Part shown: positions 1-64,000 of the stretch, piece by piece
Numbering within the stretch: the stretch's first letter is position 1
Layout of the letters: each line of letters opens with the position of its first letter
Source of the DNA: Akkermansia muciniphila
GTDB taxonomy: Bacteria; Verrucomicrobiota; Verrucomicrobiia; Verrucomicrobiales; Akkermansiaceae
Direction: 5' to 3'
Assembly: GCA_945888515.1 (NCBI GenBank)
Contig: CAMDAD010000002.1
Location: 124,001 to 188,000 of the forward strand
DNA length: 64,000 nt
Program-made: the position numbers and the translations under genes
The notes under the pieces: model-generated
What the model saw: only the letters and a program-made list of their open reading frames with translations
The model's database searches: none
What the model was told of the DNA's origin: nothing

Positions 1-192
1 GGTCTTGAAGGGACGCCGGTTGTTGGACAGAAGATTTTGCCCATTCTTGCGCAGCCCATGATTAGTCTTCCGATCACTGACGCACCAGCCATCGTGCAGA
101 ATCTTTTGATTTTTGTCAGCAGTTTGATTTGGGGTGGTACTATCGCAGGCATTTTTCTGCCGCTACAGGAGCGGGAAGGTCGACACGAGTGA
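1..192 (+). CDS. C-terminal fragment of an unidentified protein with a membrane segment
   Basis: The window opens inside an open frame that runs from base 1 to a TGA at 190-192, giving the last 63 residues of a protein. The fragment contains a hydrophobic stretch (LLIFVSSLIWGGTIAGIFL) followed by a short charged tail ending REGRHE, which suggests one membrane helix near the C-terminus. The family cannot be named from this piece. The upstream part lies outside the window. The frame being open to the edge and ending in a plausible membrane segment is the only support. Confidence 0.55.
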   Translation, partial: GLEGTPVVGQKILPILAQPMISLPITDAPAIVQNLLIFVSSLIWGGTIAGIFLPLQEREGRHE

Positions 193-456
193 CATGACCT
201 CATAACACAGCGTCTAGCATCCGATAGGACTTTTAGTTCATTGTTCTCATGGGGGCCACCTCACTCGTCCGGATCAATGGGGGCATCGTCAGGCCTTCGG
301 ACCGCGCGGCCCTATCTCGGAAGCAATCAGAAGTAAGCCTTTTTAAAAGAATCATGATGAGCCCTTGCGAGCTTCGGCCTCACTTTCTTTTTTGTCACAA
401 TGCTCAGGATATCCATTTGCTAGAATCATGCCGTTGATGTAAGAAATCACCTAGCT
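193..456. other. Intergenic region before prmA, no gene recognised
   Basis: This 264-base gap lies between the truncated first gene and prmA. A 62-codon open frame (249-437) has no recognisable features and I do not call it. A G+C-rich block around 250-330 could fold, but it does not show the conserved loop of the SRP RNA or any other RNA family I can name. The prmA promoter should lie in the last part of the gap, but I see no convincing -35/-10 pair. Confidence 0.3.
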
Positions 457-1311
457 ATGTTTGAATGGTCTAAGTTGTCAGGGGTAAAGTGGATGGATGC
501 ATGGGAGGACCGTTTTCACGGCAATCCGAATTTTGTGATTGAAGTGCTCAAAGGCGGTAAGTCCGCCCGCGTGCGGGTCTTTTGTGCTACGGAAAAAGAA
601 GCGAAAGGAATCGTTGAACAATTTGGTGGTTCTGTCCGACGCGTAAAGCATTCGGAATGGACCAATCCCGTCAACACGGTGCAGCCCTTGTTGAAAATTC
701 GTGATGTCTTCGGTGTCACCACAGAGGCAGATCCGAAGAAACTCAAAAAACTGCGCGAGCAGAATCCAGGTCGTGACATTTTATCGATCCCCGCGGAGAT
801 GGCTTTCGGCACCGGTGATCACGCCACCACCTCTACTTGCTTGCGGATGCTGGTGGATATCGGACGCGATCGCAAGTCTGGCTGGTCTATTGCCGACCTC
901 GGCACTGGCACAGGTTTGTTGGTGATCGCAGCGAAAAAAATCGGGGCAGGGGAGGCCTATGCCTGTGACTTCGATCCCTTTTCTGTCAAAGCCACTGCCG
1001 ACAATCTGGAGCGCAATGGCGTGACGGACGTGACACTCGAGGAAAAAGATGTGCTGAAATGGAAGCCACGCAAGAAATACGATGTAGTGGTGGCTAACCT
1101 TTTCAGTACGATTCTGATCCAGGCGTTTCCCGTCATGGCAACATTGCTCAAGCCAGGCGGCGAGATCGTCATATCCGGCATCCTAGCCAGTCAGGCCTGG
1201 GATGTCTTCACGACTGCCGCCGAATACGGCTTTGGTTTCCCCAAAGTCATACGCAAAGGAAAATGGGTGACAGCTCGTGGCGGATGGATGACGGATTTGG
1301 TGGAGAAGTGA
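457..1311 (+). CDS. prmA: Ribosomal protein L11 methyltransferase PrmA
   Basis: PrmA is a cytoplasmic SAM-dependent enzyme that trimethylates amino groups of ribosomal protein L11. The 284-residue product has the family layout: an N-terminal substrate-recognition part (about 1-110), the PrmA motif AFGTGDH at 116-122, and a Rossmann-fold methyltransferase domain with the SAM loop DLGTGTG at 147-153. The post-motif ANLF at about 213-216 corresponds to the family's N[LI] substrate motif. Length is normal for PrmA (about 290). The gene stands alone, ends at a strong terminator and converges on rpmB. The ATG at 457 is the only sensible start upstream of the conserved region. Confidence 0.9.
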   Translation: MFEWSKLSGVKWMDAWEDRFHGNPNFVIEVLKGGKSARVRVFCATEKEAKGIVEQFGGSVRRVKHSEWTNPVNTVQPLLKIRDVFGVTTEADPKKLKKLREQNPGRDILSIPAEMAFGTGDHATTSTCLRMLVDIGRDRKSGWSIADLGTGTGLLVIAAKKIGAGEAYACDFDPFSVKATADNLERNGVTDVTLEEKDVLKWKPRKKYDVVVANLFSTILIQAFPVMATLLKPGGEIVISGILASQAWDVFTTAAEYGFGFPKVIRKGKWVTARGGWMTDLVEK

Positions 1312-1335
1312 TTGGGGAACATCTGCTCCATAAAC

Positions 1336-1371
1336 AAAAAACCCGCGGGCCTTTCGCTCGCGGGTTTTTTT
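1336..1371. terminator. Bidirectional intrinsic terminator between prmA and rpmB
   Basis: An A-run, the stem ACCCGCG(GG), a short loop, CGCGGGT and a T-run lie just after the prmA stop. A-run on one side and T-run on the other make it usable from both strands, so it can end prmA (+) and rpmB (-). Confidence 0.85.
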
Positions 1372-1392
1372 GTCGAAAGTCTCGATGATGGA

Positions 1393-1656
1393 TTAGATCA
1401 AACCAGCCTTGATGAGCGTGTTAAGTGCACCATTTTTGCTGATCGTTTTGATCGCTTTGCAGGAAAGGCGAAGTTTGACGTAGTGGCCGAATTCAGGCAC
1501 CCAGATGCGTTTGTCCTGAAGGTTCGGTGAAACTTTGCGCTTCACCACCTTGGTGACGTGACGACCGATACCGCCTTTTTTCTTGGCGAGACCGGAACGA
1601 TGAATGCGTCCACCGCTGCGGACATGTGAACCTCGGATACTGCAAATGCGTGACAT
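1393..1656 (-). CDS. rpmB: 50S ribosomal protein L28
   Basis: This 87-residue basic protein is L28 of the large ribosomal subunit. It begins MSRICSIRG and carries the typical G-x-x-V-S/R-rich N-terminal part, then the conserved segment KVSPNLQDKRIWVPE (family pattern ...PNLQ..R.W). Usual length is 60-90 residues. The Cys pair found in zinc-binding versions is not present as a full set: only scattered Cys residues are seen (Cys5, Cys66). It is monocistronic and convergent with prmA across a shared terminator. Confidence 0.92.
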   Translation of the reverse strand: MSRICSIRGSHVRSGGRIHRSGLAKKKGGIGRHVTKVVKRKVSPNLQDKRIWVPEFGHYVKLRLSCKAIKTISKNGALNTLIKAGLI

Positions 1657-1760
1657 GGCTGGATAAAGTTGCTGTTATGGGGGGCGCGAAGAAAAGCGGG
1701 AAAAGGGTGTGAGGTCAAGCAGAAATCATCAATTATCTGCTTTTTCCCGTGATTTTTTGC

Positions 1761-2651
1761 TTACGAGGCGGGATTTAGCCAGCGAACGGCGTTTTCAAGC
1801 ACTTGAAGAGTCTCTTTTTGTTGGAAGATGGGATAGGTTTCGTGGCCGGGACGGAAGTAAAAGACCGCACCTTTGCCAATGTGCCAGACGCACCCGCTGC
1901 GAAAGCTTTCGCCCTTGTCCCATTTTTCTTCGAAGATCACCGCATCGGGTTTCGGCACATGGAAGGGTTCGGCATACATTTCCGTCTGGGCGATGTCCCA
2001 TTGCGCGGGCAGGCCTTTGGCGATCGGGTGGGTGGGGGCGAGCGTGGTGACATGCGATACGGCTCCGTCCGCGCGCCAACTGGGAAAAACGCAGAGGGGT
2101 AGGGCGAGTTCCCAACATTCTTCCTGCTGTGTGAGATGCGGCGTCAGTCTATCGTCGAATTTGGGCACCTTGCCGATGGGATTTTCATAGCGATAGCGCA
2201 GCGAGACCGCGTTACCGAGTTGCTTGCGGGCATCGGCGATAGCACGGGCCTGCATGAGTTTGATGAAGGGTTTCGACCAATGCGCGGAGTGCAAGGTGAT
2301 GAGGCCGATTTTTCCATCCTGGACACGCCGGGCGATTTCCTCGGCGTGTTTGTCAGAAAATTCAGCGTTTTTTTTGTGTGACCAAAAAATCAACACATCG
2401 ATCTCATCGAGTTGAGCTGCACCGAGGCCCTGATCGGGAGAGGACAATGCTGCGGTTTTCACCTGCAATCCGGGCTTGGTCGACAAATGGTCGGCGATGG
2501 TCTGCCCGAGGAATTTTTCGCCATACGCGTTTTTTTGCTCTGGCTGTTGTTCGTCCCACACCAGTACGCGAATGGGTGTTTGGGCCAGGGCCGAGGCGGT
2601 AAGGACCATGACAAAAAAGATCTTCACGAATGAGGATATCGGTCGGATCAC
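1761..2651 (-). CDS. Secreted ThuA-domain protein (trehalose-utilisation family)
   Basis: The product has an N-terminal hydrophobic signal (about 1-24, ending ALAQ) and then a ThuA fold of the class I glutamine amidotransferase-like type: RVLVWDEQQPEQ, the central strand DVLIFWSHK, and LITLHSAHWSKPF with the Ser-Ala-His region. The start is most likely the GTG at 2651, because it overlaps the stop of the upstream dehydrogenase as GTGA and gives a clean signal peptide; the in-frame TTG/ATG further upstream (2681) lies deep inside that gene. ThuA-like proteins are found near sugar oxidoreductase genes, but their activity is not established, so substrate is unknown. Confidence 0.8.
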   Translation of the reverse strand: MIRPISSFVKIFFVMVLTASALAQTPIRVLVWDEQQPEQKNAYGEKFLGQTIADHLSTKPGLQVKTAALSSPDQGLGAAQLDEIDVLIFWSHKKNAEFSDKHAEEIARRVQDGKIGLITLHSAHWSKPFIKLMQARAIADARKQLGNAVSLRYRYENPIGKVPKFDDRLTPHLTQQEECWELALPLCVFPSWRADGAVSHVTTLAPTHPIAKGLPAQWDIAQTEMYAEPFHVPKPDAVIFEEKWDKGESFRSGCVWHIGKGAVFYFRPGHETYPIFQQKETLQVLENAVRWLNPAS

Positions 2652-3739
2652 TGCGCGATTGCCAAGGAAGCCACATCCCATTCCGGACGGCCGAGTTCGC
2701 GGTTGAGTTCGTTAAACTCCGCGACTTCAGCAGCCGTGAAAAGGATACCGCCATTCAAGTCGGATTGTTTGCGGGCATTGGCTTCGAGCTGGCCGGGAAG
2801 CATGGCGTTGTCGTTGCCATGACCTAGGATGTCGTGGACTACCGCGCTGAGGTTTTCGAGCTGTGTGCGACCTTTGGCGAAATTTTTTCCACTGATGGCA
2901 TCGGGGTGGATGATTTGGAAATAGAAGGCGGAGGTGGATTTTTCTCCTTCGCTCGGCACGGGGCGGCCGCGATGGGTGGGGAGGGAGCCGCCGATGAGTG
3001 CGCCCATCAGCTCATTGATGAGCGAGAGGCCGTAGCCCTTGTGGGCGCCGAAGGGGAGCAGGGAAGATACCTGATTCGGGTCGGTAGTCGGGTTGCCGTC
3101 TTTGTCCACGGCTGCTCCCGGTGGCAGTTGTTTTCCTTCGCGTTTCAGGGCCTGCACACGGCCCATGGCGACGGTGGAGGTGGCCCAATCGATGACCAAG
3201 GGAAATCCCGATGCTGCCATCGTGGGGATGCCCCAGGAGTGAGGGTTGGTGCCGAGGGTGGGAAATTTTCCACCGAATGGCACGACCTCAGCGAGGGTGG
3301 AGGTGCAGTTCGTGTAGGCGATGTAGCCGCGCTCGGCTGCATCCATCACGTAGCCACCGCCCCAGAGGTAGTGGAAAGCATTGTCGATAGAAATCTGAGC
3401 GATGCCGTATTGATCGGCGAGTTCGATGCCGCGTTCGATTGCACGATAGGCGACGCTTTGGCCGAGTTTTTTGTTCGCATTCCATGTCTCGGATGCGGGG
3501 AAGCGCGAGGGCAGGATCTCAATGTCCGCACCGGGCACGCAGCCACCTGTGGCTGAGCCGAAGAGGTGATCGAGGTGAAGTGCCTTCAGCGCGTGGTGGG
3601 TGCGGATGCCGTGGCGCGCCGCTTCCGCCGCGAGACGAGCGCCCTCGACGGCTTCATCAGCACCGTAACCACGGGATACATAAGCGGCTACGACAAGATC
3701 ATCGTGTTGTTGACGTGGGATAACGAGAAATTCAGACAT
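2648..3739 (-). CDS. LDH2/malate dehydrogenase-type NAD(P)-dependent oxidoreductase
   Basis: This 363-residue cytoplasmic protein belongs to the LDH2 (YlbC/YiaK/AllD) family of non-Rossmann dehydrogenases that interconvert 2-hydroxyacids and 2-oxoacids such as malate, lactate, ureidoglycolate or 2,3-diketogulonate. Visible signatures are HGIRTHH near residue 44, the IDNAFHYLWGG segment, GTNPHSWGIP and the nucleotide-binding part LPFGAHKGYGLSLINELMGALIGG. Length is typical (330-360). It is followed by the ThuA-like gene with a GTGA overlap and sits in a sugar catabolism cluster. A role in lactate oxidation downstream of the BMC pathway is possible but only inferred; the loci are 46 kb apart. 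Confidence 0.85.
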   Translation of the reverse strand: MSEFLVIPRQQHDDLVVAAYVSRGYGADEAVEGARLAAEAARHGIRTHHALKALHLDHLFGSATGGCVPGADIEILPSRFPASETWNANKKLGQSVAYRAIERGIELADQYGIAQISIDNAFHYLWGGGYVMDAAERGYIAYTNCTSTLAEVVPFGGKFPTLGTNPHSWGIPTMAASGFPLVIDWATSTVAMGRVQALKREGKQLPPGAAVDKDGNPTTDPNQVSSLLPFGAHKGYGLSLINELMGALIGGSLPTHRGRPVPSEGEKSTSAFYFQIIHPDAISGKNFAKGRTQLENLSAVVHDILGHGNDNAMLPGQLEANARKQSDLNGGILFTAAEVAEFNELNRELGRPEWDVASLAIAQ

Positions 3740-3829
3740 GGATGTGGTGTGATGAAAAGTGAATGTGGCAGGATACTGCGCGAGGGAAAACTAGAAATTT
3801 TCTCTCTAGCTGTCGAGCCTGTATCTCAG

Positions 3830-4297
3830 TCATACGATTAGTTCGATAAGCTTCTCAGGGGTGAGCTCCACGTTCAGCGTCAGCGCTGCCGCAGGAGCTT
3901 CGAGCGTGGCGAGTTGGCTATCGAGCAGAGATGCCGGCATGAAATGACCTTTGCGTTGCTGCAAGCGTTCTAACAAAAGTTCGCGACTTCCGAGAAGGTG
4001 GATGATTTTCATCTCAGGGCATGCGGCGAGGAGTTGCTGCCGGTAGCTCTCGCGCAGGGCGGAGCAGGCTAGGACGAAGGATTGCGGATGAGCGGCGATG
4101 ATTGCGCAAATTGACTTTAGCCAAGGCTGTCGATCTTCTTCATCGAGCGGGATGCCGCGACACATCTTGTCGCGGTTCGCTGCAGGGTGAAAGTCATCGG
4201 CATCGAAAAAACGGGCGCCTAACTCATAGGCCAATCGTTTTCCCACTGTGGTCTTACCGCAGCCACTGACCCCCATGGTGAGGAATTGTTTGCTCAT
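3830..4297 (-). CDS. gntK: Gluconokinase (shikimate-kinase-like fold)
   Basis: The product (155 residues) is a P-loop kinase of the GntK family, which phosphorylates gluconate to 6-phosphogluconate in the cytoplasm. It shows the Walker A motif GVSGCGKTT near residue 9, then the family segment FFDADDFHPAANRDKM with the substrate-contacting DDFHP, GIPLDEEDRQPWL, and LACSALRESYR. The start at 4297 makes an ATGA overlap with the upstream epimerase gene; the longer frame to 4378 would overlap it deeply. Substrate could also be a related sugar acid. The tail ends ELIELIV, similar to family members. Confidence 0.88.
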   Translation of the reverse strand: MSKQFLTMGVSGCGKTTVGKRLAYELGARFFDADDFHPAANRDKMCRGIPLDEEDRQPWLKSICAIIAAHPQSFVLACSALRESYRQQLLAACPEMKIIHLLGSRELLLERLQQRKGHFMPASLLDSQLATLEAPAAALTLNVELTPEKLIELIV

Positions 4298-5175
4298 TCC
4301 GGCAACCAATCGATCTCGCGCAACAAGCCCTCGAGTTTGCGACCGTAGGTGACGTAGGAGTCGTAGCATTGTTGCCAATCCACCTGCGACTGGTCCTTAA
4401 CGTGGAAGACGGTGGCGACATGAGGTTCGATGGCGATGTAGCCATTGTAGCCGAAAGCCTTTGCATCTAACAGAATTTCTTTCACCTTTGCCTCGCCTTC
4501 GCCGGGCCATGTGTATTCCGGTTCGACACCTTCCGCGACTGGGTATTTGCAGTCCTTAATATGGATGTGCACCACGTGGTCGCGAACGGCTTTCCAGAAG
4601 GAGATGGCGTCCTGCCACTGCCCAGCTTGGGCGGCGGAGCGGTCGATTTGGAAAATCGGGTTGCCTGTATCGAATACCAGTTTCAACCCAGGCACTTCTT
4701 CGATCAGGCGCAGAGTGTGCTGTGCGGAAAAGCCGCCCCAGTTCATGCAGTTTTCGTGCGCTGCAGTGATGCCGGCATCAGCAAATCGTTGGACGATTTC
4801 GCGCAGGCGGCGGAAGCGTTCTTCTTCCTGTTGGTCATCACCCCATGGCTCCTGCGCATACGACATGATGCGAATGAGCTTGGTGCCGAGGCGATGCATA
4901 CGCGGGATAGCGCGCTCGATTTCGACGATGGTGATGGCGAAGTCGCTGCTGATTTTTTTCCCCCAATTGCCGATCAATGAACCGAATTCGGGTATGTGTA
5001 TGCTGGCGGCATCGAGTTGGTCGGCATAGGCGGCAAAGATGTCTTCCGGCACCTCGTGGAAATTGACCCCATCGACGCCGCGCGCGGAGAGATGAGTCCA
5101 ACCGAGTTCCTTGGTGGCCTCGATCTGTCGTGTGAGCGGGCGACCTGCTTCATCGGAAAATCCTGTGAGTTTCAT
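4294..5175 (-). CDS. Sugar phosphate isomerase/epimerase (TIM barrel, AP endonuclease-like)
   Basis: This 293-residue protein has the AP-endonuclease-2-type TIM barrel of xylose isomerase-like sugar epimerases and hydroxypyruvate isomerases. Metal-ligand candidates are visible along the barrel: the HENCMNWGG segment (Glu), LVFDTGNP (Asp), HIHIKDCK (His) and IAIEPH (Glu). The ATG at 5175 is chosen because upstream in-frame codons are low-quality and overlap the Gfo/Idh/MocA gene. It lies 14 bases after that oxidoreductase and is ATGA-coupled to the gluconokinase, so the three genes are probably one operon for a sugar or polyol. The exact substrate is not evident. Confidence 0.82.
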   Translation of the reverse strand: MKLTGFSDEAGRPLTRQIEATKELGWTHLSARGVDGVNFHEVPEDIFAAYADQLDAASIHIPEFGSLIGNWGKKISSDFAITIVEIERAIPRMHRLGTKLIRIMSYAQEPWGDDQQEEERFRRLREIVQRFADAGITAAHENCMNWGGFSAQHTLRLIEEVPGLKLVFDTGNPIFQIDRSAAQAGQWQDAISFWKAVRDHVVHIHIKDCKYPVAEGVEPEYTWPGEGEAKVKEILLDAKAFGYNGYIAIEPHVATVFHVKDQSQVDWQQCYDSYVTYGRKLEGLLREIDWLPE

Positions 5176-5189
5176 ATGGGTAATATCAG

Positions 5190-6233
5190 TTAGAGAGTGA
5201 TTCGCTTGCCACCTTCGCGAGCGGATTGATAGACGGCATTGATGACAGCCACGGCTTTGCGGGCTTCGCTGGCGTCGACGGCACAATTGCGACCCTCGCG
5301 TATGGCGTCGACCACTTCTTGGAAATTGCGACGATGTCCTTCGTAGTTGATCGCTGAGGGATCGTTGGCGCCGAGACCTTTTGCGGCACCTTGCATCAGC
5401 GTTTCACGGATGGTGGCATCCTCCTCTTTCGCCTCGGCGAAGTCCCAGACGCGGAAAGATTCATCGGCGAGAAACACCGAGCCCTTGGTGCCGCAGACCT
5501 GCACTTCTGCTGGGTGTCCGGTGGACGACCAACAGCAGGTGGAGGCCTCAAGCACGCCACGCGCGCCATTGGCAAATTCGAGTATCGCTACGCAGGCGTC
5601 TTCCACCTCGATGCGCTCGTGTGCGAGCAATGCCGTGGATGCGGTCACAGCAATCACCGGTCCTGCGATGTGGATCAATTGATCGACCGTGTGCACGCCT
5701 TGGTTCATGAGCGCACCGCCGCCATCGAGCGCCCATGTCCCGCGCCATGCGCCGGAGTCGTAGTATTCCTGGGTGCGCCACCATTTCACGTAAGCCGAGG
5801 CGGAGGTGATTTTACCAAAGCGCTGTTCCTCGCTGGCTTTCTTAAATGCTTCGATCGCGGGTTGGAAACGTCGGTTCAGCACAGCTGAGAGGGTTTTTCC
5901 GGCAGCGGCGGCGGCGGCCATCATTTCATCGATGCGCTCGGTGGTGATCTCTAACGGTTTTTCGCAAATCACGTGTTTACCCGCTTGTAGGGCGGCGATG
6001 GCTGGATCGCGATGTGCGCCGGAAGGCGTGCCGATCGTCACGACTTCCAGTTCTGGATCAGCCAGGAAATCCTCGAAGCTGGAAAATGCCTTGCAGCCGT
6101 ATTCATCTGCTAATTTCTGTGCGCTCTCCGCTCGTAAATCGAACACCGAGTGCAATTCTCCATCCGCCATGGCACCGATGGCCTTGGCATGAAAATGTCC
6201 GATCATCCCTGCTCCAATTATTCCAAATTTCAT
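5190..6233 (-). CDS. Gfo/Idh/MocA-family NAD(P)-dependent sugar oxidoreductase
   Basis: The product (347 residues) begins MKFGIIGAGMIGHFHAKAI, a Rossmann dinucleotide fold, and has the family's EKPLEI motif with its catalytic Lys in the segment HVICEKPLEI. The C-terminal beta-sheet domain includes GGGALMNQGVHTVDQL, where the His is the usual substrate contact. The family oxidises sugars, polyols and inositols. The ATG at 6233 is preferred over a TTG four codons upstream. The gene leads a minus-strand cluster with the epimerase and gluconokinase and diverges from the PatB-type lyase, so a shared regulatory gap (6234-6359) lies between. Confidence 0.88.
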   Translation of the reverse strand: MKFGIIGAGMIGHFHAKAIGAMADGELHSVFDLRAESAQKLADEYGCKAFSSFEDFLADPELEVVTIGTPSGAHRDPAIAALQAGKHVICEKPLEITTERIDEMMAAAAAAGKTLSAVLNRRFQPAIEAFKKASEEQRFGKITSASAYVKWWRTQEYYDSGAWRGTWALDGGGALMNQGVHTVDQLIHIAGPVIAVTASTALLAHERIEVEDACVAILEFANGARGVLEASTCCWSSTGHPAEVQVCGTKGSVFLADESFRVWDFAEAKEEDATIRETLMQGAAKGLGANDPSAINYEGHRRNFQEVVDAIREGRNCAVDASEARKAVAVINAVYQSAREGGKRITL

Positions 6234-6359
6234 ACGTGGCGCCAAGAGTGACAGGATTTTTTAGCGCTGTCAATTTGTATGACAGGCAGTGAAGAAGGTC
6301 CGTATCAGTATAGGCTGGATTTCTGTGCTTTTCTGGTCCAGAATGTGCACTCAATCTTT

Positions 6360-7508
6360 ATGACATACGATTTTGACAGCATCATTCCGCGCCGTGGGAC
6401 GGGAAACATCAAATACGATCGACGTCCTGAATTGGATCCGTTTTGGGTGGCGGACATGGATTTCGCCTCGGCACCGGAAATCACTGCCGCGATCATCGAG
6501 CGTGCCAAGCATCCGATTTACGGTTATGCTCAGGCGCATGCTGGATTGATCGAGACGACCCTTGCCTACCTGAAGAAGCGTCATGGCGTGGAGGCGAAAG
6601 CGGAAAACATTGTCTGGCTTGGCGGATTAGTTCCAGCCTTGTCGCTGGCGGTGAAGGCCTTTTGTCAACCGGGAGAGGCCGTTATGACTTGCACTCCCTC
6701 ATACCCGCCGTTTCTCAATGTGCATCACGATGCTCGTCAGGTGCATCTCATCAGCATTCCACATCGATTTCAGGAGGGGCGATGGACTTTTGATTTTGCC
6801 GCGATGGAAGATGCCATCACGCCGCAGACGCGGTTGTTTTTGCTGAGTAATCCGCAAAATCCGTTAGGCCGGGTATTCACGCGTGAGGAAATGGTAGCGC
6901 TCGCGGAGTTTTGCCAGCGTCATGATTTGATCCTCGTATCGGATGAGATTCACTGTGATCTGATTTTCCACGAGGAGCAGACGCCGCATGTGTGTGGCCA
7001 TGCCCTGCCTGCTTCTTTTCACGCTCGCTTGATCACATTGCTCTCGCCGTCGAAGACTTACAACATCGCGGGAATTGGCATCGCGTATGCGATCATCAAC
7101 GATGACTCGCTGAAACGTCGTTTCACTTCCGCCCGCGGTCATACGCAATCCGAAATCAACACCTTTGGCTATTATGCGGCTGAGGCGGCCTATCGACTGG
7201 GGGAACCGTGGCGACAGCAACTGCTGGCCTATCTGGCGGAAAACCAGCAAGTGATGCATGCTTATCTTGCCGAGCATGCGCCGCTGTTGGGGGTGAATCG
7301 CAATGAGGCGACTTATCTGAGTTGGATCGACTGCCGTGGCTATGGTCTGGAGAATCCGGCGCTACATTTCGAGAAGGAGGCCGCGCTGTTTCTCTCCGAT
7401 GGAGCCTTTTTTGGTATGTCGGGGCATGTGCGTTTCAATTTCGGCTGTCCCCGTGTGCGCATGCTGGAGGGTCTGGAGAAAATGGCCAAAGTACTACCTT
7501 TATCGTAG
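6360..7508 (+). CDS. PatB/MalY-type C-S lyase (PLP fold type I aminotransferase)
   Basis: The 382-residue protein belongs to the PatB/MalY branch of fold-type I PLP enzymes, which cleave cystathionine or related cysteine conjugates. Features seen are the opening FDSIIPRRGTGNIKYD, the substrate-side WVADMDFASAPEI, the cofactor segment SNPQNPLGRVF, the acidic pyridine contact VSDEIHCDL and the Schiff-base lysine in SPSKTYNIAG. Family length is about 380-400. The ATG at 6360 gives the canonical N-terminus; the longer frame from 6279 adds an unrelated leader. It is followed by a ThuA-type gene after 28 bases. Cystathionine beta-lyase is the likely activity, but substrate range in this family varies. 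Confidence 0.88.
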   Translation: MTYDFDSIIPRRGTGNIKYDRRPELDPFWVADMDFASAPEITAAIIERAKHPIYGYAQAHAGLIETTLAYLKKRHGVEAKAENIVWLGGLVPALSLAVKAFCQPGEAVMTCTPSYPPFLNVHHDARQVHLISIPHRFQEGRWTFDFAAMEDAITPQTRLFLLSNPQNPLGRVFTREEMVALAEFCQRHDLILVSDEIHCDLIFHEEQTPHVCGHALPASFHARLITLLSPSKTYNIAGIGIAYAIINDDSLKRRFTSARGHTQSEINTFGYYAAEAAYRLGEPWRQQLLAYLAENQQVMHAYLAEHAPLLGVNRNEATYLSWIDCRGYGLENPALHFEKEAALFLSDGAFFGMSGHVRFNFGCPRVRMLEGLEKMAKVLPLS

Positions 7509-7536
7509 TAATCGTGACTGTTACATATCGTAGAGT

Positions 7537-8547
7537 ATGAAATACTTGATAACCGTCACTCTAGGTCTTTCCTCTCTCATGGCATCCGCCCAACTAGTCT
7601 ATCAAGGTGGAGAGGGGATAGGGAAGGGCAAGCACATCGTGTTCTTGGCTTCTGATCACGAATACCGTAGCGAGGAGACTTGCCCGGCGCTGGCGCGTAT
7701 TTTGGCGAAGCATCATGGGTTCAAGTGCACGGTGGTGTTCGGCGTGGACGCGGCGGGGCATATCGAGGCTGGTTCTTCTTCGATTCCCGGTATTGATGCT
7801 CTGAAAGACGCGGACCTGTTTTTCATCTTCGCACGCTTTCTCAATCCCTCGCAGGAGCAAATGCAACCGATCATCGACTACATCGGTCGCGGTGGTCCAG
7901 TAGTGGGTCTGCGCACCTCGTCGCACGCTTTTAAGATCCCGAAGAACAGTTCATTGGCCAAATACAGTTTTGATTCGAAGGAGTATGGTTACGAAAACGG
8001 TTTCGGTCATCAGGTGCTAGGTAACACATGGGTAGGACACTATGGCCAAAATCACAAACAAGGCACGCGTATTCAACTGATTCCCTCGCAAAAAGATCAT
8101 CCGATTTTGTGTGGGGTGGAAGACGGAGCCTTCGTGCATGCCGGCGCTTATGTGGGCAAGGCAGGTGCGGACTTCACGGTGCTGGCCAATAGTCAACCGA
8201 TGGTTTCGATGGATCCCAAGGCGGAATTGGATGCGAAAAAGCCACCCATGCCCTGCACATGGACGCGCGAGTATGTTTCCCCATCTGGAAAAAAAGGTCG
8301 TGTGTTTCATAGCACGCAGGGAGCGTCTGAGGACATGCTGGATGATCGCTATCGGCGCATGATTTTCAACGGCACCTTGTGGGCCCTTGGTTTGGAGGAG
8401 AAGATCAAAGCGGATCTCGAAATTTCGTTTGTTGGGCCCTATCATCCACTCACGTTTTCTTTTAACGGTCACGCCAAGAATGTGAAACCATCGGATTTGG
8501 CAGGCTTCGACAGCCCGATTCTTCCGAGTCAGGAAAAGGGTAAGTAG
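7537..8547 (+). CDS. Secreted ThuA-like protein
   Basis: This 336-residue protein starts with a signal peptide (MKYLITVTLGLSSLMASAQ) and then shows a ThuA-like fold: HIVFLASDHEYRSEETCPALA, the strand ADLFFIFARFL and GGPVVGLRTSSHAF, where the Thr-Ser-Ser-His stretch takes the place of the family nucleophile region. A C-terminal part (about 230-330) ends with a short Pro/Ser/Asp tail. It is the second ThuA protein in the window and is unrelated in detail to the one at 1761-2651. Function is unknown; such proteins are abundant in Planctomycetes and Verrucomicrobia and often co-occur with carbohydrate metabolism genes. Confidence 0.78.
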   Translation: MKYLITVTLGLSSLMASAQLVYQGGEGIGKGKHIVFLASDHEYRSEETCPALARILAKHHGFKCTVVFGVDAAGHIEAGSSSIPGIDALKDADLFFIFARFLNPSQEQMQPIIDYIGRGGPVVGLRTSSHAFKIPKNSSLAKYSFDSKEYGYENGFGHQVLGNTWVGHYGQNHKQGTRIQLIPSQKDHPILCGVEDGAFVHAGAYVGKAGADFTVLANSQPMVSMDPKAELDAKKPPMPCTWTREYVSPSGKKGRVFHSTQGASEDMLDDRYRRMIFNGTLWALGLEEKIKADLEISFVGPYHPLTFSFNGHAKNVKPSDLAGFDSPILPSQEKGK

Positions 8548-8685
8548 TCCATTTGTTTGAGTAAGGGATGCAGTGATGGCATGATTGTAATGATCGAATG
8601 TATTGTGCCAATGAGGCGAATCGTTATGTTTTTTTGATCAAATCAATGCTTCGCAAGTTGGCATTGTCATCCTAGTCTCGTGCCT

Positions 8686-9675
8686 ATGCCTCTTTTGTTT
8701 CGTTTGTTGAATGCGTTTAGCCAGTGGTTTCCGCTGTGGATTGTGCTCGGATGTGCATGGGCTTGGCTGCAACCCCCGGCATGGACTTGGTTCGAGTCGT
8801 GGATTTCCCATGGATTGGGTGTGATTATGTTAGGCATGGGCCTGACTCTTCGCGTGTCCGATTTTCGCGATGTGTTGCGACAGCCAAAGTGGATTACCAT
8901 TGGCGTGGTGCTCCAGTTTGTTTTGATGCCACTCTCTGCAGTCATTTGTTGCAAGGTGTTTTCGCTGCCGAAGGAGTTATCGCTGGGTTTGATCTTGGTA
9001 GGTTGCTGCCCCGGTGGAACAGCATCGAATGTGATCTGCTATCTCGCGCGTGCAAATGTGGCGCTGAGCGTTCTGTTGACCATGTGTTCTACGTTTGCTG
9101 CTGTCGTCATGACGCCTCTGTTGACTCAGTGGCTGGCTGGTCAGTTGATGCCGATAGATGCATGGGGCTTGTTTCGCTCCATGATCGAGGTGGTGCTGAT
9201 TCCGTTGGTCTCCGGCGTGGCCATCAATGCGGTGATTGACCGCACGACTCTGCGCGAGCGGGCGCATGCATGGATTGGGGCGATCGGGCCTTTCGTCAGC
9301 GTGGTCTTAATTGTGTTAGTAGTGAGTAGCATCGTGGCGGGACGTCGTAATGAAATCGCCAGCGCTGGTCCGGTATTGTTTGTCGCGGTGTTTTCTCTTC
9401 ACGCGTTGGGATTCGGACTCGGCTATCTCCTCGCCTTCTTGTTCGGAGGTGATCGTGAGGTGAGTCGCACGGTCTCCGTGGAGGTCGGAATGCAGAACAG
9501 CGGTCTCGGAGCCTCGTTGGCGAAAAAACATTTTGCTGAGCTCGCGATGGCACCCGTGCCTGCTGCGATCTCTGCTGTCTTTCACAGTTTGATCGGAAGT
9601 TTCCTAGTGTGGTGGTGGAACCGTCGGCTGAGGTCTTCACACAAAAAAACCGCGCTCTTGAAGGTGGGCGAGTAA
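8686..9675 (+). CDS. Bile acid:sodium symporter (BASS) family transporter
   Basis: The product is a roughly 329-residue inner-membrane protein with about nine to ten hydrophobic helices. The sequence GLGVIMLGMGLTL followed by VGCCPGGTASNVICYLARANVALSV is the crossover signature of the BASS/ASBT fold, and EVGMQNSGLGASLA matches the second conserved Na+-site segment. Bacterial members carry bile acids, pantoate or other organic anions; the cargo here is unknown. A GTG at 8680 is an alternative start two codons earlier. The 3' end overlaps the convergent methyltransferase gene by 39 bases. Confidence 0.88.
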   Translation: MPLLFRLLNAFSQWFPLWIVLGCAWAWLQPPAWTWFESWISHGLGVIMLGMGLTLRVSDFRDVLRQPKWITIGVVLQFVLMPLSAVICCKVFSLPKELSLGLILVGCCPGGTASNVICYLARANVALSVLLTMCSTFAAVVMTPLLTQWLAGQLMPIDAWGLFRSMIEVVLIPLVSGVAINAVIDRTTLRERAHAWIGAIGPFVSVVLIVLVVSSIVAGRRNEIASAGPVLFVAVFSLHALGFGLGYLLAFLFGGDREVSRTVSVEVGMQNSGLGASLAKKHFAELAMAPVPAAISAVFHSLIGSFLVWWWNRRLRSSHKKTALLKVGE

Positions 9676-11022
9676 GGCGTGTAGGGCCTCGACTTGATCG
9701 GCGTTACGGCAGCTTTTCATCAGATCATCGAAGCTCATGCTCCCATCACATGTGCGTAAAAAAATGCGATCGGATGGTGACAACACACAGGGGCGATGGA
9801 AGGCATCAACCATTGGTTTGTCATGAGCGATGTGATCGAGGTTCAACGCGCAAAGTCTTGGAGAAACAGGAATTTCATCTGCGATGATGACTGGCATGCT
9901 GCGCAGACGAATCATACCGAGTTGCAGCAAACGCATAGTGATGGTCAGGGCTTCGTGCTGCGTAAGTTGCGACGCTTTCTGCATGAGTTCCTGCACCGAG
10001 AGGCAAGAAGGCCCGGTGGTTTTGATCGCGTGAACAAAGGCATCCGTTTTGGTGTTTCCGGTGGAAGGTAGAGGAGTGAGTGTCTCGATGCAGAGCGAAG
10101 CCATTTCATTGATGGAGGCAGCGCTACGCGTGGCTTCTTTACGACAAATCACGCTGCAACGGAAGGTGCGTTCTGTAAGAAAATCGGTCATTTGCTCTAA
10201 CAACAGTGGGCTGTTCGCGAGACCCTGCAACTGGGCTTCGGTTGATGCGCTGAGCAGGCAGTGGGGGGACAGAGTGCTATCGGCCTCACCGATGTAGGTG
10301 AGCCCCGCTTGATGACACCAGTCGTAGAATTGGCTGAAGTAGCAGGGATCGTTGACCGGTGCGAGGTCGTCAAATTTCAATTGCTGTTCGCCCTTTGCGC
10401 GTGTGTCTTGCACGATTTCCCTTAAGTGCCGAGCGTAGCAATCGGTGCGGTTGTCGAGTGCGCGCTCGATCCACTGCAGTGCTTCGTTCGACGAGCCTAG
10501 GGCGAGATCGTGCTTCTGCAGCGACAGCACCATTTCGCGCAACGGTTGTCGGAGCGCCCAGCCCGGTTGCGTGTTGTAGCTAATCAGAGCAGCCCCTTGT
10601 GGCTTCAGTGCCTGTTGACACAACTGGAGCAATGCTGATTTTGTCGTATCATTGACCCAGGAAAAGACTCCATGAGCAATGATCAGATCGAAGGACTCTT
10701 GGGCTGGCCGCCAATCTCTCAGGTCAGCGCAAACGAAAGAGATATTGTTGATTTGCGCCAGTTCAGCGAGTCGCTTTGCCTCAGAAATGGCTGCGGCATC
10801 GAGGTCGATGGCGGTGATTTCCGCGCTAGGAAAGGCCTCGGCGATCGGCAGAATGTGATGCCCAGTGGCGCATCCGATTTCCAAAATGCGCATCTCTCCG
10901 ATAGGGGGCAGACGCAGGCCGCCCAGCAATGCCGTGGCCGAGATCACAGTTGGATGAGCAGGAGGATGGCTCATCGCGGGGTAAAAATCTGTGAGATGAT
11001 AGTGCTGGTCGTTTGTGCTCAT
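9637..11022 (-). CDS. Class I SAM methyltransferase with C-terminal regulatory domain
   Basis: The 461-residue product opens with a Rossmann methyltransferase domain: motif I ILEIGCATGHH, motif II ITAIDLDAAAI and motif IV FDLIIAHGVFSWV. Further on, the pattern NTQPGWALRQPLREM and the long C-terminal part (about 220-460) fit proteins that carry a methyltransferase regulatory domain (MethyTransf_Reg). The ATG at 11022 makes an ATGA overlap with the upstream spermidine-synthase-like gene, so the two are translated together. Target molecule is unknown. The TGA lies inside the 3' end of the convergent BASS gene. Confidence 0.8.
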   Translation of the reverse strand: MSTNDQHYHLTDFYPAMSHPPAHPTVISATALLGGLRLPPIGEMRILEIGCATGHHILPIAEAFPSAEITAIDLDAAAISEAKRLAELAQINNISFVCADLRDWRPAQESFDLIIAHGVFSWVNDTTKSALLQLCQQALKPQGAALISYNTQPGWALRQPLREMVLSLQKHDLALGSSNEALQWIERALDNRTDCYARHLREIVQDTRAKGEQQLKFDDLAPVNDPCYFSQFYDWCHQAGLTYIGEADSTLSPHCLLSASTEAQLQGLANSPLLLEQMTDFLTERTFRCSVICRKEATRSAASINEMASLCIETLTPLPSTGNTKTDAFVHAIKTTGPSCLSVQELMQKASQLTQHEALTITMRLLQLGMIRLRSMPVIIADEIPVSPRLCALNLDHIAHDKPMVDAFHRPCVLSPSDRIFLRTCDGSMSFDDLMKSCRNADQVEALHALLAHLQERGFFV

Positions 11023-11777
11023 GACGATGCGGCGAGTGCTGGCAGGCGGCGCACGGTAATTTGATTCCATAGGTTGCGATCACGTGCGGAGGAAAAGTGA
11101 GAGCCCCACACTCGCAACGAGGCTGCGCCAGCGATTTGTTGCGAGCCGCAGAGAGTCTCGTTCAATCCCTCGGGGGTTCGCACTTCTTTGACACAGGGGA
11201 AATGTTCTCGATAGAGATTGCGGACCTTACTTTGCAGCGTGCGGTGTCCCGCGCCGCGCACGAGGTTGGTCAGTAGCATGCCATCCGGTTTCAGAAGGCG
11301 CTTGAGCTGCGTCATGATTTTTGCATCCCAATGCCCTGGACGGTAGACGTCGGTTTTGCCGGCGAGATAGACATCATCGATCACCACGTCAAATTGCCTG
11401 CGACATTGCTTGATCCACTCGTAGGCATCGGCGATATGAATTTCGCATTGTAGCTTGTCCAGTTCCATGTGCTCACGGGCGAGCTCGATTAGTTCGCCAT
11501 CGATATCCACTGCGATCAGTTCGGCCTCAGGCAGGAGATGGCGGATGGCGCGAAACGTGGTGCCACCAGCGAGACCAAGCATAAGAATGGATCGTGGGAT
11601 GCCACCGGAGTGAAGCAGGGTGGCGGCGATGATGTTGTCCCAGGCGAGGCCTGTGAGAAAACGCTGTGAGTGACGCCATGCATGAACCGCTTGCTCGACG
11701 CGGAACTCGACGACCTGCGGCGATTTCCAAACTTCGATCTTCTGGAAACGAGTGGTGGTAGTCTCAACGCGTTGCAT
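11019..11777 (-). CDS. Spermidine synthase-like SAM-binding protein
   Basis: This 252-residue protein has the spermidine/spermine synthase-type Rossmann core: ILMLGLAGGTTFRAI (the G-x-G-x-x motif), ELIAVDIDGELIELA (acidic cofactor contact), and FDVVIDDVYLAG, which corresponds to the polyamine synthase active-site strand but lacks the family's full YD/DSSDP pattern. It is therefore more likely a spermidine-synthase-like methyltransferase than a true SpeE. It is ATGA-coupled to a second SAM enzyme downstream, and 5 bases separate it from the membrane protein gene upstream. The arginine decarboxylase gene in this window is 24 kb away, so no polyamine operon is implied. Confidence 0.72.
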   Translation of the reverse strand: MQRVETTTTRFQKIEVWKSPQVVEFRVEQAVHAWRHSQRFLTGLAWDNIIAATLLHSGGIPRSILMLGLAGGTTFRAIRHLLPEAELIAVDIDGELIELAREHMELDKLQCEIHIADAYEWIKQCRRQFDVVIDDVYLAGKTDVYRPGHWDAKIMTQLKRLLKPDGMLLTNLVRGAGHRTLQSKVRNLYREHFPCVKEVRTPEGLNETLCGSQQIAGAASLRVWGSHFSSARDRNLWNQITVRRLPALAASS

Positions 11778-11782
11778 GACTT

Positions 11783-12607
11783 TCAGGACTGGGCTGCGGC
11801 GGAACGTTCTTTTTTCGCTTTGGCGCGAAGACCGAAGAATATACCAAGTCCAGCGATGAGCAAAAATCCACAGACCAGAACGCGCAGAATTCGCATGAAT
11901 GCGGAATCGACTTGCTGGTCGCTGACCGTAGCCTGCGATACTTCTCCCGGGCGGCGTCGCAGGATGAGCTTGCCGGCAACTGCCTCCATGGCGGTGAGTT
12001 TTTCTAATACAGGTCCGAGCAACGGATCCTTCTGCATGTCGATCCCTAGGCGGTAAGGCGGGATTTGTGCGATGAATTCACGCGGCACGGTTTTACTGGG
12101 AACGGTCAGCTCCGCGACTTGGAACACTAACATTTTTTCGGCAAGTATGGGTTTGAGCGTCACTACGCCATTCAGATAGCGCTTCACACCAGAGCCTGGC
12201 ATGCCATTCATCGGGCGTGTGTGATCGGCAATGATGGCACCGTCCCTGATTTCCTTGATCGAAAAATAGGGTCTGTAGTCCTGCAGTGGTGACATCGTAG
12301 CAAGTGCATAGTTCAAGTCCGCTACCGTAAGCTCTATGCTGGTCGTCTCCTCCGGGTGACTAATCAGGCCATCGCGGAAGCGTTGCAGGCGCGCATGGAG
12401 GTCGTTGAGCTCCGCTTCGTTGCCTTCGATCATGGGCAGCGTCATTGGAGTCGGGGTCGATGCGGTGAATGTATCGATTTCCTTGTTTTGCTGAATGAGC
12501 GAGTAGGCGGAGACCGAGATCAGAAAAATCGCGACAGAGGCGAGGATGAGCAGTATCAGGCAGCCGGCGAAGGGCGAGCGAGCCGGAGCGTTTTCAGGTG
12601 AAGGCAT
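11783..12607 (-). CDS. Hypothetical protein with two membrane anchors
   Basis: I do not recognise the family. The 274-residue product has an N-terminal transmembrane segment (about 12-36, GCLILLILASVAIFLISVSAY), a large presumably periplasmic domain, and a second transmembrane segment near the C-terminus (VLVCGFLLIAGLGIFFGLRA) followed by a basic tail. The ATG at 12607 is chosen because the longer frame adds 54 low-complexity residues and would occupy the divergent promoter region of rpoZ. The gene leads a minus-strand run with the two SAM-dependent proteins. Confidence 0.7.
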   Translation of the reverse strand: MPSPENAPARSPFAGCLILLILASVAIFLISVSAYSLIQQNKEIDTFTASTPTPMTLPMIEGNEAELNDLHARLQRFRDGLISHPEETTSIELTVADLNYALATMSPLQDYRPYFSIKEIRDGAIIADHTRPMNGMPGSGVKRYLNGVVTLKPILAEKMLVFQVAELTVPSKTVPREFIAQIPPYRLGIDMQKDPLLGPVLEKLTAMEAVAGKLILRRRPGEVSQATVSDQQVDSAFMRILRVLVCGFLLIAGLGIFFGLRAKAKKERSAAAQS

Positions 12608-12688
12608 GGGCCGAGTATGGCGCGGAATTTTCCTCTGCCAAGCAGGGAATGGCAGGAAATCCGGCGAGATGTGGAGGAAAGAGAGGTA

Positions 12689-12717
12689 TTCAGACAAAAT
12701 CCGCGCTTTTTTATACT
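12689..12717 (+). promoter_or_regulatory. Candidate sigma-70 promoter for rpoZ
   Basis: TTCAGA (12689-12694) and TATACT (12712-12717) are separated by 17 bases. They sit in the divergent gap between the two-anchor membrane protein gene and rpoZ and point to rpoZ, with a start of transcription near 12724. The -35 box matches consensus at four of six positions. Confidence 0.4.
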
Positions 12718-12848
12718 TAGGGCTTGCCAAAGCGCGAAAAATATGCTTTTTGACCTGCCCGGCAGTCACCTACACGAGAATCATGTTACCAGACAACATC
12801 ATTCCATTTGATCAATCTAAGGCTGACTATCGGTATCCATCACTCCCT

Positions 12849-13058
12849 ATGAAAAGTGAGCTCGTTTACAAAGCTGCCGAAATCATCGACGATCCACAAA
12901 TGTTGATCAATCTCGTTTCCAAACGGGTGCGCCAACTCAACAGTGGTCGTTCGCCGTTGATCCCTACCGTGCCCAGCATGGGGGCGGCTGACATCGCACT
13001 AACGGAGATTATCGAAGGAAAAATCAAGATCCTCGATACCGCTCCGGTGCTAGATTGA
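12849..13058 (+). CDS. rpoZ: DNA-directed RNA polymerase omega subunit
   Basis: The product is the small omega subunit that helps RNA polymerase beta-prime fold and assemble. The 69-residue sequence MKSELVYKAAEIIDDPQMLINLVSKRVRQLNSG aligns with the family pattern in which an N-terminal helix is followed by [IL]V..R[AV]RQL..G, and the middle IALTEIIEGKI matches the family's A..EI.EGKI. An upstream in-frame ATG at 12783 would add 22 residues with no family match; I prefer the short form because it fits normal omega length, though neither start has a clear ribosome site. It precedes smpB by 29 bases. Confidence 0.85.
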   Translation: MKSELVYKAAEIIDDPQMLINLVSKRVRQLNSGRSPLIPTVPSMGAADIALTEIIEGKIKILDTAPVLD

Positions 13059-13087
13059 CAACTCTTTGGTCATGACCAAGCTCTCGC

Positions 13088-13549
13088 ATGAGTGCTGAGA
13101 TCGCCACCAATCGCAAAGCAGGCCGCGATTTCCACATCAGTGAGAAATACGAGGCAGGTATCGAATTGCGTGGAACTGAGGTGAAGTCGATCCGTGCCGG
13201 TAAGATTAATATTTCCGATGCGTTTTGCCGCGTGGAGAAGGGGCAATTGTTTCTTTATGGTTGCGACATACAACCATGGGAAACCGCATCACTCTGGTTT
13301 CAGCATGAGTCGAAGAGGCCGCGTCGCCTCTTGATGCACAAGCGCGAGATCTTCAAGTTGGAGCAGGCGACCGCAGTCAAGGGAGCATCGCTGCCGCTTC
13401 TCCGCATGTATTGGAAGAACCGCAAAGTCAAAGTCGAGTTGGGAGTGGGCAAAGGCAAGACCCACGGTGACCAGCGGCATGATTTGAAAAACCGTGTCGA
13501 ATTGCGCGAGGCACAGCGCGAGATGGCACGCTTCAATCAGCGCGCCTAG
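13088..13549 (+). CDS. smpB: SsrA-binding protein SmpB
   Basis: SmpB binds tmRNA and brings it to stalled ribosomes for trans-translation. The 153-residue sequence has all family landmarks: N-terminal ATNRKAGRDFHISEKYEAGIEL, GTEVKSIRAGKINISDAFCR, the RRLLMHKREI segment that contacts tmRNA, and a basic C-terminal tail (KGKTHGDQRHDLKNRVELREAQREM) which enters the mRNA channel. Length is normal (150-160). rpoZ is just upstream, so the two are probably co-transcribed. The ssrA RNA gene itself is not seen in the window. Confidence 0.96.
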   Translation: MSAEIATNRKAGRDFHISEKYEAGIELRGTEVKSIRAGKINISDAFCRVEKGQLFLYGCDIQPWETASLWFQHESKRPRRLLMHKREIFKLEQATAVKGASLPLLRMYWKNRKVKVELGVGKGKTHGDQRHDLKNRVELREAQREMARFNQRA

Positions 13550-13594
13550 CTGCGATGTATTGATTTCGTCGTCATGATGGCATCTCTGCCAAGC

Positions 13595-14413
13595 TTACTG
13601 GATTTCCAAGCCGGAGGTTGGCCAAATCCATCGGATCACCTTGCCACCTTGTATCATGGCCTTGGCTTGAATATTCTTCACCCCGAAGATGGTCTCTGCC
13701 TTGTAAGCTGCGAGACCAATCTGGTATTTTTCGCCGTCCATTTCCTCCTCTTCACCGGCTTTCCAGCCGATGACTTGATCGAAAGTAAATTCCTTAATTT
13801 GCCCCGAGCGGATGCTTTCCTGCATCAGTTTCACAATATCATCCGCGGAAAGCAAAGCAGTGGTGGGAGTGGGTTGAGGTGCGGGCTGCGGCACCGCGGC
13901 GACTTCCTCTTTTTTCTCCGGCATGGGATCTACGATGGGAGTGGGCTCCGGTTCATTTTTTGTGACCACGGCTGGCGCGGGCTCAACAGGTTGCGGCGCA
14001 GCAACTGGAGGTGGATTGGCGATCAATTGCTCCACCAAATTGGTTTGTGCCACGGCGACCTTTCCTTGTGCTGTACCGAGGACGGAAAAATGCACATCTG
14101 AGCCATCGATGCGTGTGGGTTTGACCTTCGTACCAGCAGGAAGGGGAAGAGCGTCACTCTCACCCGGAGCAGTCGCGATCGCTTGCACTTTTAATACAAT
14201 CTTGTCCGGTAATTGATGGGGGAGGAGTGTGGAGTAGTCGTAGGTAGGAGTGAGCGCAGCGGGCACGGGTTGTGCTGGCTGAGTAGTCACAGCGACTGGC
14301 GGAGAGGGAACAGTGCGTGTCTGCCCCGTCAGAGCAGGTCGCATATCGGGCTCTAAAATGTAGCCAAGGAAACCTGCTCCAATGATGCCGATGGTTGCAA
14401 AAAAGAATTTCAT
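13595..14413 (-). CDS. Hypothetical membrane-anchored protein with Pro/Ala-rich linkers
   Basis: I do not recognise a family. The 272-residue protein starts with an N-terminal hydrophobic anchor or signal (MKFFFATIGIIGAGFLGYIL), followed by proline- and alanine-rich linkers with several PAP/PQP stretches. Between them is a globular patch near 90-130 (GTKVKPTRIDGSDVHFSVLGTAQGKVAVAQTNL), which recalls an SH3-like segment. A C-terminal domain contains LMQESIRSGQIKEFTFDQVIGWKAG and ends IRWIWPTSGLEIQ. It is convergent with smpB and lies 60 bases after the ABC permease gene on the same strand. An envelope role is likely from the anchor only. Confidence 0.7.
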   Translation of the reverse strand: MKFFFATIGIIGAGFLGYILEPDMRPALTGQTRTVPSPPVAVTTQPAQPVPAALTPTYDYSTLLPHQLPDKIVLKVQAIATAPGESDALPLPAGTKVKPTRIDGSDVHFSVLGTAQGKVAVAQTNLVEQLIANPPPVAAPQPVEPAPAVVTKNEPEPTPIVDPMPEKKEEVAAVPQPAPQPTPTTALLSADDIVKLMQESIRSGQIKEFTFDQVIGWKAGEEEEMDGEKYQIGLAAYKAETIFGVKNIQAKAMIQGGKVIRWIWPTSGLEIQ

Positions 14414-14473
14414 AGAGATTTATGTTTCACCAAGTATCGGTAACTACGCGACGAGTGCCAGAAAAAATACAAA

Positions 14474-15490
14474 TTAGTAGTCTCGCCGGATAAAAATTGT
14501 CGCAGCACCAGCCAGAACCAAGACTTCAAAGATCAGCGAGGTGCCGATGATGGAAAACCATGTATGGCGAAGTTCGTATTTTTCCATCGCGCGTTTGATC
14601 GTCGGATCCACGCTATTTCCAGCAAAGACCGAGCCGAGATCGACGCCCGTGAGCAGCGACTCCCGCTCGTCGAAGCGAATTAGGCGTTTGAGCGAAATCG
14701 TACACTCGCGGGTTTTGGGCAGTACGGTCGTGATCGATTGAATCGCAGCGTATGTTTTTTTCAATCCTCCCGCGCTGTCATCAGATGCTTCTTCAAATTG
14801 ACCGTTTGAAAAATTGACGCCCAATCCCACTTCTGGCAGCACAAACGCCATCTTGTAAATCGCGTCTTCCGTCCACTGTGCGACCAGAGTGAGAGCCCAG
14901 AACAACAAGGCCCCCAGTAGGGCGAAGACCGTTGATCGCGTCATCACACCGATGGCCACGCCGACGCAGTAGATCAAGCTGAATGCGAACGTGATGATGG
15001 GCACCGCCCAGAAAATGCTGAGGCTCCATTCCTCAAGACGTATGCCTATGGCAATGAAGGCAACTAAGCAAAAAAGTCCTGTCTGCAGCGCAACGAAGAG
15101 CAATCCCCCGAGATACTTGAGCAGAAACAATCGCAAGCGACTCACGGGCTTGGAGAGTGCAAGCTCGATCGAGCCCACTTGCAAAAAATGGGGAAAGATC
15201 GAGCAAGTAGAGATCAATGCCAGGATCATCGAAAACCAACCGAGCCAGAAACGCACAATGACATCGGTGAACAACAGCAAGTAAAATGTTTCTGATTCAG
15301 TGCTACCCTTGCGCATGAGTGCAATATCAAAGTCGAACAGTCCAAAACCAACCGACATGCCGGTATTTGTGAACCCGATCGATGCATACATCAGAGCCAC
15401 CAGTGTGGAGATCCAGATCGACACCCAGAACAGCTTGCTGGCGCGAAGCATACGGAGGGAGTCCAGTAAAATGGTGTATGCCTGGATCAT
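14474..15490 (-). CDS. ABC-2-type transporter permease
   Basis: This 338-residue membrane protein has about six predicted helices in two groups (N-terminal SKLFWVSIWISTLVALMYA and a central cluster from about 70 to 215), then a large loop (about 225-310) and a last helix (SLIFEVLVLAGAATIFI). It ends with the basic tail IRRDY, like ABC-2 exporter permeases. Its start overlaps the stop of the ATPase gene as ATGA, so ATPase and permease form one exporter. The substrate is unknown; candidates include lipids, polysaccharides or drugs. Confidence 0.85.
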   Translation of the reverse strand: MIQAYTILLDSLRMLRASKLFWVSIWISTLVALMYASIGFTNTGMSVGFGLFDFDIALMRKGSTESETFYLLLFTDVIVRFWLGWFSMILALISTCSIFPHFLQVGSIELALSKPVSRLRLFLLKYLGGLLFVALQTGLFCLVAFIAIGIRLEEWSLSIFWAVPIITFAFSLIYCVGVAIGVMTRSTVFALLGALLFWALTLVAQWTEDAIYKMAFVLPEVGLGVNFSNGQFEEASDDSAGGLKKTYAAIQSITTVLPKTRECTISLKRLIRFDERESLLTGVDLGSVFAGNSVDPTIKRAMEKYELRHTWFSIIGTSLIFEVLVLAGAATIFIRRDY

Positions 15491-16431
15491 CGTTTACCTC
15501 CTTTGATGACGGATGCTTCCGTTCGGGATTGCGCTACAGCCTGAAGAAACAGTTCCTCTAGAGAAAAGCGCTCTTCCTTGATCTCGCGAATGACGACAAG
15601 GGCTGCGCGCAAGCGATCGATCAGCGGTTGCATTTGCGCGGGGCTATCAGCGCGGTAGCTGATGCGATCCTGCTCGATTGTCATTTGTTGTTCATGGCAC
15701 CATGTCATGAGTGACACTGGTAACTGTCCCTGGAACTTGATCTCGTAGCGTGCATCACGACGTGTCATTTCCTCGACGAGGCCATATTGGATGATGCGAC
15801 CTTTGGAGAGAATAGCTACGCGGTCGGCCACTTGTTCCACCTCTGCGAGAAGGTGCGAGTTGACAAACACAGTCCGTCCCTCCTCCCGCATGGAGATGAT
15901 CATATTTTTAAAATCGATGCGGCCCTCGGGATCGACACCGTCGGTGGGCTCATCGAGAAATACAACCACCGGATCATTGATGAGTGCCTGTGCCAGACCG
16001 ATGCGTTGTTTCATTCCCTTGGAGTATGTGCGTATGCTGCGATGGGCTGCCTCTTTCATGCCCACTTGCTCTAGCAATGTTTCACAGCGCTGGCGGCAGG
16101 CGTTGCGGGACTGGTGGGCGAGACCAGCCGCGTATTCGATCACTTGGCGCCCGGTGAGATAGTCGGGGAAACTGGCATGTTCTGGTAGATATCCCACCTT
16201 GGCGAGGATCGCTTTGTTACCGATCGGTTCGCCTAGCATCGTGCCGCGGCATTCGGTGGGTCGCAGGATGCTGAGCAGCGACTTGACCATGGTGCTCTTG
16301 CCAGCACCGTTTGGACCGATCAATCCAAAGATGCTTCCGTAAGGCACTTGAAGGCTAACGCCAGCGAGAGCCTCCACGCCGTTCGAGTAGCGTTTACGCA
16401 GTGTCTCAATATTGACAGCAAATTCAATCAT
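15487..16431 (-). CDS. ABC transporter ATP-binding protein
   Basis: This is the nucleotide-binding subunit of the exporter whose permease follows with ATGA overlap. The 314-residue sequence has Walker A GPNGAGKST at 39-47, the Q-loop region YLPEHASFPDYLTG, the signature TYSKGMKQRIGLAQ at about 135-148, Walker B VVVFLDEP at about 155-162 and the switch His in VFVNSHLLAEVEQ. After about 220 a C-terminal extra domain (about 90 residues) is typical of ABC-2 exporter ATPases. The only better alternative start is the ATG at 16431 used here. Confidence 0.92.
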   Translation of the reverse strand: MIEFAVNIETLRKRYSNGVEALAGVSLQVPYGSIFGLIGPNGAGKSTMVKSLLSILRPTECRGTMLGEPIGNKAILAKVGYLPEHASFPDYLTGRQVIEYAAGLAHQSRNACRQRCETLLEQVGMKEAAHRSIRTYSKGMKQRIGLAQALINDPVVVFLDEPTDGVDPEGRIDFKNMIISMREEGRTVFVNSHLLAEVEQVADRVAILSKGRIIQYGLVEEMTRRDARYEIKFQGQLPVSLMTWCHEQQMTIEQDRISYRADSPAQMQPLIDRLRAALVVIREIKEERFSLEELFLQAVAQSRTEASVIKGGKR

Positions 16432-16458
16432 GGAAAAACCAGCGGTAAGCAGAGAAAA

Positions 16459-18000
16459 TCACGGGTCTTCCAGTTCCGTTTCAATGCTCAATTCGCGCTC
16501 CTGCGCTTGCGGTGCTGTAGTTGTTGGTGACGGTTGCCGCGCGATCGCCCTTTCCAACTGAGAGGAGAAGTTGTCCTGCGGTTGTCCCGGAGATCCGCTC
16601 AATTTCACTTCACACCACGAATAGCCATCTTCCTGTCGGGAAAAAACCTTCTGTAACACGCGGTGCATTTGTTCTTCCAGTAGGAGTGAACCCGGGAGGC
16701 CGACTTGTAACGTGCCGCCGAGCGTTCCGTTTTCGACAACCATATCCCCCATGATGCAGAAATGGCCTTTTTTCTCCATGCGCAGTCCTTGCAGACGTGT
16801 CTGTCCATGGGAACGCAGTAATTCACCCTCGACGCGATCAGAGAAATCATACTGTCTGGAGTATTCTGGATTCTGCAACTCGCGACTCAGATCATTGAGG
16901 AATGGTAAATTCCGAATGGTCAGTGGATCGCGCTCACTGCCGCGAAAGCCCAGTTGTAGCTTCAGCGATTTCCAGTTGCCGGGAGTCACCGAGAGCAAGC
17001 GGTTAGGCGAACTGGATGAGGTGTCGACCAGTCCGCTGAATATCACTTCCAAGTCATTACCTAGTAAAATCTCTAAGGGGAATTCATTCATGAGCAATTC
17101 CAATTGGGAACTCTCAGGACTGTAGAGATCGATGCTTTTATGAATTTCCAGAGTCCCAGTGCCCCCATTTGGCTTGAGCCGTAAAGAGTCGAATCGCATT
17201 TGTTGAGATTCAAAGTAAATGCTGCCTCGATCAATCTGCATCGGTTGGAAGCCGGTGACTTTTGCCACGCCACCGACGAAACGCGTTTGCGTGCCGCGTG
17301 TGGTCTTGATCAGAGAGGCCTCGGTGCCCTCGATGGTGAGAAGGGATGCTAGATCCGCGCCTTGACCGATGATATCCAGTTTTTCGCATCGATAGCTGGA
17401 GAATCCGAAAGGGAAGACGGTATCGGTTGGAGCCTCCGCGCTGCTTCTGGGCGCATCGGACTTGGCAGCCGAGAAAGTGAGTTTACCGCTCTTTGCCACT
17501 ACGGTGGAGCCACCCCATTTACTTCCGAGAAAGCTGGAGATATCGAGATGGGCGCTGGGTTGCATCACCTGCAGTTGGCGCAGATAATTTCCTTCTGGCC
17601 AAGTAAAGGTCGCGTTGGCGCACTTGGCTGTCGTTGGCGTGACAGAGAACTGAATCAATTCGACATCGGCCCCTGTCCACATGGCGATTTTTTCAAGCGT
17701 GCTCTCGCGAAACGCATTGCTGTTGTAGTAGAACAACAGACCTGCTGCCGTGGCAATGGCTGCCGTGAGAAGGGAAAAAATGAGACCGAACTGGAGAAGT
17801 CGCACGCGCTGTTTGCGTTTGGCTTGCTCTTTGTGAGGTTGTTTGGTGCGACGTTTTCTTTTTTTGACTTTGATCGCCACAGTTCCGTCTTCTCGCGTGA
17901 CGAGTTCTCCTTCCTCATGACCGCGCTCTTTGAGGCGCTCCATCATTTCTTCGAGAGTGTATTTTTCTGGCTCCTCTTGGTTTTCAGGGTAGTTCGGCAT
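16459..18000 (-). CDS. AsmA-like inner-membrane protein with large periplasmic domain
   Basis: The 513-residue product has an acidic/basic cytoplasmic N-terminus (1-70, with a KVKKRKRRTKQPHK patch), one membrane helix (about 71-92, FGLIFSLLTAAIATAAGLLFYY), and a long beta-rich exported part with repeated short strands. The layout resembles AsmA/DUF3971-type envelope proteins that bridge membranes or move lipids. The Gln/Pro-rich C-terminus ends SIETELEDP. It lies 34 bases after the secretin gene on the same strand, so the two may be one transcription unit. The family assignment is by architecture, not by a firm motif. Confidence 0.6.
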   Translation of the reverse strand: MPNYPENQEEPEKYTLEEMMERLKERGHEEGELVTREDGTVAIKVKKRKRRTKQPHKEQAKRKQRVRLLQFGLIFSLLTAAIATAAGLLFYYNSNAFRESTLEKIAMWTGADVELIQFSVTPTTAKCANATFTWPEGNYLRQLQVMQPSAHLDISSFLGSKWGGSTVVAKSGKLTFSAAKSDAPRSSAEAPTDTVFPFGFSSYRCEKLDIIGQGADLASLLTIEGTEASLIKTTRGTQTRFVGGVAKVTGFQPMQIDRGSIYFESQQMRFDSLRLKPNGGTGTLEIHKSIDLYSPESSQLELLMNEFPLEILLGNDLEVIFSGLVDTSSSSPNRLLSVTPGNWKSLKLQLGFRGSERDPLTIRNLPFLNDLSRELQNPEYSRQYDFSDRVEGELLRSHGQTRLQGLRMEKKGHFCIMGDMVVENGTLGGTLQVGLPGSLLLEEQMHRVLQKVFSRQEDGYSWCEVKLSGSPGQPQDNFSSQLERAIARQPSPTTTAPQAQERELSIETELEDP

Positions 18001-18034
18001 GACTCGGGCAGGTGGGGAGGGATAGGCTTCAGGA

Positions 18035-20497
18035 TTAGCGATCGCGGTATGGACGGCCTGAAGGGTCCTGCAGTTCTACATTAACCATGATGATGACGTT
18101 CCGCTTGATCGGCTGACGTGCCTTACTCTGGAAAAGACGCCCCACAAAAGGCATAGTGCCAAGAATGGGAACTTCGTCTTCGACGTTCTGAAGGCGTTCT
18201 TCAACCATGCCCCCGAGCACGATGGTGGCACCATCCGCAATGGTGACGCTGGTATCGGAGCGCACCACGCTGAAGATCGGTTGCAGAATGCGGTTCGGGG
18301 TGATATCGGCAGCGTTCGGGTTGTTACTTATCACTCCACCGCCTCCGACCGCATCCAGAGGAGTGGATTGAGTTCCGCTGCTGATGGGAGTCCCGTAATT
18401 GACGAAGCCATCAAACGTCACCATCTCCGGCTTGAGACTGAGTTCGATGTAGCGCCGGTCAGCACTGACGATGGGATTGACTTCCAGCGTGATGCCGACT
18501 TCTCGTTTCCCAAACGCCGTGGGTGTGGCTGGTGTGATCGGAAAATTAGCCGGCTGTGGTGTTAGCAAGTCTCCCACCAATCCAACGGGAACACCCACTT
18601 GTTGGGGAATTTCGGGGGGCTCGTATTCGGTGGGGTAGATCAGTTCTTGGATGACTTCGATTTTCGATGTCTGACCGCTGCGGCTGACCGTGGCTGGCCG
18701 CGTCATGAAGTCCGTGCCCTTTTTTTGATTCAGACCGCGCATCATCATCAGCGCCTGACCACCGCTCAGATTGTCTGCCAGTAAGGTCAATGCTCCCGGA
18801 GCGCGGCGCGAGGGAGGGGAAAAGCCGAGAGTGCTGCGTTGAATAAAAGCATCAATGCTGTCGCCCTGAATGGCCGTATCACCACTGCGGTTGCCAGCGG
18901 TTACAGGATTGGAATTTGGTCCATTGAGCAATATGTCATCTATGCCATTGCCATTGCCGCCTGTGCCACCGCCGAGGAAAAGCGCATCGCCACCGGCGGA
19001 GCTGCCGTTCCCACCGAGCCCGACGCTGCCGAGCAACCAATCGAAGCCAAGCTCCTTGAGCTGATTTTCCGCAACTTTGATGATGGTGACTCGCATGACA
19101 ACCTGCACTGGCTCGGTCTGTGCCAGAGTATCGACGACTTGCTGAATCAGATCGTGATTGAGTGCGGTATTTAGCACAAATACGGAGCTATTAACCGCAT
19201 TGAAGGATGCCTTGGCTCCTTCCGGAAAACTCACGCCGTAGCTGCGCAGTTTTTCCAGTGCTGTCATGCGCCTCGCGCTGAGACCTTCCTCTGGTTCGTC
19301 ATCGAAAGGATTCGCTGGCGCAGTGGTAGCAGCTCCTACGGAATCCGCAGAGAGGAAATCAGGCGGCACTTGATACGTGCGTCCGATCAACTCCGCTCCA
19401 TCTGAACCGAGCGGGCGAATATTGATGGCAAATTCGTCGATGCTGTATTGCGTGCGCGTCTGGTCGCAGATGTATTGCAATATGGTTTCAACAGGGACGT
19501 TTTTGAGTCTCAAATCAAAGCGGATGGCCCGAACTTTTTGACCAATTTCCGAGTCCTGACGCCCCAGGTTCAAGACGATGTTGAATCCCTTTGCCACGGG
19601 GTCAGCCGTAGTGGTGTCGAGCTGGCGTGACTGTTGACGGATGAACTCAACGGCTTCTTCAATCCCCACTCCTTCCAGATCAACCGAGGGAAAAACGATA
19701 GCGCGCAATTGTTCGGTGACGAAGCGAACACTTTGTTGATTGGTCGATTCCGCGGGGTTCGCCATCACAGAGTCGGAAAATTTGGGCACGGGAGTCTCCC
19801 AGAGTGCATCGACATCCTCAAGCATCTGGGCGCGCGTTTGATCGTAGGCGACTTTAGAGTAATCACTTTGGTGAGAGGCTACTTTTTCCATGCCACGCCG
19901 TGCCGCTGTGTTTGTGGGGTCGATACGCAGCACATCCTCATACATGGTTTTTGCCATGTCGAATTTTCCCAGCTGCACGAATCCATCTGCCTCATAGAGA
20001 GTGCGGCGCACTTCATCGATGTCCTTGGCGTGTTCTTTGGTCAATGCCGGATTGGTGCGGATGGGGTCGTTTAGCTGGTCGCGCATCGCCAGAGCGGCTG
20101 GATGAGTGGGAGCTAGGTCCTCGGCTAACACTTGATCGATCAGCTGCCTGGCCCCTTCCACATCGCCTTTGCGAGATCGCATTGCTGCCACTTGTACCGT
20201 CGCGGTGGCATAGCGTTCGGTAGCGGCATCGCGCAATTCCATCGTAGCGGGCGCGGCGGGGAGAAGATTGCGGGCTTTAAGAAATTGCTCGGCGGCTTCC
20301 GCGTGCTTACCCGCGCTGTAGTCGACGTCGCCTTGCATCAGGAGTTGCTGAGCCTCGGCTGTGCGCTCCATGCGTGCACTCGTTTCTTTCTGAGCCATGC
20401 TTTGCCCGTAGCAAAGAGACATCGATAGCGAGCTAGCGATGAGGGTTTGCCTCCAATGGAGCAGTTGAGTTTTGATTGCCAGAGTTGCGTTCGCCAT
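18035..20497 (-). CDS. Secretin-family outer-membrane protein (Amuc_1098-like)
   Basis: This 820-residue protein is a secretin, the ring-forming outer-membrane channel of type II secretion or type IV pilus systems. It has an N-terminal signal (about 1-35), TPR-like repeats (about 40-210, including QLGKFDMAKTMYEDVLRIDPTNTAARRG) and N-domain-like modules (about 265-450). The secretin domain follows, with VVMRVTIIKVAENQLKELGFDWLLG and the end signature VGITLEVNPIVSADRRYIELSLKPEM...IVLGGMVEERL. The TPR-plus-secretin layout recalls the Akkermansia pilus-locus protein Amuc_1098. No pilin, PilB, PilC or PilM gene is nearby. Confidence 0.85.
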   Translation of the reverse strand: MANATLAIKTQLLHWRQTLIASSLSMSLCYGQSMAQKETSARMERTAEAQQLLMQGDVDYSAGKHAEAAEQFLKARNLLPAAPATMELRDAATERYATATVQVAAMRSRKGDVEGARQLIDQVLAEDLAPTHPAALAMRDQLNDPIRTNPALTKEHAKDIDEVRRTLYEADGFVQLGKFDMAKTMYEDVLRIDPTNTAARRGMEKVASHQSDYSKVAYDQTRAQMLEDVDALWETPVPKFSDSVMANPAESTNQQSVRFVTEQLRAIVFPSVDLEGVGIEEAVEFIRQQSRQLDTTTADPVAKGFNIVLNLGRQDSEIGQKVRAIRFDLRLKNVPVETILQYICDQTRTQYSIDEFAINIRPLGSDGAELIGRTYQVPPDFLSADSVGAATTAPANPFDDEPEEGLSARRMTALEKLRSYGVSFPEGAKASFNAVNSSVFVLNTALNHDLIQQVVDTLAQTEPVQVVMRVTIIKVAENQLKELGFDWLLGSVGLGGNGSSAGGDALFLGGGTGGNGNGIDDILLNGPNSNPVTAGNRSGDTAIQGDSIDAFIQRSTLGFSPPSRRAPGALTLLADNLSGGQALMMMRGLNQKKGTDFMTRPATVSRSGQTSKIEVIQELIYPTEYEPPEIPQQVGVPVGLVGDLLTPQPANFPITPATPTAFGKREVGITLEVNPIVSADRRYIELSLKPEMVTFDGFVNYGTPISSGTQSTPLDAVGGGGVISNNPNAADITPNRILQPIFSVVRSDTSVTIADGATIVLGGMVEERLQNVEDEVPILGTMPFVGRLFQSKARQPIKRNVIIMVNVELQDPSGRPYRDR

Positions 20498-20798
20498 GTG
20501 GTTTCGCGATTTGTAGCAAAGCGACCCGCCAACTGTAAGCGTAAAATCCGCGGAAATGCATTTTTTTTAGTCGAAGGGCAGACGCAGTTGTTCGAGACGA
20601 GGGCGCGCGGTTTTCCGACTCCGAGCCCGCCGCCAACGCGCGGCTCTGTTTTTCCAGCGCTGACAGAAGAACCAAAAATGTATTTTAAGTGTATTCATGC
20701 GAACACATGTTATCATGAACAGTATTCAGGGCAATAAAAAATCGTATTTTGCACGAAAAATGTGCGATTGGTCGGTTTGGCGGCGTTAGGTTGTTAGC
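20498..20798. other. Divergent intergenic region between secretin and lipoprotein genes
   Basis: This 301-base gap separates the minus-strand secretin from the plus-strand lipoprotein and must hold both promoters. It has a G+C-rich half (20580-20660) and an A+T-rich half (20670-20760). I see no confident -35/-10 pair and no RNA gene. Confidence 0.35.
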
Positions 20799-21650
20799 AT
20801 GAATCGAAAAGCAATCATCCACGTAATCTTGGCAGTCGTTTTGACCTTGGCACTGAGCAGTTGTTTGGAAATCAATGAGACCGTTCGCCTGAATCGAGAC
20901 GGCACTGGTTCAATTGTAGAGGAGACCATCCTCGGCGCGCAGGCAAGTGCGATGCTACAAATGGCAGCCTTGCAGGGTGGTGAGAACGCAGCGGATCTGT
21001 TCGGTGAGGACGCCGCCAAAAAGCGCGCGGAGAAATTGGGTAAAGGAGTTACGGTGGGGAAGATGGAAAAAATCAATCAGGACGGTCGCACCGGTTCTCG
21101 GGTGGTTTATCATTTTACCGATATCAATCAGGTCACGCTCAACATGAGCGACGGCGCTTCTTTTCTGACCACCATGTCTCCGGAAGTTGCCGGTGCGGCT
21201 GGGGAAAATGCCGATGCGGTCAAGCCCATTACCTTTGAATACAAAGACGGACAACTCACGATCCTCAATCCTCAGGCAAACAAAGAGGATCTCAAAGCAC
21301 TGCGTGATATCCCCGCCAAGGGCCCTGCGGATTCGGAAGAGTCCGAGGCCTTGGCTGACCCCCAGAGCGCTCAAATGCAAGCCATGGCCATGCAAATGAT
21401 GAAGGATATGAAAATATCCGCCCAAATCGTGATCGAGCCGGGTATCGCCAAGACCGATGCCACCTACCATGATCAAAAGACCATTACGCTGATGGAAATG
21501 GATATGGGCAAACTGATGGCCAATCCTGACATGATGAAGCAGATGCAACAACTCGATTTGTCGGATCCCGCAGCCATGGAGGAAAAACTCAAGGGACTCG
21601 CAGGCATCAAGAGCGAGCGTAAGGAAAAGATCTCAGCGACGGTAAAGTAA
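20799..21650 (+). CDS. Hypothetical lipoprotein, Met-rich C-terminal half
   Basis: I do not recognise a family. The 283-residue product has a lipoprotein signal with lipobox LSSC (Cys22), so it should be lipid-anchored. The first domain (ETVRLNRDGTGSIVEETIL, then GSRVVYHFTDINQVTLNM) has a repetitive beta pattern. The middle is Ala/Glu-rich. The segment 195-220 (AQMQAMAMQMMKDMKI) and about 235-255 are unusually rich in methionine, which can suit metal contact or a helical packing surface. It is followed by two small genes, the last pair ATGA-coupled. Confidence 0.75.
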   Translation: MNRKAIIHVILAVVLTLALSSCLEINETVRLNRDGTGSIVEETILGAQASAMLQMAALQGGENAADLFGEDAAKKRAEKLGKGVTVGKMEKINQDGRTGSRVVYHFTDINQVTLNMSDGASFLTTMSPEVAGAAGENADAVKPITFEYKDGQLTILNPQANKEDLKALRDIPAKGPADSEESEALADPQSAQMQAMAMQMMKDMKISAQIVIEPGIAKTDATYHDQKTITLMEMDMGKLMANPDMMKQMQQLDLSDPAAMEEKLKGLAGIKSERKEKISATVK

Positions 21651-21719
21651 AGTCGCGATGTTCTTCTCGGCCACGACTTCGTGCTTGCCATCGGATCTCG
21701 GCGCAGGCACATTGTGCTC

Positions 21720-22274
21720 ATGAAATGCCATTTGTTTTTCGCTTCCACGCTTTTGTGCTTGGTATCATCTGCTCAGGTGATGAGTGACATTGATCCGTCC
21801 AAAGCCATGGACACGCAGTATGTGCGGGTCATGCGGAATCAGGATGGATCGACAGCGATTTTTCGTAGGACTCCCAGCAACGAGGTGTTAGAAAAACGCA
21901 CCTTCAGCGCAGGTTCGATTCTGACAATGCTCACCGTGTATCGCATGGATCGTCGGGGCAATCCGCTCGGATGCAAAATTTATGATGGCCTCAAGCAGGA
22001 GTTGTTCAAGGCGCGTTACGGCTATGATAAGGATACCGGACGATTGGTGGAAGAGCAATTGTTTGATGCCCGAGTGAAACGCCTTGACCCTACGGGGCAG
22101 TTTGAAATGCCGGTGCGTCGGTTCATTTACACATACGATGCGAATGGAAAGCAGAATAAGCCCATCTCCATTGTTCTCCGTCCTGGAAAGACGGCAGAGG
22201 AAATGTATGCGCGTCCTTCGGCTCTGGAGAGCAATCCGTTTGATACTTCCGCCCCAGAGGCGACTCCGAAATGA
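21720..22274 (+). CDS. Hypothetical secreted protein
   Basis: I do not recognise a family. The 184-residue product begins with a clear signal peptide (MKCHLFFASTLLCLVSSAQ). The mature part has a beta-rich pattern with repeated Tyr/Asp turns (YDGLKQELFKARYGYDKDTGRL, YTYDANGKQ), similar to short RHS/YD-type strands. The ATG at 21720 is used because it gives the signal peptide. The stop overlaps the next gene as ATGA, so the two products are made together. It follows the lipoprotein gene by 69 bases. Confidence 0.72.
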   Translation: MKCHLFFASTLLCLVSSAQVMSDIDPSKAMDTQYVRVMRNQDGSTAIFRRTPSNEVLEKRTFSAGSILTMLTVYRMDRRGNPLGCKIYDGLKQELFKARYGYDKDTGRLVEEQLFDARVKRLDPTGQFEMPVRRFIYTYDANGKQNKPISIVLRPGKTAEEMYARPSALESNPFDTSAPEATPK

Positions 22275-23575
22275 AGCGGATCTCTTCGGATCAATGGTTA
22301 CCCATTCTGTTAGGCGTGGCGATCGCGGCAGCAGGTTGGATGCAGGGATGGCAATGGCGTCAGGAATCCCTATCGGCAGGTGCGGTGGATCCCCTGGAAG
22401 TGGTAGTTCTGCAACAACAGGTCGATCAGCTTTCTCGCGAAAATGAGGCACTGCGCTCCCTGGCCCAGGGTGGTGGTGAGTTCGCGGTGCCGCCGGAGTT
22501 GGTGGCGCGGGTAGAAAAGCAATTGGGTCTGAGCTTTGTCTCTACGCCTGTGATTCATCGCTTGGCGGGAGAGGAGTTGCGTGACCGCGTTAAGGCATCG
22601 CTGGAAGCACGCTATGGCGAGGGCGGACTGGAGGATAGGCAAAAAGCCTATCAACTCATCGGTTGGTTGGGCACGGAAGATCACCTCGCTGGTCAACTCG
22701 CGGCGCTTCGTGCCGTTGGCGCGCGGACTTGGTTTGATGAAGTGAGTGGCGAAGGCTGGGTGACTGATCGGTTTCAATTGGCGAACGTGCCGGATCAGGC
22801 ATCGCTCCTCCGTGTGCTAGCGCGTATTTTGTTAGAGCAGCACTATCCTATGGCAAAAGGCAGGATCTGCGATGATGCCCTGCGCGCACGTGATGCCTTA
22901 CACACCGGTGTGGCGGCTGCGGTAGAGTCCCAATTTTTTCAGGACAATGCCCGCGCCATAGGCTTCATGTCCTTGACGCAAGATACCGAGGCGAACCAGT
23001 TGCTGCTGAGTTTGCCGCCCTTTATCCAGGGTTGGTCGTCGTTTTTGAGCCTCGAAGGTAAAACGTATGCTGATCAGTTGGCACGTAACGGTCGTGACAT
23101 TCTTAAACGAAAACTACACGATCCTCCACAAAAAACGTCTGACCTGATGTTCCTCTTCGAGCGCGATGTTCCCGAGCGTGTCGTCGCATTACCGGAGACT
23201 CCGGGAGAGGTGGTGCTTGAGGATCAGGGGGGGGCATTGGGATTGCGCCTCTGGCTCGATGCGCTGGGCGATGTGCAGGCATCGCGCGATCTGGCGGAAG
23301 CTTGGTTGCATGATCGGTGGCGGTTGTTTGCGACCGATGATCGCAGCCATCATGTGGTCTGGTGTATCGAGTTACGTGACAAAGCTGCGGCGGACGAAGC
23401 ATGCGCCGCATTCTGTGTTCTTGGCGCGGCGATCGTCGGCCTGACAAACGATCTGGTATTGGGCGAAGCTGTCGAGGGATCCGATGGAACTTGGCTGCGG
23501 ATGGATCGGGTGAGTGACACAGGTCTTCGTTTCACACGCACAAGTAGCAAGAAAATCTTGAGCGCGATCCGCTGA
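22271..23575 (+). CDS. Hypothetical membrane-anchored protein
   Basis: I do not recognise a family. The 434-residue product has an N-terminal hydrophobic anchor (about 9-26, WLPILLGVAIAAAGWMQG) and a short coiled-coil-prone stretch (about 45-65, VLQQQVDQLSRENEALRSL). A large domain follows, with a helical middle and a C-terminal part near 305-410. No catalytic motif is evident. It is ATGA-coupled to the secreted protein upstream. An envelope role is likely from the anchor alone. Confidence 0.72.
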   Translation: MKRISSDQWLPILLGVAIAAAGWMQGWQWRQESLSAGAVDPLEVVVLQQQVDQLSRENEALRSLAQGGGEFAVPPELVARVEKQLGLSFVSTPVIHRLAGEELRDRVKASLEARYGEGGLEDRQKAYQLIGWLGTEDHLAGQLAALRAVGARTWFDEVSGEGWVTDRFQLANVPDQASLLRVLARILLEQHYPMAKGRICDDALRARDALHTGVAAAVESQFFQDNARAIGFMSLTQDTEANQLLLSLPPFIQGWSSFLSLEGKTYADQLARNGRDILKRKLHDPPQKTSDLMFLFERDVPERVVALPETPGEVVLEDQGGALGLRLWLDALGDVQASRDLAEAWLHDRWRLFATDDRSHHVVWCIELRDKAAADEACAAFCVLGAAIVGLTNDLVLGEAVEGSDGTWLRMDRVSDTGLRFTRTSSKKILSAIR

Positions 23576-23662
23576 CCTTGTGGGGGCGATACGACTTGAG
23601 GTTTTTCTGGCATCGTCTCGGCATAAGGTGACCTACAGCGCTCGATTCACGTGGCTTCGGCG

Positions 23663-23697
23663 CAAAAAAACGCGTCCCACACGATGGAAGGACGCGG
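23663..23697 (-). terminator. Intrinsic terminator of the small minus-strand gene
   Basis: Read on the minus strand, CGCGTCC, a 12-base loop and GGACGCG form a stem followed by a run of seven T residues. It lies just after the gene at 23722-24024. Confidence 0.75.
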
Positions 23698-23721
23698 TGA
23701 TGATGGGTAAGGTTGGAAAAA

Positions 23722-24024
23722 TCAATCTTCCGCCGCAGCGAACTCCGAATGAGCTTCCCGCACGCGCTTGTTGCCTTTGTATTCCTTGCCGATTTTTTCT
23801 ACCAGCCCGCGGGTGACGAGATTTTGTAATTTTTCGTAGGCGCGCAGACGAAGCATTTCCTCACCGCCGGAAACGGCGTTGCGAACTTTCAGTTTTTCAA
23901 AGGTGCGCTCGAAGAGGTCGTTGAAGGGAAAAATTTTGTCCTCCATGAGGACGCTGACGAGTTCATCGGTAACATGATCTGGGAGGCGTCTTGAGAAGCG
24001 TGTGCGTTTCGTAGTGGCTGACAT
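23722..24024 (-). CDS. Small hypothetical protein, possibly regulatory
   Basis: The 100-residue product (MSATTKRTRFSRRLPDHV...) is basic at the N-terminus and helical overall. The segment MLRLRAYEKLQNLVTRGLVEKIGKEYKG resembles a winged-helix recognition region (a helix, a turn, then LV.KIGKEYKG as a wing), so it may bind DNA, but I cannot assign a family. The start at 24024 is preferred over a TTG three codons upstream. It has its own terminator. The region 24025-24235 downstream of its promoter side holds no other gene I can support. Confidence 0.55.
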   Translation of the reverse strand: MSATTKRTRFSRRLPDHVTDELVSVLMEDKIFPFNDLFERTFEKLKVRNAVSGGEEMLRLRAYEKLQNLVTRGLVEKIGKEYKGNKRVREAHSEFAAAED

Positions 24025-24235
24025 AACAAGCACGATATTAGCACACGATTTGGAGAAAGCTAGCGAAAAATCGGCGCATCACCATAAATGGGCTCGTTTT
24101 GTCAAGAATAATTAGTTAACTTTTCTGAACTTTTTCCGCAAATGGGACATGAGCCACAAGATGCCTGCGCCGCCTGTTTGCGGCGTTCTCGTTCTGGCGA
24201 TAATGAAATGTGGATTCTCACAAGGAGCCATCGTC

Positions 24236-25657
24236 TTAGTGGAGGCAGTAGAGGAAGCCGTCGCGACTGGCAATGTAGGCTCTGCCGTCCCAGACAATCG
24301 GGGTGGCGTCGAACATTTTGCCGCGGATGCGATCTAGCCTCTCGAGTTTACCGCGCGGAGAAACCCGATAGAGATCGAGTCCGTCATCGTAGCCGACGAG
24401 TATCCTATCGTTGACAAAAATAGGAGTGGAGATGGTGCCAGTCGGGAGCTTGACTTCATCGAGCACCAGTGGCTGCTTGCAATGGCGATCGAGACGAGGA
24501 CCTCGATTGGTCTGAGTGCTGAAAACAGTGTGATCGAAGACGCGCAAGGTGCCATCCACACTTACCGCACAGGCAAGATTGCCCTTACCCGGCGCTGCGG
24601 ACCCGTAGCGTGCGTTGAGCGTCACAGATCCGACAATGCCACCGTGCCACTCGTAAAAAGTCGCATCGGGCCAAGGGAGATACCAGACCACGGCAGCGTC
24701 ACCTTTTTGTTGCGGGTCGATTTTCATCACGCCTCCTTGCCCGGCAATGAATTGTTTTTCGATGCCTAACAGCAAACAGCCGTCGTTGGTGAGGGGCATG
24801 GTGCTCTCGAGGTCGCTACCGACATCGAGGGACCAGTAGGTGTATCCCGTGGCGGTGGACTTGGCATAAATGCGACCACAGCCAGCGGCGATGTAGGCGG
24901 ACTTGCCGAGAAGAGTGGGAGAGGATTCACAGGATAGCTCGTTGCCGTAAAGTGGGAGATCTTTTTTGTGATAGAGCAGGGACTGGTGATCGATGCGTGG
25001 CAAGCTCCACTGTCCTTGTGTTTTGCTTTGAAGCGGATCGGGAGAAAAAATCAGAAACTTTCCATTTTCTAGTGGCAAGGCGGCTTTTTTACCGATGACG
25101 ATTGCCGAAGCATCGCAGTCGCGACTGTTCGAATCTGTCAGTATAGTATCATGCCGCCAAAATTCATGGCCATCATCGAAGGATAATCCTCGCAGCGACC
25201 AAGCGCTGTCCTTGCGCAGATCGATACCGAATCCATGACGCGAACCGGTGATGAGAACCCTGCGGGTGCGCTCATCGCCCTCGCCCCGATCGAAGTAGGT
25301 GGGTGTGCCCTTGATGGAATCATCGAGTCTCGACTTCCAAATTACAGCGCCGGTGGTGGCATCGATCTTACGCACGTGATAGTCTAACGAAACCTGGATC
25401 AGCACGAGTTTGCCATTTTCCTGAAACAGCAGAGGTTGACCGGTCCAGCCCGCGCCCGACATGACATTGATGCGGTCTTTGAAAAAAGTCTTACCAGTGC
25501 CGAGCGACGTGCGCCAAAGAGTGCGCAGTTTTTGTGGAGGCTTGTTGCCGTAGTAGTTGCGCTCGAAGGAGCCGAGATAAGTAGGTAGCAAGGGCGTCAC
25601 CTCTGCCGAGGCATGCCTTAGGGTGAGGCAGAGAAATAGGTGAAGAAACTTCTTCAT
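24236..25657 (-). CDS. Secreted PQQ-type beta-propeller protein
   Basis: The 473-residue product has a signal peptide (MKKFLHLFLCLTLRHASAE) and a series of propeller blades. The typical blade signature of the PQQ family (DATTGAVIWKSRLDD) and similar repeats (STATGYTYWSLDVGS, ...DGRAYIASRDGFLYCLH) are visible. It probably folds as a single WD-like propeller used for binding rather than catalysis, as the PQQ-binding residues of quinoprotein dehydrogenases are not evident. The start overlaps the VanX stop (ATG within TGATG), so the two are translated in sequence. Role is unclear. Confidence 0.82.
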   Translation of the reverse strand: MKKFLHLFLCLTLRHASAEVTPLLPTYLGSFERNYYGNKPPQKLRTLWRTSLGTGKTFFKDRINVMSGAGWTGQPLLFQENGKLVLIQVSLDYHVRKIDATTGAVIWKSRLDDSIKGTPTYFDRGEGDERTRRVLITGSRHGFGIDLRKDSAWSLRGLSFDDGHEFWRHDTILTDSNSRDCDASAIVIGKKAALPLENGKFLIFSPDPLQSKTQGQWSLPRIDHQSLLYHKKDLPLYGNELSCESSPTLLGKSAYIAAGCGRIYAKSTATGYTYWSLDVGSDLESTMPLTNDGCLLLGIEKQFIAGQGGVMKIDPQQKGDAAVVWYLPWPDATFYEWHGGIVGSVTLNARYGSAAPGKGNLACAVSVDGTLRVFDHTVFSTQTNRGPRLDRHCKQPLVLDEVKLPTGTISTPIFVNDRILVGYDDGLDLYRVSPRGKLERLDRIRGKMFDATPIVWDGRAYIASRDGFLYCLH

Positions 25658-26367
25658 CAGCGGGTGGATTGGATCATCGATTGCAACGCTGGCGGCAGGG
25701 TCCTGGTCTCAATGCACGGGAGCTTTTGGTAATCCTTGTCCATAAAATGCCACCATTCGTGCGGAAGAGTGCCGAATCCCGCGGCCCACATGGCCTCCTT
25801 GAGGTAGCGCATGTTTTGTCGCACGATCGGATTGGGATGAATGAAATCGGAGGCCGCGCGCGGAGAAAAGTCATCGAAGCCCGTCGGCACGGCTGCGGCG
25901 GTGCCATCGAGATGAACCAAGCTGACATCTACTGCGCAACCATGAGAGTGAAGAGAGGAATTGCGTGACGGATCCGCGACATAACGAGGATCGTGCCCGC
26001 AAGCATCCCACAAGGCCCACTGTGTTTCCTGTGGGCGGAAGGCATCCCAGATCACGAGACGGAGATTTTTCCGACGCAGCAGGGTGTTGGCTTTTTTCAG
26101 GCGAGCGGCAGTGCTTCGGTGAAGAAGCGCGGGAAAATCGCGATGATACAAGGGTCTCTTTGCGATGTTACTCGCTTCTTTGTATTGGAGGGAAATGACG
26201 AGAGTTGGATCGATGCCCGACAGCTCGAAGAGATCGTTTTGGCTCAGCCCCATACGAGCATTGTCTGTGGGTATGGACTGGCAGCACATCAAGGATAGCA
26301 TCGATAGTGCTAATAAAAAAACGATACATGATCGTAAGAAGCCGGTAAAGCGTGACAGGTCAATCAT
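25657..26367 (-). CDS. D-alanyl-D-alanine dipeptidase, VanX-like lipoprotein
   Basis: VanX/DdpX-type enzymes are zinc peptidases that cleave D-Ala-D-Ala. The 236-residue product shows the zinc site: SLHSHGCAVDVSL (SxHxxGxAxD) and HEWWHF (ExxH). The N-terminus has a signal with a lipobox-like LMCC near residue 27, so the mature enzyme may be a periplasmic lipoprotein recycling cell wall dipeptides. Start is the ATG at 26367, before the signal; upstream codons are low-complexity and run into a terminator. A single gene without vanHA or vanRS homologues nearby argues for cell wall recycling rather than glycopeptide resistance. Confidence 0.88.
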   Translation of the reverse strand: MIDLSRFTGFLRSCIVFLLALSMLSLMCCQSIPTDNARMGLSQNDLFELSGIDPTLVISLQYKEASNIAKRPLYHRDFPALLHRSTAARLKKANTLLRRKNLRLVIWDAFRPQETQWALWDACGHDPRYVADPSRNSSLHSHGCAVDVSLVHLDGTAAAVPTGFDDFSPRAASDFIHPNPIVRQNMRYLKEAMWAAGFGTLPHEWWHFMDKDYQKLPCIETRTLPPALQSMIQSTR

Positions 26368-26380
26368 CGCGGCATGTATC

Positions 26381-26417
26381 AAAAAAAACGTCTCATGTCG
26401 GAATGGCATGAGACGTC
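26381..26417 (-). terminator. Intrinsic terminator of the DUF5069 gene
   Basis: On the minus strand the arms CGTCTCATG and CATGAGACG enclose a short loop and are followed by a run of eight T residues. It lies between the stop of the DUF5069 gene (26432) and the vanX-like gene, so those two have separate transcripts. Confidence 0.85.
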
Positions 26418-26431
26418 GGTTAGAAATCAAA

Positions 26432-26869
26432 TCAGGCAAGTTCCTGACTGTGGAAAGAGTTCCAGTCGTCGAGGTTGTTGAGGTTGATGGCATCGAGAAT
26501 CGTGCCGTCATTCGCGCGACCTACGGCGCTGAGGATGCTTGCGCGCGTATCATCTGTGTGGATGTATCCGGTGATGGCGGCATTGAGGGTGGCGACTGAC
26601 TCCGCGTTCAGCTTGCTCGCATTCGCTTTAATCCAGTTTTCAGTTTGCACATAGGTGGGTTTGGTCGCGATGAAAGAGAGGAACGCATCACGATCGATGC
26701 CGAGCCCGTCCAGCACCATTTGGTCGTAGCCCATGCCGCAGCCGGGGTAGTCCGCATGGAGTTTGCCAGCGGCAGCCAGAGAGGCCTTTTGCCAAAGACG
26801 AGGAAGATGAAGCACTCCCAGCGGACCTGCGGTGCCGCTGCTGATGGTTGGTACGATTGTTTGACTCAT
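26432..26869 (-). CDS. DUF5069-family protein
   Basis: This 145-residue soluble protein matches the DUF5069 pattern: a start with LGVLHLPRLWQKASLAAAGKL, then YPGCGMGYDQMVLDGLGIDRDAFLSFIATKPTY, and a helical rest. DUF5069 proteins are found in Verrucomicrobia, Planctomycetes and Cyanobacteria, and no function is known to me. The strong single terminator and isolated position suggest a monocistronic, probably well-expressed gene. Confidence 0.8.
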   Translation of the reverse strand: MSQTIVPTISSGTAGPLGVLHLPRLWQKASLAAAGKLHADYPGCGMGYDQMVLDGLGIDRDAFLSFIATKPTYVQTENWIKANASKLNAESVATLNAAITGYIHTDDTRASILSAVGRANDGTILDAINLNNLDDWNSFHSQELA

Positions 26870-27180
26870 AGTGGTATAGATGCGACGCAGAGTAACACTA
26901 CGCCCAGAGATTGCAAAAAAAATGCCCTGAGAGAGGGTGATTTTTCCGCAGGAGAAAAAACGGATTTTTCCGCTTGCACATGGTGCGTAAATTCGTTACC
27001 AATCTTTTCTGTAGCGCAAATAATTTTTCACAAAAAACGTTTGCACAGAAGATTTCTTTGATGATCCCATCCGTAAGCAACCTATATCATACTAAAGTCG
27101 CCACATTTGGTCGGGCTTTTGATGTAACGTTTTTGTCCTTATGACGAATGCTAGGATAGCAGTGATGATCAGAAACACTC

Positions 27181-27213
27181 TCGCCAGTCTGGCGATCTTT
27201 CTTCGTGAAGATC
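27181..27213 (+). promoter_or_regulatory. Candidate structured leader of infC
   Basis: Two short hairpins can form in the leader of infC: TCGCC/GGCGA (27181-27195) and GATCTT/AAGATC (27194-27213). They share the bases GA at 27194-27195 and so cannot both form fully. This is compatible with a switchable leader, but nothing else supports it. The rest of the gap 26870-27255 holds no gene I can identify. Confidence 0.25.
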
Positions 27214-27241
27214 AGTCGAACCGGCGCAGCATGAACCTACC

Positions 27242-27247
27242 GGAGGA
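27242..27247 (+). promoter_or_regulatory. Shine-Dalgarno site of infC that points to an AUA start
   Basis: GGAGGA lies 8 bases before ATA at 27256, which is in frame with the IF-3 coding sequence. The first in-frame ATG is 14 codons later and lacks such a site. Confidence 0.7.
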
Positions 27248-27255
27248 CTAAAGCC

Positions 27256-27966
27256 ATAAGCAAACAAACGAAAAATAATCAATCGAAGGGCGGTCGCATG
27301 GGCAACCGCGATCAAACCCGTGTGAATGACCGCATTCGCGCCCCGAAAATCCGGGTCGTGGGATCGGACGGACAACAACTCGGCGTCATGACCGTGCGCG
27401 ATGCCTTGCTCAAGGCGCAGTCGCAGGGACTCGACCTCGTGGAAATCGCCGCGCAAGCAGACCCACCAGTTTGCAAAATCATCGACTACGGCAAGTTCAA
27501 GTATGAGCAAGCCAAGTTGAAGAAGCAGAAATCCAAGTCGGCCACTCGCATGAAGGAGATCAAGCTTCGCGTGGGCACTGGTCAGCATGATTACAACATC
27601 AAGATGGGGCGAATCGAGGGATTCCTGGATACCGGGCACAAGGTTCGTGTGATCATTCAATTCAAAGGTCGTGAAAACGCCCACAAGGACTTGGGATTCG
27701 TAGCCATGCAGCGCATCATCGATGACTTGAAGACCATGTCAAACGTCGATCAAGCTCCGCGACTCGGCGGTCGTGTCATTGCCATGACCTTATCGCCACT
27801 GCCTCAGGGCCAGCGCAAACGGAAATTCCATCTCTTTCATGGCGAGCTTCTCGAAGAGGATGACCATGACGATGAAGACGATGCCGAATTCGAAGACGTG
27901 CATGACGACGAAGAGCATGAATCCGATGAAGCTGAGGGCCGCGTGAGCGAAGAAGAACAAGGCTGA
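27256..27966 (+). CDS. infC: Translation initiation factor IF-3
   Basis: IF-3 binds the 30S subunit and checks the start codon. The product matches the family throughout: DRIRAPKIRVVGSDGQQLGVM, DLVEIAAQADPPVCKIIDYGKFKYE, then the C-terminal domain KEIKLRVGTGQHDYNIK...GRENAHKDLGF. I place the start at ATA (27256) because of the GGAGGA site and because IF-3 genes are known to use rare start codons in autoregulation; from the ATG at 27298 the protein has 222 residues, from the ATA 236. After the IF-3 body (to about 180) a strongly acidic tail of about 40 residues follows, which is not part of the standard fold. A HAD phosphatase gene overlaps the stop. Confidence 0.9.
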   Translation: MSKQTKNNQSKGGRMGNRDQTRVNDRIRAPKIRVVGSDGQQLGVMTVRDALLKAQSQGLDLVEIAAQADPPVCKIIDYGKFKYEQAKLKKQKSKSATRMKEIKLRVGTGQHDYNIKMGRIEGFLDTGHKVRVIIQFKGRENAHKDLGFVAMQRIIDDLKTMSNVDQAPRLGGRVIAMTLSPLPQGQRKRKFHLFHGELLEEDDHDDEDDAEFEDVHDDEEHESDEAEGRVSEEEQG

Positions 27967-28634
27967 TGGATTTCTGCCACTTCGATTTGCTGCTTTACGA
28001 CATTGACGGAACGCTCGTGGATACGGGCGGTGCTGGTATGAACGCGCTTTCGCAGGCGGCGGAACAGTTTTTTGGTGCCCCCGCGCCGCAACTGGATCTC
28101 GCAGGTAGCACTGATCTTGGCATTATCAAAAATCTGATCGATCACTACGACTGCGGCGACACCGATCCGGACGTGGATCATTTTTTCGCATTGTATCATA
28201 GACTGCTGGAAATGAATCTGGCGTCCGGAGAATATTCGGGGCGCGTGATTCATGGAGTTAGGGAGGCGCTGGCTCATGGTGAGGCGCATCAAATAGCGAT
28301 GGGATTGCTCACGGGAAATACGAAGGCTGGCGCGCGGATTAAGACGCAGCATTACCAGCTTTCTGAATACTTTCCCTACGGAGCCTACGGTGATGATCAT
28401 GCGGATCGTAATTTGTTAGGTCCGGTCGCGTTGTCGCGCGCGAGTTCTCACCATGGCAGAGCCTTTGATGCCGCCGCTACATTGGTGATCGGCGATACGC
28501 CCAAAGACATTGCCTGCGCGCACGCGTTGGGTGGCAAGTGCCTGGCCGTGGCGACGGGGTCATTTTCTGCCGAAGCCCTAAGATCGGCAGGTGCGGATTG
28601 GGTCGTTCTTTCGTTAGAAGAGTGGTTGCCCTAG
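27966..28634 (+). CDS. HAD-superfamily phosphatase, phosphoglycolate phosphatase-like
   Basis: The 222-residue cytoplasmic protein has the HAD motif I DLLLYDIDGTLVDTGG with the nucleophile Asp (DIDGTL), motif II in LLTGNTKAG (Thr), the conserved Lys likely at KTQHYQL, and motif IV in TLVIGDTPKDIACA. The cap is the small helical type of the phosphoglycolate phosphatase group. It overlaps the infC stop (TGATG), so it is translated together with IF-3. The substrate is not evident. The region 28635-28836 after the stop holds no gene I can support. Confidence 0.85.
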   Translation: MDFCHFDLLLYDIDGTLVDTGGAGMNALSQAAEQFFGAPAPQLDLAGSTDLGIIKNLIDHYDCGDTDPDVDHFFALYHRLLEMNLASGEYSGRVIHGVREALAHGEAHQIAMGLLTGNTKAGARIKTQHYQLSEYFPYGAYGDDHADRNLLGPVALSRASSHHGRAFDAAATLVIGDTPKDIACAHALGGKCLAVATGSFSAEALRSAGADWVVLSLEEWLP

Positions 28635-28836
28635 AGATCGTCGCTGTGCTTTTCAGTATACAGGACTTGGGAGCTTTCATGCTAGCACTGGGAAACGAGA
28701 ACGACATATCGTTTTTTGCGATTGTTCAAGGCGCTGTCGGGTGACCTTTGCAGTCTATGGTAACATGTATGCGTAGCGTGGGTTGCATGACGGAAATTAT
28801 TCCTGTATCCAATTGGATCGAGTAGAACAAAGGCAC

Positions 28837-28869
28837 GAAAAAGCCGCTGCGGACTCGCAGCGGCCTTTG
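28837..28869 (-). terminator. Intrinsic terminator of the DEAD-box helicase gene
   Basis: On the minus strand GCCGCTGC, a short loop and GCAGCGGC form a strong stem followed by a T-run. It sits 20 bases after the helicase stop. Confidence 0.85.
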
Positions 28870-28888
28870 GCCTGCGATGATGAAAGTG

Positions 28889-30172
28889 TTAGCGAGAACG
28901 TTGTCGATTGCCGCCTTGTCCGCGGCGTTGCCCACCGCGCTGGGGCGGGCGTCCGCCACTCGGGCGCGGGCCGGCACCTGAAGAGCGGGCGCCGCGCAAA
29001 TGGCGATCAGCCAAGGCCTCTTCATGCCAGTTGTGATTGTCCCAGCGGGGAATGGACATGCGGATGATTTTTTCGATGTCGCGCAGGTATTCCAGTTCCT
29101 CTTCCGAGCAAAAGGAAACGGCACGACCTTCCGCACCAGCACGGGCGGTGCGACCGATGCGATGCACGTAGGCTTCAGGCTCGTTTGGTAAATCAAAATT
29201 CACCACTAGACCGACTTCTTTCACATCCACACCGCGTGCGGCGACGTCCGTAGCTACCAGAATCGGAGTGAGGCCTTTTTTGAATCGATCCAGCGCCTTT
29301 TCGCGTTGCGCTTGGGATTTATTGCCGTGAATTGCGTCTGAGGGAAAGCCAGCGGCACAAAGGCTCTTGGCGAGCTTGTTGGCACCGTGTTTCGTGCGAC
29401 TGAAAACAATCGTTAGTTTTTGCGCACTGGCATTGGCTTGTCCGCGCAGCAGTTCCTCAAGCAACGGGCGTTTCGATTCCTTGCTGACGAAGCAAACTTG
29501 TTGGTCGATCTTTTCTGCTGTGGTCGTCTCAGGAGTGATACTGACATGCGCGGGATCGCGAAGGATGTTATTTGCGAGTTCGACGATGTTTGGTGCCAGC
29601 GTTGCGGAGAAAAACAGCGACTGGCGTTTTGCGGGCAGTAGCGAAACAATGCGTTTCACATCGCGCAGAAAGCCCATGTCTAGCATGCGGTCCACTTCAT
29701 CGAGCACAAAAAATTCCACGTGTGAGAGATCGACGTGACCTTGATCGATGAGGTCTAACAAACGGCCCGGGCAGGCGACGAGGACATCGACGCCCTGGCG
29801 CATGGCTTGCACCTGGGGCACCTGGCCGACGCCGCCGTAGATCAACGTCTGACGGAAGGGCACGTATTTACCATATGTAGAAAAGCTTTTGCCCACTTGC
29901 ATCGCGAGTTCGCGAGTGGGAGCGAGAACCAGCGTGCGGCAGGTTTTCGGCTTTGGCTTGGCTAGATTGCTGTGCAGGGCATGCAGGATGGGCAGTGCGA
30001 AACTAGCCGTTTTTCCGGTGCCAGTCTGGGCGCAACCTAACAGATCACGGCCTTCCAATAGTAGTGGAATGGCCTGCGCCTGAATAGGTGAGGGGGTGGT
30101 GTAATTGAGTTCGCGCAATACGCGATGCAAAGGCGCAGCCAGAGGCAACGCTTCAAATGAGGGAGCGGTCAT
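28889..30172 (-). CDS. DEAD-box ATP-dependent RNA helicase (RhlE-like)
   Basis: The 427-residue protein has all DEAD-box motifs: Q motif (TTPSPIQAQAIP), motif I AQTGTGKT, Ia PTRELAMQ, motif II in the variant VLDEVDRML (DEVD rather than DEAD), motif III SAT, and C-terminal VATDVAARGVDV and HRIGRTARAG. The tail from about 385 is rich in Arg and Gly (RGARSSGAGPRPSGGRPPQRGG...), typical of RhlE-type RNA-binding tails. The changed motif II DEVD is seen in some helicases and should still bind Mg-ATP. It probably acts in ribosome assembly or RNA decay. Confidence 0.93.
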   Translation of the reverse strand: MTAPSFEALPLAAPLHRVLRELNYTTPSPIQAQAIPLLLEGRDLLGCAQTGTGKTASFALPILHALHSNLAKPKPKTCRTLVLAPTRELAMQVGKSFSTYGKYVPFRQTLIYGGVGQVPQVQAMRQGVDVLVACPGRLLDLIDQGHVDLSHVEFFVLDEVDRMLDMGFLRDVKRIVSLLPAKRQSLFFSATLAPNIVELANNILRDPAHVSITPETTTAEKIDQQVCFVSKESKRPLLEELLRGQANASAQKLTIVFSRTKHGANKLAKSLCAAGFPSDAIHGNKSQAQREKALDRFKKGLTPILVATDVAARGVDVKEVGLVVNFDLPNEPEAYVHRIGRTARAGAEGRAVSFCSEEELEYLRDIEKIIRMSIPRWDNHNWHEEALADRHLRGARSSGAGPRPSGGRPPQRGGQRRGQGGNRQRSR

Positions 30173-30635
30173 GTTGGTATGGTGGGCCAGCTCGAACCGG
30201 GTATCGGTTGCTGGCGGCGCGATGAGTTGAAGGGTGAAACCTCAAACAATCTTTCTCATCGACGAAGACCGGAAAAGGGCGATGCTCACAAGAGCGCCAA
30301 AGAGTTCATATTCATGAACGCGGCACAGCAGTGCCACGGGCTAGCACCAATGACAAGATAAATCTCAGCACAAACGCATTTCAGGTAAATTTCGATTGGG
30401 GAATTACTTGGCCAATACTCAATCATACTTTTCCTATTGGTCGCGTATTTGTTCTTTCGTATTTCGTTAGTCTAACGGAAAATAACATGATAAAAATTTG
30501 ATTGGCCCACTATGCGTGTATCCAGTCGATACGGAGAAACCCAAGCCGCGAACAAGGTGATTTCGATGCAACTTGTTTTTATACTAATTCTCACAAAGGC
30601 AAGGGATGTAAGAATTTTGGTTTACAAAGGGCCTG
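30173..30635. other. Intergenic region upstream of the giant GH5 gene
   Basis: About 460 bases lie between the helicase start and the GH5 promoter. The first part (30180-30360) can be read as a 60-codon frame with no recognisable product. Several short inverted repeats occur, but I cannot name a riboswitch or RNA gene. The A+T-rich second part (30370-30520) resembles promoter or upstream-activating sequence. Confidence 0.3.
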
Positions 30636-30648
30636 ACACATGATGTGT
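30636..30648. promoter_or_regulatory. Candidate operator overlapping the GH5 gene -35 box
   Basis: ACACAT-g-ATGTGT is a perfect 6-base inverted repeat with a one-base centre. It touches the first base of the -35 hexamer at 30648, so a bound repressor would block the promoter. Confidence 0.45.
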
Positions 30649-30677
30649 TGATTTGCACTTTAATTTCGTCTTATATT
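30648..30677 (+). promoter_or_regulatory. Candidate sigma-70 promoter of the GH5 gene, possibly leaderless transcript
   Basis: TTGATT (30648-30653) and TATATT (30672-30677) are spaced by 18 bases. The ATG of the secreted GH5 protein is at 30684, 7 bases after the -10 box, which is where transcription would start. No ribosome site is present. Confidence 0.45.
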
Positions 30678-30683
30678 AGCATT

Positions 30684-33600
30684 ATGAATTTTTTGAAAAT
30701 TTTTCTGATCGTTTCAGTTGTGCTGTTCCCAGAATGGTCCAAGGGTCAGTTGCTTCAGGTCGATGGCAAGCGGATTGTGAACAGTTCAACCAACCAAGAG
30801 GTCATTCTCAATGCGGTGAACTTTGGCAACTGGATGGTGATGGAAGGATACTTGATGAACTCGGTGAATGAGGCCCCGAACCAGCATACATGGAAGAGGA
30901 AGTTGACGACGCTGGTGGGTGCTGCCAGTGTGAAGACATTTTATGATGCTTGGTTGACCAATCATGTCACGCAGAGTGACATCAACCATTTGAAAGCCTC
31001 GGGTTTCAATGCCGTTCGCCTCCCGCTGCACTATGAATACTTTGTCAACTTGGGAACTCCTGATGTATGGAACGAGCAGGGTTTCGCGCTCGTGGATGAC
31101 ATCATCAGGTGGTGCACACTTGCAGGGGTTTACGTTATCCTTGATCTGCATGCCGCGCCCGGTGGTCAAAGTGATAACAGTGGAATCAGTGACTATGATA
31201 TTACGAAGCCGTCTCTCTGGGAGAGTGCCGAAAATCGCAGCAAGACCATACGACTGTGGGATAAAATCTCTGAGCGCTATCAAAATGAACCTTGGGTCGC
31301 AGGATACGATCTGATCAACGAGACCAACTGGAATTTGCCGAATGGCACACTGTTGCGCGAGCTCTTTGGTAATTTGACTACGGCAATCCGAGCGAATGGG
31401 GATAATCATATTTTGTTCATTGAAGGAAATGGATACAGCAACGACTACACTGGGCTCACTCCCGCTTGGGATCCACAGATGGTCTATGTGTTTCACAAAT
31501 ACAATTCTTCCGCAGACTTCAGCACCGACCTGCAATGGGTTCTTGATCTCAGAGTCGCACAAAATCGCCCCATTTGGTGCGGTGAGCACGGTGAAAATAG
31601 CAATGATAACTTCACGAAAATGGTTGAGCTGCTGCGGGGGAACGGGATCGGCATGTCATGGTGGCCGATGAAAAAGTTTGAGAGTATCAACTGTCTTTCC
31701 AATGCGACCTTTCCGCCGGGTTATCGGGATTTGCTCAACTATCTCGGTGGCACCAATCCCACATTGAATGCCGACACGGCACGCAACACGTTGGCTCAAC
31801 TTGCCCAGAGTGTCCTGTTGGCCAACACTCGAACCCAAACTGAGGTTCTCCGCGCCATTTTCATTCAGCCGAACAATCGAGACACCGCGCCATTTGGAGC
31901 CGTGCCATCCATTCCGGGTCGGATCTATGCCACCGATTACGACCAAGGGATGAACGGTTATGCGTATTCCGATACGGGGTGGGAGAATGTGCTTTTCACC
32001 ACAGGGGATTACACCGCTTGGAATGAGCGCTGGACCTACCGGAATGGCGGAGTTGATATCGATACCTCTTCGGATACGCTATCGAACGGATATCAAGTGG
32101 GATTCTTTAGGCCTACGGAGTGGATGAAATACAGCGTCAACGTGGCGTCACCGGGAACATACACCATCGCGCTGCGTGTGGCGAATGGATCTGGGCAAAC
32201 CGCTACGATCCAGATTCAAAATGGTGAGGGCACGAAAACCCTGGCCACTGCCTCGGTGCCGAGTGGTGGATGGGGGAACTGGACGACCATTTCCGTGACG
32301 GGTGGTTTTTCCGAGGCAGGGGTTCAGGCGATTCGAATCGCAAATACCGGTTCTTCCGAGTGCGATATCACATCGGTTCTTTTTACCAAAACCAGCGATG
32401 CAATCCCTAACAGCACATCGGTTCCCGTGTCTGTGGTCACCGTTTCCCTCAAGGCCAACAATGGCGGATACTTGTCGTGGCAGAACGCGAGCCCCTTTGC
32501 TCTCACCTGCCAGGCCCTCTCCGAAACCGATCAGGCACGGTTCACGTTGGTGGACGCAGGTGATGGGCGCACCGCTCTGTTAGCCAGTAACGGCAAATAT
32601 GTTCGTTATTCCGCCAGTGATAATCGACTTTATGCTGATTCAGATACAATAGGGATCAACCAAGAGTTCACGCTCAATCAGCTCAATCGATCGGTGGCCA
32701 TTAAGGGTGCCAATGCGCGCTACTTTTCCCAAGATGGAAACAACCCAGTTGTTTGCGATCGGACGATCCTCGCGAGTTGGGAGTATTTTCTCATGACCAC
32801 ACTTTCCACCACCCAAGGAGCTCCGGCGCCGCCACGGGGAGTGACCTATGAAAATGGAGTGGTGAGTTGGAAATCCATGGTCGGCGCGCTACGCTATTCC
32901 GTGCAGCGCAGCACTGGCAGTGCAGGTCCGTTTGTCACCATCGCCAGCGATCTCGTGGGCACGTCATTTTCCGATCCGAATCCTGTGGTGGATTTGCCGA
33001 ATCGATATCGGGTCATTTCTCATGCGGGAACGTTTGCGAGTGCGCCATCCGGTCAAGTGAGTTCGGGGCCGACGGAGCCTACTCCTGATCCGGATTTGCC
33101 ACTCGGTGATACGCATCAAGACATTGGCACTGTGGGAATTGCTGGAAGTGTTACCACAATCAACGGGACTTATACTTTGAAAGGATCAGGGGCGGACATC
33201 TGGGGGAATGCGGATGGTTGCAGTTTTGTATCTCAATCATTGAATGGAGATTTCACCATCACCGCGCGTCTTGCCAGCATGTCTAATACCGATTACTGGG
33301 CCAAGGCGGGCTTGATGATTCGCGAGTCTAACGCTGCGAATGCGAAAAATGTGGCATTATTGGTCACCCCCGAGGCCGGGGGAACGCGCATGCAATGGCG
33401 CAGTGAGACCGGTGGTAATACGTCAGATCACTACATGAACGGCAGCAAAGCGCCGCTGTGGTTGCGGATCGCGCGCAGCGGAAATTCTTTCACGGGATGG
33501 CAATCGAATGATGGAGTGACTTGGACTAACTCTTACACCATAACACCCACGATGAACTCTGCAGTTGTCGTCGGACTTGTGGTGACATCACATAATAACA

Positions 33601-35783
33601 ACTCCCTCAACACCGCTGTCTTTGATCAGGTGAATGTGAGTGGCTCCACCACGCCTGCGACTGTGACGCTAGGTAGTTTAGCAACTACCTACGATGGCAG
33701 TGCGAAGTCAGCGAGTGCCATCACAGTACCGGCTGGTCTTAACGTGGGGTTCACTTACGATGGTTCTACTACTCCGCCAACAGGAGCGGGTAGTTATGCG
33801 GTGGTAGCGACCGTTAACGACCTTAACTATCATGGTAGCGCCACGGGCACTTTGGTGATTGGCAAGGCCAGCGCCAGCATCACGCTAGGAAACTTAGCGG
33901 CCACTTATGATGGAAATGCCAAATATGCCACGGCCACCACAGTTCCCGCAGGGTTGAGCGTAGGTCTCACCTACAACGGCGTTGCCATGGGGCCTGCCAA
34001 TGTCAATAGCAACCCCCTTTGGCAAGCATCTTCCAGTCATGGTTCGGGAGGGAGCTCGGCATCCACTTATGCCATTGCAAAACCAACGGGCCTCGCAGTG
34101 GGTGATTTGATGATCCTGAGTGCCGCGATCGAGGGCGGTAAAACTTTTACGGCTCCCACTGCGACGGGCACGTGGACTGAAGTGATCAGAACAGCCAATG
34201 GCGGCAACCTATTACTCATCGTTCTTCGCAAGATTGCTGTCCAAGCGGATGTCGATGCCGCCAATTTCTCGGTGGGCGTGGGCGGTGGCAAGTATTCCAT
34301 CGGACTTTCAAGAATCACCGGCCACAATCCCACCAGTCCGATCGCTGCTAGCGCCGGGGCGACTGGCTCCGGCACTGCAGTTGCCGCTCCTGCCATCACC
34401 ACCACCGCCGCGAATCAATTGGTGTTATCGTTTCACGGAGTGAAGAAATCGGCATCATTCACGCCCTCAGGAAGTTTCGGCACCGAGCTTTACGACGTCG
34501 CTGGGGATCTACCATCGCACGCAGCCTATCGGTATGTCCAAACCAGTGCAGGCAGCACCGGAACCAAAACTGCCACCTCGTCGCAATCAGAACAATGGGT
34601 GGCCATCCAAGTGGCCATCGCCGGCAGGGTCTCGCCGACTATCAGTGCCTTGGGCAGTTACGTCGTGGTGGGAACGATTAACAATCCAAACTACCAAGGA
34701 ACCGCCTCGGGGACCTTGGTGATTGGTAAACCGACCGCCACGGTGAATCTAGGAAATCTAACCACCACTTACGATGGCAGCGCCAAGGCTGCGTCCGTCA
34801 CCACGGTGCCAGCTGGTCTCAGTGTTTCTCTCACTTACAATGGCTCCGCAACGATCCCGACTGCTGTTGGCAGCTATGCGGTGGTGGCAACCGTGAACGA
34901 CACCAACTACGGCGGAACCGCTGAAGGAACGCTGGTCATCGGCAAGGCTTCCGCCACGGTGAATCTAGGAAATCTAACCACCACTTACGACGGCAGTGCC
35001 AAAGCGGCATCCGCGACGACGGTGCCGACTGGTCTCAGTGTTTCTCTCACTTACAATGGCTCCGCAACGCTCCCGACTGCTGTTGGCAGCTATGTCGTGG
35101 TGGCAACCGTGAACGACACCAACTACGGCGGAACCGCTGCAGGAACGTTTGTCATCGGCAAGGCTGCCGCCACGGTGAATCTAGCAAATCTAACCGCCAC
35201 CTATGATGGGAATGCCAAGAATGTCTCCGTGACTACCGTGCCGAGCGGCCTCAATGTATCGATCACTTACGATGGTTCCTCGACTACTCCGGTTGCTGTT
35301 GGAAATTACGCGGTGGTGGTCACCATCGACGATGTGAATTTTCAAGGAACCGCTTCCGACACACTTGTTATCGCGAAAAGCAGCACGCCGACATTTGCGG
35401 AGGTTATGGCTGATGGATACAGCCTGACTGGGTTGGATGCGGAGCCTCTTGCCGACCCAGACTCGGATGGTATTCCAAATCTGCTTGAGTATGCATTCGG
35501 CAGCACTCCAGTGAATCCCACATCTGCTCCAGCGGCGACACGGCTTGAGGTCGGGGCGAATGCGGTGCGTTTCTCAGCCGTTGTAAGAGAAGACAGCGGC
35601 GTGATTCTAACGCCTGAAGTCAGCGTGGATTTTACCACTTGGAGCTCTGCAGGAGTCACGGAGTTGGTCATTGCGCATGTGTCACAAGATGGTGTCCCAA
35701 CTGGATTCACACGGCGGATCTGGGAGATGCCGGGCAATATGCCCAAGCTATTTCTCCGCTGGCAAGCTCAGGTAGACGATTGA
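30684..35783 (+). CDS. Giant secreted GH5-family glycosidase with CBM, beta-trefoil and MBG repeats
   Basis: The 1699-residue protein has a signal peptide (about 1-22) and a GH5 TIM barrel (about 23-370) with the acid/base pair LINETN (Glu213) and nucleophile CGEHGE (Glu301). Next come a CBM6-like module (about 410-570), a fascin-like beta-trefoil (about 590-710), an Fn3-like domain (about 715-800) and a DUF1349-like jelly roll (about 815-985). Five MBG-type repeats of about 72 residues cover about 990-1565; the second is split by a domain of about 215 residues. The C-terminus DPDSDGIPNLLEYAFGS is a common verrucomicrobial sorting-type segment. GH5 suggests endo-cleavage of beta-glucan or mannan, and the other modules suggest surface or polysaccharide binding. 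Confidence 0.85.
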   Translation: MNFLKIFLIVSVVLFPEWSKGQLLQVDGKRIVNSSTNQEVILNAVNFGNWMVMEGYLMNSVNEAPNQHTWKRKLTTLVGAASVKTFYDAWLTNHVTQSDINHLKASGFNAVRLPLHYEYFVNLGTPDVWNEQGFALVDDIIRWCTLAGVYVILDLHAAPGGQSDNSGISDYDITKPSLWESAENRSKTIRLWDKISERYQNEPWVAGYDLINETNWNLPNGTLLRELFGNLTTAIRANGDNHILFIEGNGYSNDYTGLTPAWDPQMVYVFHKYNSSADFSTDLQWVLDLRVAQNRPIWCGEHGENSNDNFTKMVELLRGNGIGMSWWPMKKFESINCLSNATFPPGYRDLLNYLGGTNPTLNADTARNTLAQLAQSVLLANTRTQTEVLRAIFIQPNNRDTAPFGAVPSIPGRIYATDYDQGMNGYAYSDTGWENVLFTTGDYTAWNERWTYRNGGVDIDTSSDTLSNGYQVGFFRPTEWMKYSVNVASPGTYTIALRVANGSGQTATIQIQNGEGTKTLATASVPSGGWGNWTTISVTGGFSEAGVQAIRIANTGSSECDITSVLFTKTSDAIPNSTSVPVSVVTVSLKANNGGYLSWQNASPFALTCQALSETDQARFTLVDAGDGRTALLASNGKYVRYSASDNRLYADSDTIGINQEFTLNQLNRSVAIKGANARYFSQDGNNPVVCDRTILASWEYFLMTTLSTTQGAPAPPRGVTYENGVVSWKSMVGALRYSVQRSTGSAGPFVTIASDLVGTSFSDPNPVVDLPNRYRVISHAGTFASAPSGQVSSGPTEPTPDPDLPLGDTHQDIGTVGIAGSVTTINGTYTLKGSGADIWGNADGCSFVSQSLNGDFTITARLASMSNTDYWAKAGLMIRESNAANAKNVALLVTPEAGGTRMQWRSETGGNTSDHYMNGSKAPLWLRIARSGNSFTGWQSNDGVTWTNSYTITPTMNSAVVVGLVVTSHNNNSLNTAVFDQVNVSGSTTPATVTLGSLATTYDGSAKSASAITVPAGLNVGFTYDGSTTPPTGAGSYAVVATVNDLNYHGSATGTLVIGKASASITLGNLAATYDGNAKYATATTVPAGLSVGLTYNGVAMGPANVNSNPLWQASSSHGSGGSSASTYAIAKPTGLAVGDLMILSAAIEGGKTFTAPTATGTWTEVIRTANGGNLLLIVLRKIAVQADVDAANFSVGVGGGKYSIGLSRITGHNPTSPIAASAGATGSGTAVAAPAITTTAANQLVLSFHGVKKSASFTPSGSFGTELYDVAGDLPSHAAYRYVQTSAGSTGTKTATSSQSEQWVAIQVAIAGRVSPTISALGSYVVVGTINNPNYQGTASGTLVIGKPTATVNLGNLTTTYDGSAKAASVTTVPAGLSVSLTYNGSATIPTAVGSYAVVATVNDTNYGGTAEGTLVIGKASATVNLGNLTTTYDGSAKAASATTVPTGLSVSLTYNGSATLPTAVGSYVVVATVNDTNYGGTAAGTFVIGKAAATVNLANLTATYDGNAKNVSVTTVPSGLNVSITYDGSSTTPVAVGNYAVVVTIDDVNFQGTASDTLVIAKSSTPTFAEVMADGYSLTGLDAEPLADPDSDGIPNLLEYAFGSTPVNPTSAPAATRLEVGANAVRFSAVVREDSGVILTPEVSVDFTTWSSAGVTELVIAHVSQDGVPTGFTRRIWEMPGNMPKLFLRWQAQVDD
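33988..34635 (+). other. Domain inserted inside the second MBG repeat of the GH5 protein
   Basis: The second repeat begins normally (GLSVGLTYNGVAMGP), breaks off, and resumes about 215 residues later with LGSYVVVGTINNPNYQGTASGTLVIGK, the missing repeat end. The insert has its own fold-like pattern (YAIAKPTGLAVGDLMILSAAIEGG...WVAIQVAIAG), which I do not recognise. Confidence 0.7.
34740..35387 (+). repeat. Near-identical 216-base tandem repeats coding MBG modules
   Basis: The sequence ACGGTGAATCTAG recurs at 34740, 34956 and 35172, a period of 216 bases (72 codons). The first two units differ at only a few positions, and the third is more diverged. Each codes one MBG repeat beginning TVNL and ending LVIGKA or a close variant. 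Confidence 0.9.
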
Positions 35784-35925
35784 CGAGCCGCGAAAAACTT
35801 GCCACAGGTGGCGTCACTCTCAGAGCCATCTGGTAGAATCTCTTTTGATAGATCAGAAGATCAATCACCATCCGATTTTCTGATACCGTCTCGGAGGGAG
35901 TGCGAGCAATCATGGAAATGAATCG

Positions 35926-37887
35926 TCAACTCTCGAAGTAGGTATAGCCACTCAAGCCGTTGCGGAAAAGATCCATGACCTCGCGGCGCTCGCTGGGGGA
36001 AATGTTGCCTTTGCTGACGGCTTGTTCAGCAAAGCTACGGAAGCGGCTGACAAGCTCCTTGGTGTCATATTCCACATAGCTGAGAACATCGGCCACGGTA
36101 TCACCTTCTACTTCGTGAGTGTAGACAGGTTTGCCATTTTCCATGTGCACGCCGACGACGTGCGTGTCACCTAACAGATTGTGCAGGTCACCTAGGGTTT
36201 CCTGATAGGCGCCGACGAGGAAAACGGCAACGTAGTAGGGCGTGCCGGGCTTGAATTCGTGAAGCGGGAGGATTTTTGCTACGTCTTCACGGTCGATGAA
36301 GTGATCGATCTTGCCATCGCAGTCACAAGTAATATCGGCCAATACAGCGCGGTGACGTGGGCGCTCCTCCAAGCGATGGATCGGCATCACTGGGAAAAGT
36401 TGATCGATAGCCCAAGAGTCTGGCAGGCTCTGGAATAGACTGAAATTGCCGTAATAAAAATCCGTGAGAGAGCTCGACAGTTCTCGCAGATCCTCGGGGA
36501 TGTCATCCATTTCCGTGAGTAATTTTGAGACGCGGGTGAGGATGTGCCAGGACCAGGCTTCGCCGAGTCCGCGTTCACGCAGGGTGGCGTTGCCATGGAA
36601 AAACTGAGCGCGTAGTTGATCGCGGTAATAAAGTGCATCGTTTACGCACTCTTGGAGATTTTTTTTGCACAGGACCCGATTCACCTCGATGAGGTTTTTC
36701 AATTGATCGTGTGGATTTTCCGGAGTGGCAGGTTCGTCATCGGAGGACTGAACGCTCGTCACATCGAGAATGTTGAACACCAGCACCGAGTAATAGGACA
36801 CCACCGCCCGACCCGATTCTGAAATGATGTTTGGGTGGGCGATATTTTGTTTATGGCAAACACTGGAAATCACTTCGATGATGTCCGCGCAGTATTCCGA
36901 GATTGAATAGTTGCAGGACGACGTGAAATTCGTGTGCGAGCCATCGTAATCGACTGCGAGTCCACCGCCGATATCGAGAATTCCCATCGGTGCGCCCTCA
37001 CGCACGAGATCGCAATACATTCGCACCGCTTCCGTGGCACCCTCGCGGATTGAGGCGATGTTCGGAATCTGCGAGCCTTGATGGTAGTGCAGCATTTTCA
37101 GACAGTCGAGGTAACCGTAGTCTTTAAGGCGATCGACCACTTCGATGACTTGAGCAGCATTGAGGCCGAAAACCGACTTATCGCCAGCGGACTCCTGCCA
37201 GTGGCCCGAACCGCGAGTGGCGAGGCGGACACGCACGCCGAGATTGGGACGGATGCCGATGGCTTGTGACCGTTTGATGATGGAGTGCAGCTCGCTAGGC
37301 ATTTCCAGAACGAGAATGACACGCAGTCCCATCTTTTGGGCATGAAGAGCCAGATCGATGAATTCTTCATCTTTGTAACCGTTGCAGATAATATAGGCTT
37401 CTGGATCGTGCATGTGGGCCAGTGCCGCGATCAGCTCCGGTTTGGATCCTGCTTCCAGACCGTAATGGTATTGTTTACCGAACTCGGTGATTTCCTCGAT
37501 GACCTGACGTTGTTGATTGACTTTGATCGGATAAACCCCGCGGTAAGAGCCTTGGTAATTCAGATCTTTGATGGCCTTGTGAAAGGAATTGTTCAATTCG
37601 GCGATGCGAGAGTGCAAAAGATCGCGGAAACGAAGTAGGACAGGCAGTTGTGTGCCGCGATCAGCAAGACCATCGACAATGTTCTTTAAGCTAATATCGT
37701 AATTCTCATCCTCCTCAGTCAGTCGCACCGTGACTTCGCCTTGGCGGGACACATGAAAATAGCCGTGGCCCCAGTCATCGATGCCATAAAGCTCCGCAGA
37801 CTTGTTGGGAGACCAACTTTTCTGGGGTTTTCCACTGGCGGGGAGGGAAGGGGATTTTTTTTGCTTTTTCGGGGTGCTACGGGACAT
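35926..37887 (-). CDS. speA: Biosynthetic arginine decarboxylase
   Basis: SpeA makes agmatine from arginine, the first step of one polyamine route, using PLP. The 653-residue protein has the family length (about 630-660). Visible features are the PLP-lysine region RGVYPIKVNQQRQVIEE (Lys of YPIKVNQ), the LNYQGSYRGV lead-in, the glycine-rich phosphate loop ILDIGGGLAVDYDGS and the substrate-side segment with FHGNATLRERGLGE. The basic N-terminus (SRSTPKKQKKSPS) is an unusual addition. The gene is convergent with the GH5 gene and stands apart from the FHA gene. Confidence 0.95.
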   Translation of the reverse strand: MSRSTPKKQKKSPSLPASGKPQKSWSPNKSAELYGIDDWGHGYFHVSRQGEVTVRLTEEDENYDISLKNIVDGLADRGTQLPVLLRFRDLLHSRIAELNNSFHKAIKDLNYQGSYRGVYPIKVNQQRQVIEEITEFGKQYHYGLEAGSKPELIAALAHMHDPEAYIICNGYKDEEFIDLALHAQKMGLRVILVLEMPSELHSIIKRSQAIGIRPNLGVRVRLATRGSGHWQESAGDKSVFGLNAAQVIEVVDRLKDYGYLDCLKMLHYHQGSQIPNIASIREGATEAVRMYCDLVREGAPMGILDIGGGLAVDYDGSHTNFTSSCNYSISEYCADIIEVISSVCHKQNIAHPNIISESGRAVVSYYSVLVFNILDVTSVQSSDDEPATPENPHDQLKNLIEVNRVLCKKNLQECVNDALYYRDQLRAQFFHGNATLRERGLGEAWSWHILTRVSKLLTEMDDIPEDLRELSSSLTDFYYGNFSLFQSLPDSWAIDQLFPVMPIHRLEERPRHRAVLADITCDCDGKIDHFIDREDVAKILPLHEFKPGTPYYVAVFLVGAYQETLGDLHNLLGDTHVVGVHMENGKPVYTHEVEGDTVADVLSYVEYDTKELVSRFRSFAEQAVSKGNISPSERREVMDLFRNGLSGYTYFES

Positions 37888-37987
37888 GCTGTGAATACGG
37901 TGGAGAGGCGGTTATATCAGCCATGATACCGCAAATGGCAAAGAAAATCGAGTGACAAAGCAAAAAATCTTCCGCTGCCTGCCCAAA

Positions 37988-38623
37988 TCACTCGGTGGGT
38001 GGTGTGGCTGCATCTGCGGCAGGGGCCTCGGGTGTGGTCTGCTCTAGCGGTTTTCCTTTGTTAGACATGGATTGCATCAGTGACTGATGGGTTTCCTTTT
38101 CGTGGCGGATGGATAGACCCACGTAGAAGGCGAGAGCGGCGAGGACGAGGAAAACGATCATGGCCAGAAAACTGTGCGTCGGGTTTGCCGAAACAAGCGT
38201 GGCGGGTGCGGGCGATGGCCTGCGAACGGGACCGCGATGGGATGATTGCAAAAGTTTTTTCTCTGGGTTCTCGGCGATGATTTTTGACTCCGCAGCAGGT
38301 TTTTCGAGGGCTAGAGATTCTTTTTCCTCATCGGTGAGGGAGAAATCAAAGGAAACGTCGCCGAGTTTTACCATACGTCCATCGATCAGTGCGATCGTGG
38401 GGAGTCGGTTGCCGTCGAGCTTTGTGCCATTGGTCGAATCCAAGTCACGGAGTTGATAGCCACCAGGAATGCGCTCCATGACGGCATGGTTCACGGAGAC
38501 GGAGCCACAGCTGATGACGATGTCATTGTCCGAACCTCTGCCCATTTTCACCGACTGACGGTCAAGTTGGAAACGATAAGGCTGCGGGGTTTGATCGGAT
38601 ACGGTAATGATGACACGTGGCAT
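37988..38623 (-). CDS. FHA-domain membrane protein
   Basis: The 211-residue product has an N-terminal FHA domain (about 20-95) that would bind phosphothreonine: MGRGSDNDIVISCGSVSVNHAVMERI and the family's LRDLDSTNGTKLDGN. A Pro-rich linker (RGPVRRPSPAPA) leads to one membrane helix (about 151-170, LAMIVFLVLAALAFYVGLSI) and a Pro/Ala-rich tail. The FHA end is therefore cytoplasmic and the tail probably outside. It fits phosphorylation-dependent signalling or assembly at the membrane, but no kinase gene is nearby. Confidence 0.85.
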   Translation of the reverse strand: MPRVIITVSDQTPQPYRFQLDRQSVKMGRGSDNDIVISCGSVSVNHAVMERIPGGYQLRDLDSTNGTKLDGNRLPTIALIDGRMVKLGDVSFDFSLTDEEKESLALEKPAAESKIIAENPEKKLLQSSHRGPVRRPSPAPATLVSANPTHSFLAMIVFLVLAALAFYVGLSIRHEKETHQSLMQSMSNKGKPLEQTTPEAPAADAATPPTE

Positions 38624-38686
38624 AACGGTGATACGTTCTTCAAACGCGGTTTTTTACTGAAAAATTTTCCCCAAGGGAATGACCAC

Positions 38687-40417
38687 TCACCGCACCGTCA
38701 CAGATACCTGACCTGTCACCTCGTCACTCAAGGTAAGACGTCCATTCACATAGGTTGCAGGCACTACTTTGCCACTGATGTAGGCTTTTTGGCCAGCGAT
38801 GGCAGGAAGATCGATCACGGCCGAGATCCCTGCGGGAAGTGCCAGATGCCAAGACTTTGCTGACTTTTCCCACTTGAGAAATATGGGACCGCGGCTAGAA
38901 GGGACTTTGGCGTTGAGTTTGGTGAGACTGGCGGGTTGGGGTTGGACGAGGACCTTGGACCATCCGGCTTGGAGAGGTCGAACTCCGGCAAAGAACCGCG
39001 GCAGAATGTTCGCCGGTGCGGCGCCCCACGCGTGGTTCCAGTCTTGGTTGGGTTTGTATTTGTTATCCCATGCTTCCCAGGTAATGGTCGTGCCGCTTTG
39101 GAGCATGTGTTTCCAACTGCGGTCACCGTCGGCTAGGATCAGTCGCAGTGCGGTATCTGCCGCGCCATTTTCTAATAGTCCTTCTAACAAATATTGTGCG
39201 GCATAGACCGAGCACTTCATGCCGCGCTGATTGAGAAAAGCGATGACCTTCGGTTTGCGATCCGCGGGAACCAGACCGAAGGCTAGCGGGAAAAGATTGG
39301 CGTGGAGGGAGCTATGTTTCGTGGATTCTCCATCGGTGTAGAGACTGGTGGCTGGGTTGTAGAGTTTCGCTTGGAAGGAGGCGAGAGCTTTGTCGTATTG
39401 TGCCTGCATGGATTTCGCCTCATCGGCTTTTCCGGAGGCAGTGGCCATCTCGATCATGAGCTGCAGGGCGCGCAGGTGGAAGGCATTGACGACGGTGTTG
39501 ACGGGAGTGAACACGTAGCCATCTCGCTCATCTTTTGGCCAGTCGACGATGTCATCGCGCTTGATTTGTTTATCATTGCTGACCAGCAATCCATCTTCAC
39601 GCGCGCGCTCGCCCAGGGTTTTGGATTTTAGGGAATCAAAGCGTTGGCTCATCCATGCCTTGTCGCCCGTAAACATCCAATCGGCATATACCATGAAGAT
39701 CAAGTGCGGCGCCCACTCGCTGGGCCAGGTTGGTTGTTTCATCAGGTGATCAAATGTATCGCGTGCCATTTGCGGGTCGGGATCGCAGGCGTAGTGGCTG
39801 AGTTGATTGAGGTAGGCATCCGCCTCGTAGGGAATGCGCTCGCGATCGCCGTCCACATAGACGCCGGCAAAAGTCGTGGCCTTGATCGAGTAACGGCAAA
39901 GTTCCCAGATCTGATCGAGGGTGGCATCGGAGGAAGAAAAACTAGCGGCGTTGTCCTGCCAAGTCGTGGCAAAGGCGGCATGGCGCTGGATGTTGGCGGA
40001 GGTGAATTTTCCTTTCCATCCCTCGATCTCGACCCAGCGGAAAGGCAACACAACACCCCATTCTTTCGGTGTGAGAATGGCGGCGGGCAGGGTGGTATTG
40101 CGCTTATCGGCGGCGGGAGCGACACGGGTCTTTTCGCCCTGCACGGTGGCTTTGGTCTGGGCGTAGCGAATCGTGCCGCCGGGACTACGGTTGATCCGAT
40201 CATTCTTCGAGGCCTCGCCGAAATGCACGGTGAGTTCTTGCGCTTCCGCGGCCTGGAGCAGATCGATGTTGCCGAAAGCGACCTTGCCAAAATCGATAAG
40301 AATGGTGCCATCGCCTAAGGTTTTGACACTCACGGGATGCTGTGTCACGAGTTGTGTTGGCGCAGCGTGAGCAACGAGAGTGAAGCCATAAAGTAGTAAA
40401 AAAATGAATCGTTTCAT
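38687..40417 (-). CDS. Secreted GH78-like alpha-L-rhamnosidase
   Basis: The 576-residue product has a signal peptide (about 1-18, ending AHA) and lacks the large N-terminal domains of full GH78 enzymes. From about 155 the six-hairpin catalytic core has DQIWELCRYSIKATTFAGVYVDGDRERIPYEADAYLNQ, where the D/E cluster matches the GH78 acid-base region. The later parts GTTITWEAWDNKYK and HAWGAAPANILPRFFAGVRP match the typical family end (TTxWExW, HxW..AxP). It would release terminal rhamnose or a similar unit outside the cytoplasm. It begins a minus-strand run of secreted carbohydrate enzymes. Confidence 0.85.
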   Translation of the reverse strand: MKRFIFLLLYGFTLVAHAAPTQLVTQHPVSVKTLGDGTILIDFGKVAFGNIDLLQAAEAQELTVHFGEASKNDRINRSPGGTIRYAQTKATVQGEKTRVAPAADKRNTTLPAAILTPKEWGVVLPFRWVEIEGWKGKFTSANIQRHAAFATTWQDNAASFSSSDATLDQIWELCRYSIKATTFAGVYVDGDRERIPYEADAYLNQLSHYACDPDPQMARDTFDHLMKQPTWPSEWAPHLIFMVYADWMFTGDKAWMSQRFDSLKSKTLGERAREDGLLVSNDKQIKRDDIVDWPKDERDGYVFTPVNTVVNAFHLRALQLMIEMATASGKADEAKSMQAQYDKALASFQAKLYNPATSLYTDGESTKHSSLHANLFPLAFGLVPADRKPKVIAFLNQRGMKCSVYAAQYLLEGLLENGAADTALRLILADGDRSWKHMLQSGTTITWEAWDNKYKPNQDWNHAWGAAPANILPRFFAGVRPLQAGWSKVLVQPQPASLTKLNAKVPSSRGPIFLKWEKSAKSWHLALPAGISAVIDLPAIAGQKAYISGKVVPATYVNGRLTLSDEVTGQVSVTVR

Positions 40418-40432
40418 GAGCGAGAGAGAATT

Positions 40433-40747
40433 TTATTCAAATTGGAAGGAGGTAGGTCGTTTCGGGCGCAGAGCAGAACGTCCACCGTGCGCCTGACGTA
40501 TAGGGTCGAACAGGGTATCCATGCCATGTGATTTGATGTCATACACAGCCGAGAGCAGTTCGCCAAGCCGATCTTTCGGAAACCCGCGCTCCTTGAACCA
40601 TGCGAGATATTCGATAGGTAAGTCGCAGATCCACACGCCATGCGGCGGGCATTGTTGGGGGCCGAACTTCCCATAGGGCATGCGCATCGTCGCAATGTCT
40701 GCCAGCAAGCGGCGAAAGTCATCGCGGTCAATGTCTGTCTGTTCCAT
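40433..40747 (-). CDS. DUF3820-family protein
   Basis: The 104-residue product has the DUF3820 pattern: MRMPYGKFGPQQCPPHGVWICDLPIEYLAWFKERGFPKDRLGEL, in which the MPYGKF and LP.EYL.WF segments are diagnostic. Members are small soluble proteins in many bacteria with no settled function. It lies 15 bases before the GH78-like gene on the same strand but does not look carbohydrate-related. Confidence 0.75.
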   Translation of the reverse strand: MEQTDIDRDDFRRLLADIATMRMPYGKFGPQQCPPHGVWICDLPIEYLAWFKERGFPKDRLGELLSAVYDIKSHGMDTLFDPIRQAHGGRSALRPKRPTSFQFE

Positions 40748-40831
40748 GCGGAGAGACTACCTTGTTTTCACCAAAATGAAATTACAAAAAGCCCTTTGAC
40801 AACAAGCGGGGTAAAAACATGGTATTACGAC

Positions 40832-40993
40832 ATGAGTAAGACCATGGCAAAAATCGGCAATTTACAGGGCATGATTTTCGACAGCGCGCTGTTGCAGTTG
40901 GCGCGGATGAAGGTGGACGATAAGGTTCATGTTAGCGATCCAACCTGTCGCTCTTGGGGAACGATAGCATGTCAACGAACTCATTTGTTTTGA
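40832..40993 (+). pseudogene. Remnant of a MazE/AbrB-type antitoxin gene
   Basis: The frame starts MSKTMAKIGNLQGMIFDSALLQLARMKVDDKVHV, which fits the swapped-hairpin AbrB/MazE N-terminus (pattern T.IGNS.GI..P...L.....V.V). It then breaks into unrelated residues, and its end overlaps the convergent beta-helix glycosidase gene by 62 bases. No toxin gene follows. A TTGACA at 40796-40801 lies upstream. I read it as a truncated gene, though a very short orphan antitoxin is possible. Confidence 0.4.
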
Positions 40994-42518
40994 AAAAATC
41001 GGCGCGGCTGATCTGTTTACCGCCGAGAGTGAGATTGTCGAAAGCGATGTTACGAATGCGCGCGTTGGCTTGCCCCCACAGCAATTGAGGTTCGCCTAGA
41101 ACGCTGGGCGCGGCGATGGAAATGTTTTGAAAAACGATGCCTGACAAGTCACCGGCCTTTCGCTTTTCTGCCCGTTTCGAGTAGGGTTCTGGCATGTTCA
41201 TGCATAGGAAAAATTGCTGTAACGTCGGGCGCGGGTCCTCGATGTTGATGTTGCGAAAGATCACTCCGTTTCCTGCTGCGCCTCCACCTTCACCACGCAT
41301 GTTAAACACCCGCCCGCCACTCCAGTGGTGCCATTTCGCCCTCGCATAAATGACGTCGCAGTCTTCCACGAGCAACTTCCGATCATTGAGATGCGGCAGG
41401 GAACTCAACACGAACGAGGATCCATTCGCATCATTCCACAACACGCAACGACGAATCCCCAGACCATTCACGTAGAGCGAATCATCCTGCGTGCGCAGAA
41501 AGCAATCCTCGATCCCCGTATTTCCAAAGGGATTGATGCCATCGCCATTGACGCGCCACGTGAAAATCTTCGTCCAGCGGACTTCATTCGGATGACCTTC
41601 TTTGTAGGGACTCACCAACATCAGCGAGTGCGTTGCGGAATCGGCGATGGTGATTCCTTCCACTCGGGTGTCGGTGGTGCCGATCACTTCGATGGGGCGA
41701 TACAAGCCGTGGTCTTTTTCTGAGATGGGTGGTGTCACGTATCTCGGATGTTTCAACCGCGCGCCCGACAAAGTGCCATGACCAAAAATGCGAATGTGAT
41801 GACCGTCCGCCCATTTTTTGTTAGAGAGAGTGCCATACACCATCGCATCGCCAGGAATGTAGTAATTGCGGTGCGCGCGCAGGGGAAAGGCCAAGCCTAG
41901 ATCGTGAATGCCGGGCAGAAAATAGAGCGTGTGCCATGAGCCATCGGATGGGGGAGTCTCGCCGGGTTTCACGGTGAACACACCCGGATCACCGGGCTTG
42001 GGTTTGTTTTCTAGCGGCGGATTGGCAAAGAGTGAAATCGTATGTAATGGCGACCCTCGATACCCCTTACCCGTATCTTGTGAGTCCATCTGACCATCGA
42101 TATCGACGGCTACAAGACAGGCTTGATCGAGTCTTACAATCGCCTTGCCGTTCACAATGGTGCAGGCCGATGCCTTGCGCCGTGGATGCACCGCAGCCGT
42201 GCGAATCGGCTGGCCATTCACTCGGTCAATTTCAATTTCCACGCCGCCCGTGGTCTCGAAATTCACATACGTATGCGTCCAGCCCGCCAAGTGATCGAAA
42301 TAGCCATCCGTATTTTTCTCGATCACCTTGCAGCTTGTTTGAAAAGCGAAGGCACTCTGCCACTCACTGCCCGCAGTCATGGCCCGCACCCGAACCTTGT
42401 AATGTGCCGATGCATCCAGACCTGGCACGGAGGGATAGACAAACACTCCTTCCGCACGGCAGAGGATAGGCGTGAGCAACAGAGTGATGAAGAGCTTAGC
42501 GATGCGTTTCATGTGCAT
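40932..42518 (-). CDS. Secreted right-handed beta-helix glycosidase (GH28/GH49-like)
   Basis: The 528-residue product has a signal peptide (about 1-22), an N-terminal beta-sandwich domain with an HTYVNFETTGG segment, then a right-handed parallel beta-helix from about 170. The helix includes GDAMVYGTLSNKKWADGHHIRIFGHGTLSG (typical of GH49-like dextranases and GH28) and RVNGDGINPFGNTGIEDCFLRTQDDSLYV. The two Asp-rich stretches GDGIN and QDDSLYV correspond to the GH28/GH49 catalytic aspartates. It is likely an endo- or exo-glycosidase for an acidic or branched polysaccharide. Which one cannot be said. Its neighbours are a GH78-like enzyme, an esterase and sulfatases. Confidence 0.82.
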   Translation of the reverse strand: MHMKRIAKLFITLLLTPILCRAEGVFVYPSVPGLDASAHYKVRVRAMTAGSEWQSAFAFQTSCKVIEKNTDGYFDHLAGWTHTYVNFETTGGVEIEIDRVNGQPIRTAAVHPRRKASACTIVNGKAIVRLDQACLVAVDIDGQMDSQDTGKGYRGSPLHTISLFANPPLENKPKPGDPGVFTVKPGETPPSDGSWHTLYFLPGIHDLGLAFPLRAHRNYYIPGDAMVYGTLSNKKWADGHHIRIFGHGTLSGARLKHPRYVTPPISEKDHGLYRPIEVIGTTDTRVEGITIADSATHSLMLVSPYKEGHPNEVRWTKIFTWRVNGDGINPFGNTGIEDCFLRTQDDSLYVNGLGIRRCVLWNDANGSSFVLSSLPHLNDRKLLVEDCDVIYARAKWHHWSGGRVFNMRGEGGGAAGNGVIFRNINIEDPRPTLQQFFLCMNMPEPYSKRAEKRKAGDLSGIVFQNISIAAPSVLGEPQLLWGQANARIRNIAFDNLTLGGKQISRADFFKTNEFVDMLSFPKSDRLDR

Positions 42519-42590
42519 GGGTTTTGATGCTTAGGGTTCGCTTCCAGCATGTGATGCGTCAGCAAGGTAAGACCACCGGGCGTAGTCTGT

Positions 42591-42773
42591 CTATCCTTCC
42601 TCATCTTTACTCATGACCCATTCTTGAGCAGAGGCCGATTCAGGGACAATGGCATGCCGTGCGGTCAGTTCTCGATATCGATGTTCGGATGATGGTCGAA
42701 TGCTCAACCAGCTGGATGCCACCGCAAGCAGTCCGAGGATCATAAAAATAGATCGAATCGGGAAATACTTCAT
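42591..42773 (-). CDS. Small hypothetical membrane protein
   Basis: A 60-residue frame starts at the ATG at 42773 (MKYFPIRSIFMILGLLAVASSWLSIRP...) and has one clear N-terminal membrane helix (about 8-25) followed by a polar tail ending SKDEEG. It lies in the gap between the DUF6288 gene (stop 42803) and the beta-helix gene on the same strand. A longer frame from 43079 is only an overlap with DUF6288. No homolog family is known to me. Confidence 0.45.
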   Translation of the reverse strand: MKYFPIRSIFMILGLLAVASSWLSIRPSSEHRYRELTARHAIVPESASAQEWVMSKDEEG

Positions 42774-42802
42774 CTCACAACAGGGAGACCTCGCCATTCT
42801 TT

Positions 42803-45271
42803 CTACTGCTTGATAGTCCGCAATTCCGGTTGGGTGGTGGCGGATTCGATGGCTTTGATGGTGTCCTCGATGGCACCGACTCTGACAAGATTCAACGAAC
42901 CGGGAAATTCCCCGCGTTCGGTATCGCGGTTGAAACTTGCGATGACTTTTTGCAGTGCGGGGATTTGGGTTTTGGCAGCGGTGCCGTAGCTGGCAATGAT
43001 TTTCATAATCTCGCCGGTGCGACTCTCGCTGCCGTGGCCGCCTTGAGTTTCGGCAAGGGCGGCGGCGGCAGGGAGGCATTCTTTGAAGTGGTATTTCGCC
43101 AGAGCCTTCAATCCTGCCATACGAATTTCGTTATTGAACATGGTGTCCGCTGGGCTGGGCTTTTCAACGGCGGTAATGATCGCGGGCGCGAGAGCGATGA
43201 CATCGGCTTCGCTGAGTTGGTTTTCGAAGAAATCCCGCAACGTCGCGCGGGCCATGCCATCGGGATTGGTCGATACCGAGCGGATGGCGGCGTAGCGCAG
43301 CTTGGCATCCATCTTGTTCACTTCTTCTTTGAGTGGACCGCTGAAGACGGCTGCGGCGAGTTGACCGTGGGCGAACTGTACGGGATCTTCCCAACGGATG
43401 GGCCACAGCGGCTCGGCGGTGGAGACCAGAGCCTTGAGAATATCTTCGAGCGCAGGCTTGGCGGTGCCGCCCATGGTGCGAATAGCTTCGGCGGCTTTGT
43501 AACGCACCCATCGGTCCGTGTGGGATAGCCGTTTCACCAATACCGGCAAAGCCTCTGGCGAGTTGAGGCGACCTAATGTTTCGCAAGCTCCTTGGATCTG
43601 TTGTGGGTCGCTGCCTTCGGCGAGTTTGATTAGCTCAGCGATCATGGTTTTCCCCTCGGGTCGATTTGCTAATTCCTCCGCTGCCCAAGTGCGGACGATG
43701 GGCGACCAGTCATCGAATGCTTTCACCAATTCTTGCGTAGTGATTTTTTTCCGATCCAGATCGAAGCGTCCTGAAGCGATCACGGCGGCAGCTTGATCTT
43801 TGGTGAGCCAGGCGTCAGGAGCGGCATCGCGTCCGGTAATGACCAGCTTGCGCAAGGGTAGGGCATAGGTGATGACATACGTGGCTGCGGGGCTGAGACC
43901 GTTATAGCTACTATTTCCGTAGTAGGTATTATCATCGGTTTTCCCGGGGCTGTATTGCTCTCCTCCGTCATAGGTGAATGAGCCATCAGAGCGACGCACC
44001 AGATCGAAATGCCACGATGCCTTGCGGAAAAATGCGGCAGCTGCTTCCGGTCCGCCGACGGCCGCACCGAGGGCGCTCCATAGGTAGCTGAAGCCCTGAC
44101 CAGTGTGGCCGTATTCCCGGTTTGCGTAGCCTGCTGTGGCCATGCGGGCGAAAAAGTTCGCCTCTTTCGGTCGGTTGCCGATGGCGCTAAACATGACAGC
44201 GGTAATGGAGTTTTTGCCGTTGTTTTCATGATACGGCCATGGCTCGTGCTCGCCGTAAGGAATGGAACCCTTGCCGGCAAAGTAGCTGAAAAAACCTGCG
44301 GCTCGCGTGATGGCAAGATCGACTTCCGGGCTTTTCACGCCGCATTTTTTCCCGAGTACGATAGAGAGATTCGCGGGTAATCCAGCCATATTCACGGGGC
44401 CATATGGTGGCACCGAGCCATTGAATTTTCCTTCCTTGGTGAGCGCGGCAAAGCCGTGACCGAAGGTGCCATACATGCTTTGGCCACGGGCTAACAGGAG
44501 AGTGCTCTTGGTGATCGCGGGCATGACTTCGTTGTCTTTAGTGATGAGGAAATACTCGCAGAGAAACAGATTGCGGTAGCCCATGGTCCAGGCATCGCCC
44601 CAGACGAATCCTTCCGGTTTTTTGTTGGGATCGACTTCGATCGCGGCAAGTTTGCGCGCGAACTCACGCAACTTTGGCAGATACTCGGGATGGCCGGTGG
44701 CGAGCAGGGCGAGCCCTTGTATGGGACCGCACCAATCGGTTTTCAGCTCCTCTTTTTCAAGAACCTTTCTGGCTTCTTCGAAGATGCGAGTCGATTTAGC
44801 GCAGTTCCAAGGCGCGGTGTCACTGTAGGTGCCCATGACCTTGAGTTTGATCGCAAGCTCCTGCACTTGCCCGCTGCGCGAAACTGTTAGATTAAGAACG
44901 CCACTCTTCGCTTCCGTCTCCGCTTGCTGAATGGCCATGGCGAAGGTTTTGCGAGCGTCATCGTGGAAAAGCCTGCCGTTCGTGCCGAGGATCACATCAT
45001 CCACTTTCAGCACACCATCCGCCGGAGAGCCGGTGCCGACATGGGTGACTAAAATTTGACGACTGGCCAAAGTGGTGCGGCCTTGCGCGGCATCGAGATT
45101 GTCCGCCGCCTTGGTGTAGATCCATCCGCGCAATCCGGTGGCGCCGAGGTTGTAGGTGAGCTCGCGATCGATGGACTGGATGTCCTTGGTGAGATCCGGC
45201 GCTTGCGCAAGAAGCGAGTTGGCGATGCCGAGAACCATCAGCAGGGAACTTTTTGGGAAAAATGATTTCAT
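42803..45271 (-). CDS. Secreted DUF6288-type protein with PDZ and HEAT-like repeats
   Basis: The 822-residue product has a signal peptide (about 1-22), then a PDZ-like domain (about 60-155, VLKVDDVILGTNGRLFHDDARKTFAMAIQQAE), a large central domain (about 160-500) of helical toroid appearance with many Gly-rich loops (FGHGFAALTKEG, YGEHEPWPYHENNGKNS), and C-terminal HEAT-type repeats (about 520-740: QGACETLGRLNSPEALPVLVKRLSHTDRWVRYKAAEAI). DUF6288 proteins of this layout are common next to sulfatases in Verrucomicrobia and Planctomycetes and are of unknown activity. It lies between the beta-helix glycosidase and the SASA esterase, so a part in polysaccharide use is plausible. Confidence 0.7.
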   Translation of the reverse strand: MKSFFPKSSLLMVLGIANSLLAQAPDLTKDIQSIDRELTYNLGATGLRGWIYTKAADNLDAAQGRTTLASRQILVTHVGTGSPADGVLKVDDVILGTNGRLFHDDARKTFAMAIQQAETEAKSGVLNLTVSRSGQVQELAIKLKVMGTYSDTAPWNCAKSTRIFEEARKVLEKEELKTDWCGPIQGLALLATGHPEYLPKLREFARKLAAIEVDPNKKPEGFVWGDAWTMGYRNLFLCEYFLITKDNEVMPAITKSTLLLARGQSMYGTFGHGFAALTKEGKFNGSVPPYGPVNMAGLPANLSIVLGKKCGVKSPEVDLAITRAAGFFSYFAGKGSIPYGEHEPWPYHENNGKNSITAVMFSAIGNRPKEANFFARMATAGYANREYGHTGQGFSYLWSALGAAVGGPEAAAAFFRKASWHFDLVRRSDGSFTYDGGEQYSPGKTDDNTYYGNSSYNGLSPAATYVITYALPLRKLVITGRDAAPDAWLTKDQAAAVIASGRFDLDRKKITTQELVKAFDDWSPIVRTWAAEELANRPEGKTMIAELIKLAEGSDPQQIQGACETLGRLNSPEALPVLVKRLSHTDRWVRYKAAEAIRTMGGTAKPALEDILKALVSTAEPLWPIRWEDPVQFAHGQLAAAVFSGPLKEEVNKMDAKLRYAAIRSVSTNPDGMARATLRDFFENQLSEADVIALAPAIITAVEKPSPADTMFNNEIRMAGLKALAKYHFKECLPAAAALAETQGGHGSESRTGEIMKIIASYGTAAKTQIPALQKVIASFNRDTERGEFPGSLNLVRVGAIEDTIKAIESATTQPELRTIKQ

Positions 45272-45281
45272 AGCGGATATT

Positions 45282-46199
45282 CTAACGGAAAGAGAGTGAT
45301 TTCAAGAGATTCTTCATGCCCTCACCCGCGGCATCACCGATGAGAAAGTAGCTTTCGGCGTTGGCGAACCAATGATGTCCATGTGTGGGGCAGGGCGAAA
45401 GTTCCGCAGGTCGCGCGAAGTCCGTCGTCTTGATAAACACCGCGTTCTTGATTTTCTTGGTTCCTTTTTCCTGCGCCTGGCGGAAGTCAAACAGATCGCC
45501 GTTCTCCACAGGACCGCCATTGCCCAGCTCGCCGACCACTACAGGCAAGTTCGGTGCCGTGAATTCCTTGCGAAGGTCTTTCACCAAATTGACGAGGTTC
45601 TCAGCGTATTCCGCGATCGCCGGTTTCTCGCACATATCGTTCCAGCCCTGCTGCCAGTAGAATCCCGCTAACTCGTATTTCTCCTCACCCAGTGCCGCCA
45701 AGGCCGCGCGCACTTCCTCCACCATTTTTGTGTAGTATGGACCCACCTGGCCACCGGAACTGGGCGGCCGGAAATCGACAAACAAACTCTTGCCGCCCCA
45801 GGCTGTTTTAATCAGCAACACGGGCTCTTGAAAATAGTCGCCCATCACCAAGCCGAAGCCCAGCTCAGGCCCGATGTGACTGCTATCACCGTATCCCGTG
45901 AAGCCCACGGTCAGTCCGCCTTTGCGAACCATATCATCTACCTTGAAGGAAATCTGCACATCGTCCCGCACCACCCACTCGCCTTTCGCGTTCTTGAGGG
46001 GTTTCATTTTTAGTGCGCTCTTCGAATGCTGCATCGACCACACCAAATTGCCTTTGCCACCATTGTAATCTCTATCCCCATCCATGGAAACCACCCCCTG
46101 TCCCTCCATGTTTGATTGTCCAGCGAGGATAAAAACCTTGATCGGTCTCGCGTTTAAGGTGGAGAGGGCCAAAGTGAATAGCAGTGCGATGGATTTCAT
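45282..46199 (-). CDS. Secreted SASA-family carbohydrate O-acetylesterase
   Basis: The 305-residue product has a signal peptide (about 1-17) and the SGNH-type esterase block KVFILAGQSNMEGQG (Ser nucleophile in GQSNM). Later come GPELGFG and a catalytic end GHHWFANAESYFLIG with the His near the C-terminus. This is the sialate O-acetylesterase/acetylxylan esterase group, which removes acetyl groups from glycans outside the cytoplasm. The ATG at 46199 precedes the signal peptide; upstream codons add a non-signal stretch. Together with sulfatases it would deacetylate a decorated polysaccharide. Confidence 0.87.
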   Translation of the reverse strand: MKSIALLFTLALSTLNARPIKVFILAGQSNMEGQGVVSMDGDRDYNGGKGNLVWSMQHSKSALKMKPLKNAKGEWVVRDDVQISFKVDDMVRKGGLTVGFTGYGDSSHIGPELGFGLVMGDYFQEPVLLIKTAWGGKSLFVDFRPPSSGGQVGPYYTKMVEEVRAALAALGEEKYELAGFYWQQGWNDMCEKPAIAEYAENLVNLVKDLRKEFTAPNLPVVVGELGNGGPVENGDLFDFRQAQEKGTKKIKNAVFIKTTDFARPAELSPCPTHGHHWFANAESYFLIGDAAGEGMKNLLKSLSFR

Positions 46200-46351
46200 A
46201 AGAGGATGAGAAAATGAGTGATTGAGCCTATATTTACCTAAGATGCGCGTGCTTTGTTTCATCGCTTCTTATCATGAGAGGTAGCAGAAGGATGGTGACG
46301 ACTAGGCAAGTGGGATGACTCAGGCATCTGCCACGGGATGGTTGCCGTTTT

Positions 46352-47734
46352 TCATGGACCCCAGACGCGCGGGGCTTTGTAGTTGGCGGGCTCATCTTCG
46401 GCTTTGGGCGGAAGGGCGGCAGCTCGATAGGGTTCAAGCCGCACGCGGAGTAGCCGAACTTTTTCAGGATTTTTCTCGGCGAGGTTGTTTTTTTCGTACG
46501 GGTCTTCGGCGAGATGAAACAGCTCGATGTTCTCCGCAGCGGCATTTTTCACATTGGCTTTTTTGAGTTCGTTGGCGGTGATTTTTCCGTTGATGATCAA
46601 TTTCCAATCTCCCACACGGATCGCGGCGCTGTTAGGCATGGCGTTGATGAGGATCTCCTCATGTGGTGATGGTTTCCCGGCCGCGATCACGGGCCAGACG
46701 TCGCGACCATCGAGAGGATGCTTTTGCTGGAGTGATCCGCCAGCGAGCTTCAACAAGGTCGGGTATAAGTCTACGATGTGAAGTGGTTCATTGATGATGG
46801 TGCCTGGTTTGATTTGTCCCGGCCAGTTCGCCAGGGCGGAGACGCGGGTGCCGCCTTCGTAAAGCGTACCTTTCTGCGCACGGAGCTTGCCGTTAGATCC
46901 TCCGCCCACACCTAACAAGCCGCCATTGTCGCTGGAGAAAAAAATCAGGGTGTTGCTGCTCAGTTTTCTGGCTTCTAGTGCGGCGACGACTCGTCCGACT
47001 TGCTCATCGAGACAGGTGATCATCGCGGCATACATCCGGCGCTCCTTTTGCGCGATGTGCGCGTAGCGTTTCACGTATTCGGCGGGTGCTTGCAAAGGCG
47101 TGTGGGGGGCGTTGAATGGCAAGTAGAGGAAAAAGGGTTTTTTCCCTTGCGTCTGCTCGATCACACGCACGGCTTCATCGCCGAGCAAGGTCGTGGCGTA
47201 GCCTTTGTCTTGACACTCCTGATCGTTGCGATGCCAATCGAGACCACCATCACGCGACAGTGTGAAAAAATCGATGGCACCATTGTAGTGGCCGTACTGA
47301 GTGTCGAATCCGCGTTGGGTGGGCAGGTAAGGCGAAGCAAAGTGCCCGAGGTGCCACTTGCCAACGATATGCGTGGAGTAGCCCGCTTCCTTGAGAGCCT
47401 GCGGCAGGGTTCGTTCATCGAGAGGCAGTCCGTATTGAGCCCATGGTCTTACCACGCCGACTTGTAAGCCATGGCGGATCGGATAGCGGCCCGTCATCAA
47501 TGCGGCGCGAGTGGGCGTGCACACGGGTAACACGTAAAACTGCTCCAGCTTGGCTCCACGATCCGCGAGTTTGTCGAGATGAGGTGTTTTGATCTCGCTG
47601 CCATGCCAGCCGACATCCGCCCAGCCGAGGTCATCAGCGATGATGACGATGACGTTCGGACGCTCCGCGCTTGCTTTGGATGAACTGAAGCAAACGATGG
47701 AAAATAATGATAGGATCAGAGAGGTGATTTTCAC
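46352..47734 (-). CDS. Secreted sulfatase (formylglycine type)
   Basis: The 460-residue product has a signal peptide (about 1-23), the metal site NVIVIIADDLGWAD near 27-40 and the formylglycine motif CTPTRAALMTGRY with Cys72 as the residue modified by FGE. Other family marks are GKWHLGHF, the metal segment FFSSDNGG, and the C-terminal substructure. The C-X-P-S/T-R type is the classical aerobic or anaerobic sulfatase maturation site, but no maturase gene is in the window. It is the first of two sulfatases in tandem, separated from the second by 3 bases, so they are co-transcribed. It cleaves sulfate esters of a carbohydrate. Confidence 0.92.
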   Translation of the reverse strand: MKITSLILSLFSIVCFSSSKASAERPNVIVIIADDLGWADVGWHGSEIKTPHLDKLADRGAKLEQFYVLPVCTPTRAALMTGRYPIRHGLQVGVVRPWAQYGLPLDERTLPQALKEAGYSTHIVGKWHLGHFASPYLPTQRGFDTQYGHYNGAIDFFTLSRDGGLDWHRNDQECQDKGYATTLLGDEAVRVIEQTQGKKPFFLYLPFNAPHTPLQAPAEYVKRYAHIAQKERRMYAAMITCLDEQVGRVVAALEARKLSSNTLIFFSSDNGGLLGVGGGSNGKLRAQKGTLYEGGTRVSALANWPGQIKPGTIINEPLHIVDLYPTLLKLAGGSLQQKHPLDGRDVWPVIAAGKPSPHEEILINAMPNSAAIRVGDWKLIINGKITANELKKANVKNAAAENIELFHLAEDPYEKNNLAEKNPEKVRLLRVRLEPYRAAALPPKAEDEPANYKAPRVWGP

Positions 47735-47737
47735 TTG

Positions 47738-49123
47738 TTAGAAGTTGGCTTTACTTGGTGGCGGAGGTTTTTTAGTAGTGCTTTTCCGTGGCATTCGTTC
47801 CAGTGCTTTCATTTCGGTAGTCTGCCCGTCGTCTCCTTGTTGCTTCATCCATGCATCGAGTTTTGTGCGAAGCTCGGCGAGTTTGTCGGCTAGTCTCGGC
47901 TCATGAGTAAGGTTTTGCCGATTCCAAGGATCGGCCTCGCAGTCGTAAAGCTCCTCGGCCGGGCGGTGTTGGTACTCGTGTGTGAGGCGCTGGGCATGAG
48001 CATCGCCCGCTGCAGCCATCTTTTGCCAGGCCTTGAACGTGGAGTCTTTCGTCGCGGCGTTTTGAAAAGTGGCATTCGGAGTGAGGTTTCGAATGTAGCG
48101 GAAGCGGGTGTCGCGCACGCTGCGGATGCCGTAATGATCGGATCCACCGTGGATGCCGCGAGTGGTCTGCAGACCATAGACAAAGTCTTTGTGGCTGGTG
48201 GCTGCGCCTGTAAGCACAGAAACAAAGCTGCGGCCATCGAGAATCTCTGGTCGATTCAGACCTGCCATTTCGAGCAAGGTGGGCACGACGTCGATGTATT
48301 CAATGAGTGCCTCGCTGGTCGATGACGGCTTGGTTTTTCCCGGCCAGCGCGTGATGCATCCGCTTTGTAGCCCAGCATCATAGCAGGTCCATTTGGCAAA
48401 GGGGAAGCTGTTGCCTTGCTCGCTCAGAACGATGACGAAGGTGTGATCGCGCTGCGGCGATTGCTCGAGTTGTTGCAGGAGCTCTCCGACTTGCGAATCG
48501 AAATACGTGATCTCCGCCAGATACTGGGAAAAAGCACGGCGCGTTTCGGTTGTATCCACGACCACAGGGGGCAGTTTGAGAGTAGCGGGTGGGTATGCCG
48601 AGGCATCACCTTTGTCCCATGGTGCGTGAGGCTCGTCTGATGCTGCGATAAAGAGAAATGGCCTGCCACTTTTGGTACTTGCTTGCAGGACTTTGCCAAA
48701 AGACTGCGGATTCATGCCTCCCTGGTCTAGGTATTCAAAAGGGAAAACCGATCGGGGACTAATATGGGTTTTTCCCGAAATGTGTGTCGTATAATTGGCT
48801 TGATGCAGGTAGTGTGCGATACTTTTGACCCAGTCATAGGCCATGGTGTGGTTGGGGTAAGCACCGGATTTGACAGGGTAGAGTCCGGTGTAGAGGCTGT
48901 GCCTAGTAGGTGAGCACATCGGAGCCGCTTGAAAACAGCTGTTGAATTTCATGCCCTCAGACGCGAGTTTTTCGAGATGCGGGGTTTTCGCTTGGCCACC
49001 ATAGACGCCGAGGTCGCGATAGGTGCAGTCATCAGCGATAACGAGCAAAATGTTAGGCTGTGCGGCAAGTGCGGAGCCGCAGGCGATCACGGAGAGGAGG
49101 CTATAGGCGATAGATCGTAACAT
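47738..49123 (-). CDS. Secreted sulfatase (heparan N-sulfatase-like)
   Basis: The product (about 461 residues) has a signal peptide and the metal site ILLVIADDCTYRDLGVYGG. The formylglycine motif is CSPTRHSLYTGLYP, with the modified Cys at about residue 70. The pattern of the motif (CSPTRHSLYTG) and the early DCTYRD resemble the N-sulfoglucosamine sulfohydrolase-type subgroup, but the substrate cannot be told from motifs. The last 15 residues are rich in Lys and Pro. The ATG at 49123 is preferred; a GTG two codons upstream (49129) is possible. It is divergent from the BMC operon across a 183-base gap. Confidence 0.9.
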   Translation of the reverse strand: MLRSIAYSLLSVIACGSALAAQPNILLVIADDCTYRDLGVYGGQAKTPHLEKLASEGMKFNSCFQAAPMCSPTRHSLYTGLYPVKSGAYPNHTMAYDWVKSIAHYLHQANYTTHISGKTHISPRSVFPFEYLDQGGMNPQSFGKVLQASTKSGRPFLFIAASDEPHAPWDKGDASAYPPATLKLPPVVVDTTETRRAFSQYLAEITYFDSQVGELLQQLEQSPQRDHTFVIVLSEQGNSFPFAKWTCYDAGLQSGCITRWPGKTKPSSTSEALIEYIDVVPTLLEMAGLNRPEILDGRSFVSVLTGAATSHKDFVYGLQTTRGIHGGSDHYGIRSVRDTRFRYIRNLTPNATFQNAATKDSTFKAWQKMAAAGDAHAQRLTHEYQHRPAEELYDCEADPWNRQNLTHEPRLADKLAELRTKLDAWMKQQGDDGQTTEMKALERMPRKSTTKKPPPPSKANF

Positions 49124-49152
49124 GCTCACGATTTATTAACAGATGCGTGTGA

Positions 49153-49158
49153 AGTATA
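49153..49158 (-). promoter_or_regulatory. Candidate extended -10 promoter of the sulfatase run
   Basis: On the minus strand TGG-TATACT is an extended -10 box (TGnTATAAT-like) with a predicted transcription start about 20 bases before the sulfatase ATG. The -35 box is weak. The divergent PduL gene lies on the other side of the gap. Confidence 0.35.
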
Positions 49159-49203
49159 CCATACGATTTACCATGATGCGTCATTTCAACCGAGTCAGGA
49201 TAA

Positions 49204-49213
49204 AGGCGCGCCT
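49204..49213. promoter_or_regulatory. Palindrome AGGCGCGCCT between sulfatase and BMC operons
   Basis: A perfect 10-base palindrome lies in the middle of the 183-base gap between the divergent sulfatase and BMC transcripts. Its position fits an operator for a regulator of both units, but it is short and could be chance. Confidence 0.3.
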
Positions 49214-49312
49214 CTTGGTAGCGTCACGCTGTAAAGTGAGATTCTGGAAAAATTTGGATTTTTTTGGATTTTTATTGACAAAAGCGAAAAAACACAGAAA
49301 TTGGGCTTGTCG

Positions 49313-49987
49313 ATGTCCTCTTCCACCCAATCTAAGATTTCTCGAGACTTGATCGAACAGCTCGTACGCGAGCAGGTGTATGCCGCGATGAAGCAGCCGG
49401 CACCGCGTCAGGCTCCGAATCAGTTGTTAGTGAATATCAGTGCGCGTCATTGTCATTTGACGCAAGAAGCCGTTGAGGCGCTCTTTGGTCCGGGCTATCA
49501 GTTGAAGCCGATGAAGGATCTGTATCAGCACGGTCAATACGCTGCGAAAGAAACAGTGACTCTCATCGGCCCTCGCAGCCGTGTGATTTCCAATCTCCGC
49601 ATTCTCGGACCTTGTCGTAATTTGAATCAGGTCGAGCTCGCTTACACGGATTCCATCGCACTGGGCTTCGATATCCCCGTGAAAATGTCAGGCGACATCG
49701 CGGGCACACCCGGCGGCATGCTGATGGGGCCACACGGTTATTTTGAAATGAAAGAGGGCATCATCCGCGCTCAACCGCACGTGCACATGCACCCGGATGA
49801 CGCGGCGTTTTACGGTGTGAAGCATCTCGATACCATGAAGCTGAAAGTTCACGGTCCTCTCGCGATGACTTTCGATCAACTCATCGTACGTGTCGACCCC
49901 ACATTCAAGCTGGAGGTGCACATTGATACCGATGAAGGCAATGCCTGCGGTCTCAAGCCCGATACTTTTTGCGAACTAACCAAGTAA
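49313..49987 (+). CDS. pduL: BMC phosphotransacylase PduL
   Basis: PduL moves an acyl group from CoA to phosphate, regenerating CoA inside the shell; in PV-type BMCs lactyl- or acyl-CoA is the likely substrate. The 224-residue product has two metal-binding histidine blocks: VNISARHCHLTQEAVEALFG (RHCHL for the family's RHVHL) and PHVHMHPDDA. The N-terminus (about 8-27, KISRDLIEQLVREQVYAAMK) is an amphipathic helix, separated by a Pro-rich linker from the core, and matches an encapsulation peptide. The ATG at 49313 is used, with a TTG four codons earlier (49301). It is the first gene of the operon. Confidence 0.93.
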   Translation: MSSSTQSKISRDLIEQLVREQVYAAMKQPAPRQAPNQLLVNISARHCHLTQEAVEALFGPGYQLKPMKDLYQHGQYAAKETVTLIGPRSRVISNLRILGPCRNLNQVELAYTDSIALGFDIPVKMSGDIAGTPGGMLMGPHGYFEMKEGIIRAQPHVHMHPDDAAFYGVKHLDTMKLKVHGPLAMTFDQLIVRVDPTFKLEVHIDTDEGNACGLKPDTFCELTK

Positions 49988-50029
49988 TTTTTTCTCACAA
50001 TCAACCACATCGAACCACAAACAACCATT

Positions 50030-50302
50030 ATGAGTGCAGCACTCGGATTCATCGAAACCAAAGGATATGTCGGCAGCGTAGAGGCTACCGATGCCATGAC
50101 GAAAGCGGCCAATGTCGAACTCGTTAAACAAATTCAAACTGGTGGTGGCTTTCTCACCGTCATCGTCAAAGGCGATGTCGGCAGCGTGAAGTCCGCCGTA
50201 GCCGCAGGTGCGGATGCCGCAGGTCGCGTAGGCGAACTGGTGGGCTCGCACGTGATCGCTCGCCCGCACAACGACCTTCTGGTGCAACTCGGCATCGCTT
50301 AA
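50030..50302 (+). CDS. BMC-H shell protein, first of three
   Basis: This 90-residue protein is a hexamer-forming shell protein of the Pfam BMC domain. It begins ALGFIETKGYVGSVEATDAMTKAANV, runs through VIVKGDVGSVKSAVAAGADAAGRVG and ends with HVIARPHNDLLVQL, all consistent with a standard single BMC domain. The pore loop here reads IQTGGGF, different from the other two copies. It follows pduL by 42 bases and precedes the second copy by 28 bases. Together with the pentamer genes it forms the polyhedral shell. Confidence 0.96.
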   Translation: MSAALGFIETKGYVGSVEATDAMTKAANVELVKQIQTGGGFLTVIVKGDVGSVKSAVAAGADAAGRVGELVGSHVIARPHNDLLVQLGIA

Positions 50303-50330
50303 TTTCCAACCACTCTAACAAACTACCAAT

Positions 50331-50609
50331 ATGGCCAAACAAGCAATCGGAATTATTGAAACCAAAGGCTTCATCGCTTTGATCGAAGGAGCTGACGCCG
50401 CCTTGAAATCCGCTGACATCCAAATGACCGGCTGGGACAAAATCGGCTCGGGTCTGGTGACTGGGTTTTTCACTGGCAACGTCGCCGCTGTCAAAGCAGG
50501 TCTCGATGCCGCCGCTGCTGCTGCTGCCAATGTCGGCACAGTGACTTCGGTGCAGGTGATCGCCCGTCCACACGACGACCTCAGTAAGCTGGGAAGTTGG
50601 ATCGGATAA
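50331..50609 (+). CDS. BMC-H shell protein, second of three
   Basis: The 92-residue protein has one BMC domain: AIGIIETKGFIALIEGADAALKSADI, then the pore-side strand with the standard loop DKIGSGLV, TGNVAAVKAGLDAAAAAAANVG and RPHDDLSKLGSWIG. It has an alanine-rich helix where the others have more varied residues. The pore motif KIGSG is the canonical one, in contrast to the first and third copies. The acetokinase gene follows after 85 bases. Confidence 0.96.
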   Translation: MAKQAIGIIETKGFIALIEGADAALKSADIQMTGWDKIGSGLVTGFFTGNVAAVKAGLDAAAAAAANVGTVTSVQVIARPHDDLSKLGSWIG

Positions 50610-50694
50610 TTTTATCTGTTATCAGTTATTTATTATTGGTTATGAGTCAAATCAAAAACTAGTAACCACAATAACCATGAACTAACAACCTGCC

Positions 50695-51879
50695 ATGCTC
50701 ATCCTCATCGCCAACCTCGGTTCCACTTCTTTCAAATACCGTCTCTATCGAATGGAGTCTACGGGACAGGAAGTCTTGGCGAAAGGTGGTTATGAGCGCG
50801 TGACGGATTATGCGTCTGTGATCGAGGATGCTCTTGTCACCTTGACCAAGGATGGCGTGATCGCCTCCGCGGATGAGATCGATGCGGTCGGTTTCAAAAC
50901 CGTGCTCGGCAAGGATCTCAGCGGCTGTGTGCTGGCGGATGATGCCTGCGTGAAAGCGCTGGAGGACTTCGCCGCAGTGGCCCCCGCTCACAATCCGCCG
51001 TATGCGAATGGCATCCGCCAGTTCGCCCAATCGCTGCCAAAAGCACGACTCGTCGCATTGTTCGAGACCGCGTTTTACCAATGGGTGCCGGAAGCTCGCA
51101 GCACGTATGCGTTGCCACAATCCTGGCGCGATGCGGGTATCAAGCGTTATGGCTTTCACGGCGCAAGTCACAAATTTGTCGCCGAGCGATCCGCTGAGTT
51201 GTTAGATCGCGAGGATGTTGCTGCCGGCACGGCCGCACTCTATCAGCAGGGCCCCGCCGCGATCACGGGCAAACCTCTTCGCGTTGTTTCCTGCCACCTC
51301 GGTGGCAGCAGTTCGGTCACGGGTATTCTCAACGGCGTCGCCATCGGCACCAGTATGGGATTTTCGCCGCAAAGCGGACTTCCGCAGAACAATCGCGTTG
51401 GTGACCTCGACTCAGGTGCGCTTCCCTACGCGATGAAAACGCTGGGTCTCACGCTCGAAGAAGCGGAGCGCCAACTCACGAAAGACTCGGGCTTGCTCGG
51501 TCTATCGGGTGTCAGCAATGACATCCGCGATATTAACGAAGCCAGTCAAGCAGGCCATGCGAATGCGACTCTCGCGATCGATCACCTCATCGATTCTATT
51601 CGTCACTGGGTCGGTGCTTTTGCCTGGCAAATGGGCGGGCTCGATGCCTTGGTCTTCACCGCAGGCATTGGCGAAAATGGCAAGGAACTTCGTGCCGCGG
51701 TTTGTGACGGGCTTGAAGAGTTCGGCTTGATTCTCGATGAAGAACGCAATGCGGCCTGCCGCGCGATCGAGGCAGAGTTGCAGGCGGATCACTCACGCGT
51801 CAAAGTCTTCGTTATTCCCGCAAACGAAGAACTCGTGCTCGCTCGCGAAGTCTATCGCAAAATTTCTTCTCTCTCGTAA
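50695..51879 (+). CDS. Acetate/propionate kinase-family acyl kinase with altered active-site motifs
   Basis: This 394-residue protein is an acetokinase: it starts LILIANLGSTSFKYRLY, has RYGFHGASHKFV and the nucleotide region HLGGSSSVTGI, and ends with NEELVLAREVYRKI. It would turn acyl phosphate from PduL into acid plus ATP. Several active-site motifs are changed: the family's GHRVVHGG reads GFKTVLGK (losing its Arg and His), and FDTAFH reads FETAFY, so the catalytic Asp is Glu. The following NRVGDLDSGALP keeps its Arg. Lactyl phosphate is a plausible substrate. The gene sits between two BMC-H genes. Confidence 0.85.
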   Translation: MLILIANLGSTSFKYRLYRMESTGQEVLAKGGYERVTDYASVIEDALVTLTKDGVIASADEIDAVGFKTVLGKDLSGCVLADDACVKALEDFAAVAPAHNPPYANGIRQFAQSLPKARLVALFETAFYQWVPEARSTYALPQSWRDAGIKRYGFHGASHKFVAERSAELLDREDVAAGTAALYQQGPAAITGKPLRVVSCHLGGSSSVTGILNGVAIGTSMGFSPQSGLPQNNRVGDLDSGALPYAMKTLGLTLEEAERQLTKDSGLLGLSGVSNDIRDINEASQAGHANATLAIDHLIDSIRHWVGAFAWQMGGLDALVFTAGIGENGKELRAAVCDGLEEFGLILDEERNAACRAIEAELQADHSRVKVFVIPANEELVLAREVYRKISSLS

Positions 51880-51925
51880 ATAAACTTTTTCTCAAACCAT
51901 CATCAACAACTAACGAAACACACAT

Positions 51926-52228
51926 ATGGCTAAACAAGCAGTAGGACTATTGGAAACACGCGGGCTCGCCTGCCTCGTCGTCGGCGTTGACGCGATGCTG
52001 AAATCCGCAAACATCGAACTCGCCGGTCCGATGAAACAAGTCGGCAGCGCTCTCTGCAACGCTGTCATCACGGGCGACGTCGCTGCAGTCAAAGCCGCGA
52101 TCGATACCGGAGCCGCGGCTGCCAGCAGCTGTGGTGAAGTGGTGAGCGCTCATGTCATCGCCCGTCCTGACGACGCGATTGACGGCGTTCTTCCGAAAGA
52201 CGCCGCCGCCCGCGCTCCTCGCAAGTAA
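51926..52228 (+). CDS. BMC-H shell protein, third of three, with C-terminal extension
   Basis: The 100-residue protein has one BMC domain (AVGLLETRGLACLVVGVDAMLKSANIEL, then TGDVAAVKAAIDTGAAAASSCG and HVIARPDDAI) but its pore-side loop reads KQVGSALCN, unlike the standard KIGSG, and it carries Cys residues (positions 15 and 44 and in the SSCG helix) not seen in the other copies. A tail of about 15 residues, basic at the end (DGVLPKDAAARAPRK), extends past the domain. It begins 47 bases after the acetokinase gene. The unusual pore may set a different permeability. Confidence 0.95.
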   Translation: MAKQAVGLLETRGLACLVVGVDAMLKSANIELAGPMKQVGSALCNAVITGDVAAVKAAIDTGAAAASSCGEVVSAHVIARPDDAIDGVLPKDAAARAPRK

Positions 52229-52238
52229 CCGGTGAAGC

Positions 52239-52268
52239 CGCGCTCGCTGCGATGTCGTAGCGAGCGTG
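52239..52268 (+). promoter_or_regulatory. Intercistronic stem-loop between BMC-H and BMC-P genes
   Basis: CGCTCGCT (52241-52248) and AGCGAGCG (52259-52266) pair perfectly over 8 base pairs with a 10-base loop and can extend by a few bases. There is no T-run after it, so it is more likely an RNA-stability or processing element than a terminator. It separates the hexamer and pentamer cistrons. Confidence 0.55.
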
Positions 52269-52290
52269 CTTTCCCTAACGAAAAATTCGT

Positions 52291-52599
52291 ATGTTTCTTG
52301 CAGAAGTCATCGGCCAGGTCGTGGCAACGAAAAAAGACGAGCATCTCACGGGCCGCAAGCTCCTGATTCTCCGTCCCAAACTCGTTGACGAAAAGGACAA
52401 TAAACAATTCAAGAACGGTCAGAATACGGTCGTAGCAATCGACACCGTTGGTGCCGGGGTAGGGGAGTTGGTATTGTTCTGTCAGGGCAGCAGCGCCCGT
52501 CAAGCCGGCGACCTCAAGCCCGTCCCTGTCGATGCCGCCGTCGTCGCCATCGTTGACCGCGTGGAGGTGCTGGGGACTACGGTATATAAAAATCAATGA
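52291..52599 (+). CDS. BMC-P shell protein, EutN/CcmL type, first of three
   Basis: The 102-residue protein is a pentamer-forming vertex protein of the EutN/CcmL family. It begins MFLAEVIGQVVATKKDEHLTGRKLLILRP and has AIDTVGAGVGELVLFCQGSSARQ, the conserved GAG..E.V....G(S)S.R strand-loop, and ends VPVDAAVVAIVDRVE. It caps the corners of the shell. It is the first gene after the hairpin, 62 bases after the third BMC-H gene. Confidence 0.95.
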   Translation: MFLAEVIGQVVATKKDEHLTGRKLLILRPKLVDEKDNKQFKNGQNTVVAIDTVGAGVGELVLFCQGSSARQAGDLKPVPVDAAVVAIVDRVEVLGTTVYKNQ

Positions 52600-52620
52600 T
52601 CAGACCGATGCGTCTGATCA
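52597..52620 (+). promoter_or_regulatory. Intercistronic stem-loop after the first BMC-P gene
   Basis: TGATCAGAC (52597-52605) and GTCTGATCA (52612-52620) pair over 9 base pairs with a 6-base loop, and the stem starts at the stop codon of the BMC-P gene. A smaller hairpin (GTCA/TGAC) follows. Neither has a T-run, so read-through into the dehydrogenase gene is expected. Confidence 0.55.
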
Positions 52621-52655
52621 GTCAAATCTGACGGATCACTCAAAACAAACTTCTC

Positions 52656-54116
52656 ATGACTCTCGATCAAAAACAAATCCAGTCCGTGGTGGAAAGCGTG
52701 CTTTCGCGCTTGCAGGCGGCGAATGTCACTGCGGCACCTGCCGTGAAAAAAGATGGTTGCGGCTGTGGCTGCCCCGGTGTCGATGGCGACTATGGTGTTT
52801 TCACATGCGTGGACAAAGCCGCTGATGCCGCTCATCACGCTCACCTGAAATTGAAAAAAGCTGGCATCGGCGCGCGGGCCAAGGTGATCGAAATCGTCAA
52901 AACGCTCGCTGTGGCGAATGCCGAGCCATGGGGCAAGTTTGAGATGGAAGAGACCAAGATCGGTCGCGTCGATCACAAGATAGGCAAGTTGCTGATCACG
53001 AAAAATGTTCCGGGTGTCGAATACCTGCGCCCCGATGCAATGAGCGGTGATGGCGGCATCATGATGGAAGAGTTTGCCCCCTTCGGAGTCATCGGTGCCA
53101 TCCTTCCCGTCACGCACTCGGTGCCGACACTCACGGGTAATGTCATCAGCATGGTTGCCGCGGGCAATGCGATTGTTTTCAATCCGCATCCTGGTGGTGC
53201 TCGCAGTGCTGCGATGGCCGTGCGAGAGTACAACAAAGCGATTGAACGCGAACTGGGTATCTCGAATCTCATCACCTGCATTGAGCAGCCGACGCTTGAG
53301 TCGTTCAATCTCATCTGCAAAAACGAACAGATTCCCTTGCTTGCCATCACCGGCGGTCCTGCCGTCGTGAGTGCGGCGATGAAATCTGGTAAGCGCTCCA
53401 TTTGCGCGGGACCAGGCAATCCTACGGTTGTCGTCGATGACTCCGCCGATCTCGCCAGAGCCGCGCGCAGCATCATCGAGGGCGGTGGCTTTGACAACAA
53501 TCTCTTATGCATCGGCGAAAAAGCCGTGTTTGTTGTCGGTTCGGTGTTCAATCGCTTTATGGAGGAATTGGAAAAAGCCGGAGCCGCGCGACTCAATGCA
53601 GCGCAAATCGACTCCCTAACGAAAGCTGCCTTCACCTACAAAGAAACCGATGGCGGCTGCTCACATGCAGCGGTGAATCGCGATCTGATCGGTGCCGATC
53701 CCGCCGTACTCGCCCGTCATGCCGGTGCGAGTGTTTCTAGCAGTGCGCCGATTTTGTTTGGCGAAACTAACGCTGATCACCCCTTTGTGCAAGAAGAGCA
53801 AATGATGCCGATGATCCCCATCGTCGCTTGCCCCGATTTCGCCACGGCTGTGAAACACGCCAAACAAGCCGAGCACAACTACCGCCACTCCGCAATGATC
53901 CATACCCGCAACGTCGACAACATGACGGCGATGGCGAAAGAAATGGACACTACGATTTTTGTGAAAAACGGTCCCAGCACCGCCGGTCTCGGTCTCGGTG
54001 GCGAGGGCTACCTGTCCTACTCCATCGCTACTACCACGGGCGAAGGCATCACCACTCCGAAAACCTTCACCCGCGTCCGCCGCTGCGTGCTCGTGGACAA
54101 CCTTCACATCATCTAA
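52656..54116 (+). CDS. CoA-acylating aldehyde dehydrogenase of the BMC
   Basis: The 486-residue enzyme is of the PduP/EutE type and would oxidise lactaldehyde to lactyl-CoA with NAD+ and CoA. It has an N-terminal encapsulation peptide (about 4-21, [18 protein letters not shown]), then a linker with the unusual run CGCGC (35-39), and the dehydrogenase core: the nucleotide-binding [14 protein letters not shown], and the catalytic Cys285 in [12 protein letters not shown]. The C-terminal end ([21 protein letters not shown]) is typical of BMC dehydrogenases. In PV-type BMCs the natural aldehyde is lactaldehyde from fucose or rhamnose. Confidence 0.92.
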
Positions 54117-54130
54117 CAACTGCACCGTTC

Positions 54131-54406
54131 ATGCTCGTCTGTCGTATCGTAGGCAATGCCGTTGCCACCCACTGCCACCGCTCGCTCAGCGGGAAAAAGC
54201 TGTTGCTCTGCCAGCAGCTCGGCGATGAGGATACGATGATCGGCGCGCCGTTCGTTGCGATTGATCTCTTCGGTGCCGGTCTGCACGAGCGGGTGCTCGT
54301 GAGCACAGACGGCCTCGGTGCCCGTCACCTCGTCGATGACGATTCCTCGCCGATCCGCATGTTTGTGCAAGGCATCATTGATGAGAAACAACAAGCAGCG
54401 ATATGA
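54131..54406 (+). CDS. BMC-P shell protein, second of three
   Basis: The 91-residue protein (MLVCRIVGNAVATHCHRSLSGKKLLLCQQLG...) has the EutN/CcmL fold: FVAIDLFGAGLHERVLVSTDGLGARHLV and an end PIRMFVQGIIDE. It is Cys/His-richer than the other pentamer proteins (VATHCHRS). The ATG at 54131 is used, 15 bases after the dehydrogenase stop. Its stop overlaps the third pentamer gene as ATGA. Confidence 0.93.
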   Translation: MLVCRIVGNAVATHCHRSLSGKKLLLCQQLGDEDTMIGAPFVAIDLFGAGLHERVLVSTDGLGARHLVDDDSSPIRMFVQGIIDEKQQAAI

Positions 54407-54711
54407 GAATCGGACAAGTCATCGGCAAAACCGTCATGAGCGTGCAAGATGCCGCGCTCAAGGGCGGGCGCTGGCTGATTGTTAGCCCACTGGATGCCTC
54501 GCAGTTTTCCGAAGCTTGTGCGAAAAAACAAAAGATCTCCTCTCAGTCCTCGCTGATCGTTTACGATAACCTCGGTGCCGGAGAAGGCGATATCATCGGC
54601 TTCAGCGAGGGAGCTGAGGCCACCGCGCCTTTTCCTGAACCGATCCCCATCGATGCCCTGTGCATCGCGATTTTCGACTCCATCGACTACACACCCTATC
54701 TCGCAGTCTAA
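54403..54711 (+). CDS. BMC-P shell protein, third of three
   Basis: The 102-residue protein (MRIGQVIGKTVMSVQDAALKGGRWLIVSP...) is the third vertex protein. It has the conserved LIVYDNLGAGEGDIIGFSEGAEAT segment and ends IPIDALCIAIFDSIDY. It starts within the ATGA overlap of the second BMC-P gene. Three BMC-P genes match the number reported for the PV-type BMC, where different vertex proteins may occupy different sites. Confidence 0.93.
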   Translation: MRIGQVIGKTVMSVQDAALKGGRWLIVSPLDASQFSEACAKKQKISSQSSLIVYDNLGAGEGDIIGFSEGAEATAPFPEPIPIDALCIAIFDSIDYTPYLAV

Positions 54712-54734
54712 TCATTTTACCCTAACAACATTTT

Positions 54735-55793
54735 ATGAAAAAAGTCATCACCGCCGCCGACGCCGAAGCCATGATCCGCAGTGGCAATATCACCATTCCT
54801 GCCGGAGCCGTTGTCACGCCCGCCGCGAAAGATGTGTTTGGCAGCGCCAACAAATCGTATGGTGTGAGTGCCGCCGCGCCGAAAAAAGTGGAGCCGATTC
54901 TGCCCGACTACGAATACCACTGGACACCGGGCAAGGACCCGAAAACACCCGCCGAGATCGATGCCTTTTTCCATTCTCCCGCCATCACCAAACTCAAAGA
55001 GCGCATGGTCGAGATCGGCCAACGCATGTGGGCTCGTGAATACACCGATGGCAACGGCGGTAACCTGACGATCCGCGTGGGGGATAACCTCGTGCTCTGC
55101 ACCCCGACTCTCGTCTCGAAAGGCTTCATGACAGTCGAGCAAATGGGCCTTGTCGATCTGGAAGGCAATCAGCTCGCCGGAACATTCAAGCGCACCTCCG
55201 AGTGCATGACGCACCTCGCGATCATGAAGCGCCAGCCCAAAGCGAAAGCCTGCTGCCACGCCCACCCACCACACGGGACTGCCTTCGCCGTCGCAGGTGT
55301 GCAGCCACCGACCTGCATGATTCCTGAGGCCGAAGTGTTCCTTGGTCAAATCGGCATGGCGGAATACCGCACGCCCGGTACTCCCGCGAATGCGGAAGTC
55401 GTGGGCAATGCCGCCGTCGATCACATGGCCGTGCTAATGGTCAATCACGGCGTCATCACCTGGGGCAAAGACATTGAGGATGCTTACTGGAAAATGGAGA
55501 ACGTCGAGTCGTATTGCAAGACCGTCTGGGTTGCCTCGCAACTCAACGGCGGCAATCTGCTCACCATCACCGGTGGCCAAGCGAAAGAACTCATTGCCCT
55601 GCGCAAGATGCTCGGCATGGACGACAAGCGCGCCAACTGGAAAGAGTGCGAACTCTGCGACAACGCCGAGTTCCGCCCCGGCACCGTCTGCAACATCGGA
55701 GGCCCGGCAGCATCGTCAGGCACCGCCAGCAATGCCGACGCCGAAGCCCTGGTCAAAGCCATTACCGACCAAATCATGGCGGGCTTGAAGTAA
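54735..55793 (+). CDS. BMC class II aldolase for fuculose/rhamnulose phosphate
   Basis: The 352-residue protein would cleave L-fuculose- or L-rhamnulose-1-phosphate to DHAP and lactaldehyde. The class II (AraD/FucA) core has the catalytic-acid segment TSECMTHLAI (Glu156), the zinc His pair CHAHPPHG (175, 177) and the third His in LMVNHGV (238). An N-terminal segment of about 35 residues (ITAADAEAMIRSGN...IPAGAVVTPAAKDVFG) resembles the start of EutQ-type proteins. The C-terminus (about 334-352, ADAEALVKAITDQIMAGLK) is an amphipathic encapsulation helix after a Ser/Gly linker. Cys305, Cys308 and Cys319 form a Cys cluster before it. It ends the operon. Confidence 0.9.
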   Translation: MKKVITAADAEAMIRSGNITIPAGAVVTPAAKDVFGSANKSYGVSAAAPKKVEPILPDYEYHWTPGKDPKTPAEIDAFFHSPAITKLKERMVEIGQRMWAREYTDGNGGNLTIRVGDNLVLCTPTLVSKGFMTVEQMGLVDLEGNQLAGTFKRTSECMTHLAIMKRQPKAKACCHAHPPHGTAFAVAGVQPPTCMIPEAEVFLGQIGMAEYRTPGTPANAEVVGNAAVDHMAVLMVNHGVITWGKDIEDAYWKMENVESYCKTVWVASQLNGGNLLTITGGQAKELIALRKMLGMDDKRANWKECELCDNAEFRPGTVCNIGGPAASSGTASNADAEALVKAITDQIMAGLK

Positions 55794-55799
55794 CCGTGG

Positions 55800-55818
55800 C
55801 GGCGGATTCCATCCGCCA
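55800..55818. promoter_or_regulatory. Stem-loop after the BMC operon
   Basis: GGCGGA (55801-55806) and TCCGCC (55812-55817) form a short G+C-rich hairpin 8 bases after the aldolase stop. There is no T-run, and the sequence looks like a repetitive extragenic element. It may mark the end of the operon and protect its 3' end. Confidence 0.4.
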
Positions 55819-55829
55819 AGCCCAATGGA

Positions 55830-56741
55830 TCAAGCATCGTTAAAATAATCAGAGTCGATTTTCTTTACCTCATAGTGGGAGGCTGTGGCGACTCCCACAT
55901 TGTGATCAAACATTAATTTAGAGAGTTGCTGCCCATCGATCAAAATGATTTTCGTTTCGATGCGTGCCGCGAAATCTTTTGCTTCTGCTGTGAAGGATGA
56001 GGTGGTGATGAAAATGCCTTTCTTGGCTCGCTGACCTTGCAGCGCTCCCGCGAATTTCTGGATCTCTGGTCGTCCTACGGTTCCCTCCCAGCGCTTTGCT
56101 TGCAAATAAATGATGTCGAGTCCGAGAGGATCTTCATTGATGATGCCATCGATTCCCTCATCACCACTGCGACCAAGAGCCTTGCCCGCGTCCTTGCGAC
56201 TGCCTCCGTAGCCCATGCGAACGACAAGATCCACTACGACGCGTTCAAGAAAATCCGGAGGGCTAGCCATGATCTGCGACAATAAATCGTTCTCGATTTG
56301 CCGCCTGACTTGGAGGTAAGCGTTTTCAAGAATTTCCTCAGGCGTTTGTGAATTTTCAACTTCTTCGATTTGCGGCGTGGGCACTTCCTCATCTTTGCGC
56401 CGGTTGCGAAATTCACGATACTCTTCATAGTCTTGCAACACACGCAAGTCGATGCGTTCGGGATTTTCCAGCAGTAATTGTTGTCCGCGCGGAGTAATCT
56501 GGGAAATGGCCCGGCGAGGTGCGCAGAGCAAGCCTGCCTGAATGATATGAGACTTGGCCCATCCAATGCGATTATCAAATAAACGCGCTCCACCGCTCGG
56601 AAGCATCTCGCGGCGTTCCTCCTCCGTTAGGTAGAATTGCTCGGCGAGTTGCGCCACAAGATCGCGATTCAGATGCTCTTTGCCATCGGCATGGGCGAGG
56701 AGCAGAGGACGCATCAGGGATTGGAAATCGGGGATAGCCAT
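55830..56741 (-). CDS. mrr: Mrr-type restriction endonuclease
   Basis: Mrr cuts DNA carrying foreign methylation. The 303-residue product has the Mrr layout: an N-terminal winged-helix domain (about 1-90, with LTEEERREMLPSGG and IGWAKSHIIQAGLL), a charged linker, and the Mrr_cat nuclease domain (about 160-290) with the active-site run GDEGIDGIINED...IIYLQAKRW (D...Q.K motif). Length equals that of E. coli Mrr (304). The ATG at 56741 fits the family start; a longer frame adds 7 residues. It is convergent with the BMC aldolase across a small hairpin. Confidence 0.92.
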   Translation of the reverse strand: MAIPDFQSLMRPLLLAHADGKEHLNRDLVAQLAEQFYLTEEERREMLPSGGARLFDNRIGWAKSHIIQAGLLCAPRRAISQITPRGQQLLLENPERIDLRVLQDYEEYREFRNRRKDEEVPTPQIEEVENSQTPEEILENAYLQVRRQIENDLLSQIMASPPDFLERVVVDLVVRMGYGGSRKDAGKALGRSGDEGIDGIINEDPLGLDIIYLQAKRWEGTVGRPEIQKFAGALQGQRAKKGIFITTSSFTAEAKDFAARIETKIILIDGQQLSKLMFDHNVGVATASHYEVKKIDSDYFNDA

Positions 56742-56806
56742 AGGTCGTGAATTTCTAACCAACGCTGACAGTTACAGTCGATTCTGCAAGCAGTATTTGG
56801 AGCGCC

Positions 56807-56898
56807 ATGCCCCGCTGTGCGGGTTGGCTAATGATTTTTTTGGGGGGAATTATACCCGGGCTAGCGTCGAAGCACCGCAATCCCGCTCAGCGGGGCAT
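56807..56898. repeat. Inverted repeat arms in the gap between mrr and selO
   Basis: ATGCCCCGCTG (56807-56817) and CAGCGGGGCAT (56888-56898) are 11-base inverted arms about 70 bases apart, with a poly-T/G stretch (56837-56846) between. No coding region is seen in 56742-56974. The block could be a structured RNA or a remnant of a small mobile element. Confidence 0.35.
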
Positions 56899-56974
56899 TC
56901 ATAGGCAACGATGTTGCCTTAGCTAGGCTGCCATCTCAAAAACTTCTAAGGATGGAATCTTGCCTCATCCGAAC

Positions 56975-58447
56975 TCATGTCCCGCAAAACGTTTGGTAGC
57001 GGGGGGAATCGGTAGGGGGAGGAGTGGTGAAGGTTTCGTCCGATGTCTCGTCGAAGGGGCGTGTGACAGCCGACAGAAGTTTTTGGAATGGGGCGAAATC
57101 GGAGTGAAGGGTGGCGGCGTTGAGGGCTTCTTCCACCTTGTGATTGCGCGGGATCACTCGAGGATTGGCGCTCTTCATTTTCCGTATTATTTCTAACGAA
57201 TCTTCGGACTGTCGGGTCAGTCGATTTTTCCAATCCGCATGCCAACCAGCGAAGGTGGGTTCTGGGAAAGCGGGATGATCGAGCGACGCGATACTGGAGA
57301 GGGTGGTGAAGGTGCCGGTGAAGTCAATCTTGCTCGCCTGCATCCAATCCAACAAACGCTGGACGAGAGCGAGGTCATCGGCTTCTTTGTTGAAAATTCC
57401 CAGCTTGGCGCGCATGCGGTCTAACCAAACATTCTGAAAGATTCCTTGGAACTGGTTGAGTGCTTCATTGGCGAGTTCGACTGCTTGTTTTCCGTCAGTA
57501 TGGAGCAAGGGAATCATCGCCTCGGCGAGGCGGGCGAGGTTCCAGCGGGCGATCGTGGGTTGATTGGCGTAGGCGTAGCGACCGTCGCGGTCGATGGAGC
57601 TGAAGACGGTATCGGGATCATAGCGATCGACGAAGGCGCAGGGGCCGTAGTCGATGGTCTCGCCGCACAGTGCCATGTTATCGGTATTCATTACGCCGTG
57701 AATGAAGCCGACCTGAAGCCACTGTGCGATGAGTGAGGCTTGGCGTTTCATGATGGCATGAAAAAATTCCAGATTGGTGGCCTCGGCGAGATCGGGGAAA
57801 TGGCGGCGGCGGGTGTAATCGGCAAGCGCGCGCAGAGCGGCCTGGTCTTGATGGGCGGAGACCCATTGGAACGTGCCTACGCGGATGTGGCTGGAGGCCA
57901 CGCGGGTGAGGACCGCGCCGGGGAGTTCTTCGTTACGGAAGATGTTCTCGCCCGTGGTGGAGACCGCGAGGCTGCGGGTGGTAGGAATGCCCAGTGCGTG
58001 CATCGCTTCGCTGATGAGGTATTCGCGGAGCATGGGGCCGAGGGCGGCGAGCCCGTCTCCGCCGCGCGAGAAGGGAGTGCGGCCGCAGCCTTTGAGCTGG
58101 ATATCGAAGCGTTGGTTGTCCGGGGTAAGTTGCTCCCCTAACAGAATCGCGCGGCCATCGCCGAGCGTCGTGAAGTGACCGAATTGGTGACCGGCGTATG
58201 CCTGAGCGATGGGCTTGGCACTGGGTGGAAGAATGTTTCCCGTGAATAGCCCGGCTTGGTCGGGTTGTTGCAGGATTTCTGGATCGAGCCCAAGTGAGCG
58301 GGACAGGGCCTCGTTGAAAACCGCGAGACTAGGATGTTTTACTGCGGTGGGCCTCGCTTCGCGGAAGAGTAGCGAGGGCAAGCGTGAGTAGGAGTCGTCG
58401 AGATTCCAGCCAGCGGTGGTGGGAAATTGTGAAGGATGGATCGTCAT
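56975..58447 (-). CDS. selO: SelO protein adenylyltransferase
   Basis: SelO (YdiU) is a pseudokinase-fold enzyme that transfers AMP to protein hydroxyl groups. The 490-residue product has the family landmarks: AQAYAGHQFGHFTTLGDGRAILLGEQ, DIQLKGCGRTPFSRGGDG, HGVMNTDNMALCGETIDYGPCAFVD and the C-terminal YQTFCGT, where the penultimate Cys stands at the selenocysteine position of eukaryotic SelO. Length is as usual (about 480). The ATG at 58447 follows the upp stop by 7 bases, so the two are co-transcribed. Confidence 0.93.
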   Translation of the reverse strand: MTIHPSQFPTTAGWNLDDSYSRLPSLLFREARPTAVKHPSLAVFNEALSRSLGLDPEILQQPDQAGLFTGNILPPSAKPIAQAYAGHQFGHFTTLGDGRAILLGEQLTPDNQRFDIQLKGCGRTPFSRGGDGLAALGPMLREYLISEAMHALGIPTTRSLAVSTTGENIFRNEELPGAVLTRVASSHIRVGTFQWVSAHQDQAALRALADYTRRRHFPDLAEATNLEFFHAIMKRQASLIAQWLQVGFIHGVMNTDNMALCGETIDYGPCAFVDRYDPDTVFSSIDRDGRYAYANQPTIARWNLARLAEAMIPLLHTDGKQAVELANEALNQFQGIFQNVWLDRMRAKLGIFNKEADDLALVQRLLDWMQASKIDFTGTFTTLSSIASLDHPAFPEPTFAGWHADWKNRLTRQSEDSLEIIRKMKSANPRVIPRNHKVEEALNAATLHSDFAPFQKLLSAVTRPFDETSDETFTTPPPTDSPRYQTFCGT

Positions 58448-58454
58448 GGATGCG

Positions 58455-59072
58455 TCACGTACCGAAGAGTCTGTCGCCCGCATCACCGAGTCCGGGGAGG
58501 ATGTAGCCGTGATCGTTGAGGCATCGATCGAGGGCGGCGGAGAAGATCGGGACATCTGGGCAGGCTTTGGTAAAAACGGCGACTCCCTCGGGGGCGGCGA
58601 CCAAGCAGGCGAAGCGAATGCTGTGCACGCCGGCGGCATGCAATTGGCGCACGGCTTCCACGGCAGAGCCGCCTGTGGCGAGCATGGGATCTAACAGAAT
58701 CACGTCGCTTTCCGCGATTCCGGGTGGAAGGTTGGAGTAGTAGGTTTTCGGCAGGAGTGTCGTTTCATCGCGTTTCAGGCCGATGTGCGCCACGCTAGCT
58801 TGCGGGATCATATCAAGAAAGCCATCGAGAAAGCCGAGGCCGGCACGCAGGATGGGCACCAGCACGATAGGACGAGCGAGGCATCGGCCCTCGATGGTTT
58901 CCAGAGGAGTTGTCACGGCCATGGGGGTGGTTGCGAGATCTGCGCACAAGTAAGGTGTCATTAGTGCTGCGATGCGTCGCACACAGGCGCGGAAGACATG
59001 GGGTGGGCAATTCTTTTGTCGTAATTGCGAAAGCTCGTGCTGAATCAGGGGATGGCTGAGTTCGTGAAACAT
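58455..59072 (-). CDS. upp: Uracil phosphoribosyltransferase
   Basis: Upp salvages uracil to UMP with PRPP in the cytoplasm. The 205-residue product has the PRPP loop ILLDPMLATGGSAVEAV and the uracil loop ending ALDRCLNDHGYILPGLGDAGDRLFGT, exactly as in the family; IVLVPILRAGLGFLDGF forms the conserved front part. Length (about 208) is normal. The small overlap-free spacing of 4-7 bases to neighbours places it in a unit with the NtrC-like regulator upstream and selO downstream. Confidence 0.96.
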   Translation of the reverse strand: MFHELSHPLIQHELSQLRQKNCPPHVFRACVRRIAALMTPYLCADLATTPMAVTTPLETIEGRCLARPIVLVPILRAGLGFLDGFLDMIPQASVAHIGLKRDETTLLPKTYYSNLPPGIAESDVILLDPMLATGGSAVEAVRQLHAAGVHSIRFACLVAAPEGVAVFTKACPDVPIFSAALDRCLNDHGYILPGLGDAGDRLFGT

Positions 59073-59076
59073 CGGA

Positions 59077-60453
59077 TCAAGGAGCCAAGCGTTTTTTCAA
59101 CTCTTCTTGGGTAATGCCCAGATTCATTGCGGCTTGTTTGAGACTGTTATCCGCTAGTTCGACCGAGCGTTGTGCGATTTGGGAAACGACCCAGTTGATG
59201 ATATTACCAGAGGGCGCGGAGTTGAGGATGCGATCAATGGCGTCATCAATTTTGATCCGCGACACAACGGGTGCTGAGGCGAGTGGGATATCAGCAGGCA
59301 GAAGCACCGATGACGAGGCAAGCGCACAGGCGCGGGCGATGGTGTTTTCCAACTCGCGCACATTTCCGGGCCAGTGGTGTGCTTGCATCGCGCCGATGGC
59401 TTCTTGCGACAGGCGGATGCGTGCCATGCCATTCTTGCGGGTGATCCGTTGCAAGAAATATTCGGCAAGCAGAGGAATGTCATCCTTGCGATCGCGCAGC
59501 GGCGGGATGCGCACCTCCACCACGTTCAGGCGGTAATAGAGGTCCTCACGGAATCGACCTGCCTCCACTTCCGCTGCGAGATCCTTGTGGGTGGCGGTGA
59601 TGATACGAACATCGCTAGTGATAGTTTCGTTAGATCCCACCCGTGAGAACGTGCCGTCTTGGAGAACGCGCAGGAGTTTTACCTGAATCGATAGCGGCAT
59701 ATCGCCGATTTCGTCAAGGAACAGCGTGCCGCCATCGGCTTGTTCGAAGCGTCCGGCCCGGCGTGCGATGGCACCGGTAAACGAGCCTTTTTCATGACCG
59801 AACAATTCCGATTCCAGCAAATTCTCCGGGATGGCACCGCAGTTGATCGGGATCATCTCCTTGAGCCGGCGCGGGGAATATTCGTGGATTGCTTTGGCGA
59901 TCAGTTCCTTGCCTGAGCCGCTCTCACCTGAAACCAGAACAGGTGCATCCGAGCGGGCGACGCGGCCGACGATTTTGAACACATCCTGCAAAGCGCGCGA
60001 GACGCCTATGATTTTCACGCGACCGTCGAAGGCCTGTTGTGCGGGTGAGGAAGTATCGGCGCTGCGGCGGTCCTCGGCGAGTTGCAGGGCGGACTCGAGA
60101 ACGGAGCGGAGTTCGAAAGGGAGTGACTCCTTACGCAACACATCGTGGGCTCCGCGCTGCGTGGCCTCGATCACCTGTCCTGTAGACGGGAAGCCAGCGA
60201 TCAGAATCACCAGCGTGGATGGGGACTGTGACTTGATTTTTCCCAGCAACTCCATGCCATCGAACGGTTGTAAGTCGATGGAAGCCAGCACCACGTCCAG
60301 ATGAGTTTTGGCAACGATTTTTGTGGCATTATCGGCATGATCCGTTCGGAGAATCTTCAGTCCTTTGGCCGCAAGGTGCTTGGTTGCCCAATCGAGAAAT
60401 TCTATTTCCTGATCGACAATGAGAATCGTTTGCTCAGTTGTGGTTTCGGGCAT
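59077..60453 (-). CDS. NtrC-type sigma-54 activator with degenerate receiver domain
   Basis: The product (458 residues) has an N-terminal receiver-like domain (about 9-125), a sigma-54 AAA+ domain (about 145-380) with Walker A GESGSGKE, the sigma-54 loop EKGSFTGA (GAFTGA with one change) and Walker [13 protein letters not shown], and a C-terminal Fis-type helix-turn-helix ([20 protein letters not shown]). The receiver's phosphoacceptor Asp is replaced: [11 protein letters not shown] has Ser58 where Asp is expected, the acidic pair reads VDQE, and the conserved Thr is Ile (VILIAG); Lys108 is kept. Start at 60453 precedes the receiver. Confidence 0.9.
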
Positions 60454-60621
60454 GGGCAGGCACGAGCAAAGCAGATTGTGAAAAATAGGCACGCAAAAAC
60501 CGACAAACAAGACACAGATTGTGGAAGAATGAGGGAATTTCATAAGTGCCAGAGACGCACGAGTCGCGGCTATGAAACTTGCCATGTGTTTGCAATTCGT
60601 TAAACTACCGCTGTGAGAGAG

Positions 60622-60978
60622 ATGACAGGATGGAAGGTCAATGTGGATGAAGTGCGCTTTCTGCCTGAACTAGAGGCTCCAGCGGAAAAACCTTATCCGT
60701 TTCTCTATGCGATCACTATCACGAATGAATCCGATGAAACGGTGACTCTACGTGGGCGTAAATGGGTGGTGCGAGAGGACTCGGGCGATACCGTAGTCGT
60801 CGAGGGCGAAGGCGTCGTGGGAGAAATGCCCGTATTAGAAAAAGGCAGCCACTTCAGTTACAATAGCTATCACGTGGTGGCTGATTCCGCGACGGTAGTG
60901 GGCGCGTATTTCGGCGAGACGGACGGTGGGGAGCAGGTCTTCACGCGGATTCCAGAATTTCGTTTGATGGTGCCGTAA
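60622..60978 (+). CDS. ApaG-domain protein (DUF525)
   Basis: The 118-residue product is an ApaG-domain beta-sandwich: PYPFLYAITITNESDETVTLRGRKWVVREDSGDTVVVEGEGVVGEMPVLEKGSHFSYNSY matches the family's (F)AY.I.I.N.....V.L..R.W.I.D..G......G.GVVG..P.L.PG..F.Y.S. ApaG-like domains also occur at the end of F-box proteins; in bacteria the role is unclear. The ATG at 60622 is preferred to a GTG three codons earlier. It precedes mdh by 88 bases. Confidence 0.88.
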   Translation: MTGWKVNVDEVRFLPELEAPAEKPYPFLYAITITNESDETVTLRGRKWVVREDSGDTVVVEGEGVVGEMPVLEKGSHFSYNSYHVVADSATVVGAYFGETDGGEQVFTRIPEFRLMVP

Positions 60979-61066
60979 TGTAGTGGCGGGGGACTCAGAA
61001 TTTCTTGAAATATTGCGACACGATTCTTGACCTGACCGATAAACGGAACTAAGGAATGCGCGTCTT

Positions 61067-62056
61067 ATGAAAGCACCCATTACTGTATCTGTTACTGGAG
61101 CCGCTGGCCAGATTGGCTATGCCTTATTGTTTCGCATTGCTTCTGGCTGGGTTTTCGGACCGGATCAGCCTGTCAACCTGCGTTTGATCGAGATCGAACC
61201 AGCCCTTCCGGCACTGGAAGGCGTGGTGATGGAGTTGGACGACTGCGCTTTTCCCTTGCTCAATGAAGTGGTGCCTACCGCCGATTTGAACGAAGGTTTC
61301 CGCAACACAAATTGGGCCCTACTCGTAGGATCGGTGCCGCGTAAGGCAGGTATGGAGCGAGGCGATCTCCTAGGAATCAACGGCAAAATTTTCACCGGTC
61401 AGGGCAAAGCAATCGCTCGCAATGCGGCCAAGGATGTGCGTGTGCTGGTAGTGGGTAACCCCTGCAACACCAATGCTCTGATCGCCATGAACAATGCTGA
61501 TGGAGTGCCGAAAGATCGTTTCTTCGCGATGACTCGTCTCGATGAAAATCGTGCGAAAAGCCAACTGGCGAAAAAGGCGGCCGTGCATCAATCGAAAGTC
61601 ACCAACATGTGCATCTGGGGCAATCACTCGGCGACACAGTATCCCGATTTCACCAATGCCAAAATCAATGGTCGCCCCGTCACTGAAGTGATCTCGCACG
61701 TCGAGTGGCTTAAGGGCGAATTCATTTCCACTGTGCAACAGCGTGGTGCGGCGATCATCAAGGCACGTGGTGCCTCCTCCGCGGCATCGGCGGCCAATGC
61801 GGCACTCGATACCGTGAAGAGCCTAATCACTCCGACACCAGCCGGTGACTGGCACAGCGTAGCAGTTTGCTCAGATGGTTCCTATGGCATTGAAAAAGGA
61901 CTGATGGCTTCGATGCCGATTCGCACCATCGAAAACGGCAAATGGGAAGTCGTGCAAGGGGTGCCGATTGATGCCTTCAGCCAGGAGAAAATCGACCTCA
62001 CCATCAACGAGCTCAAGGAAGAGCGCGATGCGGTGAAAGACCTGCTGCCGAAGTAA
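61067..62056 (+). CDS. mdh: Malate dehydrogenase
   Basis: Mdh oxidises malate to oxaloacetate in the TCA cycle with NAD. The 329-residue product has the Rossmann start [19 protein letters not shown], the mobile-loop/catalytic region [14 protein letters not shown] (Arg pair), NPCNTNALI, and the active-site His in [15 protein letters not shown]. The length and GAAGQIGY start put it in the cytosolic/plant-like Mdh subgroup. A TTGACC box lies 40 bases upstream. It ends at a strong terminator shared with coaB. Confidence 0.95.
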
Positions 62057-62068
62057 GTTTTTCTCTAA

Positions 62069-62105
62069 CAAAAAAGCCGCTGCCGAAATGCAGCGGCTTT
62101 TTTAT
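62069..62105. terminator. Bidirectional terminator between mdh and coaB
   Basis: An A-run, GCCGCTGC, a loop of six bases, GCAGCGGC and a T-run lie just after the mdh stop. The T-run continues into the coaB stop (62102-62104), so the structure ends both transcripts. Confidence 0.85.
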
Positions 62106-62755
62106 GAAACGCCGCCTCGTTTGCGATCGAAGCGCTTCAGGATGATGGCGGCGAGGTGGTGGGCGAGGTGCTCCTTGCTATCGCGTGGGAGCTTGGTATT
62201 TTCCTCCGCTTCAACGATCAGGACTTCATTCTCGTGTGAGTCAAAGCCGATGCTCGATTGGGATACGTCATTCGCGATGATCATATCGCATTTCTTCGCG
62301 AGCAGTTTCGTCCGCGCATTGGTTTCGAGATCTTCTGTTTCCGCTGCGAAGCCTACCAAGTATCCTGTGAAGCCGTGAACCGAACGTGCCGAGCCAAGGA
62401 TGTCTATCGTTTTTTTGAGCGTTATAGTGATGAACTCGTCGGACTTCTTGATCTTTTGCGTCGCGACTTCCACAGGCGTGTAGTCGGCCACGGCAGCACA
62501 GAAAATGGCGATATCGACGCGGGGCAACGCATGTGCTACGGCATCATGCATGTCTTGAGCTGACTCCACGGGGAGGTAGTCCACATGATGAGGCACATCC
62601 AGAGAAGTAGGCCCTGAGATCAGCAGCACTTGATGCTGTTGTTTGACAAAAGCATGTGCCAGCGCGTAACCCATGCGGCCCGATGAGCGATTGCTGAGAA
62701 ATCGCACGGGATCAATGGGCTCACGAGTGGGCCCGGCAGTGATGAGAATTTTCAC
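62102..62755 (-). CDS. coaB: Phosphopantothenate-cysteine ligase CoaB (stand-alone)
   Basis: CoaB joins cysteine to 4'-phosphopantothenate in CoA synthesis. In many bacteria it is fused to the decarboxylase CoaC as a 400-residue protein. This 217-residue product has only the CoaB half: MKILITAGPTREPIDPVRFLSNRSSGRMGYALA, FCAAVADYTPVEVATQKIKK and VGFAAETEDLETNARTKLLAKKCDMIIANDVS, all conserved in that domain. The flavoprotein motifs of CoaC are absent and must lie elsewhere in the genome. Confidence 0.9.
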   Translation of the reverse strand: MKILITAGPTREPIDPVRFLSNRSSGRMGYALAHAFVKQQHQVLLISGPTSLDVPHHVDYLPVESAQDMHDAVAHALPRVDIAIFCAAVADYTPVEVATQKIKKSDEFITITLKKTIDILGSARSVHGFTGYLVGFAAETEDLETNARTKLLAKKCDMIIANDVSQSSIGFDSHENEVLIVEAEENTKLPRDSKEHLAHHLAAIILKRFDRKRGGVS

Positions 62756-62792
62756 ACGTTCGGAATAAGGCGCATTCCTAAGAGCACGCAGA

Positions 62793-64000
62793 CTACTTCT
62801 TTTTTGTCTCGTCTGGCGGTGTTACTCCGACGGGCGGAGTGGTTGCTGACACGGGAGGCTTAGTAGCCGTCGCCGGTTTTGCTTCTTTGGGTTTTGCCTC
62901 TTTGGGTTTTGCCTCTTTGGGTTTTGCCTCTTTGGGGCGCGATACTGGAGCTGTCGTGGGTTTCGCCTCTTTGGGTTGCGGTTCTGGAGCGGGAGTAGAA
63001 GTGGTTTCGCTGTTCTCCTCAGAGTTAGCTGTTTTTGCGAGCTCTTCTTTCAGTTTTTCGAGAGCTTTTTTGCCTTCTTCGATGTCCGTTGCGGAAGCGA
63101 TGGTGGAAATCTCTCCGAGGATCGATTTGGCATCGTTATCGCCATTTTGAATGGCGATGTTTGCCCAGGCCCATGCTTGAGGGATGTTTTGTTTGGTTCC
63201 TGCACCGGATGCCATGAAGCGAGCAACGGCGGAGGCCCCTTGGGCATTGCCGCGGCGGGCAGATGCTTCATAGAGTTGTCCGGCCTGTGAGTAGTTTTGT
63301 GCGACACCGTAGCCTTTTTCGTAAAGAGTGGCGAGGTTGTTCATGGCGATGACGTTGCCGGATTGTGCTGCGCGCTGGAACCAGCCAGCGGCGGCGGAGG
63401 GATCCGCCACACCCATCGAGCCAGAGAGGTAAAATAGCCCCATCTCATTCTGTGCCTGCGGAATGCCACCGACTGCGGCATTCAGTAAGTAATCGTAGGC
63501 CTGGCGGGCGGCATCGACTTTTTCCTCCGGCTTGCGTTCGTCGGGATCTGGAGCTTGAAGCAGTTTGGCGGCGTAGCGGTAGTTGCCGATCGGGTTGCCT
63601 GTTTCCGCTGCTTTGCGTAACCAATCAGTGCCTTTTACTGCGCTCTTCTCAGTGCCTTCTTTTCCTTCGAAATAGAAATCCGCAGCTCGCAGTGCGCAAT
63701 CCACTTGTTTGTTAGCACCTCCCAGTTCGTATTGGGCCAGTGCAGTTTTGAAGTTTTTTTTCACACTCTCCTCGAAGTCGCCGAGGGCTAGGTAGGCGTC
63801 GTATTGCTTTTCCTCGATGGCTTTGGCTAACAACTCACGTCCTTGCGCTTCATCGCGCACGGTTTGATCGCCATTGAGCATGCGCGAGCCAGTGGCAACG
63901 AGAGCGCTTTTGTCTCCCAGCGTGATGGCTTTCTGATAGAAAGCGAGCGCTTTTCGCGGATCAACTCTGTCGGGAAACTCTTTGGTAGCTTCGTAGAGGC
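62793..64000 (-). CDS. Sel1-repeat protein with (PKEAK)n C-terminus, N-terminus truncated by the window edge
   Basis: The frame is open to the window edge, so the protein starts outside. The visible 402 residues contain several Sel1-type helical repeats of about 36 residues (for example AQNEMGLFYLSGSMGVADPSAAAGWFQRAAQSG and AMNNLATLYEKGYGVAQNYSQAGQLYEASARRG). Such TPR-like repeats mediate protein contacts, often in signalling or envelope complexes. After about residue 325 a low-complexity Lys/Glu/Ala/Pro tail (PKEAK repeats, Pro/Thr-rich end) follows. An internal ATG at 63881 is not the real start because the repeat frame continues upstream of it. Confidence 0.82.
   Translation of the reverse strand, partial: LYEATKEFPDRVDPRKALAFYQKAITLGDKSALVATGSRMLNGDQTVRDEAQGRELLAKAIEEKQYDAYLALGDFEESVKKNFKTALAQYELGGANKQVDCALRAADFYFEGKEGTEKSAVKGTDWLRKAAETGNPIGNYRYAAKLLQAPDPDERKPEEKVDAARQAYDYLLNAAVGGIPQAQNEMGLFYLSGSMGVADPSAAAGWFQRAAQSGNVIAMNNLATLYEKGYGVAQNYSQAGQLYEASARRGNAQGASAVARFMASGAGTKQNIPQAWAWANIAIQNGDNDAKSILGEISTIASATDIEEGKKALEKLKEELAKTANSEENSETTSTPAPEPQPKEAKPTTAPVSRPKEAKPKEAKPKEAKPKEAKPATATKPPVSATTPPVGVTPPDETKKK
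62880..62940. repeat. 15-base tandem repeat coding PKEAK
   Basis: About four copies of a 15-base unit (reading CTTTGGGTTTTGCCT on the plus strand) code the PKEAK repeats on the minus strand. They can expand or contract by slippage. It is a coding repeat, not CRISPR-like. Confidence 0.9.

Follow-up and report, generated by a model that had tools for sequence, protein, structure and literature searches.

Which acyl phosphate is handled by the acetokinase of a bacterial microcompartment locus in Akkermansia muciniphila? The window (the whole 64,000-nucleotide stretch of DNA analysed here) contains an intact gene of this family, encoding a protein of 394 aa that we named AckL. The first-pass annotation proposed that this protein had lost two canonical active-site motifs and that its substrate had changed, for example to lactyl phosphate. 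We found that the residues in question have been replaced, in the same manner, in every member read of one clade. On balance, with a probability of roughly 0.55, we favor a role of AckL as a lactyl-phosphate:ADP phosphotransferase, which would catalyze the ATP-making end step of the PVM microcompartment with a site rebuilt for it. The lactyl-phosphate route is already published; the residue signature is what is added here. No statement of this signature was found in the open-access literature searched, which covers few subscription papers and not the original PVM paper, so we make no claim of priority.

The microcompartment locus and its genome

The locus (49316-55793, all genes on the + strand) has the gene content reported for PVM loci (PMC4207490), with class II aldolase, aldehyde dehydrogenase, PduL, acetokinase, BMC-H, and BMC-P genes occurring together (Table 1). 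The PVM acetate kinase listed in that source is the same gene in the same locus type under a generic name, and the accessible part of the source does not mention the altered residues described below. Among 80 loci of named genomes, the nearest related loci were those of Akkermansiaceae. Aldehyde dehydrogenases of the PRK15398 type, such as the one encoded here, are presumably CoA-acylating. PVM loci are also expected to include a DeoR regulator and a lactate/malate dehydrogenase. No DeoR family member was detected among the 19 window proteins scanned, and a promoter and terminator scan returned 2 promoter-like and 11 terminator-like sites (3.3 and 7.5 expected, respectively). A lactate/malate dehydrogenase gene (61067-62056) lies about 5 kb downstream of the locus, with other genes in between; among the 53 loci L032-L084, a match exceeded 400 bits in L036, L037, and L060, and reached 160 bits in L053.

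Upstream of the locus, the - strand of the window (38687-49129) encodes an alpha-L-rhamnosidase, a DUF6288 protein, a SASA esterase, and two sulfatases. This gene set suggests a sulfated deoxysugar polysaccharide as the source; relatives of the organism have been described as bloom-time consumers of sulfated fucose- and rhamnose-containing algal polysaccharides (PMC8857213).

The genome that carries the window on its contig 2 (3.36 Mb, 97.5% complete) contains a PTA_PTB-family gene and a LUD-domain gene whose layout resembles that of LutB (judged by eye), as lactate oxidation would need. Neither a second acetokinase nor a match to the RhaA and fucose-isomerase C-terminal Pfam families was found in this genome.

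Table 1. Coordinates of the features discussed (positions in the window unless a locus is named; residues after the equals sign follow the numbering of M. thermophila AckA)
Feature	Position	Strand	Remark
PduL phosphotransacylase	49316..49987	+	from downstream ATG; ORF list starts at TTG 49301
BMC-H shell protein	50030..50302	+	
BMC-H shell protein	50331..50609	+	
AckL, acetokinase family	50695..51879	+	
Codons of F67-K68 (= H90-R91)	50893..50898	+	
Codon of A98 (= L122, acyl pocket)	50986..50988	+	pocket role, PMC5517563
Codon of E124 (= D148, metal-site residue)	51064..51066	+	metal role, PMC3475010 (its Asp150)
Codons of G204-S205 (= N211-G212, PHOSPHATE2 loop)	51304..51309	+	loop role, PMC4390882
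Codons of residues 231-238, QNNRVGDL (LOOP3; N232 = G239, R234 = R241)	51385..51408	+	
BMC-H shell protein	51926..52228	+	
BMC-P (EutN/CcmL) shell protein	52291..52599	+	
Aldehyde dehydrogenase	52656..54116	+	NCBIfam PRK15398 above cut-off
BMC-P (EutN/CcmL) shell protein	54403..54711	+	
Class II aldolase, hallmark enzyme for PVM loci	54735..55793	+	PMC4207490
FdrA/AllF - AllG - K/E acetokinase - AllH operon	L256:3728-9536; L303:4270-9313; L302		

Residues replaced in AckL

AckL matched the acetokinase family PF00871 (E = 1.9e-93; 313.7 bits for a gathering score of 22) and passed the TIGR00016 cut-off (306.1 versus 293.4 bits), while remaining under that of NCBIfam PRK12397 (NF009063; 295.1 versus 659 bits), a model that we take to cover PduW. 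Its predicted structure (mean pLDDT of 89.5) has the acetokinase fold, and the top five PDB matches were acetate kinases and PduW (TM 0.83-0.86), with PduW (PDB 7fj7) ranking second at 39% identity. The only stretch with a pLDDT below 50 comprised residues 231-238, which form the rebuilt LOOP3. As judged from sequence and model, the protein begins at its first strand and has no extension resembling an encapsulation peptide at the N terminus.

All of the strings quoted in the first-pass annotation are present in the intact ORF: GFKTVLGK at residues 66-73, FETAFY at residues 123-128, and the kept family segments NLGSTSFKY (which holds N7), RYGFHGASH, and NRVGDLDSG. We aligned AckL to five PDB chains, with M. 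thermophila AckA (PDB 1tuu) as the numbering reference. GFK aligned with GHR of this enzyme (H90F, R91K) and FETA with FDTA (D148E), so the altered residues do not lie in unrelated regions. Misalignment was rejected as an explanation, as the motifs were column-correct against the five PDB chains and in mixed alignments. The letters thus differ as had been claimed, but the motifs are not lost: R to K and D to E are conservative replacements.

The remodeling also includes L122A, H152Y, N211G, G212S, L233Q, M238Q, G239N, and T240N, whereas N7, H123, H180, R241, D283, R285, G331, and E384 are unchanged, and AckL shares both length and fold with M. thermophila AckA (PDB 1g99/1tuy; TM 0.86 to 1g99). 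Of the residues expected in an acetate kinase (EC 2.7.2.1), AckL possesses N7, H180, R241, and E384, but has K instead of R91 and E instead of D148. The replacement of G331 of the ADENOSINE motif, which marks the PPi-dependent enzyme (PMC5517563), is absent from AckL. Hereafter, K/E designates kinases with K91 and E148, and R/D those with R91 and D148.

R91 and R241 appear to be placed to help bind acetyl phosphate (PMC11717252). In a spirochaete AckA, the R91A replacement lowered kcat to 0.06-0.08% and increased the Km for acetyl phosphate 12-fold; moreover, N7, R91, H180, R241, and E388 were strictly conserved among the structures compared in that study, PduW included (PMC11717252). Another source differs on R91, which it lists with nucleotide rather than acetate binding, and places Asp150 (equivalent to D148) among the metal ligands (PMC3475010). 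For R91K, no effect was reported in the accessible parts of the open-access literature searched.

The acyl pocket is formed by V93, L122, F179, and P232 (PMC5517563), of which only L122 is changed throughout the PVM kinases. Several of the changes lie on the nucleotide-phosphate side and not in this pocket: N211 and G239, located in PHOSPHATE2 and LOOP3, adjoin the nucleotide, and N211 both makes contact with the beta-phosphate and forms a hydrogen bond with G239 (PMC4390882). M. thermophila variants at N211 and G239 lost activity, and those at N211 shifted NTP choice least (PMC4390882). In effect, the K/E clade swaps two phosphate-loop letters (G211 and N239), and N239 may take over the role of N211.

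Fixation of the signature in PVM loci

Acetokinase places were collected from 285 Verrucomicrobiia genomes, from a phylum-wide set of 387 genomes, from 197 genomes belonging to another class, from 80 loci in named genomes, and from one PDU locus. The motif counts cover the fetched loci, which represent a part of all PF00871 matches in a sample without Planctomycetes, EUT, or GRM acetokinases; L001 (the window gene), L109 (the same as L222), and ORFs shorter than 250 aa or below 100 bits were left out.

The kinases of PVM loci (178 ORFs) yielded 168 distinct cores, all of which shared the H90F, R91K, and D148E changes of the window gene. F90, K91, H123, E148, H180, G211, S212, Q233, R241, G331, and E384 were each present in 168/168. 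Position 239 was N in 165 cores and S in 3, and position 122 was A in 159, S in 7, and V in 2. The other pocket residues were largely kept (V93 in 161/168, F179 in 165/168, and P232 in 159/168); D283 and R285 were kept in the 135 PVM kinases aligned, and N7 in the sets of 10 and 35 aligned sequences. In this earlier set of 135, PduL, aldehyde dehydrogenase, and aldolase were all found in the stretch for 110 kinases, with many of the others lying on short contigs.

A first set of acetokinases from outside PVM loci comprised 58 that were not beside PVM shell genes (their flanks were mostly ~0.5-1.5 kb, so that a microcompartment could lie farther off), five PduL-fused proteins, and one PduW; R91, D148, G212, and M238 were present in 64/64. 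Among the 58, position 211 was N (40), S (9), G (7), or another residue (2), and G211 alone is therefore not diagnostic; N239 was present in none, and Q233 was also found in PduW. Sixty-nine loci that were read separately (L192-L221 and L263-L301) added 32 distinct cores with no new K/E, all of them H90-R91-D148-N211-G212-M238-G239. Overall, the 267 distinct cores were divided into 171 K/E (168 from PVM loci and 3 from the AllFGH-linked sister clade described below) and 96 R/D, without a single K/D or R/E intermediate. All 96 distinct acetokinases from elsewhere, outside this sister clade, carried R91/D148, whereas positions 90, 91, 148, 211, 212, and 233 were invariant across the 171 K/E cores, and G331 was kept in 171/171.

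A PduL search of the 285 Verrucomicrobiia genomes gave a match in 98, and 93/285 contained a PduL of the PVM type (at least 256 bits). In G152, G195, G257, and G273, the only match was weak and lay in a long acetokinase-fusion-type frame, and in G153 it was a contig-end fragment. The kinase beside the PVM-type PduL was recovered in 91 of the 93 genomes, PduL being at a contig end in the other two (G045 and G212), and it was K/E in 91/91. Exactly one PF00871 match was present in 65 of these 91 genomes; among the remaining 26, several matches could be fragments of a single gene.

The PduW of a Klebsiella PDU locus (L262) resembles AckL in that its microcompartment locus also contains a PduL-family gene and an aldehyde dehydrogenase, and the PQSG string is common to both. 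Unlike AckL, it keeps GHR, FDTAFH, HLGNG, and MGTRSGD, and its acyl group is propionyl. We also observed single frames combining a cyclic-nucleotide-binding domain, an R/D acetokinase, and PduL according to Pfam (L007:862-3354, - strand; L010:1-3312, + strand; L257:4854-7193, - strand), and similar fused frames in L025 and L028, judged by frame length and PduL match. All five of these PduL-fused acetokinases keep R/D. Being in a microcompartment or being coupled to PduL is thus not enough by itself to bring K/E, and the idea that any microcompartment- or PduL-linked acetokinase changes in this way was rejected.

Two K/E acetokinases close to the verrucomicrobial PVM ones came from records titled Klebsiella pneumoniae (L182) and Akkermansia muciniphila (L113), which are probably mislabelled metagenome bins. 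No relative was confirmed in the viral contigs searched; the plasmid search matched 382 records, and among the best 40 of these 382, all were less than 60% identical (39% for the best).

Origin of the signature and selection

A tree of 101 representatives was obtained by a quick search, with SH-aLRT as the only branch support, after removal of columns 90, 91, 148, 211, 212, 239, and 240 (122 and 233 were kept). All 46 K/E rows fell on one branch (SH-aLRT 99), the 44 PVM rows formed one group (SH-aLRT 99), and the tree contained a single change between R/D and K/E. The 168/168 count therefore reflects one ancestral change that has long been conserved, and not 168 independent events. The signature was held over deep divergence, including in genomes outside the class of the window (family f68; L243-L247).

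In the three least saturated pairs, dN/dS was 0.072 (window and L047; dS 1.36), 0.109 (L115 and L118; dS 0.97), and 0.115 (L115 and L134; dS 1.12); other pairs had a dS of 1.5 or more or were saturated. Selection on the AckL clade is purifying. Together with the fixation of the signature in all 168 PVM cores, this led us to reject decay of a single gene, and with the core catalytic residues kept, AckL is probably a working kinase.

A sister clade beside AllFGH homologues

In the phylum search, one K/E kinase (L256) had no adjoining shell genes. The 197 genomes of its class contained two more relatives, L302 and L303 (90% and 68% identical, respectively), the next match being at 40%; the 27 next-best loci fetched from that class were all R/D. 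In these three loci, AllG and AllH homologues flank the K/E kinase, an FdrA/AllF homologue is found on the far side of AllG, and all of these genes have one orientation; the assignments were made by Pfam for L256 and by likeness to L256 for L302 (cut at both ends) and L303. The AllFGH-linked kinases, two of which were included in the tree, are sister to the PVM kinases and offer an independent handle on the meaning of the K/E signature.

The E. coli genes allFGH code for oxamic transcarbamylase, and allK, the fourth gene, codes for a carbamate kinase (PMC11326118). The sister clade thus resembles AllK in lying in an operon with FdrA/AllF, AllG, and AllH homologues, but AllK belongs to another protein family, and the K/E kinase separates AllG from AllH instead of following AllH. 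In the three AllFGH-linked genomes, two of which are less than 90% complete, arcC gave no match above cut-off (one weak match in G539) and allantoinase only matches below cut-off (best 217-233 versus 358 bits). G339 also contains an R/D acetokinase (L293), and G571 and G539 a second acetokinase match. The neighbours in L303 include an IlvD/EDD-like dehydratase, an SDR, a ROK-like regulator (by eye), and an MBL hydrolase, none of which was found in the stretches around L256.

The K/E site may suit acyl phosphates more polar than acetyl phosphate, such as lactyl, glycolyl, or carbamoyl phosphate. A broader proposal, which we consider distinctly unlikely, is that the clade constitutes a new 2-hydroxyacyl-phosphate kinase family with two genomic homes: the microcompartment, with aldehyde dehydrogenase and PduL, and an FdrA/AllG/AllH complex in which the K/E kinase would replace carbamate kinase. 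In this second home, the complex, related to oxamic transcarbamylase, would phosphorolyse a 2,4-dioxo sugar-acid derivative (an oxalurate isostere) into pyruvate and lactyl or glycolyl phosphate. If true, this would represent an unknown way of making ATP from sugar acids. Among the three loci, sugar-acid-type neighbours (the IlvD/EDD-like dehydratase and the SDR) were present only in L303; none was found around L256, and the L302 stretch is too short to tell.

Substrate of AckL

The pattern is best explained by a changed acyl-phosphate substrate, since the signature tracks the aldolase (lactaldehyde) microcompartment and is missing from the single PduW and the five PduL fusions examined. For AckL, lactyl phosphate is the most likely candidate. 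The aldolase would cleave fuculose- or rhamnulose-1-phosphate into DHAP and lactaldehyde, which the aldehyde dehydrogenase would convert to lactyl-CoA and PduL to lactyl phosphate; AckL, probably located outside the shell, would then transfer the phosphate to ADP, yielding lactate and ATP. What became fixed in the clade's ancestor is K91 for the Arg that helps position the acyl phosphate, E148 for the metal-site Asp, A/S122 for the bulky pocket Leu, and the exchanged phosphate-loop pair (N211 to G with G239 to N). We infer that a site rebuilt in this manner could fit the extra carbon and the hydroxyl of a 2-hydroxyacyl phosphate.

This agrees with published descriptions, in which the PVM organelle handles lactaldehyde (PMC4207490, PMC4784909), the presumed substrate of the pvm PduL is lactyl-CoA (PMC4784909), and the pathway drawn for Verrucomicrobia includes lactyl phosphate and L-lactate (PMC8857213). 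For fucose and rhamnose organelles, two scenarios, ending in lactate or propionate, have been put forward (PMC6620236). As PduW, which acts on propionyl phosphate, has the canonical letters, the contrast would favor the lactate scenario for the PVM K/E clade.

The annotation's proposal of a changed substrate therefore survives in part. It fits the pathway and the association with lactaldehyde microcompartments, but it started from residues that are replaced rather than lost, its lactyl-phosphate version was already in print (PMC8857213), and several changes face the nucleotide phosphates. Moreover, the sister clade lies outside PVM loci, and the genome studied here has a PTA_PTB gene but no acetokinase other than AckL and lacks a RhaA or fucose-isomerase match, while the tally of K/E cores rests on one origin. 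Most of these PduLs also lack the Gln77 to Tyr/Phe change, which has been published as a PduL marker of lactyl-CoA organelles (PMC4784909): position 77 is Q in 141 of the 162 PVM PduLs, including that of the window, and Y/F in 8, so that it was rejected as a supporting marker. In the open-access literature searched, we found neither an assay of any K/E member nor a characterised family of lactyl-phosphate (2-hydroxyacyl-phosphate) kinases.

AckL might instead be an ordinary, broad acetate/propionate kinase, in which the K/E set is neutral, co-adapted, and fixed once, and which would act on lactyl phosphate by promiscuity, if at all. The single change on the tree, the conservative nature of the exchanges, the mostly kept acyl pocket, and the TIGR00016 score all agree with this, and AckL could serve acetate too, as its genome has a PTA_PTB gene and no other acetokinase and most K/E-bearing genomes (the 65/91 mentioned above) have one PF00871 match. 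We nevertheless regard this explanation as somewhat unlikely, given the invariance of R91/D148 in 96 distinct acetokinases and of six positions in 171 K/E cores, the lack of intermediates among 267 cores, and the near loss of activity of R91A in a characterised AckA (PMC11717252). The strict conservation of K and E in every member read speaks against AckL being catalytically weak or inactive, with a structural or regulatory part in the locus. Two residues important in characterised enzymes are indeed replaced, but H123, H180, R241, and E384 are kept in 168/168 cores and N7 in both aligned sets, under purifying selection, which makes such a role highly improbable.

The phosphate loops raise another explanation, that of a changed phosphoryl acceptor or donor (Pi/PPi or another nucleotide, for example), for which N211G/G239N and S212 would have retuned these loops, rather than for the acyl group. 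N211 and G239 are beside the nucleotide (PMC4390882), and almost all K/E members have other residues there. The PPi-dependent acetate kinase of Entamoeba histolytica is an acetokinase that also has altered PHOSPHATE2 and LOOP3 letters (PMC4390882). The loss of G331 that marks this enzyme is, however, absent from AckL and from all K/E cores, D283 and R285 are kept in the 135 sequences aligned, and the published N211 and G239 variants were inactivated, with the least NTP shift at N211. A changed acceptor or donor thus appears quite improbable.

The acyl-phosphate step of PVM loci is listed as a generic acetate kinase, and the signature flags many genes that annotation would call acetate kinases but that may not encode such enzymes. 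The fixed signature makes the unproven lactyl-phosphate route directly testable, with one enzyme and several acyl phosphates, and bears on the two published scenarios for fucose and rhamnose organelles. K/E may also serve as a marker distinguishing lactaldehyde from propionaldehyde organelles, with one PDU control so far.

Finally, among the acetokinases collected, those of L029, L091, L095, and L097 exhibited an altered ADENOSINE motif (FTDRIGE, FTDAIGE, FSGGMSE), and some of them resemble putative PPi-type sequences discussed in PMC5517563.
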